Positions 1 through 47,119 of a stretch of DNA of 47,119 bases are shown in pieces. The notes below the pieces were generated by a model. That model was not told the DNA's origin. It saw nothing but the letters and a program-made list of their open reading frames with translations, and searched no databases. Both the position numbers and the translations under genes were made by a program. This stretch comes from Halorubrum ezzemoulense DSM 17463 (lineage in GTDB: Archaea; Halobacteriota; Halobacteria; Halobacteriales; Haloferacaceae). Every line of letters begins with the position of its first letter. Position 1 is the stretch's first letter. The stretch spans positions 1 through 47,119 of the forward strand of contig NZ_NEDJ01000024.1 of the NCBI RefSeq assembly GCF_002114285.1, written 5' to 3'.

Positions 1-88
1 CGCCCCGCTCGCGCCCGCTCCACACACCTCCCCGGCCTCGTCGCGCTCCTCGCGCCCCCCTCGGGCGCTCGGAGGCGCGCGCCGCTGT
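1..88 (-). repeat. Left-end copy of a GC-rich dispersed repeat
   Basis: Read on the minus strand, this stretch contains gcctccgagcg (66-76), gcgaggagc, and gacgaggccggggagg (27-42). The same blocks appear in the same order on the plus strand at the far right end of the window, with 15 of 16 bases identical in the last block. No gene is visible here. Haloarchaeal genomes, Halorubrum especially, carry many intergenic copies of this kind of sequence (from memory), so a dispersed element is the best reading. Its boundaries cannot be fixed because it runs off the window. Confidence 0.6.
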
Positions 89-197
89 ATTCAGGCGGGT
101 TTGTTCGCCTCCTCGGGGGCCAGGATTCGCGTCGTCGGAACCCGGAACGGGCCGCCGAAGCCGCCGGATACATTGGGCTTCCGGCGCTCATACGGCT

Positions 198-2306
198 ATG
201 GTTGCCGACGAGCGCAACGCCTTCGAAGTGTACCGCGACCGGGTGGACCGACCGCTCGGGCGGTTGTTCCACGAGTACGGGGCGTCCGAGGCGCACTGGC
301 TCGTGATCGGGATGGTCGCCAACGTCGTCGCCCGGGTCGCGGGGCTGATCCCGCCGGTGGTGCTGGGCGTCGCCATCGACGCCGTCTTCACCGGCTCCGG
401 CCCCTACACGCTCCCGATCGTTCCCGACGCGTGGCTGCCGACCGCGGAGGCCCCCCAGTTCCGCCTCTCAGTGATCCTCATCTTCGGGTCGTTCATCGTG
501 ACGGGCGTGTTCACGTACGTCTACGGCATCGCGGCGAACAACTTCGCGCACCGCGTGATGCACGCGGTCCGCACCGACTCCTTCGACCAGATGCAGCGGC
601 TCGACATGACCTTCTTCGACGACAAGCAGACCGGCGAGGTCATGTCCGTCCTCAACAACGACGCCTCGAACCTGGAGGTGTTCTTAGACAACGCCCTCCA
701 GAACTCCGCGCGCCTCGGCGTGATGGTGGTCGGGATCGCGACCGTCCTCGTCTACTACAACTACGAGCTGGCCGTGATCACCCTCGCCGCCATCCCGCTG
801 ATGTTCCTCTTCACGCTGTGGTTCATGCGCGCCGTCGAACCCCGGTACGTCGCGCAGCGCTCGGTCGTCGGCGACCTCAACACCGCCCTCGAGAACGCGC
901 TCTCGGGCGTCGAGCTGGTGAAGACCTCCAACACGGAGGCTCACGAGAGCGAGCGCGTCGAGGACGCCTCCTTCTCGTACTTCCGGCGCACGATGTCGAT
1001 CCTCCGGCTCAACTACGTCTACCGCCCCGGGATGGAGCTGCTCGCCGGGCTGGCGTTCGCCGCCACCTTCGCGGTCGGCGGCTTCTGGCTCGCGAACGGC
1101 CCGCCGGGCCCCTTCTCGACGGAGCTGACCGTCGGGACGTTCGTCACGTTCGTCCTCCTCACCCAGCAGTTCGTCGCCCCGCTCGCGGAGGTGTCGAACA
1201 TCATCGACCAGTACGAGAACGCGAAGGCCTCCTGCGAGCGCGTGTTCGGCCTGCGCGACATCCCGGTCCGCATCGAGGACGACGACGACGCGATCGAACT
1301 CGGCGGCCAGACCCGGAGCGACGGCGGAAGTAAGCGCGGCCGCGGCGTCGACGGCACGGTCGACGACGCGACCGGCGACGCGGCCGACGCCGCGGCCGAC
1401 CACGGCGGCGTGGCGGGCGCCGTCGAGTACGACGAGGTCTCCTTCGCGTACCCCGGGAACGCCCTCGTCGACCCCGAGGACGCCGACGAGGAGGTTCTCA
1501 GCGGCGTCTCCTTCTCGGCCGATCCGGGCGACACCGTCGCGCTGGTCGGACCGACCGGCGCGGGGAAGTCGACGCTGCTCAAGCTCCTCCTCCGGCTGTA
1601 CGACGTGACCGACGGCGCGATCCGCGTCGACGGTCATGACGTCCGCGACGTGACCGTCGAGAGCCTCCGCTCGTCGGTCGGCTACGTCGCGCAGGACACC
1701 ACGCTGTTCGACGGCACCATCGCCGAGAACATCCGCTACGGGCGGTTCACGCGGATCGATGAAGCGGACGCCGAGGAGAGCGAGGTGCGCGAGCGAGTCG
1801 TCGAGGCCGCGAAGGCCGCGGAGGCCCACGAGTTCATCGCCTCACTCCCGAACGGCTACGAGACGCGGATCGGCGAGCGCGGCGTGAAGCTCTCGGGCGG
1901 CCAGCGCCAGCGACTCGCGATCGCCCGAGTCGTGCTTCAGGACCCCGCGATCTTGATTCTCGACGAGGCGACCTCGGCGGTCGACACCGAGACGGAGATG
2001 CTGATCCAGCGCTCGCTCGACCGCCTCGCGGCCGACCGCACCACGTTCGTCATCGCGCACCGGCTCTCGACTGTGACCGACGCCGACACCGCCCTGGTGT
2101 TGGAGGACGGCGAGGTCGTCGAGCGGGGGAGCCACGACGAACTGCTCGCCGCGGACGGCCTCTACGCGAAGCTCTGGGGCGTTCAGGCCGGCGAGATAGA
2201 CGAGCTTCCGGAGGAGTTCGTCGAGCGCGCCCGCGAGCGCCACGTCGACCGCGCGGTCGAGCGGGCGACGGAGAGCGAGGTCGACGCGGAGTCGCTCGAC
2301 GACTGA
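198..2306 (+). CDS. ABC transporter, fused permease and ATPase (exporter type)
   Basis: This 702-residue half-transporter has an N-terminal membrane domain (about residues 1-330) with the usual intracellular-loop pattern, followed by an ATP-binding domain. Walker A GPTGAGKST lies at about residues 451-459, the signature LSGGQRQR near 565, and Walker B ILILDEATSA near 584-593, followed by an IAHRLST switch motif. A low-complexity acidic linker (about 373-404, D/A/G-rich) separates the two domains. The family forms dimers in the membrane and exports lipids, drugs or peptides. Nothing in the sequence fixes the substrate. The start is the ATG right after a GC-rich leader. The gene converges with the small membrane protein downstream, and no partner half-transporter gene is adjacent, so a homodimer is likely. 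Confidence 0.93.
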   Translation: MVADERNAFEVYRDRVDRPLGRLFHEYGASEAHWLVIGMVANVVARVAGLIPPVVLGVAIDAVFTGSGPYTLPIVPDAWLPTAEAPQFRLSVILIFGSFIVTGVFTYVYGIAANNFAHRVMHAVRTDSFDQMQRLDMTFFDDKQTGEVMSVLNNDASNLEVFLDNALQNSARLGVMVVGIATVLVYYNYELAVITLAAIPLMFLFTLWFMRAVEPRYVAQRSVVGDLNTALENALSGVELVKTSNTEAHESERVEDASFSYFRRTMSILRLNYVYRPGMELLAGLAFAATFAVGGFWLANGPPGPFSTELTVGTFVTFVLLTQQFVAPLAEVSNIIDQYENAKASCERVFGLRDIPVRIEDDDDAIELGGQTRSDGGSKRGRGVDGTVDDATGDAADAAADHGGVAGAVEYDEVSFAYPGNALVDPEDADEEVLSGVSFSADPGDTVALVGPTGAGKSTLLKLLLRLYDVTDGAIRVDGHDVRDVTVESLRSSVGYVAQDTTLFDGTIAENIRYGRFTRIDEADAEESEVRERVVEAAKAAEAHEFIASLPNGYETRIGERGVKLSGGQRQRLAIARVVLQDPAILILDEATSAVDTETEMLIQRSLDRLAADRTTFVIAHRLSTVTDADTALVLEDGEVVERGSHDELLAADGLYAKLWGVQAGEIDELPEEFVERARERHVDRAVERATESEVDAESLDD

Positions 2307-2331
2307 TCGGGAGACCGGTCGGCCTCGGTGG

Positions 2332-2350
2332 CCGGTGAAATATTCACCGG
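2332..2350. terminator. Perfect inverted repeat between convergent genes
   Basis: The arms ccggtgaa and ttcaccgg are exact reverse complements separated by ata. The repeat sits 26 bp after the ABC transporter stop and 62 bp beyond the end of the convergent small membrane protein gene. No T-tract follows it, so it may be a bidirectional transcription-end hairpin or a binding site. The function is inferred from position only. Confidence 0.4.
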
Positions 2351-2411
2351 CGTCCCGTCGAGACGGGCGAGTGGCCTGAACCGGCGCCGTCGATCACTTC
2401 GTCTCGTCGCT

Positions 2412-2612
2412 TCAGATCGGCTCGTGCGTGTCCGGTTCGGATGATCGGATCGTATTAACGGCTATGAGCGCGAGCAGACTCGCCGCAGCGAGGAAGAGAG
2501 TAGGTACGGCGGTCTTGACGAGGAGGAGCACGCCGAGGAGTTCACCTGCGAGCGCGATGAGAAGGGCCACCGGTACGAGTCCGGCCGGCCGGTCCCGCGA
2601 TTTCGAGGTCAT
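2412..2612 (-). CDS. Small two-helix membrane protein, function unknown
   Basis: This 66-residue protein has a short basic N-terminus (MTSKSRDRPAG) followed by two hydrophobic segments, about residues 11-32 and 34-52, which could form a helical hairpin. It ends in an acidic, charged tail. It overlaps no other credible gene and is convergent with the ABC transporter. Third positions are less GC-rich than in its neighbours, but the hydrophobic pattern is clean and the ATG follows a non-coding gap containing an AT-rich, TATA-like patch around 2712-2721. I recognise no family. Confidence 0.62.
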   Translation of the reverse strand: MTSKSRDRPAGLVPVALLIALAGELLGVLLLVKTAVPTLFLAAASLLALIAVNTIRSSEPDTHEPI

Positions 2613-2837
2613 ACGCTGAACCGGTGGGAGACGGGATCGAGAGACGGTGAGGGCTCGGTGCTGTTGCGACCGTGTTCGTCCACGGACACAGGTCCGACCA
2701 GTAACGAAGGCGATAATAATCCTGTGGCGACTGACCTGGGAATCGCTCGGTGCGAGAGACGCGTTCCGTACGCCTCCAAGCTGTCGAAATCCATCGCCGA
2801 CCCCGGGCTTCGACGATGCCGTGAGAGGCGGTGCGAA

Positions 2838-5800
2838 TCAGTCGTCGCCGGAGATTTGCCCGGCCGCGTCGGCGTCGGCGTCCGGCACCGCGGCGGCGGG
2901 CGCGGGCGGCTCCTCGCGCACGTCGGCGCCCTTGCCCTCCGCGATGACCTCGGCGTACGCGTCGGGGAAGACGCGGACGAAGTCGTCGAGCGCGGCCTCC
3001 CAGTCGTCGAGCAGTTCGGCCGCGCGCTCGCTGTCGGTGTACTCGCGGTGGTTCTCGACGAGGCGGCGGAGCATCCGCTCGTCGGACCCCTCCAGCGTCT
3101 CGGAGACCGACACCATCCCGCGGTTCACCCGGTCGGCGAACCGGTCGTCGGGGTCGTACACGTACGCGATGCCGCCGGACATCCCGGCCGCGAAGTTGCG
3201 GCCGGTGTCGCCGAGGACGGCGACGACGCCGCCGGTCATGTACTCGCAGCCGTGGTCGCCGACGCCCTCGACGACGGCTCTGACGCCGGAGTTGCGGACC
3301 CCGAACCGCTCGCCGGCGACGCCGTTGACGTACATCTCGCCCGACGTGGCGCCGTACAGACAGACGTTCCCCGCGACGACGTTCTCGGTCGGATCGTACG
3401 ACGCCTCCGCGGGCGTGTCGATCACGATCCGGCCGCCGGAGAGCCCCTTGCCGACGTAGTCGTTGGCGGCGCCGGACAGCTCCAGCGTGATCCCCGGCGC
3501 GAGGAACGCGCCGAAGCTCTGGCCCGCCTCGCCGTCGAAGCGGCACGAGACCGTGTCGTCCGGGAGCCCCTCGCCGCCGTGTTCGGAGACGATGCGGTTC
3601 GAGAGCGTCGCGCCGACCGCGCGGTCGACGTTGCGGATGTCGCGGGTAAGCGCGACCGGCGCACCGTCATCGATGGCGGGCGCGGCCTCGTCGATGAGGT
3701 CCCAGTCGAGCAGGTCGTCGATGCCGCCGTGCGCCTGCTCTCGGACCTTCGTGCGGGACTCGCCGGCGGGCTCGGCGATGACCGCCGACAGGTCGAGGTG
3801 CTTCGCCTTCTCGTGGTCGGTGTCGCGTTGGGCGAGCAGCCCGGGCCGACCGATGAACTCCGCCAGCTCGGTGTACCCCTGCTCGGCCATGATCTCGCGC
3901 AGCTCCTGCGCGATGAACGTCATGTAGTTGATGACGTGGTCCGGCTGGCCGGGGAGCCGCTGGCGGAGGTCCTCGCGCTGGGTCGCGACGCCGACCGGAC
4001 AGGTGTTCTCGTGGCACTGCCGGGCCATCACGCAGCCCGACGTGACGAGCGAGGCGGTGCCGAAGATGTACTCCTCCGCGCCGAGGGCGGCCGCGACCGC
4101 CACGTCGCGGCCGGTCCGCAGTCCGCCGTCGGCCGAGACGCGAATGCGGTCGCGCAGGCCGGTGGCGCGCAGCATCTGGTTCGCCTCCGCGAGCCCGAGC
4201 TCCCACGGGAGCCCGGCGTTCTTGATCGAGGTCTTCGGCGACGCCCCCGTCCCGCCGTCGTGGCCGGAGACGTGGACGACGTCCGCGTTCGCCTTCGCGA
4301 CGCCGGCCGCGATGGTGCCGATGCCGGCCTCCGAGACCAGCTTGACGTTGACGTCGGCCTCGGGACTGGCGGCCTTCAGGTCGAAGATGAGCTGCTTGAG
4401 GTCCTCGATCGAGTAGATGTCGTGTTGGGGCGGCGGCGAGATGAGCCCGACGCCGGGGGTGGAACACCGGACGTGCGCGATCATCTCGTTCACCTTCTCG
4501 CCGGGAAGGTGGCCGCCCTCGCCCGGCTTCGACCCCTGCGCCATCTTGATCTGGAGCTCCTCGGCGTTCGCGAGGTACTCCGAGGTGACGCCGAACCGAC
4601 CGGAGGCGACCTGCTTGACCGTACACTCCTTCTCGGTGTCGAACCGCTCCGGCGGTTCGCCGCCCTCGCCCGTGTTTGACTTCGCGCCTAGGCGGTTCAT
4701 CGCGATGGCGTTGTTCTCGTGGGCCTCGGGCGAGAGGCTCCCGAGGCTCATCGCGGCCGTCGAGAAGCGCTCGACGATCGACTCGACCGGCTCGACCTGC
4801 TCGACCGGCACGGGGTCGCGGTCGGAGTCGAACTCAAGGAGACCGCGCAGCGACTGGAGCTCCTCAGTCTGGTCGTTCACCAGTTCGGCGAACTCCTGAT
4901 ACTGCTCGTAGTCGCCCCCACGGACCGCCTGCTGGAGCGTGCCGACCGTCTGGGGGTTCCAGCCGTGTTTCACGCCCGAGGAGCGGTGTTCGTACTCGCC
5001 GACGGTCTCCAGCTCGGGGTCAGCGCCGAAAGCCATCGCGTGGCGCGTGCGGAGGTCGTCTTCGATCTGCTCGATCCCGATCCCCTCGGTGCGGATCTCG
5101 GTCCCCTCGAAGTACTCGGCGACGAAGTCGGAGTCGAGCCCGACCGCCTCGAAGATCTGGGCCCCCTGGTACGACTCCATCGTCGAGATGCCCATCTTCG
5201 CCATCGTCTTGAGGAGCCCGTCCTCCAGCGCGTGCCGGTACGCCCCGAGCGCCTCGTCCTCGTCCGCGCCGTCTGGGCCGGCGACCACGTCGGCGATCGA
5301 GGCGTACGCGAGGTACGGGTCGACCGCGTCGGCGCCGTAGCCGACGAGCGTCGCGAGGTGGTGGACCTCGTGCGGCTCGCCGGACTCGACGACGACGCCC
5401 GCGCGGTTGCGAAGCCCCTTGCGCACGAGGTGGTGGTGGACCGCGCCGGTCGCGAGCAGGCTCGGCACCGCGAGCCGGTCCGGCCCGACGGCGCGGTCGG
5501 AGAGGACGACCACGTCGGCCCCGTCCTCGATGGCGGCCGCGGCGTCCTCGCGGACGCGGCTCACGGCGTCGACCAGCGAGCCGTCGCGGTCGTAGGTGAC
5601 GTCGACGGTGACGGAGGCGAACGCGGGGCCGTCGGACGCGCCCTCGTCCCCGGGGGTCCGTTCGCCCGGTCCGGGCAGGTCGCGAAGCGCTCCGGTCTCG
5701 GCGTCCGTCAGAACCGGCGTGTCGGCGACGATCTGCTCGGCGTGGGCCGGCGTCTCGGCGAGGAGGTTGCGCTGGTTCCCGATCCGGGTCTCCAGCGAGG

Positions 5801-7526
5801 TGACGAGCTCCTCGCGGATGTAGTCGATCGGGGGGTTCGACACCTGCGCGAACAGCTGCTTGAAGTAGGTGAACAGGGGGCGGTCGACGTCCGCCAGCAC
5901 GGACAGCGGGGTGTCGTCGCCCATCGAGCCGACCGGGTCCTTCCCCTCGGTCGCCATCGGTTCGACGAGGTGGTTCAGCGAGTCGGTCGTGTAGCCGAAC
6001 GCGGCCTGGTGGGCGCGGACGGTCGGCCTCGACTCTTCCCCGTCGCCCTCGGTGGTGGAGTCGGCGCCGATCCCCGCCGCGGCGCCGTCCTCGTCGGTAA
6101 GCGCGTCGAGGTCGACCTGCCCGTCCGCGACCCACTCGCCGTACTTCTCGTCGGTGAGCTCTTCGAACACCTCGTCGTCGGGGACGATCCGGCCCGCCTC
6201 GGGGTCGGCGACGAAGATCTCACCCGGCCGGAGCCGCCCGCGGCGGCGCACGTCGGCGGGCTCGGTCGGGAGCGCGCCCACCTCGCTGCCGACGACGAGG
6301 CGGTCGTCAGTCGTCACCTCGTAGCGGCACGGGCGGAGACCGTTGCGGTCTAGGACGCCGGCGACCTGCTCGCCGTCGAAGCCGATGACGAGAGCCGGCC
6401 CGTCCCACGGCTCGACGAGCGACGCGTGGTAGTCGTAGAAGTCGGTGCGGTCGTCGTTCATCAGGTCGTCGTCACGGAACGCCTCGGGGATCAGCATCCG
6501 CAGCGCGTGCGGGAGGTCGCGGTCGGTCTGGAGGAGGAGTTCGAGCGCGTTGTCGACGCTCGCAGTGTCGGACTGGTTCGGGTCGTCGATCACCGGCTTG
6601 ATCGTGTCTAGCTCGGCCCCGAACGCCGGGTGGTCGAGGTCGGTCTCGCGGGCCCGCATCCAGTTGACGTTCCCGCGGATCGTGTTGAACTCGCCGTTGT
6701 GGACGATGTTGCGGTACGGGTGCGCGAGGTGCCACGCGCCCAGCGTGTTCGTCGAGAACCGCGCGTGGACTAAGGCGACGTGGCTCGCGAACCGCTCGTC
6801 GGTCAGGTCCGGGTAGTAGTCGGCGAGCTGCGACCCCTTCAACAGCCCCTTGTAGACGACGCGTTGCCGGTCGAGCGAGCAGACGTAGAAGCGGCCGGCG
6901 CCGTCGACCTCGGACACCGCGTTCTCGATCTCGCGCCGGGCGGCGTACAGCGCGCGGTCGAAGCCGAGCAGGTCGGGATCGGCGTCGTCGGCCCGGTCCT
7001 CCTCGCTGGTGAACCGCTGGGCGAGCCCCGCGCCCTCGACGGGGGCGACGAACACCTGCGACACCTCGGGCTCCGAGTCGAGGGCCGTCGCGCCGAGGTC
7101 GGAGTTGTCAGTCGGAACCGACCGCCACGCGAGCACCTCCAGCCCGTAGACGGCGCACACCTCGGCGATGACGTCGTGGATCTCCGCCTGAACGCTCGGC
7201 TCCGGGGGCATGAACACGGAGCCGACCGCGTACTCTTCGGGGAGGTCCGCCTCGACGACGTCGCGGAATAACGCGTCCGGCCGTGCGACCATGATCCCCG
7301 CGCCGTCGCCGGTGTTTTCCTCGGCACCCGTCGTCCCGCGGTGTTCGAGGTTTTCGAGCAGAGAGACCGCGTCCGTGACGGTCTCGTGCGTGGGCGCGCC
7401 GTCAAGGTCGACGACGCCGCCGATCCCGCAGTTCGACCGGTCGTCCGTCGGATCCGCGAGTCCCCCCTCCTGACCCGAGGGCTCCGAGTCGCGTACGCCC
7501 CGGGTGGTACTACGTGACTTGGTCAT
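2838..7526 (-). CDS. gltB: Glutamate synthase, large subunit (ferredoxin-type)
   Basis: This enzyme transfers the amide nitrogen of glutamine to 2-oxoglutarate, the second half of GS-GOGAT ammonia assimilation. The 1562-residue protein has an N-terminal class II glutamine amidotransferase domain whose catalytic Cys is C33 (NCGIGG), preceded by a 32-residue propeptide that must be removed. A central domain and an FMN/TIM-barrel domain follow, with the 3Fe-4S cysteines in CVMARQCHENTCPVG. The C-terminal glutamate synthase beta-helix domain carries repeated Gly-rich turns. I chose the ATG at 7526 because the in-frame ATG 63 bp upstream sits only about 10-15 bp from the TATA box and would be at or before the transcript start. 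No small subunit (gltD) lies in the window, so reduced ferredoxin is the likely electron donor. A dyad lies just upstream of the promoter. Confidence 0.95.
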   Translation of the reverse strand: MTKSRSTTRGVRDSEPSGQEGGLADPTDDRSNCGIGGVVDLDGAPTHETVTDAVSLLENLEHRGTTGAEENTGDGAGIMVARPDALFRDVVEADLPEEYAVGSVFMPPEPSVQAEIHDVIAEVCAVYGLEVLAWRSVPTDNSDLGATALDSEPEVSQVFVAPVEGAGLAQRFTSEEDRADDADPDLLGFDRALYAARREIENAVSEVDGAGRFYVCSLDRQRVVYKGLLKGSQLADYYPDLTDERFASHVALVHARFSTNTLGAWHLAHPYRNIVHNGEFNTIRGNVNWMRARETDLDHPAFGAELDTIKPVIDDPNQSDTASVDNALELLLQTDRDLPHALRMLIPEAFRDDDLMNDDRTDFYDYHASLVEPWDGPALVIGFDGEQVAGVLDRNGLRPCRYEVTTDDRLVVGSEVGALPTEPADVRRRGRLRPGEIFVADPEAGRIVPDDEVFEELTDEKYGEWVADGQVDLDALTDEDGAAAGIGADSTTEGDGEESRPTVRAHQAAFGYTTDSLNHLVEPMATEGKDPVGSMGDDTPLSVLADVDRPLFTYFKQLFAQVSNPPIDYIREELVTSLETRIGNQRNLLAETPAHAEQIVADTPVLTDAETGALRDLPGPGERTPGDEGASDGPAFASVTVDVTYDRDGSLVDAVSRVREDAAAAIEDGADVVVLSDRAVGPDRLAVPSLLATGAVHHHLVRKGLRNRAGVVVESGEPHEVHHLATLVGYGADAVDPYLAYASIADVVAGPDGADEDEALGAYRHALEDGLLKTMAKMGISTMESYQGAQIFEAVGLDSDFVAEYFEGTEIRTEGIGIEQIEDDLRTRHAMAFGADPELETVGEYEHRSSGVKHGWNPQTVGTLQQAVRGGDYEQYQEFAELVNDQTEELQSLRGLLEFDSDRDPVPVEQVEPVESIVERFSTAAMSLGSLSPEAHENNAIAMNRLGAKSNTGEGGEPPERFDTEKECTVKQVASGRFGVTSEYLANAEELQIKMAQGSKPGEGGHLPGEKVNEMIAHVRCSTPGVGLISPPPQHDIYSIEDLKQLIFDLKAASPEADVNVKLVSEAGIGTIAAGVAKANADVVHVSGHDGGTGASPKTSIKNAGLPWELGLAEANQMLRATGLRDRIRVSADGGLRTGRDVAVAAALGAEEYIFGTASLVTSGCVMARQCHENTCPVGVATQREDLRQRLPGQPDHVINYMTFIAQELREIMAEQGYTELAEFIGRPGLLAQRDTDHEKAKHLDLSAVIAEPAGESRTKVREQAHGGIDDLLDWDLIDEAAPAIDDGAPVALTRDIRNVDRAVGATLSNRIVSEHGGEGLPDDTVSCRFDGEAGQSFGAFLAPGITLELSGAANDYVGKGLSGGRIVIDTPAEASYDPTENVVAGNVCLYGATSGEMYVNGVAGERFGVRNSGVRAVVEGVGDHGCEYMTGGVVAVLGDTGRNFAAGMSGGIAYVYDPDDRFADRVNRGMVSVSETLEGSDERMLRRLVENHREYTDSERAAELLDDWEAALDDFVRVFPDAYAEVIAEGKGADVREEPPAPAAAVPDADADAAGQISGDD

Positions 7527-7596
7527 ACGTCTCGCTTCGAATGAACAGGTAAAGGCATGACCCTGATAGGGGTAGGATCCATCGTACACACATTAG

Positions 7597-7606
7597 GGAA
7601 TATAAG
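7597..7606 (-). promoter_or_regulatory. TATA box of gltB
   Basis: On the minus strand the sequence ccttatattc is the best archaeal TATA match upstream of gltB. It predicts a transcript start near 7573-7577 and a leader of roughly 50 bases before the chosen ATG. The whole 7590-7757 gap is AT-rich against GC-rich neighbours, as usual for haloarchaeal promoters. Confidence 0.5.
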
Positions 7607-7607
7607 G

Positions 7608-7637
7608 TAATTATTCATCACGGGTGGTGAACAATTA
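7608..7637. promoter_or_regulatory. Imperfect 14-bp inverted repeat upstream of the gltB TATA box
   Basis: The left arm is taattattcatcac (7608-7621). The right arm is gtggtgaacaatta (7624-7637), which matches the reverse complement of the left arm at 12 of 14 positions, with a 2-bp spacer. It abuts the upstream side of the gltB TATA box, the place where archaeal activators usually bind, although a repressor covering the BRE is also possible. An Lrp-type or other nitrogen-responsive regulator is a reasonable guess but is not shown by the sequence. Confidence 0.5.
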
Positions 7638-7757
7638 ACACGGACCAGAATCGATCAAGTATCTCGGTTGCTAGCTCCCGGAATAATATTATATCTATTT
7701 ATATGATACGTGCGACTTTGCTAGGGCGACAGAAGTGGCAGATCGTCCAGTCGGAAG

Positions 7758-7925
7758 CTACTCTTCGAGGGGAACGAACGAGCCGTTGATGTCCCACTCG
7801 TGGATACAGTAGACGTTTCCGGGCTCCGCCGCGATCCGCCACCCGTCGGCCTCGTCGTCCCACCGCTCTTCGCGCCCGCACAGTTCGCAGGTGCGCTCCT
7901 CCGGCGGTGTGATGGTCACGCTCAT
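7758..7925 (-). CDS. Small zinc-binding protein (55 aa)
   Basis: The protein reads MSVTITPPEERTCELCGREE at its start and has potential metal ligands C13, C16 (CxxC), C40 and H42 (YCIH), which suggests a single zinc site. It ends with a short conserved-looking tail, INGSFVPLEE. Such tiny zinc-knuckle proteins are abundant in haloarchaea, and several have been linked to biofilm, motility or stress, but no function can be assigned here. The longer in-frame extension upstream is rejected because its composition is that of a shadow reading frame. The ATG at 7925 gives a compact protein. It lies upstream of gltB on the same strand, separated by the AT-rich gltB promoter. Confidence 0.72.
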   Translation of the reverse strand: MSVTITPPEERTCELCGREERWDDEADGWRIAAEPGNVYCIHEWDINGSFVPLEE

Positions 7926-8043
7926 GCGCGAGAGGACGGCACCGCCGAGCAAAAGCATATCGACGATGGGTGGCGGCCGAGGACCAGCGGTGAACCGCGC
8001 GAGTGAAGAGGCCACTCCGAGGTGGCGACCGCCCCGTCGCAGT

Positions 8044-8739
8044 TCACGAGTTGCGGCCGCGGCGCCGAGCGAGCAGCGACGCGCCCGCGATCGCCGCGGC
8101 CGACGCGACGGCACCGAACCCGGGGAGGTCGTACGCGGTCGAGCGTATCGGCGCGTCGTCGTATCCGAGGTCGCTCGGGGCGACCGAGTCGGAAGATGAA
8201 CCGCTCGCCTCGGACGACGTCGACGACTCGGCCGAATCGGTCGACTGCGCGTCCACGCGCTCGTCGGCGCGGTTCGCGGTCGACTGCTCACCGCCCGAGG
8301 GGTCCGCAGGGCCGGGTCCGTCACCCCCGGTGAGGCCGCCGGTACCGAAGGCCTCGGACGGCCCGGCAGACGACGGGATATCGGTGCGACCCGGAGCGAC
8401 CGAGATCCCTACGTCGGGGGGACGCGTCGAGCGATTCGCGTCCACGCCGGTCGACCCTCCCGTGGGGTCCGAACGGTTGCTGGCAGCGGCGTCGGCGGAG
8501 TCTGGTGGAGTAGTAGTGTCCGACGGAACGGCGGGATCAGCACCACTTCCGGCGTTAGCGGGGGCACTACCCGGACCGTCGCTCCCGTCCGACTCCCTAC
8601 CTGTCGAACCACCCCCGGCGACCGGCCCGCCACCGGGGGCCGCCGACCCGCCGCCGCTGGCCGGCCCGCCGCCAGACGCGCTAGTGCCCGCCGTCGCCCC
8701 GGACGGGTTCGCCGCCGTCGGGCCGCCCGGCGCGCTCAC
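8044..8739 (-). CDS. C-terminal part of the surface glycoprotein: Gly/Pro/Ser stalk and PGF-CTERM anchor (out of frame)
   Basis: This 231-codon frame encodes a low-complexity Gly/Pro/Ser/Thr/Asp-rich stalk and ends with DLPGF, a hydrophobic Ala-rich helix and an RRRGR tail. That is a textbook PGF-CTERM signal, with PGF at residues 206-208. PGF-CTERM proteins are exported, cut by archaeosortase A and lipid-attached, so they need a signal peptide. This frame has none. It starts with GTG overlapping the TGA of the upstream repeat-bearing frame (GTGA), and the upstream frame has a signal peptide but no anchor. I infer that the two are one gene separated by a -1 frame shift, which could be a sequencing slip, a real mutation, phase variation or programmed recoding. 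Confidence 0.8.
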   Translation of the reverse strand: MSAPGGPTAANPSGATAGTSASGGGPASGGGSAAPGGGPVAGGGSTGRESDGSDGPGSAPANAGSGADPAVPSDTTTPPDSADAAASNRSDPTGGSTGVDANRSTRPPDVGISVAPGRTDIPSSAGPSEAFGTGGLTGGDGPGPADPSGGEQSTANRADERVDAQSTDSAESSTSSEASGSSSDSVAPSDLGYDDAPIRSTAYDLPGFGAVASAAAIAGASLLARRRGRNS

Positions 8740-11705
8740 GGCCGTCGATCCGTTCCGCCGAACGCTCGGTCCGTCTCGACAGTTGCGTTGGCACTACGCG
8801 ATTGATCTGTTCCGGCGGTCTCGTTGTCGCTGAGCGATTGGTTCGTTCCGACCGTTTCGTTACCACTGGGCGATCGGTTCGTTCCGACCGTTTCGTTACC
8901 ACTGGGCGATCGGTTCGTTCCGGCCGTCTCGTTGCCACTAATCGATTGATTTGTTCCGGCCGTCTCGTTGCCACTGAGCGATCGGTTTGTTCCAGCCGTT
9001 TCGTTGCCACTAATCGATTGGTTCGTTCCGACCGTTTCGTTACCACTGGGCGATCGGTTCGTTCCGGCCGTCTCGTTGCCACTAATCGATTGATTTGTTC
9101 CGACCGTCTCGTTGCCACTGAGCGATCGGTTTGTTCCAGCCGTTTCGTTGCCACTAGTCGATTGGTTCGTTCTGGCCGTCTCGTTGCTACTGAGCGATTG
9201 ATTCGTTCCGGCCGTTCCCTCGGGCGTCGCGTTCTCCGCGAGGGAGTCGGCCGGATCGAGAGCACCGTAGGTCAGGTTGGTCGTCACGCGGTGACGGTCG
9301 TTCGCCGCGGTCTCGCGCAACCGATCGTCGTCAACTCGGAACGTGCCCTCGAACGTCTCGCCCGGATCGGGCGGTGTCTCGGTGCCGAACGCGTGCTCTC
9401 CGTCGGCGACGAGGAACAGGCCGTCCCGGTCGAGGTGGACCGCGGATTCGTTCGGCATCCGGCCCACTGCCTCGCCCTCGGTCGAACCGTTCGCGTCGTC
9501 CGCGTCTGCCGGTGCCACTCCGAACGACAGGCCGTCGAGACGAGCAAGGTCCTCCCCGCGTTCCAGCGACGCGTTCGCGGCCGCAGGAAGGCCGGTGAGT
9601 CCGGACGCATTCACCCCGTACACGACCGTGTCGTTCGCGGTCGCAGTCGCGGCGGGTGCGAGCGTTCCGTCGGCGATCGCCTCGCGTATCTCGGTCGCGT
9701 TCGCGAAGTCGCCCGCCGAGGCCGCCCGCGTCGTGTACGCGGTCAGGTTGCCAGTCGAGCGGGGTCCGACCGTGACCGTGGCGGTATCTGTGGCGGTCTC
9801 GGTGCCGTGTTCCGACCGCAGCGTGAGATTATACGTTCCGGGCGAGAGCGGGTCAGTATGGCCCGTGACCGACTCGATGTCAACTCCGGACCCCGTCGTG
9901 ACGAACGCTGAAGAGTTCGGCGACGCATACGTGTTGACCGATACGGGAGTGGGTCCCGTATCAGTAGTTGTCATTTCGAGTGCTGTTGTACTGTTACCTG
10001 TCGTATTGGCAAGAACAAGTTCCAAATCTGGGACACTATGAGACAAAGAAGTCTTGATAGAGTCCGCATAAGCAACTCGGCTGGGGGAATCATTCAAACT
10101 GATGTCTTTTTTCTCTCGCCCAATAATGTCAAATTTTCTTGTGTTTCCAGTATTCGTGTGAATATAATATGTACCTGAAGATAGCAGTGAAGTGTTATAC
10201 TGAATGTAGGATGAATTATTCACCCGCGTGCCTACTGAAACGACACGGGTTGTGTTGTCCTTACTAATTTTGTGTAATTCGACACTTTTTGGGTCTGAAG
10301 GACTTCTATAACAAATGGGTTGGCCAGAATATACTGGTTTATTTAGCGACTCGTTACGTTTAATGTGGATACCTTCTGAGCAGGAGACGTTTGTGCTAAC
10401 AGTGGTTATTGAAATAACACCGCCATCTGCAACACCGTCGGAAACAAACTGCTCATTAAGATCAGAGTTACGAAGCAGCTCGGAATCCCTCGGAGAAATC
10501 CAGTCACCACCGCTATAGTCACGTGCTAGTTGAATAGCAACAGCATAACGATTACTGCGGAAAATACCACGCTTGTAAGTTGTAGTGTTGAAATAGAGAG
10601 AGACATTGTCATTCCATCCTGTCAGGACTTTCGAATTAGCTATTATATTATCTTTTAGAATATATCCAGTTGAATTGACTGGATGAAGTGATACAAAGAA
10701 TGGAGTCTTTTCATCAATTGTATCAGAAACTCTGGCGAAAGAAACTACAATTTTATTTCTCTGTGGACTGCTATATGATCGATTATGGAAATATACATCT
10801 GCGGTAACAATGCGCCCACTATCAGTGGACAATGCCGAAGAGGTCATATTGGGGGGTAATTGTTCTAAAGTGCTATAATCAGAATCACCAAGAGTGGAGT
10901 TAGCAACAAGAAAAGCCTTGACATCACCTCCAGGGTGTGCTGTATCCACAGAAATTGATTCTTTCTGATTGAAAGTATTTATAGAGACACCTCGTTGTCC
11001 AATCACTTCATTCTCATCGTCACGTGTGATGAATAATGTAGAATTTGTATTCCCACTAAGATTGTCAACTGTTATTCCAATTGTTGTGGGTGTATTTCGA
11101 TGTAACTGTGGTGAGCCAGTCGCCTGATCTGGGACGTTAAGAGTACCGTCAATGATTTTGAACGGACTTGTATTTGACACATCTTGTATTTCTCTAGAAG
11201 GATGTGTAGAACTATTAGTGACGCCGACACTATATGTTAGCTTCTCTGATTTACTTGCGTTATTTGTGGCAATTCCAGATATTTGAGCAGAGTCAATTTG
11301 TATTGAGTGAGCCGTTTTATTGGGACGAATAGTTGCTGTTAAAAATGACTTATGGTCAGAATTCAGGTAGGAAGTATTAGTTACAGATCCATTTTGAATG
11401 CTATTAATTGATATTGAAGCAGAAGAGGTGCGAACACCTTTTGATTTAACGCTAGTCAGGTTCACAAACAATTTGATACTTTGAACACTGTCTGCTTGAT
11501 TTAATATAATGCTTATATTACTAATGTTTTGACTGGATTTGCCTACCCGAAGACTATCTGGACTGCCAGATTTATTTAAATAGACGCTCTGATCAGAATT
11601 TTGGGCTGTAACGGTATTTGCGCCGAGCAGTAGCGCAACAGTAACAATTACCAGACAGGCAACTATTCCGACCGACACCCATCGAAGCGATCGCGTTCGG
11701 ATCAT
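8736..11705 (-). CDS. Large secreted surface glycoprotein, N-terminal part (signal peptide, ectodomain, sequon repeats)
   Basis: The 989-codon frame begins with a Sec-type signal peptide: basic MIRTRSLRW, a hydrophobic core to about residue 33, and a likely cut after TVTA. About residues 25-575 are a Ser/Thr/Asn-rich ectodomain encoded by AT-rich DNA (about 10,000-11,620) with codon use unlike any neighbour. About residues 580-830 are GC-rich and contain a segment resembling haloarchaeal BGTF/DUF7827-type surface domains (PDPGETFEGTFRVDDD). Residues 831-974 are twelve 12-residue repeats of the form TAGTNQSxSGNE, each with two N-x-S/T sequons. The frame then stops, while the missing PGF-CTERM anchor lies in the next frame. 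The intact product would be a heavily glycosylated, archaeosortase-processed cell-wall protein. It is not clearly the main S-layer protein. Confidence 0.85.
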   Translation of the reverse strand: MIRTRSLRWVSVGIVACLVIVTVALLLGANTVTAQNSDQSVYLNKSGSPDSLRVGKSSQNISNISIILNQADSVQSIKLFVNLTSVKSKGVRTSSASISINSIQNGSVTNTSYLNSDHKSFLTATIRPNKTAHSIQIDSAQISGIATNNASKSEKLTYSVGVTNSSTHPSREIQDVSNTSPFKIIDGTLNVPDQATGSPQLHRNTPTTIGITVDNLSGNTNSTLFITRDDENEVIGQRGVSINTFNQKESISVDTAHPGGDVKAFLVANSTLGDSDYSTLEQLPPNMTSSALSTDSGRIVTADVYFHNRSYSSPQRNKIVVSFARVSDTIDEKTPFFVSLHPVNSTGYILKDNIIANSKVLTGWNDNVSLYFNTTTYKRGIFRSNRYAVAIQLARDYSGGDWISPRDSELLRNSDLNEQFVSDGVADGGVISITTVSTNVSCSEGIHIKRNESLNKPVYSGQPICYRSPSDPKSVELHKISKDNTTRVVSVGTRVNNSSYIQYNTSLLSSGTYYIHTNTGNTRKFDIIGREKKDISLNDSPSRVAYADSIKTSLSHSVPDLELVLANTTGNSTTALEMTTTDTGPTPVSVNTYASPNSSAFVTTGSGVDIESVTGHTDPLSPGTYNLTLRSEHGTETATDTATVTVGPRSTGNLTAYTTRAASAGDFANATEIREAIADGTLAPAATATANDTVVYGVNASGLTGLPAAANASLERGEDLARLDGLSFGVAPADADDANGSTEGEAVGRMPNESAVHLDRDGLFLVADGEHAFGTETPPDPGETFEGTFRVDDDRLRETAANDRHRVTTNLTYGALDPADSLAENATPEGTAGTNQSLSSNETARTNQSTSGNETAGTNRSLSGNETVGTNQSISGNETAGTNRSPSGNETVGTNQSISGNETAGTNRSLSGNETAGTNQSISGNETAGTNRSPSGNETVGTNRSPSGNETVGTNQSLSDNETAGTDQSRSANATVETDRAFGGTDRRP
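8784..9215 (-). repeat. Twelve 36-bp minisatellite units within the surface glycoprotein gene
   Basis: Twelve head-to-tail 36-bp units each encode 12 residues of the pattern T-A/V-G-T-N-Q/R-S-x-S-G-N-E. The first and last units are the most diverged (SSNE, and DQSRSANA), and the inner ones alternate NQS and NRS forms. Each unit carries two N-glycosylation sequons (NQS or NRS, and NET across the junction). The unit length is a multiple of three, so whole-unit gain or loss would change stalk length without breaking the frame. Confidence 0.92.
10000..11620. other. AT-rich island inside the surface glycoprotein gene
   Basis: This interval is visibly AT-rich with many A/T third positions, while both the signal-peptide end (about 11,620-11,705) and the distal coding part (below about 9,960) have the GC-rich composition of the rest of the window. 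The reading frame stays open across both borders. The simplest inference is that the exposed ectodomain was replaced by recombination with foreign or divergent DNA while the export signal and anchor were retained. The borders are approximate, judged by eye. Confidence 0.7.
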
Positions 11706-11817
11706 GGCGAACGGGCCGCGGATGCCAAGCGATAGCTCTCGGAACGGCCGAGGTCGACAGTCGACCCGGCGACCGCGAGGCGCGTCTTGTACCCGCGGGA
11801 TCTCTCACTCCGGCCGA

Positions 11818-11830
11818 TCGTTTATAAATG
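11818..11830 (-). promoter_or_regulatory. TATA box for the surface glycoprotein gene
   Basis: On the minus strand catttataaacga lies about 115 bp before the ATG at 11705. It predicts a transcript start near 11,795-11,800 and a leader of about 90 bases. The plus-strand form, cgatcgtttataaatg, is almost identical to the promoter of the winged-helix gene near 37.59 kb. The rest of 11,706-11,954 shows no gene. Confidence 0.5.
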
Positions 11831-11954
11831 ACTTACGGAGGTGAAAGCTTCCGCTCGAGAAAATAATCGCATGACTGCGGCGCCACGAGTGCGGAGATGA
11901 GTTTCGAAAACGGGTGGAACGTGGGTGGGAAGGCGAAGCGGTCGTTAGAAGCGG

Positions 11955-12617
11955 TCAGTGCTCGACCGCTTCCATCATCGAGAGGAGTTGGTCAGACTGG
12001 TCGATCTCGACGGGATGGACGCCCACCAGCGCGATCACGTCGTCGTCGTGCTGGACGGTGCCGATGTAGACGAGGACGGGAATGTCTTCGACAGAGCCGC
12101 TCTGACCGCCGTCGCCACTGACCTCCGCGCTGACGGTGGTTTCGAGGATCGAGACGGAGGTTTCCTCGTCGAGGATCGTCCGAGTCTCCTCACCGCGCTT
12201 CTCGATGTCGTCGGCTTGGATGTCGGTGCCGTTGCCGCCGATCCCTTGCTGGTCGACCTGACTGAGGAGCCGCCGGATGAGCTCCGCGTCGTCGGCCCGG
12301 ACGAGCGGATTGACCGACTGCCCGCCGATCGAAGCGTTGGGGGTACTCGCCACGAACAGCGCTGATCCCACCGTCTGGTTGGTGTAGCGGGCGATCCACG
12401 TCGTTGCGGACACGTCCGCGTTCACGCCCGCGGCGTTGAACTCCTGATCGATGGTGAACGACTCCGGATCCTCACCGGAGAACCCCTCGGCGTACGCGCT
12501 CTCCGGGATGCGCGCCGGTTCGGCGTCGAACTCGTAGCTCCCGTCCTCGCCGGCGCACCCGGCGATTGCGACCGAAGTCGACGCTGCGAGCGCCGCGAGC
12601 CGCCCACGTCGTTTCAT
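11955..12617 (-). CDS. Secreted lipoprotein, DUF6517-like
   Basis: The 220-residue protein starts MKRRGRLAALAAS, a signal peptide ending in the lipobox IAGC with the lipidated Cys at residue 21, so the mature protein should be anchored to the outer face of the membrane. The body (FDAEPARIPESAY, then an EFNAAGV segment, then FVASTPNASIGGQSVNPL) resembles the haloarchaeal DUF6517 lipoprotein family as I remember it. The function of that family is unknown. The ATG at 12617 was chosen because it places the lipobox correctly; the upstream in-frame extension overlaps the divergent promoter and is Arg/Pro-rich shadow sequence. It is transcribed divergently from the membrane protein at 12731. Confidence 0.85.
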   Translation of the reverse strand: MKRRGRLAALAASTSVAIAGCAGEDGSYEFDAEPARIPESAYAEGFSGEDPESFTIDQEFNAAGVNADVSATTWIARYTNQTVGSALFVASTPNASIGGQSVNPLVRADDAELIRRLLSQVDQQGIGGNGTDIQADDIEKRGEETRTILDEETSVSILETTVSAEVSGDGGQSGSVEDIPVLVYIGTVQHDDDVIALVGVHPVEIDQSDQLLSMMEAVEH

Positions 12618-12730
12618 GCGTTCGGGTAGGTCTACGCAGTTCTTTAAGCCTATCGGCGCGGGTATCGGTCGCGAGAACCCCGCAGCCGAAGGCACAAAGT
12701 TCACGTCGGGCCGCGCGCGACGTGAGGCAA

Positions 12731-13498
12731 ATGGAACGCCGAGGACAAACCGGGCTGGTGGAAGCGCTCTTCTTGGACGTGGTCCGCCTCCACGAGACGT
12801 GGATGGAAGTCGTCTTCCCGCGACAGCTCGACCCGAGCGCGGTCCTGGGGAAGTGGAAGCCCGAGACGGCCGTACAGTCGGTCGGCTACTACCTCTGGGC
12901 CGTGCTAGGTGCGCCGCTCGTCGCGGTCGCGTACCCACTGCTGCTCGTCGGGTTCGCCACGCGCTACTACGCGGCGAAGCTCGACTCGGCGGTCACCCGG
13001 ATCGGCGTCGCCGGCGCGGTCGTCGTCGCCGCCGTCGTCTGGGGGACGCTCACGGTAATCACGCACCTTCAATTACCCTTTGACGCCGTGATCGCGGTCG
13101 GCGCCGCCAGCGCGGTCGCCGTCGTCTCGGCCGCCTTCGCCGCCGGCTTCTCGAAGCTCGGCGGGCGGTTCGTCAGCGTGTTGCTCGCGTACCCGTTCGC
13201 GATGACGGCGCTGTTCTTACCGCCGGTTGTCGCGGCGCTCGTCACGCCGACGTTAGAGGAGCTGATCCTCCCGCCGAGCTACGAGCTCGCGCGGTGGATC
13301 CTCGACACGTTCCTTTCGGTGGGCGGGATCAACGAGACGCTCCGCGGCGCGTTCGACTTGGAGACCTTCGGCGAGCAGTGGGGGCTACCGGGACTGGGAT
13401 ACGTCCTGATGTGGATCGGCATCTCAGTTCCGCTCGGGTGGTTCCTCGGACTGCTCGTCGCGCTGGCGAATCTGATCCGACCGGCCGAAGACGCCTGA
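12731..13498 (+). CDS. Multi-helix membrane protein, haloarchaeal, function unknown
   Basis: The 255-residue protein has a soluble N-terminal stretch of about 45 residues (MERRGQTGLVEALF, then HETWMEVVFPRQLDP) and about five hydrophobic segments, near residues 47-75, 85-110, 117-140, 148-175 and 222-248. The loop between the last two (LEELILPPSYELARWILDTF) is amphipathic. I see no catalytic or transport motif. The ATG at 12731 is preferred over upstream in-frame starts because those lie in the divergent lipoprotein promoter region and encode Arg-rich shadow sequence. It converges with the HNH-like gene downstream with only a 59-bp gap. Confidence 0.78.
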   Translation: MERRGQTGLVEALFLDVVRLHETWMEVVFPRQLDPSAVLGKWKPETAVQSVGYYLWAVLGAPLVAVAYPLLLVGFATRYYAAKLDSAVTRIGVAGAVVVAAVVWGTLTVITHLQLPFDAVIAVGAASAVAVVSAAFAAGFSKLGGRFVSVLLAYPFAMTALFLPPVVAALVTPTLEELILPPSYELARWILDTFLSVGGINETLRGAFDLETFGEQWGLPGLGYVLMWIGISVPLGWFLGLLVALANLIRPAEDA

Positions 13499-13557
13499 CT
13501 GGAGTCTCGGACGGGCGGTCGAGGTGGGAGCCCCGTTTCTACGGCCGTGCGGCTTCC

Positions 13558-14067
13558 TCACTCGTCGAAATCGTACGTCTCGCTGGCCGTTTCGAACGCC
13601 GACGCCGAGCGCTCTCGTTCTCGCCGCCGCTCGCGTTCGGCGATCGCTTCTGGATCCGGGCTCGCGTCGTCGTCGATGCGGGCGATCGACTCGTGGACTT
13701 TCGCGTGACACCAGCGGCACAGGCCGACCGTGATCTCGTGGGAGTCGTCGCCGCCGTACGGGAGGTGGTGTTCCTCGACGAGCGGGCGGGAGTCGTCGTG
13801 AGCCAGGCGCACGTTTTCGAGCCCGCACCGGACACACGTCTTCGCGTCGGTCGTCGACCGATAGTGGGGGCACGCGCGCCACTCGCCGTCGGCACCGACG
13901 TGGCAGTCGTAGCTGTCGGCGCGTCGGGCGGCCGCGAACTCGGGATCGTCGCCCGCCCGGGTCAGCGCGAAGCGGCACCGGCCGTCGTCGGTGAGGTGGT
14001 CGCAGACGCCGGCGACCGCGTAGCGGTCGTCGACGCCGACGGGCGTCCCGTCGGGGGTGCGTTCCAT
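13558..14067 (-). CDS. Cys/His-rich HNH-nuclease-like protein
   Basis: The 169-residue protein has two metal-binding modules. The N-terminal one has C22, H24, C31, C55, H57, C66 and H68. The second matches the HNH pattern, with structural C78-x2-C81 and C117-x2-C120, the core E99-H100-H101, and H121/H125 in CRWCHAKVH. HNH proteins are metal-dependent nucleases acting in restriction, homing, repair or recombination. The C-terminal 40 residues are a charged Arg/Glu helix. The ATG at 14067 (MERTPDGTPVG) gives a haloarchaeal-looking start; an ATG 42 bp upstream would add a Pro-rich stretch. It resembles the DUF7097-type family from memory. No methylase or target-recognition partner is nearby, so the role is open. 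Confidence 0.75.
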   Translation of the reverse strand: MERTPDGTPVGVDDRYAVAGVCDHLTDDGRCRFALTRAGDDPEFAAARRADSYDCHVGADGEWRACPHYRSTTDAKTCVRCGLENVRLAHDDSRPLVEEHHLPYGGDDSHEITVGLCRWCHAKVHESIARIDDDASPDPEAIAERERRRERERSASAFETASETYDFDE

Positions 14068-14123
14068 ACCCGTCGGTGGGGGTGGAGTCACTTCAATTCG
14101 GTCGGCCACGGCGTGCGGCCGTC

Positions 14124-14187
14124 GCGGAAGGCGTCGGGGCCGTTCAGACGAGACTGCGGAAGGCGTCGGAGCCGTTCAGACGAGGCT
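14124..14187. repeat. Two tandem 32-bp copies across a gene's 3' end
   Basis: Copies at 14124-14155 and 14156-14187 match at 30 of 32 positions. The second copy contains the last codons and stop of the phosphodiesterase-like gene (stop at 14176), and the first lies just beyond it. This is a local tandem duplication of a gene end that leaves the protein intact. Confidence 0.85.
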
Positions 14188-15522
14188 GGCACCGTCGAAG
14201 TCCGTGCGGCCGTAGTCGATGTCGAGCAGTCGGAGGAGGGTGGGGGCGACGTCGAGGAGGTCGGCGTCGTCGACCGTCGCGTCACGGTGGTCGACGAACA
14301 GCGCGGCGTCGTCGAAGGCGTGCATTCCCGTCCGCGGTCCGTCGGGGTCGAAGACGCCGTCGTGGGGACGGAACCCGGACTTGAGGTCGAACCCGTCGTT
14401 CGGGAGGACGACGAGGTCGGGAGCGATGGCGGCATGGTCGCCGCGGAACACCGTCTCGCGGTCGACGACGCGGTCTGCGACGGGATTCCCGTCGGGGCCG
14501 GTCCACGACTCCAGCGCCTCGCGTAGCTCCGCGCGCGTCGCCTCGTACTCGCCTTCGGGGACGACGCCGTTCGGCTCGCGGCCCTCCACGTTGAGGTAGA
14601 AGCGGCCGGGGACGAGCGAGTACGCGCGGGCGTCGTCGTCGACGTCGGCCAGCGAGTCGGGGTCGTCGTCCGCGTAGGAGATCCACCCCTCGCGTTCGAG
14701 CCACTCGTTACAGTACACGTCGTACCGCAGGCGCCTGAACCCGTGCGTCGAGCCGACAACGAGCGTGACGTCGCTGGGGAGCGCCTCGCGGATCGAGCCG
14801 ACGTGTTCGTCCATGGCGGCGTGGAACGAGAGCAGGTCCTCGCGGTACTGGCCGCCGTCCTCGTAGTCGCCCCACAGGAAGTGGTTGACCCGGTCGGGGG
14901 CGGTGAAGACGCCGACGAAGAGGTCCCAGTCGTCGCGCTCGACGTACCGCTCGAAGGCCTCGGCGCGGGCGTCGAGTGTCTCGCGGGCGTGGTCCAGGAA
15001 CGCGGTCTTGTCCGCCTTGTGTCCGAGTTTCGCGTTGACGGACAGGCGGTAGTCGCTGTCGGCAAGGTACTCGCGGAACTCGTCGGGATGCGCGGCCGCG
15101 TCGAGGTCGGGGGAGAGGTAGCCTGAGACCATCCGCTGGACGGTCCGCTGCGGCGGGAACGTGACAGGGACGTTCATCACGGTCGCGTCGAGTCCCGCGT
15201 CGGTCGCGCGGTCCCAGACCCGGGGGCGCTGCACGTCGCGTCCCATCGGCACGTACGTGTCGTAGGAGCCGACTTCTCGGTCCTGAAAGCCGTACACGCC
15301 GGTCTCGCCGGGGTTCGTCCCCGTCGTGAGGCTCGGCCAGCAGGCGCTCGACTCCGCCGGGACGATGCTGTCGATCTGTCCCCCCTCACCGTCGTCCGCG
15401 ATCGCCGACAGCGTCGGGAACGTCTCCGGGTTGTCGGCGACGAGCCGGTACGAGAGGCCGTCGATCCCGATGAACGCCACGCGCGGCGTGTCGCTCCCTC
15501 GCAGCCGGTCGAAGAGGCCCAT
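14176..15522 (-). CDS. Alkaline-phosphatase-superfamily phosphodiesterase-like protein
   Basis: The 448-residue protein has the fold landmarks of type I phosphodiesterases and nucleotide pyrophosphatases: a metal-binding Asp in FIGIDGLSYR near the N-terminus, the nucleophile loop SACWPSLTTGTNPGETGVYG, an H in VNHFLWGD, and a late metal His in GMHAFDD. In the usual SDHG metal motif this protein has STHG (VVGSTHGF), so one expected Asp ligand is replaced by Thr. Haloarchaeal relatives often sit in glycosylation or sulfatase-like contexts, but here the neighbours give no hint. It has no signal peptide, so it should act in the cytoplasm. The ATG at 15522 (MGLFDRLRG) was preferred over one two codons upstream. 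Confidence 0.85.
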   Translation of the reverse strand: MGLFDRLRGSDTPRVAFIGIDGLSYRLVADNPETFPTLSAIADDGEGGQIDSIVPAESSACWPSLTTGTNPGETGVYGFQDREVGSYDTYVPMGRDVQRPRVWDRATDAGLDATVMNVPVTFPPQRTVQRMVSGYLSPDLDAAAHPDEFREYLADSDYRLSVNAKLGHKADKTAFLDHARETLDARAEAFERYVERDDWDLFVGVFTAPDRVNHFLWGDYEDGGQYREDLLSFHAAMDEHVGSIREALPSDVTLVVGSTHGFRRLRYDVYCNEWLEREGWISYADDDPDSLADVDDDARAYSLVPGRFYLNVEGREPNGVVPEGEYEATRAELREALESWTGPDGNPVADRVVDRETVFRGDHAAIAPDLVVLPNDGFDLKSGFRPHDGVFDPDGPRTGMHAFDDAALFVDHRDATVDDADLLDVAPTLLRLLDIDYGRTDFDGASLV

Positions 15523-15769
15523 ACACACTCATCTGCGGTCGAGGGCAAAAGGATTGACATCGGACGCTCCGGGGAGTGCGGTCCGACGGGCCTCGGAGTC
15601 GAAGCGCTTGTTGGGTCGAGTTCGTCATGTCGGTAACGACCGGGGCGTCCGCGACGGCCCCGGACCCGCGACGACCGCGCACTGGCGTCGCCGCTCCGCT
15701 CGGGAAGGACCCCGTCCGCCTCGGAGCGCCTCGGGAGGCTTTTTGTTCGCGACCTCGGAGGGGTTCGAC

Positions 15770-16678
15770 ATGGAGACCCGACGCGCGCTGCTCGTCGACG
15801 CGTTCGCCGCGGAGCCGCTGGCCGGGAACGCCGCCGGCGTCGTCCCCGACGCAGAGGGGCTGAGCGACGAACAGCTGGCCGCCGTCGCCGCCGAGCTCGG
15901 CGCCTCGGAGACGGCCTTCCTGACCGGGGCCGACGGCGCGGCCGACGACCGGCTCCGGTACTTCTCGCCGGCCACGGAGGTCGACCTCTGCGGGCACGCC
16001 ACGATCGCGATCTACGGCGCCCTGTTCGCCGAGGGAGCGATCGACGGCGGCGAGCGCACGCTCCGCACGAACGTCGGCGACCTCAGCGTCGCGGTCGACG
16101 CCGACGGCACCGTGTGGATGCGACAGCAGGCGCCGAGCGTCGAGGTCGTCGACGTCGATCTCGACCGGGTCGCGGCCGCGCTCGGCGTCGACCCCGCCGC
16201 GCTTCGCGACGTCGGCGCGGACCTCCCCGCCGCGGTCGCGTCCACGGGCCTCCCGTTCCTTGTCGTCCCAGTGAACTTCTTGGAGCGGCTCGGCGAGGCC
16301 GACCCGGACGACGCGGCCGTCGAGCGCCTCTCCGAGGAGTTCGACGTCGCCGGCGTGTACGCGTTCTCCTTCGACGCGCTCGACGCCGACTCGACGGCCC
16401 ACGGTCGGGCGTTCGTGCCCTCACTGGGGATCTCCGAAGACCCGGTCACGGGCACCGCGAGCGGAGCGGTCGGCGGATACCTCCGTCACGTCGACGCCTT
16501 CGACGGGGACGAGCCGGACGAGCTCCGCTTCGAGCAGGGCCACTTCCTCGACCGACCGGGCCGCGTGCGCGTGCGAGTAGAGGCGGACGGCGTCCGCGTC
16601 GGCGGTCGGGCGACGGTCGCGCTCGACGGTGAGATCCGGATCCCCGGCGGCGAGGACGACGAGATCATCGAGGCGTGA
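15770..16678 (+). CDS. PhzF-family isomerase/epimerase-like protein
   Basis: The 302-residue protein has the PhzF hallmarks: an N-terminal VDAFAAEPLAGN, SETAF with a Glu (E47) in the place of the catalytic acid, the conserved FSPATEVDLCGHAT, and the second-domain signature DPVTGTASGAVGGYL. Family members catalyse isomerisations by general acid-base chemistry without cofactors (phenazine, allo-threonine or unknown substrates). No phenazine genes are nearby, so the substrate is unknown and a metabolite-repair or amino-acid role is only possible. The ATG follows a TTTTTGTT stretch and is divergent from the phosphodiesterase gene. Longer in-frame extensions upstream are shadow sequence. Confidence 0.88.
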   Translation: METRRALLVDAFAAEPLAGNAAGVVPDAEGLSDEQLAAVAAELGASETAFLTGADGAADDRLRYFSPATEVDLCGHATIAIYGALFAEGAIDGGERTLRTNVGDLSVAVDADGTVWMRQQAPSVEVVDVDLDRVAAALGVDPAALRDVGADLPAAVASTGLPFLVVPVNFLERLGEADPDDAAVERLSEEFDVAGVYAFSFDALDADSTAHGRAFVPSLGISEDPVTGTASGAVGGYLRHVDAFDGDEPDELRFEQGHFLDRPGRVRVRVEADGVRVGGRATVALDGEIRIPGGEDDEIIEA

Positions 16679-16728
16679 TCCCGTCGCGGAGACCGAACGT
16701 TTAGCATCGCTCGCGACGTACCGAAATC

Positions 16729-16923
16729 ATGGAATTCGACCTTCCACGCGCGGCAGCGATCCTCGTACTGATCGTCGCGGTCGGCGCCGGCGGCCTCATC
16801 GGCGCGGAGATGATGCCCCTCCAGACGACCCTGATGATGGTCGTCCCGTCGATGCTCGTCTTCGGCGGGCTCGCGTTCGCGATCGGCGTGAAACACGGCG
16901 AGTTCCGGGCGGGACACGCCTGA
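16729..16923 (+). CDS. Tiny two-helix membrane protein
   Basis: The 64-residue protein MEFDLPRAAAILVLIVAVGA has two hydrophobic helices (about 8-27 and 34-54) and a short polar end HGEFRAGHA. It resembles a small haloarchaeal membrane family (DUF7333-like, from memory). The ATG is 50 bp after the PhzF stop and the same strand is used, so the two may be co-transcribed. There is no functional evidence. Confidence 0.75.
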   Translation: MEFDLPRAAAILVLIVAVGAGGLIGAEMMPLQTTLMMVVPSMLVFGGLAFAIGVKHGEFRAGHA

Positions 16924-17033
16924 ACCGATCGAAGGGGCGGCCGAGACCCGCCTCGTAGCGAAACGGTAACGGCCGCCACCTCGGGCGGTCGCGGATCACG
17001 ACCCTTTTGAAACGCCGTTGCGAACCGGGAGCC

Positions 17034-17984
17034 GTGCTGCCCGGGTCGCCACTCCTCGAACTGCTGTTGATCGCCGTCGGCGTCGCCCTCCTGTACGCCG
17101 GCGCCGAACTGCTCGTCGCGGGGGCGAGGGACCTCGCGCTCGCCGTGGGGCTGAAGGCGTCGACGGTCGGCGGCACCGTCGTGGCGTTCGCGACGACGGC
17201 CCCGGAGCTTTTCGTCTCCCTGCTCGGCGCCGTCACGGTGTCGACGGACATCGGACTCGGCGCGATCGTGGGCTCGAACATCGCGAACATCGGGCTCGTG
17301 TTGGGGGTGTCGGCGCTGATCCGCCCGCTCAACGTCTCCGACACGGTGTTTCGCCGTGACGTCCCGTTCATGGTGCTGGCCGCGCTGCTGTTGGTCGGCC
17401 TCGGTTGGGACGGGCGGATCGGGTTCCTCGACGGCGTCGTGCTGCTCGGGACGCTCGTGGCGTTCACCGCCGCGGTGCTGCGACGCGTCCGGGAGAACCA
17501 GTCGGCGATCACCGACAGCGAGCGGGACGAGATGCCGGACGCGAAGGCCCGCGACATCGCGATGGTCGTCGCCGGGATCGCGGCGCTCGTCCTCGGCTCG
17601 CGGTGGCTGATCGACGGCAGCGAGTCGCTGCTGGCGGCCGCCGGCTTCTCGGACATCTTCATCGGACTCACCGTGCTGGCGCTCGGCACGTCGCTGCCGG
17701 AGCTGGCGGCCAGCGTCGTGGCCGCGGTGCGCGGCGAGGCGGAGTTCAGCGTCGGCAACGTCGTCGGCTCGAACATCTACAACATCCTCGCCGTCATCGG
17801 CATCGTGGCCGTCGTGACGCCCATCGGCGTCGCCCCGGGCGTTCGCGGCTTCGAGTTCCCCGCGCTGCTCGCGTTCACGGCCGTCATCGTCGGCATCATG
17901 GCGTACAGCGAGCGGATCACCCGCGTCGACGGCGCGGTCCTCACCGTCGGATACGGGGCCTTCGTCTATCTGTTGCTCCCGTAG
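17034..17984 (+). CDS. Sodium/calcium exchanger family membrane antiporter
   Basis: This 316-residue CaCA-family antiporter has about ten transmembrane helices and two inverted alpha repeats. The first carries VAFATTAPELFVS and GSNIANIGLVLG; the second carries LALGTSLPELAAS and VVGSNIYNILAVIG. The Glu in each (PEL) and the Asn in GSN bind the cation in known relatives. It would extrude Ca2+ (or another cation) against Na+ or H+ across the cell membrane. A cytoplasmic loop of about 30 charged residues separates the halves. I chose the GTG at 17034 (MLPGSPLLELLL); an in-frame TTG at 17007 is possible but lies inside an AT-rich promoter-like patch. No regulator is adjacent. Confidence 0.9.
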   Translation: MLPGSPLLELLLIAVGVALLYAGAELLVAGARDLALAVGLKASTVGGTVVAFATTAPELFVSLLGAVTVSTDIGLGAIVGSNIANIGLVLGVSALIRPLNVSDTVFRRDVPFMVLAALLLVGLGWDGRIGFLDGVVLLGTLVAFTAAVLRRVRENQSAITDSERDEMPDAKARDIAMVVAGIAALVLGSRWLIDGSESLLAAAGFSDIFIGLTVLALGTSLPELAASVVAAVRGEAEFSVGNVVGSNIYNILAVIGIVAVVTPIGVAPGVRGFEFPALLAFTAVIVGIMAYSERITRVDGAVLTVGYGAFVYLLLP

Positions 17985-18072
17985 CGCGGACGGCCGGACC
18001 CCGGTCGACGCGCCCCCGCGGAGTCGGAGCAGAACCGACGGCTATTCCGTCGCGGGCGATCGAGTCGGCGTC

Positions 18073-19539
18073 GTGATAGCGATCGTCGTCAGCCGGGCCG
18101 ACAGCGCCTCGGCGCACATCGGCGAGCGGCTGCTCGAGGTCGGCGACTGGGAGGCGCGCGAGGACGAGTCGCACCCCGACGCCGACGGGGGCGCAACGTA
18201 CTACCGGGCGGCGGGGTTCGAGCTCCGCGAGTTCGACGACCTCCACATCCGCCTGTCGGACCCGGCCGCCGCGTTCGACTGCGACCCCGAGTTCCTCGCG
18301 TTCGTCTCCAGACACTCGGGGGAGACGGGCGAACTCCTGACCGCGCACCTCACCGGGAACTTCGGCGAGGCGAAGGACGGGGGCGACCCCGAGTCGCTGG
18401 CGCGGGCCGCGCCGGGCGCGGAGAAGCGCGCCGTCGAGGCGCTCGCGCGACATGCCCCGGAGGGGTACGAGGTCGGCATCGAGTGTACCCACCACGGGCC
18501 GACGGGCGTCTCCGTACCGTCGCTGTTCGTCGAACTCGGCTCCGACGAGCCGCAGTGGGAGGACCCCGAGGCGGCCGCGGCGGTCGCGCGGGCAGTCCTC
18601 GACCTGCGCGGGACCGGCGCGGACGTAGTCGGCGAGGGCGTCGCCGACGCCGCGACCGCGCCGCGCCCCCGTCACGTCGTCGGCTTCGGCGGCGGCCACT
18701 ACGCGCCGCGGTTCACCCGTATCGTCCGCGAGACCGCGTGGGCGGTTGGGCACGTCGGCGCCGACTGGGCGCTCGCCGCCCTCGGCGCGCCCGAGGCGAA
18801 CTGCGACGTTATCGAGGCCGCCTTCGAGCGGAGCCGCGCCGACCGGGCCGTGATCGACGGTGACCGCCCCGACCTCGCCGCGGTGGTCGAGGACCTCGGT
18901 CACCGGGTCGTGAGCGAGACGTGGGTCCGCGAGGTCGGCGATGCTCCGATCCCGCTCGTCGAGCGGCTGGAGGCGGCGATCGGACCGGTCGACGAGGGGT
19001 TGCGGTTCGGCGCGGTCGCCGACGAAGTCCCCGAAACGGCGGGGACCGAGGCGGAAGACGCCGGTGGCGACCGGGCGGACGGCACCGGCGGCGACGGGGC
19101 AGCGGTCCGGGTCCGCGACCTTCCGGCGGACCTATGCTCGCGGGCGCAGGGGCTCGACGCCGCCGCGACGCGGGAGGCGGTCGAGCGCGTCGCCGTCGCG
19201 TTCGACACGGAACAAGGCGGCACCCGCGCGGCGGGGCGGGTCGCGTTCGCGACGACTCCGGAGACGCCGGGGTACGCGGACCTCGTGGACGGGTTGGCGG
19301 CGGTGTTGGAGACCGGGTACGACGCGGTCGAGGTGGCGGCCGACCGGAACGCGGTGGTCGCCCGCGAGACCGCGTTCGACCCGTCGCTGGCGGCCGAACG
19401 AGGCGTACCGGAGGGGCCGGCGTTCGGCCGGCTCGCCGACGGGGAGGCGGTCGAGGTCGACGGCGCGACCGTCGAACCAGACGACGTGTCGCGAGCGCGG
19501 ACGGAGCGGTTCCCGATCGACGGCGACGCCCTCAAATAA
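18073..19539 (+). CDS. dtdA: D-aminoacyl-tRNA deacylase (archaeal type)
   Basis: This enzyme hydrolyses D-amino acids mischarged on tRNA. The 488-residue protein has the DtdA pattern: IAIVVSRADSASAHIGERL at the start, the conserved ECTHHGPT, then FVELGSDEPQW and GFGGGHYAPRFT, whose His residues are candidates for the zinc site. The last 190 residues hold acidic, low-complexity inserts typical of halophiles, which make it longer than most family members. It starts with GTG at 18073. It is upstream of ftsZ1 on the same strand, separated by a promoter-bearing gap, so independent transcription of ftsZ1 is likely. Confidence 0.92.
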   Translation: MIAIVVSRADSASAHIGERLLEVGDWEAREDESHPDADGGATYYRAAGFELREFDDLHIRLSDPAAAFDCDPEFLAFVSRHSGETGELLTAHLTGNFGEAKDGGDPESLARAAPGAEKRAVEALARHAPEGYEVGIECTHHGPTGVSVPSLFVELGSDEPQWEDPEAAAAVARAVLDLRGTGADVVGEGVADAATAPRPRHVVGFGGGHYAPRFTRIVRETAWAVGHVGADWALAALGAPEANCDVIEAAFERSRADRAVIDGDRPDLAAVVEDLGHRVVSETWVREVGDAPIPLVERLEAAIGPVDEGLRFGAVADEVPETAGTEAEDAGGDRADGTGGDGAAVRVRDLPADLCSRAQGLDAAATREAVERVAVAFDTEQGGTRAAGRVAFATTPETPGYADLVDGLAAVLETGYDAVEVAADRNAVVARETAFDPSLAAERGVPEGPAFGRLADGEAVEVDGATVEPDDVSRARTERFPIDGDALK

Positions 19540-19647
19540 TTTATAAAAGCCCGTGCGGCCGGCGGATCGACCGCGTCAGCCGTACTCGCTCGGGTCGGCC
19601 GCGAACGCCGGAGATTTCGGCGTCCGACCTGCGTCAGACGATCGGGC

Positions 19648-19660
19648 AAAAATAAATACG
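19648..19660 (+). promoter_or_regulatory. TATA-like element of ftsZ1
   Basis: An AT-rich patch, caaaaataaatac, stands in the GC-rich gap before ftsZ1, about 25-37 bp before the ATG at 19685. This suggests a very short leader or a leaderless transcript for the ftsZ1-secE-spt5 genes. A second AT-rich patch, aataatttataaaag, follows the dtdA stop region at 19536-19550. Confidence 0.5.
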
Positions 19661-19684
19661 TCCGGGTCGCAACGACACCACATA

Positions 19685-20845
19685 ATGGACTCCATCGTTG
19701 AGGACGCCATCGACGAAGCCGAAGAGGCCCCCGCAGAGGACGCCGGGGGAGCCGGCGAGAGCGCCGCCGGAGGGAGCGCCGGCGCGCCGCCACAGACCGG
19801 GACGATGACCGACGACGAGCTGCAGGACGTCCTCCAAGACCTCCAGACGAACATCACGGTCGTCGGCTGCGGGGGCGCCGGCGGCAACACGGTCAACCGC
19901 ATGACTGAGGAGGGGATCCACGGCGCGAAGCTGGTCGCCGCCAACACAGACGTCCAGCACCTCGTCAACATCGAGGCCGACACGAAGATCCTCATGGGCC
20001 AACAGAAGACGCAGGGGCGCGGCGCGGGCTCCCTCCCGCAGGTGGGCGAGGAGGCCGCCATCGAGTCCCAAGAGGAGATCCAAGACGCCATCGACGGCTC
20101 CGACATGGTGTTCGTCACCGCCGGGCTCGGCGGCGGCACCGGGACCGGCTCGGCGCCGGTGGTCGCGAAGGCGGCCCGCGAGTCTGGCGCGCTCACCATC
20201 GCCATCGTCACGACCCCGTTCACGGCCGAGGGCGAGGTCCGACGCACGAACGCCGAGGCCGGCCTCGAACGCCTCCGCGACGTGAGCGACACGGTCATCG
20301 TCGTCCCCAACGACCGCCTGCTCGACGCGGTCGGGAAGCTCCCCGTCCGGCAGGCGTTCAAGGTGTCCGACGAGGTGCTGATGCGCTCGGTGAAGGGGAT
20401 CACGGAGCTCATCACGATGCCCGGGCTCGTCAACCTCGACTTCGCCGACGTTCGCACGGTCATGGAGAAGGGCGGCGTCGCGATGATCGGCCTCGGCGAG
20501 TCGGACTCCGACTCGAAGGCGCAAGACTCGGTGAAGTCCGCGCTGCGCTCGCCGCTGCTCGACGTCGACATCTCGGGCGCGAACTCCGCGCTGGTGAACG
20601 TCACCGGCGGCACCGACATGTCCATCGAGGAGGCGGAGGGCGTCGTCGAGGAGATATACGACCGGATCGACCCCGACGCCCGGATCATCTGGGGGACCTC
20701 CGTCGACGACGAGCTCGAAGGCGAGATGCGAACCATGATCGTCGTCACCGGCGTCGAGTCGCCGCAGATCTACGGGAGCAACGGCGAACCGCCGGAGGGC
20801 GGCGCTGCTTCCGCCGACGTCGAGGACATCGACTACGTGGAGTAG
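19685..20845 (+). CDS. ftsZ1: Cell division protein FtsZ1
   Basis: This tubulin-like GTPase is 386 residues long. The N-terminal 45 residues are an acidic tail ([19 protein letters not shown]). The GTPase follows, with [13 protein letters not shown] near 61-73, the tubulin signature GGGTGTGS at 149-156, and the NLDFADV T7-loop near 250-256 that activates GTP hydrolysis in the next subunit. The C-terminus ends in an acidic tail, DVEDIDYVE. Haloarchaea carry two FtsZ paralogs. The [13 protein letters not shown] start and the secE-spt5 neighbours point to FtsZ1, which in Haloferax assembles first and organises the division ring. The ATG at 19685 was chosen over upstream in-frame codons that lie in the promoter. 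Confidence 0.96.
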
Positions 20846-20906
20846 TCGCCCCGTCCCGAGCCGCATCAAAAGGTAAAAACCGTCTCGTCTCGAATTCGCT
20901 GGTAAC

Positions 20907-21083
20907 ATGGACGTTCCGTACGACCTCAACAGCTACATTCGGGTGCTGAAGCTGGCGAGCACGCCGAGCACCGACGAGTTCCTCCAGGTGTCGAAGATCG
21001 CCGGCGCCGGGATCCTGCTCATCGGGTTCATCGGCTTCCTGATGTTCGCGATCATGAGCCTCCTCCCGGGGGTCGGCGCGTAA
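20907..21083 (+). CDS. secE: Preprotein translocase subunit SecE
   Basis: This 58-residue single-helix protein, too short to show in usual ORF lists, starts MDVPYDLNSYIRVLKLASTP. It has an amphipathic N-terminal helix and one transmembrane helix (about 33-55), the archaeal SecE/Sec61-gamma layout. It clamps the SecY channel. The last base of its TAA is the A of the spt5 ATG (TAATG), so SecE and Spt5 are translationally coupled, a gene order conserved across archaea. It follows ftsZ1 by 61 bp, on the same strand. Confidence 0.95.
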   Translation: MDVPYDLNSYIRVLKLASTPSTDEFLQVSKIAGAGILLIGFIGFLMFAIMSLLPGVGA

Positions 21084-21535
21084 TGCCGATCTACTCGGTC
21101 AAGACGACGGCGAGCCAGGAACGCACCGTCGCCGACATGCTCGCCGAGAAGGAGACGCCCGAGATCCAGGCCGTCATCGCCCCCGACCAGCTCACGAGCT
21201 ACGTGATGGTCGAGGCGACCGACGGGGCCGCGTTCGGCCGGATTCTCGACGAGATCCCGCACGCCCGCGGCGTCATTCAGGGCGGCGACGGCCCGGCCGA
21301 GAGCCCCTTCTCCGAGGTCGAGCACTTCCTCTCGCCGACCCCGGACGTGGAGGGGATCGCCGAGGGCGACATCGTCGAGCTGATCGCCGGTCCGTTCAAG
21401 GGCGAGAAGGCGCGCGTCCAGCGGATCGACGAGGGGAAAGACCAGGTGACCGTCGAGCTGTACGAGGCGACCGTCCCGATTCCGGTGACGGTCCGCGGCG
21501 ACCAGATCCGCGTCCTCGACAGCGAGGAACGGTAA
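21083..21535 (+). CDS. spt5: Transcription elongation factor Spt5 (NusG-like)
   Basis: The 150-residue protein has an NGN domain (about 1-85, PIYSVKTTASQERTVADML) that closes the RNA polymerase clamp with Spt4, and a KOW domain (about 92-148, AEGDIVELIAGPFKGEKARV) that contacts the ribosome or other factors. Length and layout match archaeal Spt5. It overlaps the secE stop codon by one base, which indicates a shared message. The gene is essential in the archaea where it has been tested, so no special regulation is expected. Confidence 0.95.
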   Translation: MPIYSVKTTASQERTVADMLAEKETPEIQAVIAPDQLTSYVMVEATDGAAFGRILDEIPHARGVIQGGDGPAESPFSEVEHFLSPTPDVEGIAEGDIVELIAGPFKGEKARVQRIDEGKDQVTVELYEATVPIPVTVRGDQIRVLDSEER

Positions 21536-21656
21536 GGCCTCCGGCCGGCCGATCGGCGCGGCGGCGGACGAGGAAGCGCGAGCCGACCCGACCGTCTGAC
21601 GCCGGGATCGCACGCAACGACAAGGGCTTTATTCGACGACGACGGACCGTAGCGAT

Positions 21657-22619
21657 ATGTTCGGCCACGGCGCGCCGGCGGTGTTGAGCGTGATTCCCGA
21701 CACGTTCACGTTCGCGTGGATCGTCGCGATCCTCTTCGCGACGGCGTGGCTGCTCGACGAGCGCGGGCTGGCCGCCGGTCGCGCGCTCGCGGCCGGGACG
21801 TGGGCGCTGTTCGGGCTCTTCTGGCTGTCGACGGTGCCGTACTTCGCGTTCGAACACCAGAGCTACGTCGAGTCGATCCTTGCGCTCGTCGGCTTCCCCG
21901 CCAGCGTGTACGCGGGGTATCTCCTCTACGACGGGCGCGCGTCGCTTTTCACGCTCACGCGGGCCATCGCGATCATGCTCTTCATCTACCTCCCGTTCGA
22001 GACGATCCCGGCGTTCACCGTCGGCGGGGTCGCGGTCCCGGAGCCCCGCCGGATCCTCATCGAGGTCGTGGCGACGCAGACCGGTGCGCTCATCGACCTG
22101 CTCGGGTACGCGCCGGAGGCGGTGACGAGCAGGGAGGGGTACGAGGCGGCGTACTCGTGGACGCTGGACGACGGCCACACCGTCATCATCCACATCGTAC
22201 TGGCGTGTACGGGGCTGGGGAGTATGGCCATCTTCGGCGGCCTCGTCGCCGCCGTCGAGGCGCCGCTCGCGCGGAAGCTCCGCGCGCTCGCGGTGTCGAT
22301 CCCGCTCATTTACGTCCTGAACATCTTCCGGACGACGTTCATTTCGGTGGTGTCTGGCAACCAGTACATGCACTGGTACCCGGACCTGGTGATGACGATG
22401 TTCGGCGCGACCGACCCGTACCGGGTGTCGTTCCTCATCTCCGACCGGATCATGAGCCAGCTGCTGGCGGTCGTGGCGCTCATCGCGATCACCTTCCTCG
22501 CGGTGCGCGAGCTACCCGAGCTCGCGGTCATCTTGGAGGACGTGCTCTACCTCATCACCGGCGAGGAGCACGACCTGACCGAGGCGCTCGACCTGCCGCG
22601 CGAACCGACGAACCGATAG
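21657..22619 (+). CDS. artA: Archaeosortase A
   Basis: This integral membrane transpeptidase-like enzyme cuts PGF-CTERM surface proteins and joins them to a membrane lipid. The 320-residue protein has about eight hydrophobic segments. The catalytic Cys is C184 in LACTGLGSM, and the Arg residues are R225 (NIFRTTF) and R264 (ISDRIMS). The spacings of 41 and 39 residues equal those of the experimentally tested triad in Haloferax volcanii ArtA (C173, R214, R253, from memory), which strongly supports the assignment. It follows spt5 by 121 bp on the same strand and stands 10 kb from a PGF-CTERM substrate gene. Its C-terminal 30 residues are acidic and cytoplasmic. Confidence 0.95.
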   Translation: MFGHGAPAVLSVIPDTFTFAWIVAILFATAWLLDERGLAAGRALAAGTWALFGLFWLSTVPYFAFEHQSYVESILALVGFPASVYAGYLLYDGRASLFTLTRAIAIMLFIYLPFETIPAFTVGGVAVPEPRRILIEVVATQTGALIDLLGYAPEAVTSREGYEAAYSWTLDDGHTVIIHIVLACTGLGSMAIFGGLVAAVEAPLARKLRALAVSIPLIYVLNIFRTTFISVVSGNQYMHWYPDLVMTMFGATDPYRVSFLISDRIMSQLLAVVALIAITFLAVRELPELAVILEDVLYLITGEEHDLTEALDLPREPTNR

Positions 22620-22654
22620 GGCGGCGGGTCCGCGACGGCCCCGCTTTGGAGATA

Positions 22655-22682
22655 CTATAGATTACTATATAGCAAGCTATAG
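22655..22682. promoter_or_regulatory. CTATA-box cluster and dyad upstream of the MgtC/SapB gene
   Basis: In a gap that is otherwise GC-rich, the cluster holds ctatag (22655-22660), ctatatag (22665-22672) and ctatag (22677-22682). The last two enclose a perfect dyad, tatagc-aa-gctata (22668-22681). It lies about 97-124 bp before the GTG at 22779. It could be the promoter itself, a metal- or ion-responsive operator, or both. A near copy of the dyad core lies upstream of porA. Confidence 0.55.
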
Positions 22683-22778
22683 ACGTAGCGGGCCGGAACG
22701 GTCGGTCATGACTACGAGGGCGCGAGACGGACCGTCGGGCGCCGGTCCGAGAGCGCGGTCGCGCGGAGGTGGGCGGCG

Positions 22779-24026
22779 GTGATAGGCGGGGTCGACCCGT
22801 TCGTCTACCTCGAGACGAACGTCGCGAAGCTGGCGTTAGCGACCGCGCTCGGCATGTTCCTCGGGCTGGAGCGCGAGTGGTCGCAGAAGTCGGCGGGGAT
22901 CCGGACGTTCGCGCTCGTCAGCCTCGCGGCGGCGGTGTTCTCGCTCGTCGACGAGCCCGGGCTGCTCGTCGTCGGCGGCGTGCTGGTGGTCGCCAGCGCG
23001 GTGTTACTGGCGGTCCGGAGCTTCGTCGAGGCCGAGGTCGACGGGCTCTCGCTGACCACGTCGGCGTCGCTGCTCGTCACGTACGGGGTCGGGGTGCTCG
23101 TCGCCGAGGAGTTGTTCATCGAGTCGGTGACGGTGGCGGTGCTCTCGTCGCTGCTCTTGGTGTTGAAACGGGAGCTCCACCAGTTCGCGTGGGGGCTCTC
23201 GCGCGAGGAGGTGCGCAGCGCGGTGGAGTTCACCATCCTCGCGTTCGTCGTCTTCCCCCTCCTCCCCGCCGAGACGATCGACCCGTGGAACGCGGTCCAG
23301 CCGCGGCTCGTCTGGTCGCTCGTGGTCGCGGTCAGCGCCATCGGCTTCGTCAACTACGTGCTGGTGAAGCGGTATCAGGGGCGCGGCTACGCGGTGACCG
23401 GGTTCTTCGGCGGGCTCGTCAACTCGACGGCGGTCGTCGCCGAGATGGCGAAGCGCGCGAAGGGGCGCGCCGACCTCGGTGAGATCGCGGTGGGGTCGAT
23501 CCTGCTCGCCAACGCCGCCATGGCGTTCCGGAACGCCGCGGTCGTGGCCGTCTTCGTCCCCGAGGCGGCGCTCGTCGTCGGCGCGCCGCTCGGCGCGATC
23601 ACGGTCGCGGGGATCGGCGTCGCCGTGTGGCGGAGCGACTGGCGGACGACGATGGAGGCGGAGCTCACCTCGCCGTTCAGCCTCGGGAACGCGCTCACGT
23701 TCGGCGCGCTCTTCCTGCTCGTGCTGCTCGCCTCCGCGGTCGCCGAGCGGACGTTCGGCGCTGGCGGGTTCGTCGCCACCTCCTTCCTCGCGGGGCTGGT
23801 GTCGTCGGGGACCTCGACGACCACGGCGGTCTCGCTGCTCGGGACCGGACAGATCGGCGTCGACACCGCGGTCGCGGGCGTGGTCGCCGGGACGGCCGCC
23901 AGCATCCTGGTGAAGACGGCGTTCGCGGCGAGCATCGCGCGCGAGCTGGTCAGGCCGGTGTTCCTGTGGAACCTCCTGTTGATCGCCGTGGGCGTGGTCG
24001 CGGGGGCGCCGCTGTTGCTGTTGTGA
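22779..24026 (+). CDS. MgtC/SapB-like and DUF4010 membrane protein
   Basis: The 415-residue protein has an N-terminal MgtC/SapB-type domain (about 1-140, with ALGMFLGLEREWSQKSAGIRTFALVSL) followed by a DUF4010-type domain with many helices and the conserved VTGFFGGLVNSTAVVAEMA and FLAGLVSSGTSTTTAVSLL. MgtC relatives are linked to growth at low Mg2+ and to ATP-synthase or phosphate control in bacteria; the archaeal role is not established. It begins with GTG. The AT-rich cluster of CTATA boxes upstream suggests its own regulated promoter. It is not joined to artA, and the CBS genes downstream are convergent. Confidence 0.87.
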   Translation: MIGGVDPFVYLETNVAKLALATALGMFLGLEREWSQKSAGIRTFALVSLAAAVFSLVDEPGLLVVGGVLVVASAVLLAVRSFVEAEVDGLSLTTSASLLVTYGVGVLVAEELFIESVTVAVLSSLLLVLKRELHQFAWGLSREEVRSAVEFTILAFVVFPLLPAETIDPWNAVQPRLVWSLVVAVSAIGFVNYVLVKRYQGRGYAVTGFFGGLVNSTAVVAEMAKRAKGRADLGEIAVGSILLANAAMAFRNAAVVAVFVPEAALVVGAPLGAITVAGIGVAVWRSDWRTTMEAELTSPFSLGNALTFGALFLLVLLASAVAERTFGAGGFVATSFLAGLVSSGTSTTTAVSLLGTGQIGVDTAVAGVVAGTAASILVKTAFAASIARELVRPVFLWNLLLIAVGVVAGAPLLLL

Positions 24027-24079
24027 GGGCCCGCTGAGTCCGGTGGGCGAAGTGGGTCAGGCAGCCCGTCGGACCGGCC

Positions 24080-24454
24080 TCAGGAGATGTGTGCGGCGAT
24101 GTCCGTCGACGACATCATCCCGACGTAGTCGTCGTCGACGACCGGGAGGTGTTTCACGCCGTACATGGTCATCATCGCGGCGACCTCCTCCAGCATGAGG
24201 TCCGGCGTCACCGTCTCGACGTCCTCGGTCATCACGTCGCGGACCGTCGTCGCCTCCGGGTCGCTCCCGTTGGCGACCGCTCCGACGACGTCGCTCTGCG
24301 TGAGGATACATCCTCCGCCCGTCGTCACGACGAGCGCACTGATGTTCTCGTCGCGCATCCGCCGGGCGGCCTCCCGGAGCGGCGCGTCCGCCCCGATCGT
24401 CTCCAAGGGCGTCGACATCACGTCCGCGACGCGGGTCCTGTCGTCGAGATCCAT
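24080..24454 (-). CDS. CBS-pair protein 1
   Basis: The 124-residue protein is just two CBS motifs (Bateman module): VADVMSTPLETIGADAPLRE to VVTTGGGCILTQSD, then VRDVMTEDVETVTPDLMLEE to MMSSTDIAAHIS. Bateman modules bind adenosine nucleotides such as AMP, ATP or S-adenosylmethionine and sense energy state. With no fused effector domain, it would work by contacting a partner. A second single-module CBS gene follows upstream on the same strand, so they may be paralogs that form a heterodimer. The ATG at 24454 was preferred, although ATGs at 24481 and 24499 are in frame. Confidence 0.85.
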   Translation of the reverse strand: MDLDDRTRVADVMSTPLETIGADAPLREAARRMRDENISALVVTTGGGCILTQSDVVGAVANGSDPEATTVRDVMTEDVETVTPDLMLEEVAAMMTMYGVKHLPVVDDDYVGMMSSTDIAAHIS

Positions 24455-24568
24455 ACCGCGCTGTGTGTTACCATGTTTCATTACTCTTCCGGAACGCACA
24501 ACGCGACGCGATCTCGACTCGGATGCGGCGCCGTCACGCGGCCTCGGGCCGTCCCGGCGCCCGACCCG

Positions 24569-24955
24569 TCAGCCTCGCCGCGAGAGGTACGCCGTGAGGT
24601 CCGTCGTGGAGACCATGCCGATCGGTCTGTCGTCGCCGTCGGTCACCGGGAGGTGGGTGTAGCCGTGTGCGGTCGGCTCCGCCAGCTCCGCGACGGTGTC
24701 TTCGCGGCCGACCGTGACCACGTCGGTCGTCATGAACGCCTCGACCGGCGTCCGGTCTTTCGGGTCGTTGTCCCGGACGAGGGCGACGAAGTCCGTCGCG
24801 GTGATCAGCCCGGCGAGGGCCCCGTCGGAGTCGAGGACGAGGAGAGAGCTACCCCCGGACTCGCGCATCTGCTCCGCCGCGTCGGCCGCCGCGGCCCCGC
24901 GTTCGATAGTCGTCAGGTCGGTCGACATGAGTCGATCTACCGGCACGTCATTCAT
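24569..24955 (-). CDS. CBS-pair protein 2
   Basis: The 128-residue protein is a second stand-alone Bateman module: VDRLMSTDLTTIERGAAAAD to LVLDSDGALAGLITATDF, then VEAFMTTDVVTVGREDTVAE to GMVSTTDLTAYLSRRG. The layout equals that of CBS-pair protein 1, but the sequence has diverged, so the duplication is old. It is separated from the first by about 110 bp, with no T-tract, so one message is possible. Start: ATG at 24955; another ATG four codons upstream is possible. Likely ligand AMP or ATP, not demonstrated. Confidence 0.85.
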   Translation of the reverse strand: MNDVPVDRLMSTDLTTIERGAAAADAAEQMRESGGSSLLVLDSDGALAGLITATDFVALVRDNDPKDRTPVEAFMTTDVVTVGREDTVAELAEPTAHGYTHLPVTDGDDRPIGMVSTTDLTAYLSRRG

Positions 24956-25031
24956 GATGCGTGCCAACGCCCCACATAATAATCAAACGTGCGGTCGGTT
25001 CGGGGGCGTTCGCCTCGCGACCGCGGACGCC

Positions 25032-25829
25032 TCACTCGTCGACGAGCGACTCGGGGGCGCCGGCGAGACCGACGAGGGCGTCAGCCTCGACGTGGTGGAG
25101 GTCACCCGGGATCACGAGCAGGTGGAGCGGGTCACCGAACTCGCGGTCGGCGAGCGCGCTCAGACGGTCGGCCGCGACGACCGCGTCCGGCGAGCCGGCG
25201 CGGGCGACGACGACCGCGAGCTCGTCCGCCCACTCCTCGGCCAGCAGTCCGGCGGCGACGTCCGCGGTCATGTACTCCTCGTGGTCGGGGTCCGGACCGG
25301 CGGGGCCCGTTCCCACCTTGATGTCGAGGTAGACGACGGTGTGGAGCCCGCGCTCCCGGTTCGCCTCGATCGTCTCGACCACGCTCCCGGGGACGTCGTC
25401 GCCGCCGTGAGCGTACGGGAACGGGAGCGTCGTCGCCTTGCCGAACCGGTAGTTCTGGAGCCCGGTGAGACTCGACGCCGCGGACTGGGCGGTCACGCCG
25501 TGGATCACGCGCGTGTCGATCCCGCGCTCCTCGGCGCGGAGGCGAAGGTCGGTGTGGGTGGTCGAGATCATCGTGTCGCCGGCGGTACAGAACGCGGCGT
25601 TGCCGGACTCGGCCGCCGCGAGTATCGGCTCCGGGTCCTGCTCGACGCCGGCGCGGTCGCGCACCTCGACGTCGACGCCGTGGTGCGCCTCAAGGTCAGC
25701 GACGTCGGCGCCGACCAGTCGGCTGGTGTAGAACTCCGCGAAGACCCTGTCGGCCGCGCGGAGCGCCTCCCGTCCCTCGACGGTGACGGAGCGCTCGTCG
25801 TAGAGACCGAGCCCGATGAACGTGAGCAT
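25032..25829 (-). CDS. dphB: Diphthine synthase (diphthamide pathway methyltransferase)
   Basis: DphB uses S-adenosylmethionine to trimethylate the modified histidine of elongation factor 2 during diphthamide formation. The 265-residue protein matches the tetrapyrrole-methylase fold: the start MLTFIGLGLYDERSVTVEG, the SAM loop GDTMISTTHTDLRLRAEE, the core IHGVTAQSAASSLTGLQNYRFG, and LVIPGDLHHVEADAL near the end. The start is the only sensible ATG. It is upstream of, and divergent from, porA across a 174-bp gap that must hold both promoters. Confidence 0.95.
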   Translation of the reverse strand: MLTFIGLGLYDERSVTVEGREALRAADRVFAEFYTSRLVGADVADLEAHHGVDVEVRDRAGVEQDPEPILAAAESGNAAFCTAGDTMISTTHTDLRLRAEERGIDTRVIHGVTAQSAASSLTGLQNYRFGKATTLPFPYAHGGDDVPGSVVETIEANRERGLHTVVYLDIKVGTGPAGPDPDHEEYMTADVAAGLLAEEWADELAVVVARAGSPDAVVAADRLSALADREFGDPLHLLVIPGDLHHVEADALVGLAGAPESLVDE

Positions 25830-25935
25830 ACCCGGAGTCGGCGCGCGGCGAATGAAAAGAACGCGGAAAATCGGCTCGGCAGCGCGAGAACATTTGACAC
25901 CCTAATAGACCTTCATGATTGTCCCTTGGGATTCC

Positions 25936-25948
25936 ATAGCAAGCCATA
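25936..25948. promoter_or_regulatory. Motif shared with the MgtC/SapB promoter, near the porA TATA region
   Basis: The 13-mer atagcaagccata matches 12 of 13 positions of atagcaagctata at 22669-22681. Here the arms form only a partial dyad. It overlaps or adjoins the best TATA-like stretch (ccataaga) for porA, about 55-68 bp before its ATG. Its role as an operator is inferred from position and conservation within the window only. Confidence 0.4.
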
Positions 25949-26003
25949 AGAGGGAACCAACACAAGTTCAGGCCACGAGGCCCACTCGGGCTCACATACC
26001 ATT

Positions 26004-27899
26004 ATGACTGACGACGAACTCATCTGGCGGATATCGGGGGGATCCGGTGACGGGATCGCTTCCACCAGCCAGAACTTCGCGAAGGCCTTGATGCGATCGG
26101 GGCTCAACGTCTTCACGCATCGGCACTACCCGTCGCGAATCCGCGGCGGCCACACCTACACGGAGGTCCGCGCGTCGGCGGACCCCGTGAACTCCCGGGG
26201 CGACGGCTACCACTTCCTCTTAGCGCTCGGCGACTCGTTCGCTCGGAACCCGTCCGAGGGCGCCGTCTACGGTAACGAGGAGATCAAGCCGCTCTCGGAG
26301 AACCTGGATGAGCTCCGCGAAGGCGGGGTCATCATCTACGACGAGGGGCTGCTCGACGCCTCCGAGATCCCGAACTTCGAGGAGCGCGCCGAGGAGAACG
26401 ACTGGCACGTATTCCCCCTCGACCTCCGCGGACTCGCCCGCGATATGGGTCGCGAGGTCATGCGCAACACCGCCGGCGTCGGCGCGACCTGCGCGATCAC
26501 CGGCATGGAACTCGACCACGTCGAGGACCTGATGCGCGACGCGATGCCGGAGAAGATCCTCGACCCGAACCTCGAGATCCTCGAGACTGCCTACGAACAG
26601 GTCCAAGAGGAGTACGACGTCGACGCGCCGGACGTGTCGGTCCCGACCGGCGAACACGACGAGACCCAACTGCTCATGTCCGGGTCGGACGCCATCTCCT
26701 ACGGCGCCATCGACGAGGGCTGCCGGTTCATCTCCGGCTACCCGATGACACCGTGGACCGAGGTGTTCACCATCATGACGAAGAACCTGCCGAAGCTCGG
26801 CGGGATCTCCGAGCAGGTGGAAGACGAGATCGCCGCGGCCGCGCTCGCGGTCGGCGCGTCCCACGCCGGCGTCAAGGCGATGTCCGGCTCCTCCGGTGGC
26901 GGGTTCGCGCTGATGTCCGAGCCGCTCGGGCTCGCGGAGATGACGGAGACGCCCGTCGTCCTCGTCGAGGCCATGCGCGCCGGTCCCTCGACCGGGATGC
27001 CGACGAAGCCGGAGCAGTCCGACCTCGAACACGTCCTCTACACCTCGCAGGGGGACTCCCAGCGCGTCGTGCTGGCGCCCGGCACCGTCGAGGAGGCGTA
27101 CGAGCAGTCCCGGCTCGCCTTCCGGCTCGCCTACGGGTACCAGATCCCGACGATCCTGCTGTACGACCAGAAGCTCGGCGGTGAGATGACGAACGTCCCG
27201 AAGAGCCACTTCGACCGGGCGGCGAACCCGGACCTCGGGAAGACGCTCTCGGAGGACGCGCTGTCGGAGCAGCCCCACAGCGACGACGGGAAGTTCCACC
27301 GCTTCCAGCCCGAGGTCGACGACGGCGTCTCCCCGCGGTCGATCCCCGGCCAGAAGGGAGGTCGCTTCCTCGCGACCGGCAACGAGCACGACCCGACCGG
27401 CCACATCAGCGAGTCCCCGGACAACCGGGTCGCGCAGATCGACCGGCGGGCCGAGAAGCTGGCGGCGATCCGCGACGACCTCGACACGGTCGACACCGGG
27501 TCGTACGCCGGCCCGGAGGACGCCGAGTACGGCATCCTCACGTTCGGCAGCCAGCAGGGAACCGTCGAGGAAGCCGTCGGTCGCCTCAACGACGCCGGCG
27601 TCTCGGTGAAGTCGTACGGCGTCTCGGACATGCTGCCGTTCCCGACCGAGCAGGTCCGGGCGTTCATCGAGAGCGTCGACGAGGTGCTGGTCGTGGAGAT
27701 GACCGCCTCGGGACAGTTCCGCGGGCTCGTCCAGAAGAACCTGGGCCAGTACGGCGAGAAGCTGTCGAGCCTGCTGAAGTACAACGGGAACCCGTTCGAG
27801 CCGGCGGAGATCGTCGACGGGTTCGAGACCGCGATCGTCGAGGGCGACGGCGACGCGCCCGGCCATCAGACCACCTTCGTCCCAGCCGCAGGTGACTAA
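26004..27899 (+). CDS. porA: 2-oxoacid:ferredoxin oxidoreductase alpha subunit, most likely pyruvate (PorA)
   Basis: The 631-residue subunit fuses a gamma domain (about 1-190, WRISGGSGDGIASTSQNFAK, and the conserved YPSRIRGGHTY) to an alpha domain (from about 205) with FISGYPMTPWTEVF, which binds the thiamine diphosphate pyrimidine. With PorB it converts pyruvate and CoA to acetyl-CoA and CO2, reducing ferredoxin. Haloarchaea have two such enzymes (Por and Kor). The residue lengths (631 and 312) and the downstream Lrp gene match the porA-porB-lrpA1 order I recall from Halobacterium, so pyruvate is favoured over 2-oxoglutarate, but sequence alone does not prove it. The ATG at 26004 follows an AT-rich leader. 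Confidence 0.85.
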   Translation: MTDDELIWRISGGSGDGIASTSQNFAKALMRSGLNVFTHRHYPSRIRGGHTYTEVRASADPVNSRGDGYHFLLALGDSFARNPSEGAVYGNEEIKPLSENLDELREGGVIIYDEGLLDASEIPNFEERAEENDWHVFPLDLRGLARDMGREVMRNTAGVGATCAITGMELDHVEDLMRDAMPEKILDPNLEILETAYEQVQEEYDVDAPDVSVPTGEHDETQLLMSGSDAISYGAIDEGCRFISGYPMTPWTEVFTIMTKNLPKLGGISEQVEDEIAAAALAVGASHAGVKAMSGSSGGGFALMSEPLGLAEMTETPVVLVEAMRAGPSTGMPTKPEQSDLEHVLYTSQGDSQRVVLAPGTVEEAYEQSRLAFRLAYGYQIPTILLYDQKLGGEMTNVPKSHFDRAANPDLGKTLSEDALSEQPHSDDGKFHRFQPEVDDGVSPRSIPGQKGGRFLATGNEHDPTGHISESPDNRVAQIDRRAEKLAAIRDDLDTVDTGSYAGPEDAEYGILTFGSQQGTVEEAVGRLNDAGVSVKSYGVSDMLPFPTEQVRAFIESVDEVLVVEMTASGQFRGLVQKNLGQYGEKLSSLLKYNGNPFEPAEIVDGFETAIVEGDGDAPGHQTTFVPAAGD

Positions 27900-27902
27900 G
27901 CA

Positions 27903-28841
27903 ATGAGCACGTTTTCAGCAATCGGAGAGGAGCGAGAGATCGACCGCGACGAGTACACCCCCGGCGTCGAGCCGCAGCCGACCTGGTGTCCGGGCTGCGG
28001 TGACTTCAGCGTCCTGAAGGCGCTCAAGCAGGCGCTGCCGGAGGTCGGGCGCACGCCCGAGGAGACCCTGCTGTGTACCGGGATCGGCTGTTCGGGCAAG
28101 CTGAACAGCTACCTCGACACGTACGGGTTCCACACGATCCACGGGCGCTCGCTGCCCGTGGCCCGCGCCGCGAAGCTCGCGAACCCCGACCTCGAAGTGA
28201 TCGCCGCCGGCGGCGACGGCGACGGCTACGGGATCGGTGGGAACCACTTCATCCACACGGCCCGGGAGAACCACGACATGACGTACATCGTGTTCAACAA
28301 CGAGATCTTCGGGCTCACGAAGGGGCAGACCTCCCCGACGAGCCCGAAGGGCCACAAGTCGAAGACGCAGCCTCACGGGAGCGCCAAGGAGCCGATCAAA
28401 CCGCTCTCGATGTCGCTGAACGCCGGCGCCTCCTACGTCGCCCGCACGGCGGCAGTGAACCCGAACCAGGCGAAGGAGATCATCGCCGAGGCGATCGAAC
28501 ACGACGGGTTCGCGCACGTCGACTTCCTCACGCAGTGCCCGACGTGGAACAAGGACGCGCGCCAGTACGTCCCGTACATCGACGTCAACGACTCCGACGA
28601 CTACGAGTTCGACATGACGGACCGCGTCGAGGCCCAGGAGATGATGCGGACGACCGAGGAAGCCCTCTACGAGGGCGAGGTGCTCACCGGCCGCTTCTAC
28701 GTCGACGAGGACCGCCCCTCCTACGGGGAGGAGAAGCGCTCGATCGGCGAGATGCCCGAGGAGCCGCTCGCCGAGCGCTACTGGGACGACGACTACGAGT
28801 GGGAACGCTCCCACGACATGTTCCTCGACAAACACGCCTGA
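27903..28841 (+). CDS. porB: 2-oxoacid:ferredoxin oxidoreductase beta subunit, most likely pyruvate (PorB)
   Basis: The 312-residue beta subunit holds the thiamine diphosphate and a 4Fe-4S cluster. The cluster Cys candidates are C29 and C32 (TWCPGCGDFSV), C63 (GIGCSGK) and a Cys in FLTQCPTW. The thiamine motif is GGDGDGYGIGGNHF, and the neighbouring NNEIFGLTKGQTSPTS loop is typical of the family. It starts 3 bp after the porA stop, so the two are one operon and must be made in equal amount. Reduced ferredoxin from this enzyme could feed gltB, 20 kb upstream, since both work with ferredoxin in haloarchaea. Confidence 0.87.
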   Translation: MSTFSAIGEEREIDRDEYTPGVEPQPTWCPGCGDFSVLKALKQALPEVGRTPEETLLCTGIGCSGKLNSYLDTYGFHTIHGRSLPVARAAKLANPDLEVIAAGGDGDGYGIGGNHFIHTARENHDMTYIVFNNEIFGLTKGQTSPTSPKGHKSKTQPHGSAKEPIKPLSMSLNAGASYVARTAAVNPNQAKEIIAEAIEHDGFAHVDFLTQCPTWNKDARQYVPYIDVNDSDDYEFDMTDRVEAQEMMRTTEEALYEGEVLTGRFYVDEDRPSYGEEKRSIGEMPEEPLAERYWDDDYEWERSHDMFLDKHA

Positions 28842-28869
28842 GCCGACCGGCGGCCGTTCACGACGCGGC

Positions 28870-28905
28870 GAGTTCGTTTTTTGATTCGCAAGGTCTTTTT
28901 TCATT
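28870..28905 (+). terminator. T-tracts between porB and the Lrp gene
   Basis: Two T-runs, gttttttg (28875-28882) and cttttttc (28893-28900), lie in the gap after porB. Archaeal RNA polymerase stops at such tracts, so porAB probably ends here. The second tract may also form part of the promoter of the Lrp-type gene at 28924. Confidence 0.5.
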
Positions 28906-28923
28906 GGTGACAAACGTACTCAT

Positions 28924-29352
28924 ATGAGTACTGTATCGACAGAGGAACGGATCCTTTCCGTGTTAGAAGAGGACGCACAGGCGTCCTGCGGGGAGATCGC
29001 CGAGCGAGCCGACGTCTCGAAACCGACGGTGCGGAAGTACATCGACCGCCTCGAGGAGCGCGGCGTGATCGTCGGCTACTCCGCGGAGGTCGACCCGAAG
29101 AAGCTCTCTTCGCAGTCGATCGCCATGGTCGGCATGGATGTCGACTCGGGGCGGTACGTGGAGGCCACGCGGGATCTGAAGTCGCTCGACGAGGTTCAGG
29201 CGCTGTACACCTCCTCGGGCGATCACATGCTGATGGCGGAGGTCCGCGCCGGCGACGGCGACGAGCTCGGCGACGTCATCTCGGAAAAGCTGCTCGGCGT
29301 CGACGGCGTCACCGCGGCCCACCCCTCGTTCCTCCAAGAGCGGCTGAAGTGA
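28924..29352 (+). CDS. lrpA1: Lrp/AsnC-family transcription regulator (LrpA1-like)
   Basis: The 142-residue protein has an N-terminal helix-turn-helix (about 15-50, CGEIAERADVSKPTVRKYIDRLEERGVI cut to key parts: ADVSKPTVRKY) and a C-terminal RAM (ligand-binding) domain with the conserved TSSGDHMLMAEV. Lrp proteins form octamers and respond to amino acids. It lies directly after porAB on the same strand. In Halobacterium I recall lrpA1 in the same position, where it controls an aspartate aminotransferase gene; here its targets are unknown, and porAB or gltB are reasonable suspects. The name rests on position and general similarity, not on a search. Confidence 0.85.
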   Translation: MSTVSTEERILSVLEEDAQASCGEIAERADVSKPTVRKYIDRLEERGVIVGYSAEVDPKKLSSQSIAMVGMDVDSGRYVEATRDLKSLDEVQALYTSSGDHMLMAEVRAGDGDELGDVISEKLLGVDGVTAAHPSFLQERLK

Positions 29353-29391
29353 GTCGGCCGAGAAGCGGTTCGTTTTGACTGTCGACGCCTC

Positions 29392-29865
29392 TCAGGTGAG
29401 CGCGTCGGGGTCCGCGACGACGATCGATTCGTCGCCCGCCGGGCTCCGCCGGGTCCCGCGAGGCGCGAACCCGTGCGCGCTGAAGAACTCCTCGGCGCTG
29501 GGGCGGTCCGAGGGGACGGTCGCGCGGAGCGTTTTCACCCCGCGGTCAGCGAGCGCGCTCCCCACGCGGGCGAGCAGCTCGGCCGCGACGCCCTCGCCCG
29601 CGCGGTTCGGGTGAACCCACAGCGCCAGTAGCTCGGCCTCCGTCCCGTCGGGATCCGGGTGCGCGATGGCGAGCCCGACGGGCCCCTCCTCGTCGTGTTC
29701 CATCAGGAACGACCACTCCGCCTCGGCGGCGGCCTCGCGGACGCCGGCGGCGGACACGTCGAGCAGTGGCGCGCCGATGTCGTCGAACACCGTCTCCTCG
29801 CGGGCTCGTGAGACCGCCGTTCGCAGGTCCTCCGCGTCGTCGGGGCGAGCCGCCCGGACATCCAT
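29392..29865 (-). CDS. GNAT-family N-acetyltransferase
   Basis: The 157-residue protein matches the Gcn5-related fold: LRTAVSRAREETVF at the start, strand-turn EAELLALWVHPNRAGEGVAAELL holding the acetyl-CoA loop (R/Q-x-x-G-x-A/G, here NRAGEGVA), and a C-terminal FFSAHGFAPRGTRRS. The acceptor substrate is unknown; small molecules, protein N-termini or antibiotics are all possible. It converges with the Lrp gene, and a gttttgac T-tract lies between them. The ATG at 29865 begins a clean MDVRAARPDDAEDLR start. Confidence 0.85.
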   Translation of the reverse strand: MDVRAARPDDAEDLRTAVSRAREETVFDDIGAPLLDVSAAGVREAAAEAEWSFLMEHDEEGPVGLAIAHPDPDGTEAELLALWVHPNRAGEGVAAELLARVGSALADRGVKTLRATVPSDRPSAEEFFSAHGFAPRGTRRSPAGDESIVVADPDALT

Positions 29866-30000
29866 GTTCGACCGTGAGTAAAGAACGCACCTATAGGTTT
29901 CGGGATGCGAATTGTTCCCACAGTATCGGTCGACGAAAGCTCCGACTCGTCGGGCGAGGATCGCGACGCGTTAAGCGAAAGCCACGGCCCGTCGGGGTCG

Positions 30001-33000
30001 TTACGCGACCGGTTCGACCCCGATCGTGACCGCGACGCCTTCGACCTCCCACTCTTCGACGAGTCCGCCGTCGGCGTCGGCGGCGTCGCTCGCGTCGTCG
30101 AGCCACGCGTCGGCGCGCACCTCGCCGGCGATCAGGTCGGCGTGCTCGTCCACGAAGCCGGCGACCCGGTCGTCGTCGACCGCGACGCCGACGCGAATCC
30201 GCGCCTCAACGTCGAGGTCCAGTTCCTTGCGCATCTCCTGGACCCGGCGGATCACGTCGCGGGCGTACCCCTCGGACTCGATGTCGGGCGTCAGCGAGGT
30301 GTCGACGTAGACGGTGCCGCCCTCGAAGTCGGCTCCGGAGACGTTCTCCGGCGGCTCCGCGACGTATTCGACCATCGCGTCGTCGAGGTCGACGGGCTCG
30401 CCGTCGACCGCGACCTCGCCGCCCTCGACCTCGGCGCGGGTCGCGCCCTGAACCGCCTCCATCACCTTCTGGGCGTCCCCGCCGAACGCCGGCCCGATGG
30501 CGGCCATCTGCGGCTCGGCGGTCTCGACCAGTTCGTCGAAGGCGTCGGTGACGACCACGTCGCGGGCGTTGACGCGGTCAGCGATCAGCGCTTTGAGGCG
30601 GTCGACCGCGGCCGCAACCGTCTCGTCGTCGGTCTCGACGACGACGCGCGGCACGGGCCAGCGGAGCTTGCGGCCAGCCTGCTGGCGCGCGTTCGCGGCC
30701 GCCTCCTCGATGTCGCGGAAGGCCGCCACGTCGCGTTCGAGGTCGTCGTCGCGCAGGTCCGCGTCCGGCTCGGGGTACGACAGCGCGTGGACCGTCGTCG
30801 CCTCGCCGTCGAGCCGCTGGTACATCCGCTCGGTGAGGTACGGGGCGATCGGCGCGAGCAGCCGGATCACCTCGTCGAGGACCGTCGCGAGCGTGGCGTA
30901 CGCGCCGCGCTTCGAGGGGGAGTCGGTCTCCTCCCACATGCGGTCGCGGACGGCCTTCACGTAGAACCGCGAGACGTCCTGCGTGACGAACTCGATGACG
31001 GCGTTGACGGCGTCGCTGACGCGGTAGTCGTCCCACGCGTCGGCGACCTCCGTCTCCACGGACTGGAGCCGGGAGAGCACCCACTCGTCGACGAGTTCGA
31101 GGTCGCCGTCCGAGAGGTCGGCGTCGGCCGGGTCGTAGCCGTCGAGCTCCATGTACTCGAGGGGGAACCGGAACACGTTCCAGAGGATGTTGAGCTTGCC
31201 CTGGATCTCGCCGAGCCCGTCCCACTCGAACGCGAGGTCGACGCCCTGCTGGTCGTGGCTGAGCAGGTAGGTGCGGAGCGGGTCGCGGCCGGCGCGCTCG
31301 ATGGCCTCCTCCGGCGTGACGATGTTGCCGACCGACTTCGACATCTTTCGGCCGTCCTCGTCGTTGGCGAAGCCGTGCATCAGCACCTCCTCGTAGGGGA
31401 TCTGATCGACCGCGGCCGTCCCCATACCGAGCTGCGACCAGAACCAGCCGCGGGTCTGGTCGTGCGCCTCGATGATGAGGTCGGCGGGCCACAGCTCCTC
31501 GTGGGCGGTCTCGTCGCTCGGGTAGCCGAGCGTGCCCCACGAGGCGACCGAGGAGTCGAGCCACACGTCGAACACGTCTTCGACGCGGCGGTAGGTCGTC
31601 CCGTCCTCGACGATCGTGAGGCCGTCGACGGCGGGGCGGTGGAGGTCGATCGAGTCGGGATCGATATCCTCCTCGACGCGGTCGGCGAGCTCCTCGCGGG
31701 TGCCGACCACGATCATGTCCTCGTCGAGGTTCCCCGGCTCGGCGTCCTCCGGGACCCAGATCGGGATCGGGACGCCCCAGTAGCGCTGGCGCGAGACGTT
31801 CCAGTCGGGCGCGTCCTCGATGAAGTCGCGGAACCGGTTGTCCCGGGCCCAGTCGGGGTGCCACTCCGACTCCTCCATGTTGTCGAGGAGGTCGTCTTTC
31901 ACGTCCGTGATCGAGATGAACCACTGGTCGGTGACCAGCTGGATGATCCCGGTGTCACAGCGCCAGCAGTGGCCGTAGCTGTGGTCGACGGTGCCGTGCG
32001 CGAGCATGTGGCCGTCGGCGACGCGGTCCTCGATGATGTCGTCGTTCGCGTCGCGCACGAACTGGCCGGCGTACTCGCCCGCCGCCGCCTCGAACTCGCC
32101 GTTCGGACCGACGGGACAGTGGATGTCGCGCCCGAGTTCGGTGCCGCGGTGGCAGTCCTCTTCACCGTGGCCCGGCGCGGAGTGGACCAGGCCGGTGCGG
32201 TCGGCCTCCACGTAGTCGGCCGCGTACACCTGTCCGGCGCCCTCGAAGTCGGGGTAGTCGGCGACGTGGTCGGCGAGCGGGTGGTCGTACGCCCAGCCGA
32301 CGAGTTCGTCGCCGGTCAGCTCCGCCTCGACCGCGTACTCCTCGTAGCGGCCCTCCCCGAGTACGTCCTCGACGCACTCGGCGGCGACGTAGAGGAGCTC
32401 CTCCTCGCCGTCCTTCTCCGCGCGGACCGCGTTGTAGGTGAGGTCCTCGTCGACGGCGACGAAGGTGTTCGCGGGGATGGTCCACGGCGTCGTCGTCCAG
32501 ATGACGAGGCTCCCCTCGCGGTCGGCGAGCGGGAACTTCACGTAGATGGAGGGGTCCTCGACGTCCTCGTACTCGACCTCGTTGTTGGCGAGCCCGGTCT
32601 CGCAGCGCGGGCACTGCGAGATGGACCGCTTCCCCTGCTCGACGAGCCCGTTGTCGGCGACCTCGGAGAACGCCCACCAGGCGGCCTCCATGTACTCCGG
32701 CGAGATGGTCTCGTACGGGTCGTCCCAGTCCATCCACGCGCCGATGGATTTGAAGTCCTCGTCCATCGCCGCCCGGTTCTCCAGGGCGAATTCCTTACAC
32801 TTCTCGATGAACGGCTCCATGCCGTACTCCTCGATGTCCCGCTTGTTCTCGAAGCCGAGCTCCTCCTCGACTTTCACCTCGATCGGGAGCCCGTGCATGT
32901 CGTATCCCGGGCGGTCGGTGACGCGGTGGCCGGTCATCCGCTTGTACCGGATGACGGCGTCTTTCCGCGTCTTGTTCCAGGCGGTCCCGAGGTGCATCTG

Positions 33001-33153
33001 CCCGGAGGTGTACGGCGGGCCGTCCACGAAGAAGAACGGCGGATCGTCGGCGTGCGCCTCCTTCGCCGCCTCGTAGGCGTCGTGGTCGTCCCAGTACTCG
33101 TCGACCGCGGTCTCGACGTCCGCGGGCGCGTACTGGTCGTCGATCTGCTCCAT
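30001..33153 (-). CDS. ileS: Isoleucyl-tRNA synthetase
   Basis: The enzyme charges tRNA-Ile. The 1050-residue protein is the length expected for an archaeal IleRS. The HIGH motif appears as HLGT at residues 54-57 (PPYTSGQMHLGT), and the KMSKS motif is exact at 603-607. A class I editing domain (CP1) lies between them, with the region around TTTPWTIPANTF at about 225-236. The C-terminal part is rich in acidic residues, as in other halophiles. The downstream aminotransferase is a separate gene with its own ATG. Start ATG at 33153 is preceded by a short gap. Confidence 0.97.
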   Translation of the reverse strand: MEQIDDQYAPADVETAVDEYWDDHDAYEAAKEAHADDPPFFFVDGPPYTSGQMHLGTAWNKTRKDAVIRYKRMTGHRVTDRPGYDMHGLPIEVKVEEELGFENKRDIEEYGMEPFIEKCKEFALENRAAMDEDFKSIGAWMDWDDPYETISPEYMEAAWWAFSEVADNGLVEQGKRSISQCPRCETGLANNEVEYEDVEDPSIYVKFPLADREGSLVIWTTTPWTIPANTFVAVDEDLTYNAVRAEKDGEEELLYVAAECVEDVLGEGRYEEYAVEAELTGDELVGWAYDHPLADHVADYPDFEGAGQVYAADYVEADRTGLVHSAPGHGEEDCHRGTELGRDIHCPVGPNGEFEAAAGEYAGQFVRDANDDIIEDRVADGHMLAHGTVDHSYGHCWRCDTGIIQLVTDQWFISITDVKDDLLDNMEESEWHPDWARDNRFRDFIEDAPDWNVSRQRYWGVPIPIWVPEDAEPGNLDEDMIVVGTREELADRVEEDIDPDSIDLHRPAVDGLTIVEDGTTYRRVEDVFDVWLDSSVASWGTLGYPSDETAHEELWPADLIIEAHDQTRGWFWSQLGMGTAAVDQIPYEEVLMHGFANDEDGRKMSKSVGNIVTPEEAIERAGRDPLRTYLLSHDQQGVDLAFEWDGLGEIQGKLNILWNVFRFPLEYMELDGYDPADADLSDGDLELVDEWVLSRLQSVETEVADAWDDYRVSDAVNAVIEFVTQDVSRFYVKAVRDRMWEETDSPSKRGAYATLATVLDEVIRLLAPIAPYLTERMYQRLDGEATTVHALSYPEPDADLRDDDLERDVAAFRDIEEAAANARQQAGRKLRWPVPRVVVETDDETVAAAVDRLKALIADRVNARDVVVTDAFDELVETAEPQMAAIGPAFGGDAQKVMEAVQGATRAEVEGGEVAVDGEPVDLDDAMVEYVAEPPENVSGADFEGGTVYVDTSLTPDIESEGYARDVIRRVQEMRKELDLDVEARIRVGVAVDDDRVAGFVDEHADLIAGEVRADAWLDDASDAADADGGLVEEWEVEGVAVTIGVEPVA

Positions 33154-33205
33154 ACGCGTTGGTCTGCGCGCGCGTATTTGAATACGGCGGAGTCGTGGGA
33201 ACGGT

Positions 33206-34327
33206 TCAGCCCGCGTCGGCGGGGCCGCCGTCGAAGTAGTCCGCGAGCCGCTCGGCCGCCTCGGTCGCTCGGGGCGTCACCAGCGCGAACCGGATCCACT
33301 CGTCGCGGGCGGTGCCGAACGCCTCGCCCGGCATCCCGGCGACGCCGGCCTCGTCGATCAGGCGCTTGACGTTCGCCATCGTGCCGGGGAACCCGTCGAA
33401 GCGCGCGAGGACGTAGAAGGCGCCCTCCGGGCGGCCGTACTCCGCGCCCGCCGCGTCGAGGGCGGCGGCGAACGCGTCGACGCGGTCAGCGAGCAGGTCG
33501 CGCGACGCGGCGTAGTAGTCGGACGGCGTCTCTTCGAGCGCGTGGTACACCGCGTACTGAGAGGGGCGCGCCCCGGTGACGTTGACGAGCATGTGTCGGG
33601 TCCTCGCGTCGCCGACGTGCGCCTCGGGGAACACCCCGTACCCGACGCGGAAGCCCGTGATGGCCATCGACTTCGAGAAGCCGCTCGTGACGATGACGCG
33701 CTCGGAGTCCAGCGTCAGCGCCGACTCGAACGAGCCGGTGAGATCGAACCGGTCGTACACCTCGTCGACGACGACGAGCGCGTCGACGGCCGCCGCGATT
33801 TCGACGACCTCGCGGACCGCGTCGAGGTCGTAGACGGCGCCGGTCGGGTTGTTCGGCGTGTTGAGGACGACGAGTGCCGTGTCCTCGCTCGCCGCCTCGC
33901 GGATCGCGTCGACGTCGAGCCCGCCGTCGCGCGCCGTGGGCACGAGCGTCGGCTCCCCGCCGAGCAGGTGCGTCTTCCCGGGGTAGTACGGGTACACCGG
34001 GTCCATCAGGAGCACCTCGTCACCAGCGTCGCGGTCCAGCGCCCGGGCCATCGCGAGGTAGTTCGCCTCGCCGGTGCCGTTGGTGACGACCACGCGCTCG
34101 GGGTCGACGCCCCGGCGCTCGGCGATCGCCCCGCGGAGCTCTCGGAGCCCGTCGCTCGGCGGGTACTGGAAGTCGGCTGGCGGGAGGTTGGCGTACTCGC
34201 GGAGGGCCTCTCGGAGCGCGGCGGGCGGCTCCCAGTCGGGGTTGCCGCTCACCATGTCGATGACGTCGCCGTCGGCGGCCGCGGCGTACTGCATCACGTG
34301 GAAGAACTTCGGCTCCTCGTACTCCAT
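33206..34327 (-). CDS. PLP-dependent aminotransferase, class I/II
   Basis: The 373-residue protein is a fold-type I aminotransferase: VSGNPDWEPP near the start, the substrate/cofactor motif NTPNNPTG at 156-163, D188 in VVVDEVYD, the PLP lysine K219 in SGFSKSM, and R227 in GFRVGYG. It reacts an amino acid with a 2-oxoacid; the exact pair cannot be read from the sequence. It lies upstream of ileS on the same strand with a 53-bp gap, but no pathway link is visible. I used the ATG at 34327 (MEYEEPKFFHV). A longer extension upstream is Arg/His-rich shadow sequence overlapping the divergent gene. Confidence 0.92.
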   Translation of the reverse strand: MEYEEPKFFHVMQYAAAADGDVIDMVSGNPDWEPPAALREALREYANLPPADFQYPPSDGLRELRGAIAERRGVDPERVVVTNGTGEANYLAMARALDRDAGDEVLLMDPVYPYYPGKTHLLGGEPTLVPTARDGGLDVDAIREAASEDTALVVLNTPNNPTGAVYDLDAVREVVEIAAAVDALVVVDEVYDRFDLTGSFESALTLDSERVIVTSGFSKSMAITGFRVGYGVFPEAHVGDARTRHMLVNVTGARPSQYAVYHALEETPSDYYAASRDLLADRVDAFAAALDAAGAEYGRPEGAFYVLARFDGFPGTMANVKRLIDEAGVAGMPGEAFGTARDEWIRFALVTPRATEAAERLADYFDGGPADAG

Positions 34328-34480
34328 ACGGTCGGGTCGGACGCGCCCGCCGTGGCTCTTTCGGCCCGTGAGCGTTTCGGCTCGTGAGTGGACCCCGGTC
34401 GACGGCGAGGCGGTGCGATCCTCTCCGGGTACGCCGCCCGGATCCGGTGGTTTGACCTGCCGACCCGCACACGCAGAGAC

Positions 34481-34981
34481 ATGAACAAACGCGGCCACGT
34501 CCTCAACGGCCTGCTGCTTGCCCTGGGGCTCGGCTTCATCGTCGAACCGGGTCTCGACGCGGCGACCGCGACGACCGTCGCCGAGATCACCGTCCCCGTC
34601 GTGTTGGGGGCGCTGTTCCCCGACGTGGACACCGCCTTCGGCCGTCACCGGAAGACGCTCCACAGCCTCCCCGTGCTCGCGGTGTTCCTCGCGTATCCGA
34701 TCGTCTTCGGCAACCTCCAGTACGTGTGGATCGGCGTGTTGACCCACTACGTCCTCGACGTGGTCGGCAGCCGACGCGGCATCGCGCTGTTCCACCCGTT
34801 CTCGGACCGTGAGTTCGGAATGCCGAGCGGCGTGACGACGAGCAGCAAGTACGCCGACCTCGTCACGGTGGTCATCACCGGGGTCGAGCTGACGGCATTC
34901 TGGGCGATTCACACCTACGTCGTCAGCCTTGACCTGGACCTGTCCGCGGCGTCGGAGGCCGCGGCGGGCTTCGGGCTCTGA
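34481..34981 (+). CDS. Membrane-bound metal-dependent hydrolase, YdjM-like
   Basis: The 166-residue protein has about four hydrophobic helices and the conserved residues of this family: H6 near the start (MNKRGHVLNG), the pair D-x-D in LFPDVDTAFGRHRKTLHSLP, and a later HYVLDVVGSRRG. The His and Asp residues probably hold a metal ion near the membrane surface. In bacteria, YdjM-type proteins are LexA/stress-linked and uncharacterised. It is transcribed divergently from the aminotransferase. Confidence 0.83.
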   Translation: MNKRGHVLNGLLLALGLGFIVEPGLDAATATTVAEITVPVVLGALFPDVDTAFGRHRKTLHSLPVLAVFLAYPIVFGNLQYVWIGVLTHYVLDVVGSRRGIALFHPFSDREFGMPSGVTTSSKYADLVTVVITGVELTAFWAIHTYVVSLDLDLSAASEAAAGFGL

Positions 34982-35030
34982 CCGGGAAGCCGATCGGGAT
35001 CCGGGCCGCCCCGAGACGCTCGCACGGCCG

Positions 35031-35795
35031 CTATTCGTAGACGCTCACGTCGTCGAATCGCCCCTCGTATGCGACGTTCGACGGGAGGGTCGGCTCGTTG
35101 CCGGAGAGGAACATTCGGTCGAGCTTCGTCCACGTGTTCTCGTAGCCGAGGTGCGCGAACTCCACGAGCCCGCGGAGCCGGTGGCCCAGTCCGCCGCGGT
35201 GGATCACCGTTCGGGGGCGTCGCTCGCGGAAGGCGTCGGCGACCGCCTCGGCGTCGTCGAGGTCGCCCTCGAAGGCCGTCCACGCCTCGCCGACCGTGCC
35301 GGAGAGGTGGGCGTACGAGGATCCGAACCCGGCGCAGCCGGTCTCCGTCGCGGTCCGGCGGGCGCGCGCGTTCTGGTGGGGGAGCAGCTTGGTGTTGTAC
35401 GTCTCGACCGCGTCGATCCGGGCGGCGTGCGCGTCGACTTCGGGTCGCGTGAGCGAGATAGTGGCGAACCCGGGGTGCGGGACGAGGACGGCCGCGTCCT
35501 GCCGCTCGAACTCGGCCATCGCTCCCTCGAAGGTGATGTAGTCGGGGACGGGATCGGAGAGTCCGAGGACAAGGAGGTGTCGCCGGTTCCCCCAGTCGCC
35601 GGTGAACACCTCGCGGGCGGGGACGACGGTCAGCTCGTCGTCGGTGTACCGGGCCGCACGCTCGCTGATCGTCGGGAGGCGCGTGAAGTGCGGCGCGTAC
35701 ACGAGCGCGTCGATGTCGCGCGCCTTCGCCCGGGCGACGACCTCGTCGTCGAGTATCTTGACGTGGGCGTCGACGCGCGTTCTCGATCGGGTCAC
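35031..35795 (-). CDS. PHP-domain phosphoesterase-like protein
   Basis: The 254-residue protein starts MTRSRTRVDAHVKILDDEV, where the DAH triad is the N-terminal metal motif. Further candidate metal His residues are in YAPHF, LVPHPGF and, near the C-terminal end, VIHRGGLGHR. The pattern fits the PHP superfamily (phosphoesterases and histidinol-phosphatase-like enzymes). I picked the GTG at 35795, the first codon compatible with the start of the fold; a TTG nine codons upstream is possible. Its 3' end is convergent with the YdjM-like gene, and its product is probably cytoplasmic. The substrate cannot be told. Confidence 0.78.
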   Translation of the reverse strand: MTRSRTRVDAHVKILDDEVVARAKARDIDALVYAPHFTRLPTISERAARYTDDELTVVPAREVFTGDWGNRRHLLVLGLSDPVPDYITFEGAMAEFERQDAAVLVPHPGFATISLTRPEVDAHAARIDAVETYNTKLLPHQNARARRTATETGCAGFGSSYAHLSGTVGEAWTAFEGDLDDAEAVADAFRERRPRTVIHRGGLGHRLRGLVEFAHLGYENTWTKLDRMFLSGNEPTLPSNVAYEGRFDDVSVYE

Positions 35796-35952
35796 GGTCG
35801 CACGGTCGTCGCGCCCGCGCAAATGGGTATCGTTCGACGACGACGGTGCCGCGACCGCGGGGGTGAACCCGCGGTGCCGACCCCCGTCGACCCCCCGGCG
35901 CGCCCGCGCCGAGTTGGGAAACCGTTAATCCCCCTCGGGCGAGAGTCCGGGT

Positions 35953-36252
35953 ATGGCCCCTCGCTGGACGTGCGGCATCGGCGACTGCGACGCCGCCTTC
36001 GACGACGTGGAGGCGGCGATCGTCCACCAGACGAACGACCACCAGCGCCACGAGTGTAAGGTGTGCGGCACGATCGTCCCCGACGGCTACTTCGCGATCC
36101 GGCACGCGTTCGACGAGCACACCCGCGCCGAGTTCGTCCGCGCGTACGACGCCGACTCGGCTGCGGTGCGCCGCCGCGAGGAGATCAAAGGCGAGGTCGA
36201 GTCCGAGGCGGACCTCCAGCAGGTCGTCGAACAGCTCGACCGAGGCGTCTGA
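35953..36252 (+). CDS. Protein with two tandem Cys2His2 zinc fingers
   Basis: The 99-residue protein has two clear fingers. Finger 1 is C7-x4-C12-x12-H25-x4-H30, and finger 2 is C35-x2-C38-x12-H51-x4-H56. The second matches the classical eukaryotic C2H2 spacing closely. Residues 57-99 form a charged helical tail. Classical fingers usually bind DNA, RNA or protein, and are uncommon in archaea. Haloarchaea have a small family of such proteins (DUF7565-like, from memory) of unknown role. It has its own ATG and is convergent with arginase, leaving only a 10-bp gap between the two stop codons. Confidence 0.82.
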   Translation: MAPRWTCGIGDCDAAFDDVEAAIVHQTNDHQRHECKVCGTIVPDGYFAIRHAFDEHTRAEFVRAYDADSAAVRRREEIKGEVESEADLQQVVEQLDRGV

Positions 36253-36262
36253 CCCCGGCCTC

Positions 36263-37171
36263 TCAGTACAAGACGCGCTTCCCGAACGCGCTCGCCGCCA
36301 GCTCAGTCGCGAGCTCAGCCGTCTCGTTGTGCTGGTCCAAGGTCGGGTTCACCTCGACGATCTCCATCGACCGGAGCGCGTCAGTCTCGTCGACGATCTC
36401 CATCGCGCTGTGCGCCTCGCGGTAGGTGACGCCGCCGCGGACGGGCGTCCCGACGCCGGGCGCGGCGTTGGGGTCGAGCCAGTCCAGATCGAGGCTGACG
36501 TGGATCCCGTCGACGCCCGCGGACGCGACCTCGAGCGCCTCCTCCGTGACCGCCGTGATCCCCCGCTCGTCGATGTCCGACATCGTGTACGCCGCGAAGC
36601 CGCGGTCGCGGATCAGCTCCGCCTCCGCCCCGTCGACCGAGCGGAGCCCGACCAAGGCGACGTTCTCCGGCGAGAGCCCCGGCGCGTTCGCCCACTCGGT
36701 GTCCGCGAACTCGCCGATCCCGAGGGCCGCCGCCAGGGGCATCCCGTGGACGTTGCCAGAGGGCGTCGTCGCGGGCGTGTTGAGGTCCGCGTGCGCGTCG
36801 AACCACACGGCGCCGACGTCCGCGTCGCGCGCGGACCCGGAGAGGCTCCCGATGGCGATGGAGTGGTCGCCGCCGAGCGCCAGCGGCACCTCGCCGTCGG
36901 CGAGCGTCGCGGCGACCTCGTCGCCGAGCCGCCGGCAGACCGCTTCCGTCTCGCGGATGAACTTCGCTTCCCCCTCGCTCGGCGCGTCCGCGTCCGGGTC
37001 GCGCTCCTCGGCCCGGGGGACGTGGAGGTCGCCCGCGTCGACGGTCTCGACGCCGGCGCCGGCGAGCTGGTCGGCGAGCCCGCCGTACCGGATCGCCGAC
37101 GGTCCCATGTCGACTCCGCGTCGGTTCGCCCCGTAGTCTGTCGGCGCGCCGATGATCCTGACCGTGGTCAT
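36263..37171 (-). CDS. rocF: Arginase
   Basis: The enzyme splits arginine to ornithine and urea, opening the arginine catabolic route. The 302-residue protein carries all expected manganese-binding motifs: GGDHSI with H103, WFDAHADLN with D125, H127 and D129, and SLDLDWLDP with D228 and D230. Its length matches bacterial-type arginase (rocF). No arginine transporter or ornithine aminotransferase is next to it here. The start is the ATG at 37171 (MTTVRIIGAPTDYG); longer in-frame extensions are shadow sequence. Agmatinase is a related family, but the motif set and length fit arginase better. Confidence 0.93.
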   Translation of the reverse strand: MTTVRIIGAPTDYGANRRGVDMGPSAIRYGGLADQLAGAGVETVDAGDLHVPRAEERDPDADAPSEGEAKFIRETEAVCRRLGDEVAATLADGEVPLALGGDHSIAIGSLSGSARDADVGAVWFDAHADLNTPATTPSGNVHGMPLAAALGIGEFADTEWANAPGLSPENVALVGLRSVDGAEAELIRDRGFAAYTMSDIDERGITAVTEEALEVASAGVDGIHVSLDLDWLDPNAAPGVGTPVRGGVTYREAHSAMEIVDETDALRSMEIVEVNPTLDQHNETAELATELAASAFGKRVLY

Positions 37172-37317
37172 ACCGGCTACGCGACGCCGCGGCGCTTGAA
37201 TGGTGGGGATCGGCGGCCGGGTCGAGCCGACGGGGCGGGATCCGCCCGACCGCGGTCCGAGCGAATCCGACCGACCGGATCGGACAGCGTTTTGCGCCCG
37301 GGCCGCCACGGACGCCC

Positions 37318-37536
37318 ATGAGCAGTCCCGATCCCCGCTCGGTCGACCCCGGCGACATCGAGCCGATCGGCGCGACCATCGCGGTCGCGTTCACCGGCGC
37401 GGCGATCGGGCTCGTCGGCGCCGGGGTCTCGTTCGTCGCCGTCGACTTCGGCGTCGCGCTGATCGGCGTCGGTGTCGTCGTCGCGCTGTCGAGCCCGCTC
37501 GCGTACGTGCGGATGAAGCGGCTACGCGGCGGGTGA
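37318..37536 (+). CDS. Small membrane protein with two helices
   Basis: The 72-residue protein has a polar N-terminus (MSSPDPRSVDPGDIEPIG) and two long hydrophobic stretches (about 18-38 and 40-62) with many Gly/Ala/Val residues, ending in MKRLRGG. It resembles small haloarchaeal membrane families of unknown role (DUF7470-like, from memory). The ATG at 37318 directly follows the divergent arginase promoter zone. Confidence 0.72.
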   Translation: MSSPDPRSVDPGDIEPIGATIAVAFTGAAIGLVGAGVSFVAVDFGVALIGVGVVVALSSPLAYVRMKRLRGG

Positions 37537-37585
37537 GCCGAACCGGCCCGAACCGACGGTCTCCGGCCGCCGAGACGATTCCACA

Positions 37586-37600
37586 CGATCGTTTATAAAT
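37586..37600 (+). promoter_or_regulatory. TATA promoter of the winged-helix gene
   Basis: The sequence cgatcgtttataaatg (spanning about 37585-37600) holds the TATA core tttataaa at about 37591-37598. It lies some 45-50 bp before the ATG at 37644, which predicts a leader of about 20-25 bases. The same 15-mer occurs near 11.82 kb. Confidence 0.55.
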
Positions 37601-37643
37601 GGGTTCCACCGCATTTAAGCGGGGGCGCGGTGTATTCCGCACC

Positions 37644-38177
37644 ATGTCATCGATCGAGCTCACTTCGAGCCAGAAAAGCATCCTCTCGGCCCTCATCAAC
37701 CTGTACGGGGAACGAGAGGACGCCGTGAAAGGCGAGGCGATCGCCGAGGAAGTCGACCGCAACCCCGGGACGATCCGGAACCAGATGCAGAGCCTCAAGG
37801 CCCTCCAGTTGGTCGAGGGGGTACCCGGCCCGAAGGGCGGCTACAAACCCACCTCGAACGCGTACGAGGCGCTCGACATCCAGCGCATGGACGAGCCCGC
37901 GAACGTCCCGATCTACCACGAGAGCGAGGAGGTCGAGGGGGTCAACGTCGACGGGATCGACCTCTCCAGCGTCCACCACCCCGAGCTGTGCCGCGCCGAG
38001 ATCCACGTTCAGGGTTCGGTCCGCGACTTCCACGAGGGCGACAGCGTCGCCGTGGGGCCGACGCCGCTCTCCAAGCTCGTCATTGACGGGACGGTCGACG
38101 GGAAAGACGACACCGCGAACATTCTCATCTTGCGGATCGACGATATGCGAGCCCCCGACGAGCCGGCCGAACACTGA
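37644..38177 (+). CDS. Winged-helix transcription regulator (Rrf2/TrmB-like DNA-binding domain)
   Basis: The 177-residue protein starts with a helix-turn-helix of about 65 residues (MSSIELTSSQKSILSALINL, then AEEVDRNPGTIRNQMQSLKAL) followed by a wing (VPGPKGGYKPTSNAYEAL). The C-terminal half, from about residue 85, has a beta-rich domain with conserved-looking VHHPELCRAEIHVQGSVRDF and ends in an acidic tail. The C-terminal domain may bind a small ligand. The family is widely annotated as Rrf2-like in haloarchaea without proven targets. It has its own strong TATA box. The neighbouring NADH dehydrogenase-like gene is on the other strand and convergent. Confidence 0.82.
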   Translation: MSSIELTSSQKSILSALINLYGEREDAVKGEAIAEEVDRNPGTIRNQMQSLKALQLVEGVPGPKGGYKPTSNAYEALDIQRMDEPANVPIYHESEEVEGVNVDGIDLSSVHHPELCRAEIHVQGSVRDFHEGDSVAVGPTPLSKLVIDGTVDGKDDTANILILRIDDMRAPDEPAEH

Positions 38178-38302
38178 CTGCGAGAGCCGCTGTTTCGTTG
38201 CGCCGTGGAGGTCGTTCGACGGAGAACAGCGTTTGAGTCGTCGCCGACCCGAGCCGAGGATCGAAAGCCGAGAGTCGCGTCGCTACCGCGCGTCGGCCGA
38301 TC

Positions 38303-39484
38303 TCACATGTCGCCGAACGCGCTGACGCCGCGGCTCGCGGAGGAGACCTTGGCGATCCAGCGCGTGGCGATGCCCTTCTTCAGCAGCTTCGCGGGCGTGC
38401 CGCCGAACGTCTTGATCGGCATCCCCATCACGTCGTGAGCGACCGCCTCCTCACCGACCGAGATGACCGTCCCCTTGTCCTCGTGGGTCCACGAGCGGAG
38501 CGGCGCGCCGCGGGCGGCGCGGGCGAGGTTCGCGCCCGCGACCTCCGCGGCCTGCCAGGCGGCCTGCGCGGTCGGCGGGGCCACGTCGTCGTCGCCCTGC
38601 TCGACGAGGGCGGTGTCGCCGATGGCGAACACGCGGTCGTCGCTGGTGCTGAAGTCGGAGCCGGCGTGGACGCGGTTCGAGCGGTCGTCCTTCTCGACCT
38701 CGACGTTGCCCAGTTCGGGCTGGCCCGTGATGCCGCCGGTCCAGATCAGCACGTCGTAGCCGAGCTCTTCCGGCTCCTCGTCCTCGCCGCCACCGAGGTA
38801 GACAGCCCCCTCGTCGGCCTCCGAGATGAAGTCGCCGGTGAGGATCTCGATGTCGGCGTCCTCCAGCCGCTGGCGGAGCGCCCCCTGGATCTGCGGGTCG
38901 TTGCCGGGGAACACCTCGTCGAGCCCCTCGACCAGTTTGATCTCGAGCGGGGCGCGGTGCTTGTCGCGGTACTCGGCGATCTCACCGGCCGTCTGGATGC
39001 CGGAGAGGCCGGCGCCGCCGACGACGACCTGCGCCGGGTCCGAGCGGGTCGCGTCGGCGGCCGCCTCGCGGACGTCCTCGTGGATCGCCTTCGCGTCGTC
39101 GAGCCCCTTCAGCTGGTGGGCGTTCTCCTTCAGCCCCTCGATGCCGAAGAAGGCGGTCGTGGAGCCGACCGCGAGGAGGAGGTAGTCGTAGTCGACGGTC
39201 GTGCCGTCGTCGGTCTCGACGGCGCGCTCGTCGGTGTCGACGTCGACGACCCGGCCCTGGACGAAGTCGGACTCGGGGGACTTGATCTCGTCGACGGGGA
39301 TCGTGATCTTGTCTTCGACCGCGGGGTTCCGGATCGCGCGGTGGGCCTCGTGGAGAACGAGGTGGTAGTCGTGTTCCGAGATCCACGTGAGCTCGGCCTC
39401 GCCCTCGCCGACCTCGTCTTCGAACGCCTTCACCGCCCCTGCGCCGGCGTACCCGGAGCCGACGACCACGACCTGTGTACTCAT
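38303..39484 (-). CDS. Type II NADH dehydrogenase-like flavoprotein
   Basis: The 393-residue protein has the two Rossmann motifs of the pyridine nucleotide-disulfide oxidoreductase fold: VVGSGYAGAGAV near the N-terminus for FAD and VVVGGAGLSGIQTAGE near residue 160 for NAD(H). The FAD-contacting IGDTALV is in the C-terminal third, and a C-terminal basic amphipathic helix (KKGIATRWIAKVSSASRG) could dock to the membrane. It would pass electrons from NADH to quinone, without proton pumping. Sulfide:quinone reductase is a related alternative, but the catalytic cysteine pattern of that family is absent. The ATG at 39484 begins MSTQVVVVGSGYAG. Confidence 0.87.
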   Translation of the reverse strand: MSTQVVVVGSGYAGAGAVKAFEDEVGEGEAELTWISEHDYHLVLHEAHRAIRNPAVEDKITIPVDEIKSPESDFVQGRVVDVDTDERAVETDDGTTVDYDYLLLAVGSTTAFFGIEGLKENAHQLKGLDDAKAIHEDVREAAADATRSDPAQVVVGGAGLSGIQTAGEIAEYRDKHRAPLEIKLVEGLDEVFPGNDPQIQGALRQRLEDADIEILTGDFISEADEGAVYLGGGEDEEPEELGYDVLIWTGGITGQPELGNVEVEKDDRSNRVHAGSDFSTSDDRVFAIGDTALVEQGDDDVAPPTAQAAWQAAEVAGANLARAARGAPLRSWTHEDKGTVISVGEEAVAHDVMGMPIKTFGGTPAKLLKKGIATRWIAKVSSASRGVSAFGDM

Positions 39485-39567
39485 GCCTGCCGCTCCGCGG
39501 TCCGTGGGTAAAGTCGCTTTGGAACGCCCGCGCTCGGCAGCGAGCAGCGTGACGGCCGGAGCGCCCG

Positions 39568-40386
39568 CTACAGCGAGAGGCCGGCGTGCCAGCGGTCCGC
39601 GCCCGCCTCGCGTTTCACCTCGTCCATCCGCGTGAGGAGCTTCACCGCGAGGCTCGCGGTCTCGGCCGCGCGCGACTCGCCCTCGGTCCGGAACTCGCCG
39701 GTCACGCGGTTTGCGTACACCGAACAGACCGCGCCGGCGCGGAGCCCGTACACGTTCGCGACCGTGAGGATGGCCGACGCCTCCATCTCGATGTTCTTCA
39801 CGTTCGCGTCCTGAAGCTCCGCGACGAGCTCGTCGGAGCCGGCGGCCTCGAACCCCTCGAACCCGGGTCGCCCCTGTCCGGCGTAGAAGGAGTCGGCGCT
39901 CATCGTGACGCCCGTGTGGTAGTCGTGACCGAGCCGCTCGGCGGCCGCGACCAGGGCGGAGACCACCTCGCCGTCGGCGCTCGCCGGGTAGTCCTCGCGC
40001 ACGTACTCGTCGCTCGTCCCCTCCTGCCGGACGCCGCCGGTGGTGATGACGAGGTCGCCGACGTCCATCTCCGGCTGGATCGCGCCGCAGGAGCCGACGC
40101 GGATGAACGTGTCGACGCCGACGCGCGCGAGCTCTTCGACGGCGATGGCGGCCGAGGGGGAGCCGATCCCGGTTGAGGTGACCGAGATCGGGGCGCCGTC
40201 GTAGCTGCCGGTCGCGGTGCGGTACTCGCGGTGGCGCGCGACCTCCTCGTGGTCGCCCCACAGCGCGGTGATCTTGTCGACGCGCTCGGGGTTACCGGGA
40301 AGGAGGACCGCGTCCGCGACGTCGTCGGGCGCGGCCTCGACGTGGTATCCGGCCTCGTCGTTGGGGTCCTCGCTGTCGTCGGTCAT
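39568..40386 (-). CDS. Nucleoside phosphorylase (uridine phosphorylase-like)
   Basis: The 272-residue protein matches NP-I family phosphorylases: the start VEAAPDDVADAVLLPGNPERV, the phosphate-binding GSCGAIQPEM, and the nucleoside-binding NIEMEASAILTVANVYG. It would split uridine (or purine nucleosides) with phosphate to a base and ribose 1-phosphate. A cytidine deaminase gene is directly upstream on the same strand, so cytidine would be converted to uridine and then cleaved, which favours uridine as substrate. In archaea ribose 1-phosphate can enter the ribose-bisphosphate pathway. The ATG at 40386 fits the family start. Confidence 0.88.
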   Translation of the reverse strand: MTDDSEDPNDEAGYHVEAAPDDVADAVLLPGNPERVDKITALWGDHEEVARHREYRTATGSYDGAPISVTSTGIGSPSAAIAVEELARVGVDTFIRVGSCGAIQPEMDVGDLVITTGGVRQEGTSDEYVREDYPASADGEVVSALVAAAERLGHDYHTGVTMSADSFYAGQGRPGFEGFEAAGSDELVAELQDANVKNIEMEASAILTVANVYGLRAGAVCSVYANRVTGEFRTEGESRAAETASLAVKLLTRMDEVKREAGADRWHAGLSL

Positions 40387-40453
40387 GTCTCCGCCCTTCG
40401 GCGAGCCGTTTAAAAGTAGTTCCGTCTCGGCCGGACGGGTCTCCCGCCGATCT

Positions 40454-40501
40454 AGTCCTCTCTCGCGTCGGTCCTCCCTCGCGTCAGTCCTCTCTCGCGT
40501 C
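40454..40501. repeat. Three tandem 16-bp copies across the cdd stop
   Basis: The units agtcctctctcgcgtc (40454-40469), ggtcctccctcgcgtc (40470-40485) and agtcctctctcgcgtc (40486-40501) are in tandem. The third overlaps the last codons of cytidine deaminase, and its stop (40484-40486) falls on the junction of units 2 and 3. This is the second case in the window of a duplicated gene end. Confidence 0.85.
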
Positions 40502-40888
40502 GTCGAGCGTGCCCTCGTTGATCGTGTTCGGGAGCAGTTCCCCGAGCGTGTACTCCGTGACCGCGTCGTCGCCCTCGTCGCAGGCGACGACGAGGTCGTC
40601 GGCCGCGAACTCCGCGAGCGTCTGCCGGCACATCCCGCAGGGGGTGACCCCGTCGCGGACGCCCGACGAGACCGCGATCCGGTCGAACTCGCGGTGCCCG
40701 TTCTTCACCGCCTCCGCGAGCGCAACCTCCTCGGCGTGGAGGCTGTTGGAGTAGTTCGCGTTCTCGATGTTACAGCCGGTGTAGACGGTGCCGTCGGCGG
40801 TCCGGAGCGCGGCGCCGACGCGGTACTCGGAGTAGGGGACGTGGGCGGCGTCGAGGGCTTCGCGCGCCGCGGCGATCAGCTCGTCCAT
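40484..40888 (-). CDS. cdd: Cytidine deaminase
   Basis: The enzyme converts cytidine to uridine and ammonia. The 134-residue protein has zinc and catalytic residues H51 and E53 in LHAEEV, and C84 and C87 in PCGMCRQ; the His ligand in place of the more usual Cys resembles the E. coli type. Its length suits a homotetramer, as in bacterial short forms. It lies upstream of the nucleoside phosphorylase on the same strand, with about 97 bp between, making a pyrimidine nucleoside salvage pair. The last codons fall inside a tandem repeat (D-A-R-E-D). Confidence 0.93.
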   Translation of the reverse strand: MDELIAAAREALDAAHVPYSEYRVGAALRTADGTVYTGCNIENANYSNSLHAEEVALAEAVKNGHREFDRIAVSSGVRDGVTPCGMCRQTLAEFAADDLVVACDEGDDAVTEYTLGELLPNTINEGTLDDARED

Positions 40889-40975
40889 ACGGCCGCGTGA
40901 CGCGGCGGACCGATAACTGTACTGTGTCGCGGTCGCGCCGTCCGGCTCCCGCGTCGCCGGGCGTCCACGGGGCGG

Positions 40976-42583
40976 TCACTCCCCGTCCGTCCACGCCGAG
41001 AAGCCGCCGTCGATGAGGGCGTCGGCCTGCTGGCGGATGTACTCGCGCTGGGTGTCGACCACCGCGGTCGCGAAGTCGTCGCCGTCGTCGAGTCGGGCGC
41101 GGACGCGGTCCCGCTTCCAGCTCGCCGGAGTCGTGCGGTTCGCGACGCGCCACCGCAGCGGCGCGATCCATTTCGCGGCCTCGTCGTCCGCGCAGCCGGC
41201 GGTCCGGAGCCCGGCCTCCGCGTGATCGAGGAGGTCCGCGTACATCGCGTCCGAGTCGGTCGTCCGGTGGCCGTCGCGGTCGATCCACTCCATGTCGGCG
41301 TCGAGCCCGTCGGCGACGGCGGCGTAGAAGTTGTCGCGCGCGGTCTCCCACTCGAGGCCGATGACGGGGTGTTCGTGCTGGGCGAGCGCCTGCATCAGCC
41401 CGGCGAAGGCCGCCTGAAACGCGATGGAGTCGCGGACCGTGGGCTGGCCGGGGATCGGCCGGAACTCGATCCGGGCGTTCGCGGCCGAGCGGCTCGCCCC
41501 CTCGAAGACGGGGCGAACCCAACGCCAGTAGCTGCCGTGTTTCGTCCGGAACGTCGCGAAGTCGTCGTCGAAGCGATCGCTGCCGCCCGGGTCCGGCATC
41601 GGGATGAGCGTCTCGTCGGCCGCGATGCGGTCGACCGCTGTCTCGACGTCGCGGAACTCCCGGGGGAACCGGACCTTGTCGGCGTCGGTCCGCGCGTTGA
41701 GGACGGACTCGAAGACGTGGACCCGGTTCTCTGTCGCCCCCTCGGCGAGGACACGCTCGCCGTCCCAGCCGTCGTCGTACAGCGCCGGCGGGAAGAACGG
41801 CGAGTTGACGCCGAGCGCCAGCAGGGGGCCGGCGATCCGAAGCGCGTACCGGAAGTGCCGCGGCAGCGTCTCGGCGTGCGCCACCTGATAGTGGGGCTGG
41901 ATCGACGTGATGAGGCTCTCGGGCATCACCGTCTCCGCCGCCAGCGACACGCCCGGCGCGTCGAGGGTGACGACCGGCTCTTCCTCGGCGTCGGTCGCGG
42001 CGCCCCCGTTCGCGTCGGTGGCGTTCAGGTCGTCTCGGCGCGAGTTCGCCATCGCGTGGTACCGGACCGCGTCGCTCATGTTGACCGCGACCACCACGCC
42101 GTCGACAGCGACGCTGTCGGTGAGGTATCCCTCCGCGGTCTCGCCCGCCGGCGGGATAGTCCAGAGGCCGTCGGAGACGAGGCGCATCCCCTCGACGCCC
42201 GCGGTGTTCTCTGCGGCCTCCAGTCGGGCGCGGACCTCGGCGAGCTGGGCGCGGAGCCCGTGGTCGGAGAGGGGCTGCGGGCTCGTGGACATCTCGGCGT
42301 TGTGGAGCCCCAGCTCCTTCTCGAAGCCCATCAGCTCCAAGAGGCGGCGCGGCACGCGCATCAGCGCGTACTCGCCGGCCCGGGACTCCTCGCTCCACCG
42401 GCCGTCGCCGACCGCGTAGAACTCGTACTCGAAGCCGACGATCGACTGGTGGTTGTCGAAGGAGCCGTCGCGTAGCTCCTGTTTGACGATCTCGGCCTCC
42501 TCGGCCGCGCGCTCGGCGAACGCCTCGGCGTCGACCGAAAGCGCCTCCCGGACCCCGTCGGCCAGCGCGGACTCGGTGGTCAT
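40976..42583 (-). CDS. GCS2-superfamily glutamate-cysteine ligase-like protein
   Basis: The 535-residue protein has the GCS2 ATP-dependent amine ligase pattern: VGFEYEFYAV near residue 50 (a metal-binding Glu pair), ELGLHNAEMSTSPQPLSD near 90-107, and RIEFRPIPGQPTVRDSIAFQ about 370-390. Haloarchaea use gamma-glutamylcysteine as their main thiol, but the enzyme known for that is a shorter paralog (GshA, about 360 residues, from memory). This larger protein belongs to a separate uncharacterised group, so the substrates are unknown. The ATG at 42583 starts MTTESALADGVREAL. It faces no clear operon partner. Confidence 0.75.
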   Translation of the reverse strand: MTTESALADGVREALSVDAEAFAERAAEEAEIVKQELRDGSFDNHQSIVGFEYEFYAVGDGRWSEESRAGEYALMRVPRRLLELMGFEKELGLHNAEMSTSPQPLSDHGLRAQLAEVRARLEAAENTAGVEGMRLVSDGLWTIPPAGETAEGYLTDSVAVDGVVVAVNMSDAVRYHAMANSRRDDLNATDANGGAATDAEEEPVVTLDAPGVSLAAETVMPESLITSIQPHYQVAHAETLPRHFRYALRIAGPLLALGVNSPFFPPALYDDGWDGERVLAEGATENRVHVFESVLNARTDADKVRFPREFRDVETAVDRIAADETLIPMPDPGGSDRFDDDFATFRTKHGSYWRWVRPVFEGASRSAANARIEFRPIPGQPTVRDSIAFQAAFAGLMQALAQHEHPVIGLEWETARDNFYAAVADGLDADMEWIDRDGHRTTDSDAMYADLLDHAEAGLRTAGCADDEAAKWIAPLRWRVANRTTPASWKRDRVRARLDDGDDFATAVVDTQREYIRQQADALIDGGFSAWTDGE

Positions 42584-42692
42584 GCGACCGGGGAAGGACG
42601 CGGCGGAGTAAAAAGGCCACCGGCCGAGAGGTTCGCGCCGTCCGGTTCGGCAATCAGTCCGTCAGATTCGGGTCTCCGTCCGCCCGGTCCGA

Positions 42693-43427
42693 CTACTGGT
42701 TCGCCGAGCGCGCGTCGAGCGCGACCGGTATCGACCGGCTCGCCACGTCCCCGGCGAACACCTCGCCGTCGGCTTCCAGCAGGTCGAACGTGTCGTAGTG
42801 GATCGGGACGACGAGGTCGGGGTCCATCGCCTCGGCCAGGTCCGCCGCCTCGCGGGGGTCCGAGACGATGCCGCCCCCGCCGATGTTCGCGAGGAAGACG
42901 GAGACGTCGAGCTCGGCGAACCCGTCGAGCGCGTCCGAGTCGCCGGGCCAGAAGACGGTGCGCCCGCCGAGCGACAGGAGGAAGCCGCAGCCGAACCCGG
43001 ACGGGTGCGCGACCGAGCCGTCGGCGTCCGCGTTCGGCCCCTCCGGATCGTTGTGTGCCGGGACGGGCCAGACCCGTACCTCGCCGGCGGGCGTCTCGAC
43101 GTCGACGCGGTCTTCCTCGCCGACGCGGACGACCTCGTACTCTTCCGCGAGCGCGTCGATCGGCTCCACGTCGCGGTCGATGCCGGCGGGGTCGACCCCG
43201 TCGTAGATCACGAGCGTCGCGTCCTCGCTCGCGACAGACCGGATCCCGTCGCTGTCGTAGTGGTGGTCGTGGGTGACGACGACGAGGTCGCCGTCGCGCG
43301 CCCAGTAGTTGTCGAGGACGCCGTACCGGCCGGGGTCGGTGTAGGCCACCGGCCCCCCGTCCGTCTCCAGCCGCGCCGTCGCGTAGCCGAGCCACTCCAC
43401 CGAGAACTCCTCGTAACAGACCGTCAT
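42693..43427 (-). CDS. MBL-fold hydrolase-like protein
   Basis: The 244-residue protein has a metallo-beta-lactamase fold pattern of the UlaG type: WLGYATARLETDGGPVAYTDP near the start, THDHHYDSDG, then VPAHND, GDSDAL and a C-terminal VVPIHYDTFDLL. The usual HxHxDH metal motif is altered here to HDHHYDS, apparently two residues shorter than the common form. This could be a family-wide variant or loss of one metal site. The function is unknown. It lies upstream of the GCS2 gene on the same strand, with about 110 bp between. Confidence 0.82.
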   Translation of the reverse strand: MTVCYEEFSVEWLGYATARLETDGGPVAYTDPGRYGVLDNYWARDGDLVVVTHDHHYDSDGIRSVASEDATLVIYDGVDPAGIDRDVEPIDALAEEYEVVRVGEEDRVDVETPAGEVRVWPVPAHNDPEGPNADADGSVAHPSGFGCGFLLSLGGRTVFWPGDSDALDGFAELDVSVFLANIGGGGIVSDPREAADLAEAMDPDLVVPIHYDTFDLLEADGEVFAGDVASRSIPVALDARSANQ

Positions 43428-43462
43428 GATACCGTCTGCGGGCGCGCTCGTCTTGAGGGTGG

Positions 43463-44350
43463 CTATCGGTCGCGATCGCGCTCGGCGTCGAGGGCCGTGT
43501 CGCCGATCGCCCCGTCGTCGACCGAGCCGTCGTCGACCGATTCGCCCTCACCGATCACGAGCAGGTCCCACGCCGCCGTGAGCGTCTCGTCGTCGATCGA
43601 CCGCCCCAGCGCGTGCTCGGGAACGAGCGGCATCGGAATCGGAACGTATCCGGCCTCGCGCAGCGCCGCGAACCCGCTGACCGTCTCGACGACCGTCCCG
43701 TCGCCTCCCCGCCGGACGCGGAACCGCTTGTCGTCCGGATCGCGGCGGTACGCGAACGGGAACGCCTCGTCCGGCGGGGTCTGGAGGCTATCGACGCCGG
43801 CGAGGACGGCGACCGCCTCGCCGTCGACCTCGCAGAGGAGCCGGGGGACGACGGGTCGCCCTTCGTCGTCGACCGCGGCGGCGTCGACGTCCGAGCGGGC
43901 CGTCACCGGGCCGAGGGGCGTGTCCGTCTCGCGCCAGCCGAACGTCGGATGGCCGAGGCCGTCGGCGCGGACGCAGGCGTAGCCGCCGCCCGAGACCGGG
44001 ACCCGGTCCGGGCCGAGGTGGAAGGTTCGTCGACCGTCGGTCCGCTCGGCGAGCAGCGGCGGGTCGGCGAGGAGGTCGCGCACGGCCGCCGCGGTGTCGG
44101 CGTCGCGGGCGACGAACAGCGCGCGGCGGCCCCGGTCGAGCGCGTGGCCGAGCCGCGAGGCGATCACGATCGGCGTCGCGTCGTCCGCTGCGAGCGGCTC
44201 CACCGCCAACCGGTCGTCGCCGCGGGTCGCGACCGCCGGCGGCTCGGCACCCGTCTCCGGGCGGTCGACCTCGAACCCCGCCGCCGCGAGTCGCTCGACG
44301 GCCGCGTCGGTGAGGTCTCGCCGCGTCGCGTCGCCGAGCGGGCCTGGCAT
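43463..44350 (-). CDS. Conserved acidic protein, function unknown
   Basis: I do not recognise the family of this 295-residue protein. The first third (MPGPLGDATRRDLTDAAVER and onward) reads as a small alpha/beta domain, possibly with a DNA- or nuclease-like core around RGDDRLAVEPLAADDATPIVIASRLGHALD. The middle holds HPTFGWRETDTPLGPV. The C-terminus is acidic and disordered (ESVDDGSVDDGAIGD). It lies between the MBL-fold protein and DNA ligase on the same strand, with a 48-bp gap to the ligase stop. A link to DNA metabolism is possible only from that neighbourhood. Confidence 0.72.
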   Translation of the reverse strand: MPGPLGDATRRDLTDAAVERLAAAGFEVDRPETGAEPPAVATRGDDRLAVEPLAADDATPIVIASRLGHALDRGRRALFVARDADTAAAVRDLLADPPLLAERTDGRRTFHLGPDRVPVSGGGYACVRADGLGHPTFGWRETDTPLGPVTARSDVDAAAVDDEGRPVVPRLLCEVDGEAVAVLAGVDSLQTPPDEAFPFAYRRDPDDKRFRVRRGGDGTVVETVSGFAALREAGYVPIPMPLVPEHALGRSIDDETLTAAWDLLVIGEGESVDDGSVDDGAIGDTALDAERDRDR

Positions 44351-44398
44351 GTGTTACCCTACGAACCGGACCGTCAAGGAGTTTCGCGTGTCGGAACG

Positions 44399-46309
44399 TC
44401 AGCCGTCGCCGGCGAACCGACGGACGCGGGCGAGCGAGTCGGCGTCGTCGACCCCCTTGTCTTCGCGGACGCCGACGAAGCGGGGGAAGCGGAGCGCGTA
44501 GCCTGCGGAGTACGTCGGCGAGGTCTGGATCTCCTCGTAGCCGACCTCGACCACGAGTTCGGGGTCGAACGAGACCGTCGTCCCCGTCTCGTCGACGACG
44601 TGCGGCTCCAACCGCTCCGTGAGGTCCGCGAGCGCCTCGTCGGTGATCCCCGTCGCCACCTTGCCGACCGTGGCGTACCCCGGTGGCGCGGGGTCGTCGG
44701 CGTCGCGGCCGCCGGCGTCGCGGTCGGCCGCGTCGTTCCCGGCGTCTTGTGCCGCGGACTCGTCCCCCTCGCGGACCGCGAGCAGGAACGTGCCGAACAG
44801 CTCCGCACGGCGCCCCTCGCCCCACTCGGCCCCGACGACGACGGCGTCGAGCGTCTCCACGTCGGGCTTTCGCTTCAGCCAGTCGCGCCCGCGGTCGCCG
44901 GGAGTGTACGCCGCGTCGGGGTTCTTCAGCATGACGCCTTCGTGGCCCGCGTCGAGCGCGGCCCGCTCCTCGGCCGCGATCGAGTCCGTGTCCGCGGCGA
45001 CGGTGAGATCCGCGGCTGCGTCCGGGAGGAACTCGTGGAGCCGCTCGTGGCGCGTGGTGAGGGGTTCGTCGAGTAAGTCGTCGCCGTCGGCGTGGAGGCA
45101 GTCGAACGCGTGGAGCCGCAGGGAGACCGCCTCGCGCATCCGGTCGATGTCGTGTTTTCGCCGGAACCGCCGCAGCACCTCCTGAAACGGGAGCGGGTCG
45201 CCGTCGTCGTCGACCGCGACGACCTCGCCGTCGAGGATGACGGGCGCGTCGACGCGGTCGGCGACGAACTCGACGATCTCGGGGAGCGCGTCCGTCACGT
45301 CGTCCATGTTCCGCGAGTAGAGCCGTGGACCGAGCGCGGTGCCCTCGCCGCCCGGCGCGTCGCCGTCCGGCACGCCGTCGTCCGCCTCGGCTCCGTGCGG
45401 CGCGTAGTGAACCTGAACGCGAGCCCCGTCGAACTTCGTCTCGACGGCGACCTCGCCGAACGCGTCGAGCGCGTCGGTCGCGGTGCCCGCCTGCGCGAGC
45501 ATCGCCTGGACCGGGCGGCCGACGCGCAGCGACTCCTCGCGGAGCCCCGCGACTCCCTCGTCGCGGGCGCGGACCGCGACCCGCCCGTAGTCGTTCGTCA
45601 CCTGAAGCGCGCGCTCGACGGCCGCGACCGCGTCGTCGGGCGCGGCGAGTTCGGGACCGTCGCCGTCGGCGGGGCCGTCATCGTCGTCGTCCCCAGACCC
45701 GTCGCCGTCGTGGGCCGTCTCGGAGGTCAGGAACGCCTCCGCGATCGCGTCCCGGACGGTTCCCTCGCCGACGCCGAGCCGCATCTCGCCGAGGACAAGG
45801 CGGGCGAGGAAAGCCGCCTCGCTCGGCGAACAGCGGGTGAACAGCCCGAACAGGGCGTCGCGTTTGCGCGACTCGCTGCCGTCGCCGCTCGCGGCCGCGA
45901 GGTTGCGGAGTTCCTCGTCGAGCGCGGCCACCGTGAGCGCGTCGCGACCGGAGCCGAACGCGGCGAGGCCCCGCTGGCCGCCGAAGTCGTACGCGGCCGC
46001 GACCGCACCGATCTCGCCCCGCTCGGCGAGGCGGTCCTCGACGTCGGCGGCGTCGACGTTCGGGCCCGCGGCGCGGGCGATCGCCTCGCGGCAGAGCGCG
46101 GGCCCGACGTCGAGCGTACGGGTGTCGTGGGCGGGGAAGACGCGACCGAGGAGGAACCGGACGACGACCGGGAGGTCGTCGGTCGACCCGTGGTTCGCGC
46201 CGCCGTCGCCGGCGTCCGCGAGCAGGTTGGCGACCGCAAGGGTCGTCTCGATGTCGCCGTCGTGCGCGGCCACCCGTTCCGCCCGCTCAGCCAGCGCGGC
46301 GAATTCCAT
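44399..46309 (-). CDS. ligA: ATP-dependent DNA ligase
   Basis: The enzyme seals nicks during replication and repair. The 636-residue protein has an N-terminal DNA-binding domain (about 1-260) and the nucleotidyltransferase domain with the active Lys K292 in ETKFDGARVQ (KxDG motif). RLYSRNMDD (motif III-like) and VILDGEVVAVD follow, and later EGVMLKNPDA and DWLKRKPD complete the lysine set (motifs IV-V). The C-terminal OB-fold domain follows. Acidic Gly/Asp-rich inserts (about 195-215, and 525-550) make it longer than non-halophilic relatives. The ATG at 46309 starts MEFAALAERAERVAA. It is divergent from the GNAT gene. Confidence 0.95.
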   Translation of the reverse strand: MEFAALAERAERVAAHDGDIETTLAVANLLADAGDGGANHGSTDDLPVVVRFLLGRVFPAHDTRTLDVGPALCREAIARAAGPNVDAADVEDRLAERGEIGAVAAAYDFGGQRGLAAFGSGRDALTVAALDEELRNLAAASGDGSESRKRDALFGLFTRCSPSEAAFLARLVLGEMRLGVGEGTVRDAIAEAFLTSETAHDGDGSGDDDDDGPADGDGPELAAPDDAVAAVERALQVTNDYGRVAVRARDEGVAGLREESLRVGRPVQAMLAQAGTATDALDAFGEVAVETKFDGARVQVHYAPHGAEADDGVPDGDAPGGEGTALGPRLYSRNMDDVTDALPEIVEFVADRVDAPVILDGEVVAVDDDGDPLPFQEVLRRFRRKHDIDRMREAVSLRLHAFDCLHADGDDLLDEPLTTRHERLHEFLPDAAADLTVAADTDSIAAEERAALDAGHEGVMLKNPDAAYTPGDRGRDWLKRKPDVETLDAVVVGAEWGEGRRAELFGTFLLAVREGDESAAQDAGNDAADRDAGGRDADDPAPPGYATVGKVATGITDEALADLTERLEPHVVDETGTTVSFDPELVVEVGYEEIQTSPTYSAGYALRFPRFVGVREDKGVDDADSLARVRRFAGDG

Positions 46310-46407
46310 ACGCGTCGGGTCGGCGGCCGGCGGGCAAAAGCGACGCGATGACGGCGGACGACCGGGCCGGGGAACCGCTTTTCACCTCCGCCCTCGTACA
46401 GCCGTCT

Positions 46408-46992
46408 ATGTACGTCCGCGACGCCAAAAACCGTGACGAGGCGTGGTTGTTGGACGCGATCGAGCAGCTGGGGCTCGACGACGTCGCCTTCCGGTCGCGG
46501 GACTACGTGATCGCGGTCGACGAGGAGTCGGGCGACCGGGCCGGGTTCGGTCGGCTCCGCCTCCACCGCGGCGACGAGGACGAGGAAAACCGGATCGAGC
46601 TCACCGGCATCGGCGTCCTCCCCGAGTGGCGCGACCGCGGCGTCGGGGCGCACGTCGTGGAGCGCCTCGTCGACACCGCGGCCGCGGACGGGTTCGAGAC
46701 GGTGTACGTGCTCACGGACCAGCCGGAGTACCTGACGCAGTTCGGCTTCGAGCGCGTCGACACCGACGACCTCCCGCCGGCCCTCTCGGACCGCCTCACC
46801 GAGAAGCGCGAGTTCCTCGGCGGCGGGGTCGTCGGCCTCGAACTGACCGTCGACGCGTTTGAGATGGCGGACCGGTTCCGGCGGGCGTTCAAGGACGCCG
46901 AGCCGACGGGCGACGACGAGCCGGAGGAGTCGGCGGAGGACTTCGGGATCGACCCCGACTCGGCGACGTACAAGTACGACACCGGTCGCTGA
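46408..46992 (+). CDS. GNAT-family acetyltransferase with halophilic tail
   Basis: The 194-residue protein has a GNAT core: the start MYVRDAKNRDEAWLLDAIEQ, the acetyl-CoA loop in GIGVLPEWRDRGVGAHVVE, and the C-terminal strand LTQFGFERV. A tail of about 60 residues after the core (DAFEMADRFRRAFKDAEPTG, acidic onward, ending YKYDTGR) is not part of the minimal fold. The acceptor substrate is unknown. The ATG at 46408 was chosen over one 60 bp upstream, which would extend into the promoter. A short T-tract follows the stop at about 47005-47010. Confidence 0.83.
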   Translation: MYVRDAKNRDEAWLLDAIEQLGLDDVAFRSRDYVIAVDEESGDRAGFGRLRLHRGDEDEENRIELTGIGVLPEWRDRGVGAHVVERLVDTAAADGFETVYVLTDQPEYLTQFGFERVDTDDLPPALSDRLTEKREFLGGGVVGLELTVDAFEMADRFRRAFKDAEPTGDDEPEESAEDFGIDPDSATYKYDTGR

Positions 46993-47004
46993 GCCGCGGG
47001 ACTG

Positions 47005-47011
47005 GTTTTTT
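47005..47011 (+). terminator. T-tract terminator after the GNAT gene
   Basis: A run of six T's (gttttttg, about 47004-47011) lies 12 bp after the stop codon of the GNAT gene. This is the expected archaeal termination signal. It is followed at once by the right-hand repeat. Confidence 0.5.
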
Positions 47012-47013
47012 GT

Positions 47014-47119
47014 GGCCGCTGTGGCGCGTGCCTCCGAGCGTCCGAAGGACGCGAGGAGCACGCGCGAGGGAGTCGGTGGTCCGGAGCGGAGCGGAGGACC
47101 GCCGACGAGGCTGGGGAGG
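47014..47119 (+). repeat. Right-end copy of the GC-rich dispersed repeat
   Basis: This copy carries gcctccgagcg (47030-47040), the gcgtccgaaggacgc hairpin, gcgaggagc, and gacgaggctggggagg (47104-47119), which ends exactly with the window. It is in opposite orientation to the left-end copy. An inserted segment of about 40 bp, ggtccggagcggagcgg-like, separates the middle and last blocks and is not seen in the left copy. Confidence 0.6.

Follow-up and report, generated by a model that had tools for sequence, protein, structure and literature searches.

Two overlapping reading frames on the minus strand of the window, the whole 47,119-nucleotide stretch of Halorubrum DNA that was analyzed, appear to share the parts of a single surface glycoprotein, with a signal peptide in the upper frame and a membrane anchor in the lower frame. 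This arrangement raises the questions of whether the two frames represent one gene, whether the break between them is real, and what kind of surface protein the gene encodes. To answer these questions, the locus was compared with its counterparts throughout the genus.

The two frames and their intact relatives

The earlier note, made from the letters of this DNA, had described an upper frame with a signal peptide and sequon repeats that lacks an anchor, followed by a lower frame with a PGF-CTERM anchor, the two overlapping at GTGA (8736-8739). The overlap was confirmed from the ORF coordinates, and the division of parts was confirmed by the ORFs and by a match of the lower frame to the Pfam PGF-CTERM family (PF18204; cut-off 18.8 bits). 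The score of the lower frame against NCBIfam TIGR04126 was 18.3 bits, which is under the cut-off of 24.5, and the remainder of the protein outside the anchor matched none of the Pfam and NCBIfam families. The signal peptide of the upper ORF (MIRTRSLRWVSVGIVACLVIVTVALLLGANTVTAQ) was assigned by eye from the sequence, not by a predictor. The features of the split gene are collected in Table 1.

Table 1. Coordinates of the frames and parts of the split surface glycoprotein gene in the window
Feature	Positions	Strand	Description
Upper ORF	8736-11705	-	989 aa; signal peptide, class B N-domain, middle domain and sequon repeats; without anchor
Signal peptide region	11601-11705	-	Assigned by eye; conserved across species of both classes
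N-terminal domain, class B of two alternatives	9993-11600	-	Low GC; GC3 0.30
Middle domain	9240-9992	-	High GC, conserved; identity 64-79% in close clade
Tandem array	8786-9215	-	11.9 copies of a 36-bp (12-aa) unit; two N-glycosylation sequons per unit
Interval necessarily holding the frame break	8739-8793	-	Between TAG (lower frame) and TGA (upper frame)
Lower frame, 249 open codons	8044-8793	-	Gly/Ser-rich linker, acidic stretch and anchor; matches C-terminal part of intact relatives
Lower ORF	8044-8739	-	231 aa
PGF-CTERM sorting motif, transmembrane segment and basic end	8059-8124	-	PF18204, 20.5 bits

The two frames stood in a net -1 relation. Stops of the lower frame were abundant in the repeat array, the last of them being the TAG at 8794-8796, and the upper frame terminated at the TGA at 8736-8738. 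Because of these two stops, the frame change is confined to the interval between them, which bears out the proposed position of the -1 break, shortly before the PGF-CTERM anchor. GC3 calculated by frame gave no narrower placement of the break, with the linker being ambiguous.

The middle domain was present in 46 of 52 Halorubrum genomes, and the gene adjoined gltB in nearly all Halorubrum genomes that have it. In 35 of the Halorubrum genomes, the signal peptide, N-domain, middle domain, linker, and PGF-type anchor were all encoded in a single open frame. The split arrangement in the window is thus beyond chance, since in relatives a single frame encodes both parts and has the same C-terminus. 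Among the Halorubrum genomes compared, the anchor was out of frame only in the window and in H. californiense, in which seven Ns at the frame switch in the linker represent an assembly gap. Apart from this relative, no homologue with separate genes, which had been named as the counter-evidence to seek, was found.

The intact relatives resembled the PGF-CTERM substrates of archaeosortase A (ArtA) in haloarchaea in having a signal peptide, a glycosylated stalk, and the PF18204 anchor. The window differs from these substrates in that its anchor is out of frame with the secreted N-terminus, whereas the two are in frame in the 35 relatives. Judged from this comparison of sequences, the upper and lower frames almost certainly represent one PGF-CTERM-anchored surface glycoprotein gene of the genus Halorubrum, as the one-gene view of the earlier note held.

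Sequon-rich tandem arrays with differing units were observed in the linkers of the window species and of one other species. The whole proteins of these two array-bearing species contained 61 and 52 sequons, compared with 31-42 in close relatives. Acquisition of glycosylation arrays by the stalk seems to have occurred independently in these species.

Two classes of the N-terminal domain

In every genome examined, the N-terminal ~530 residues were encoded with a GC3 of 0.23-0.42 and the next domain with a GC3 of 0.74-0.96. In a phylogenetic tree of the N-domain, based on one genome per species, the deepest split (support 100) separated class A (19 members) from class B (21 members, including the window copy), a genus-wide division that the earlier note had not recognized. 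Between the classes, even species with middle domains of 89-92% identity had N-domains that were only 22-27% identical in pairwise alignment. In a profile comparison of class A with class B, alignment was restricted to the final ~100 columns, adjoining the middle domain. The borders of the classes were sharp: DNA identity between the classes decreased from ~0.9 to 0.4 about 60 bases past the start codon and recovered where the GC content rises, at the middle domain.

Each Halorubrum genome carried one class at the locus, as determined from 170 genomes searched with each class, and the same search revealed no silent full-length second copy, including in the genome of the window. Relatives of the protein were not found on plasmids, and class A was not found in viral contigs. 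With partial genes counted, the ratio of the classes was about 21:26, which was not different from 1:1.

To place the class labels on the trees, 13 changes were required for the middle domain, compared with a shuffled mean of 13.6, and 12 were required for gltB, compared with a shuffled mean of 12.3. The classes therefore carry no species signal, as the numbers of changes match the shuffled means on both trees. Within each class, the divergence of the N-domain was correlated with that of gltB (Mantel rho of 0.80 for class A and 0.48 for class B; p 0.001); between the classes, the two divergences were hardly related (rho of 0.14). The dN/dS ratio within the classes was ~0.2.

The simplest reading of these sequence data is an ancient, balanced, trans-species dimorphism of the N-domain, in which both classes arose before the main Halorubrum clades and were retained by them, and close species swap classes via the conserved flanks. 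A lack of homologous exchange between the classes may explain why the exchangeable part has a low GC3.

Origin of the frame break and lesions in other species

Taken alone, a frame break of this kind is ordinary, whether it arose by a recent lesion or by an error, but the gene that it interrupts is not. The break is present in the assembly; rather than recoding, it most likely indicates that the anchor has recently been lost or that the sequence is in error. Among the options listed in the earlier note, knock-out and sequencing slip both remain, whereas phase variation and recoding were unsupported.

Between the two surviving options, we lean toward a real and recent lesion. A recent net loss of one base, or an equivalent indel, in the disordered linker would have shifted the anchor into another frame. 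With a real lesion, the exported protein would have 989 residues and no archaeosortase anchor, and this product would presumably be released or only loosely held, resulting in loss of surface display. A scan for frame breaks flagged several ORFs, those inspected being spurious antisense or upstream-extended frames, and no other unambiguous break was detected in ~118 conserved ORFs, which came from three contigs of this assembly totaling 163 kb. Knock-out is favored over slip because of this lack of other breaks in 163 kb, together with independent lesions of the gene in other species. Over the 43 codons at the end of the lower frame, the dN/dS ratio against relatives was 0.27-0.41, and that of intact pairs was 0.25-0.52. 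Because the anchor part matches intact pairs and exhibits no decay, the break is either recent or false.

A sequencing or assembly error, with the strain itself having an intact one-frame gene, is the less probable of the two but still a substantial alternative. The host assembly is a single draft of 155 contigs, and the site lies next to a tandem array of 430 bp, in DNA of 75% GC, where short-read assemblies err. An N gap occurs in the same linker of another Halorubrum assembly, and an adapter sequence lies inside gltB of yet another. The unrelaxed constraint on the anchor part is also consistent with an error, although it fits a recent mutation equally well. Against an error, the break interval contains no homopolymer of more than two bases, the conserved ORFs of the assembly show no other frame break, and collapse of the 36-bp array would preserve the frame.

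Programmed -1 frameshifting, which would yield released and anchored forms from one mRNA, is very unlikely, although the frames are in a -1 relation and overlap only briefly. The interval contains no X XXY YYZ heptamer, and, following a -1 slip, none of its codons could re-pair at more than a single base. Its predicted fold was ordinary (z of -0.05), with 88 of 200 shuffled sequences folding as well in a test of pseudoknot-free structures. Furthermore, the 35 homologues encoding the protein in one frame require no shift, and the frame overlap is not conserved among homologues. Phase variation driven by the adjacent minisatellite is excluded in the form proposed, because the 36-bp unit is a multiple of 3 and changes in copy number keep the frame. 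Least probable of all are two separate genes translationally coupled via the stop-start overlap GTGA, since the lower ORF lacks a signal peptide and resembles intact relatives solely in their C-terminal part, and since the parts are separately encoded in no relative except the one with an assembly gap.

A real lesion in the window would have counterparts elsewhere in the genus. H. halophilum B8 contained two IS insertions in the N-domain, the first being an IS5-type element (DDE_Tnp_1) with an 8-bp duplication (GTTGGTAT) and 93-94% identity to plasmid-borne copies, and the second having an 8-bp duplication of its own (GATCTCAA). An IS with an 8-bp duplication (AAATGCTA) was found in the N-domain of Halorubrum sp. 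GN11_10-6_MGM, and an IS with a 9-bp duplication (CTTATGAGG) was found in the gene of G107. In G124, the gene ended at the same IS terminus as in GN11_10-6_MGM, with one IS end only. One of the IS inserts within the N-domain loci was ~0.9 kb in length (485-1384 of the oriented locus). Several of these IS lesions were joined from two contig ends, with the inserted element itself not read through. H. yunnanense Q85 exhibited a frame break in the N-domain (about 2971-2976 of the oriented locus), which could be an error.

In the adjacent gltB, which is longer than the surface gene, no real break was found in 42 genomes. The number of lesions in the surface gene (6/46) exceeded that in gltB (0/42) in this small comparison (Fisher p of 0.027), and a preference of IS elements for the AT-rich N-domain may explain part of the excess. 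The gene probably undergoes repeated loss because selection, for example by viruses, acts on its exposed outer domain.

The H. lipolyticum assembly contained a Nextera adapter (AGATGTGTATAAGAGACAG) and an N inside gltB (10541-10660 of the locus); gltB of this species looks frameshifted as a result, and this split, the only one seen in gltB, was discounted in the comparison.

Predicted fold, possible role, and comparable systems

Structural prediction using AlphaFold showed class A as a chain of beta domains (pLDDT of 75.9) and class B as all-beta, the latter being a poor model (pLDDT of 58.4). The matches from Foldseek were long Ig-like chains and had TM scores below 0.25, and no relatives with solved structures were found by sequence. 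From these models, the N-domain is predicted to be beta-rich and Ig-like, with likeness to known structures only at the level of a tandem Ig-like fold.

A stalked, glycosylated, and anchored outer domain that has two alternative faces and is often lost would be consistent with a site of virus attachment or with a protein of partner recognition. A further reading, with a probability of roughly 0.6, is that the gene encodes a recognition or receptor protein, of which two ancient and mutually exclusive outer-domain classes are held under balancing selection throughout Halorubrum, whether by virus evasion or by self/non-self recognition in cell fusion. According to this reading, close species swap the classes via conserved flanks, and IS elements and frameshifts, including that of the window, repeatedly disable the gene. 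Two unrelated outer domains on a conserved stalk, near 1:1 in frequency, random with respect to species, and each old, constitute a pattern of long-term balancing selection. To our knowledge, loci under long-term balancing selection have rarely been documented in archaea. The gene stands as a concrete candidate, either for a virus receptor or for a protein of partner recognition, and the restriction of low GC3 to the exchangeable part offers a testable case of the relation between base composition and recombination. A literature search, with subscription journals mostly outside its coverage, found no paper describing the two classes of this gene.

Dimorphic surface antigens under balancing selection are known from other organisms, the merozoite antigens of malaria parasites being an example. 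In both cases, one exposed domain has two allelic classes separated by a deep split; the Halorubrum case differs in being archaeal and in having its classes distributed across the species of a genus.

Among archaea, the nearest comparison is with the VARTIG hypervariable Ig proteins, which occur in Thermococcales and have no reported counterpart in other archaea (PMC8416519). They are similar in being large surface proteins, probably with Ig-like domains, in which one exchangeable and highly variable part is spread by recombination. However, the hypervariable Ig domain of VARTIG proteins is C-terminal, whereas the variable part of the Halorubrum protein is N-terminal and occurs in two discrete ancient classes instead of many. 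In addition, the Halorubrum gene has no variable downstream genes, its neighbors gltB and a lipoprotein gene being conserved.

The S-layer and other surface glycoproteins of haloarchaea also vary by recombination and mobile elements, with viruses proposed as the driver, as in the Haloquadratum surface island GI1 (PMC4535781). The Halorubrum gene differs from these islands in being a two-class cassette that is kept genus-wide beside gltB. Virus pressure on Halorubrum surface proteins is concrete, because H. lacusprofundi escapes a virus by altering its S-layer, which serves as the virus receptor (PMC10544981).

The surface gene itself was considered as an S-layer gene and rejected. Its upper ORF showed no match above the curated cut-off to the NCBIfam families, including the S-layer glycoprotein family TIGR04216, and the same genome encodes its own intact major S-layer glycoprotein (TIGR04216; 637.8 bits) on another contig (7865-10306). 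No TIGR04216 match above the cut-off was obtained in the few other Halorubrum genomes searched. Beside the surface gene, the putative lipoprotein gene (11955-12704 of the window) exhibited ~72% identity, compared with mostly 90-97% for the other neighbors.

Follow-up and report, generated by a model that had tools for sequence, protein, structure and literature searches.

A sequon-dense 36-bp repeat array as the likely stalk of a predicted Halorubrum surface glycoprotein

Some bacterial surface proteins have stalks that vary in length (PMC8201768). In the Periscope Proteins, an N-terminal head is carried on a stalk of tandem folded domains, and the copy number of the repeats sets stalk length (PMC8201768). 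In archaea, the S-layer protein csg of Haloferax volcanii (structure 7PTP) has a signal, a chain of Ig-like domains, a spacer of O-glycosylated Thr before the anchor, and PGF-CTERM/ArtA processing (PMC8640222). The homeoalleles, or homeocassettes, of Halorubrum ezzemoulense are highly divergent versions that reside at one place between near-identical core genes (PMC11078007). A literature search on archaeal sequon tandem repeats and N-glycosylation-repeat stalks found nothing on point.

The stretch of DNA analyzed here, termed the window (47,119 nucleotides from H. ezzemoulense DSM 17463), contains a tandem array of 36-bp units near the 3' end of a long open reading frame (ORF), with a PGF-CTERM sorting signal beyond it (Table 1). 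The array likely functions as a membrane-proximal, glycan-ready stalk of an ArtA-type Halorubrum surface glycoprotein, and would evolve in length rather than act as an on/off switch.

As in csg, the predicted protein has a signal, a possible chain of Ig-like domains, a spacer before the anchor, and a tail suited to PGF-CTERM/ArtA processing, with glycosylation of the spacer predicted here. Unlike that of csg, the spacer is made of N-sequon repeats. A PDB sequence search for related solved structures found none that is convincing for the stalk protein, and the major S-layer gene of the genome is separate. The identification of the array-bearing gene as that gene was rejected, because the over-cut-off match to TIGR04216 sits on contig C132 and not here. 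The predicted protein shares with Periscope Proteins a head on a tandem-repeat stalk whose length would follow copy number. However, the 12-residue unit is too short to fold alone, the stalk is probably a glycan-coated disordered chain, and the two systems are not related. The locus is like the homeoalleles in holding highly divergent versions at one place between near-identical core genes, but here just the head of one gene appears to be exchanged, and across species of the genus; the report on homeoalleles makes no mention of PGF proteins or glutamate synthase (PMC11078007). Other haloarchaeal proteins expected outside the cell also carry tandem short N-x-T units, although both units and proteins differ. 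An example is a COX2-like protein (L107) with a C-terminal sequon repeat of the GNETATGNETA type, and similar short repeats are present at L108 and L115.

We propose a design in which an export signal is followed by an AT-rich head, an Ig-like C-terminal domain, the stalk, a Gly/Ser linker, and the PGF-CTERM signal. Archaeosortase A would cleave this signal, presumably with lipid anchoring of the protein. If both sequons of each repeat are used by AglB, the stalk would be extended and coated with glycans, a spacer holding the head clear of the membrane. Gain or loss of whole in-frame units would then change spacer length, so that the spacer evolves without switching anything on or off. As assembled, a register step of probably one base splits the stalk from the anchor right behind the array.

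Table 1. Features of the array-bearing gene and other genes of the window
Feature	Position	Strand	Remarks
DUF6517 gene	11955..12938	minus	Conserved upstream neighbor
ORF of 989 codons	8736..11705	minus	Signal-like N-terminus, head, C-terminal domain, and sequon array; stop at 8736-8738, right past array
Head region, class A	10206..11705	minus	~40% GC, GC3 mostly 0.2-0.4, in a window of 69% GC; varies between species
Conserved C-terminal domain region	9219..10205	minus	Residues 501-829; predicted beta-sandwich domains; retained with either head class
36-bp array	8778..9209	minus	12 head-to-tail units, GT-N-x-S-x-S-G-N-E-T-x; TRF and coding-frame reading
Degenerate 13th unit	8742..8777	minus	Adjoins array; best alignment to unit lacks one base near 8755/8754
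Tail in other frame	8044..8793	minus	Gly/Ser/Pro-rich linker, conserved DLGYDDAPIRSTAYDLPGFG segment, hydrophobic stretch, RRR end
PGF-CTERM archaeosortase sorting signal	8059..8124	minus	Pfam PF18204, 20.5 bits (cut-off 18.8)
Glutamate synthase large subunit gene (gltB)	2838..7589	minus	Conserved downstream neighbor; presumed name, from reading the sequence
Archaeosortase A gene (TIGR04125)	21714..22577	plus	336.6 bits (cut-off 75); expected to process tail

TRF detects a period of 36 bp with 11.9 copies at 8786-9215 (score 522) and, over the same array, a higher-order period of 144 bp (90% match). In the coding register, the array consists of 12 exact 36-nt units that run from 9209 down to 8778 on the minus strand, all in one frame. 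This agrees with an initial annotation of the window, which had described twelve tandem 36-bp units and pointed out that the unit is a multiple of three; the strand was absent from it. The same annotation gave two sequons per unit and up to about 24 sites in 144 residues. The array is indeed dense in N-x-S/T sequons, but holds 23 of them in its 144 residues, because units 1-11 have two each and unit 12 (GTDQSRSANATV) has a single one. The unit number of 12 is the assembled count in a draft assembly of 155 contigs, and tandem arrays of this kind can be miscounted in short-read assembly (PMC6868369). Open frames other than the coding one also cross the array (8681-9265, minus strand, 194 aa; 8802-9911, plus strand, 369 aa), because the repeat is free of stops and its unit is a multiple of three.

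Orthologues of the first 829 codons are present in 48 of the 51 other genomes of the genus. Named matches to the array-bearing gene are nearly all from Halorubrum, beyond which the gene family fades. An alignment-based scan of named genomes yielded 23 loci, unlike a scan with a single protein as the query, which yielded zero matches. In almost all named loci that cover both flanks, the gene order is DUF6517, the array-bearing gene, and gltB. The stalk protein is 28-71% identical over the best segment, versus ~83-94% for the gltB product in relatives. In H. yunnanense (G051:C39:1589-4055; L032, L089), the orthologue is seemingly two ORFs in different frames, split between the head and the C-terminal domain. 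In H. californiense (L012/L080), unreadable bases occur in the linker, and the frame of the tail is untraceable across the gap.

An archaeal surface-protein setting, as the initial annotation supposed, fits the PGF-CTERM tail and the presence of archaeosortase A and AglB-type genes in the same genome. The AglB-type oligosaccharyltransferase gene, elsewhere in the genome, is over its cut-off; together with the sequons, it gives the protein, at the level of sequence, what is expected of an N-glycoprotein. In Hrr. lacusprofundi, aglB has been deleted (PMC10384203). The tail has the PGF motif, hydrophobic stretch, and basic C-terminal end of an archaeosortase A substrate according to Pfam, and scores 18.3 bits with NCBIfam TIGR04126, under the cut-off of 24.5. 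With an ArtA gene also in the genome, the array-bearing gene is predicted to encode an archaeosortase-type surface glycoprotein of Halorubrum. The archaeosortase A gene is in the same window, and ~10 kb separate it from this gene for a likely substrate.

The tail is out of frame with the exported protein in this assembly, whereas in at least 32 relatives the ORF is continuous into an in-frame PGF tail. The array frame stops at 8736, while a stop at 8794 bounds the anchor frame, which has more stops inside the array. The register step falls between 8794 and 8736, where the frames overlap by 57 bp. Relative to the array, the anchor is read in the -1 frame, and GC content by codon position also changes frame across the array/anchor junction. 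Alignment of the degenerate 13th unit with the repeat unit scores 37 (shuffles have a mean of 19.7, and 0 of 500 score as high), and beyond the missing base the register of the repeat unit is that of the anchor frame. Thus, the frame break probably reflects one base lost in this unit. A local sequence or assembly error and a recent inactivating mutation at the edge of the array are about equally possible. A real break would leave a protein that is secreted and then shed.

Among the 12 units, unit 4 is identical to unit 8, and units 5, 9, and 10 are identical to one another. Units 2-5 differ from units 6-9 at 3 of 144 bases, far below the divergence between species. These near-identical 144-bp blocks and identical units imply one four-unit and one one-unit duplication, both recent. 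They also bear out the in-frame unit turnover that the initial annotation thought possible, and the proposal that stalk length evolves by tandem duplication and loss of whole in-frame units is well supported by these patterns.

Between the last predicted Ig-like domain and the PGF-CTERM anchor lies a linker, which here is taken up by the array. Linkers measured at this position in relatives, with one genome per species, are ~178-416 aa long, mostly Gly/Ser-rich, and mostly have 0-2 sequons. At least three relatives have unrelated sequon-dense repeats at this position, among them H. xinjiangense (54 bp x 7.2), Halorubrum sp. 48-1-W, and G049, and in these three the ORF continues in frame to the PGF tail. 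No second copy of the 36-bp array was detected in 170 genomes of the family, where matches were confined to chance frames and to other, short sequon repeats, and the array pattern had 0 matches in viral contigs.

The abundance of sequons could be a by-product of an Asn/Ser/Thr-rich composition, in which case the array would be a flexible hydrophilic spacer that is mostly unglycosylated. Nearly sequon-free linkers of similar length in most relatives are in keeping with this explanation, as is the loss of one sequon in unit 12. Moreover, three of the 23 sequons are followed by Pro (N-R-S-P), which is usually a poorly glycosylated context. However, when the residues of the array were shuffled 5000 times, the mean was 7.8 sequons and the maximum 15, and the recurrence, in three other species, of sequon-rich repeats of unrelated sequence at this place also argues against composition as the cause. 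Furthermore, units 1-11 contain 15 distinct variants, all of which keep the sequons, whereas 26 of the 108 possible changes would remove one (p ~ 0.016, if changes are equal and independent); this is modest evidence that the sequons are kept. A plain spacer is therefore rather unlikely, and for the glycan-ready stalk that we favor, we infer that the Asn residues of the array carry glycans. Because near sequon-free Gly/Ser linkers fill the same place in most relatives, these glycans may be dispensable.

The initial annotation had also proposed a contingency locus, in which slippage switches the frame of the anchor and thus, if phase-variable, produces anchored and shed forms. The anchor is in another frame directly behind the repeat array, as such a switch would have it, and the tail is still recognizable as PGF-CTERM, which suggests that the break is recent or reversible. 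However, copy change in a contingency locus alters frame or expression, and whole-unit slips in this array cannot switch the frame, because the unit length, 36 bp, is a multiple of three and the 12 units are all read in the same frame. The single out-of-register step maps to the degenerate unit, outside the exact repeats, and neither a homopolymer of five or more nor another short tract was found at the array/anchor junction. Given that at least 32 relatives are plainly in frame, we consider the switch very improbable, and this part of the annotation is not supported. Programmed ribosomal frameshifting could use the -1 relation of the two frames to join array and anchor, with two products, but inspection by eye of the 57-bp overlap revealed no slippery heptamer (X-XXY-YYZ), and no relative needs such an event; we give this explanation almost no credence. 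There is an even chance that the repeat led to a sequencing or assembly error here and that the true gene is in frame, which is compatible with the stalk interpretation. The break lies where a tandem array ends, in a draft of 155 contigs; read in the anchor frame, the tail has homology and the composition of coding sequence, and the gene is intact in relatives. Against an error, the assembly is generally frame-clean: a comparison of ~33 kb of the window with G048 showed no other convincing frame break. Real disruptions of the gene also seem to exist, such as the two ORFs in G051. Apparent frame changes versus G048 at 24129-24970 and 28923-29878 were rejected on the basis of the ORF list, as antisense or upstream read-through of stop-to-stop ORFs.

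An AlphaFold2 model of the protein (from an alignment of 18 sequences) is all-beta and of moderate confidence, with a mean pLDDT of 69.8 and pTM of 0.39, and is best at residues ~510-690. With VIA-align, matches to single Ig-like domains reach Z of 9.7 (94 residues). The H. volcanii S-layer protein aligns with Z of 9.4 over 355 residues spanning 181-819, domain-wise only (rmsd 25 A over the chain), and the C-terminal part of the Nitrosopumilus S-layer protein with Z of 8.5 over 193 residues (4.4 A). The model is consistent with Ig-like domains in a chain, which is a common arrangement and indicates no function. Foldseek and VIA matches to complement, TEP, and alpha-2-macroglobulin chains were set aside as generic Ig-like beta-sandwich similarity, and matches in a viral library were mostly to generic Ig/FN3-type proteins.

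The head of the protein, whose swapping was absent from the initial annotation, differs in composition from the remainder of the gene. GC3 is ~0.3 across the first ~500 codons and rises sharply to ~0.8 near 9950, and an AT-rich/GC-rich contrast between the halves is present in all 17 named Halorubrum orthologues measured. Two classes of head, A and B, occur at one locus (L079-L101), in a classification that left out H. sodomense (L084) and H. yunnanense (L089). The classes are unconnected by blastp, but profile comparison joins them over the first ~240 residues, including the signal peptide, with a probability of 97%. In a gltB tree, well-supported sister pairs carry unlike heads: the window (A) pairs with H. 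coriense (B; 98/96), and H. distributum (B) pairs with G048 (A; 96/94). The starred branches of this tree alone force at least 5-6 changes of head class. This discordance implies that heads have been replaced repeatedly at one locus, and the heads thus appear to be swapped between sister species at a fixed position.

More tentatively, the gene could be a genus-wide, fixed-position locus of surface diversity, in which two anciently diverged AT-rich heads are repeatedly exchanged between species onto a conserved base, and Gly/Ser or N-glycan stalks, the latter having arisen perhaps four times, set the height of the head; viruses or mating specificity may be the driver. In haloarchaea, such AT-rich heads, swapped at a fixed locus, would be a candidate for what viruses or mates recognize on the cell surface. 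If the glycosylation sites are used, then the nearly sequon-free, 54-bp, and 36-bp stalks of this one family form a natural series that probes the role of N-glycans in spacer length and stability in salt.

Two other features of the window are of note. A 32-bp direct repeat with two copies (93% match) lies at 14124-14188, between the genes at 14109 and 14176. At 15326-17981 (plus strand), a PhzF-like gene and its downstream neighbor are separate here and form one stop-to-stop ORF in G048.
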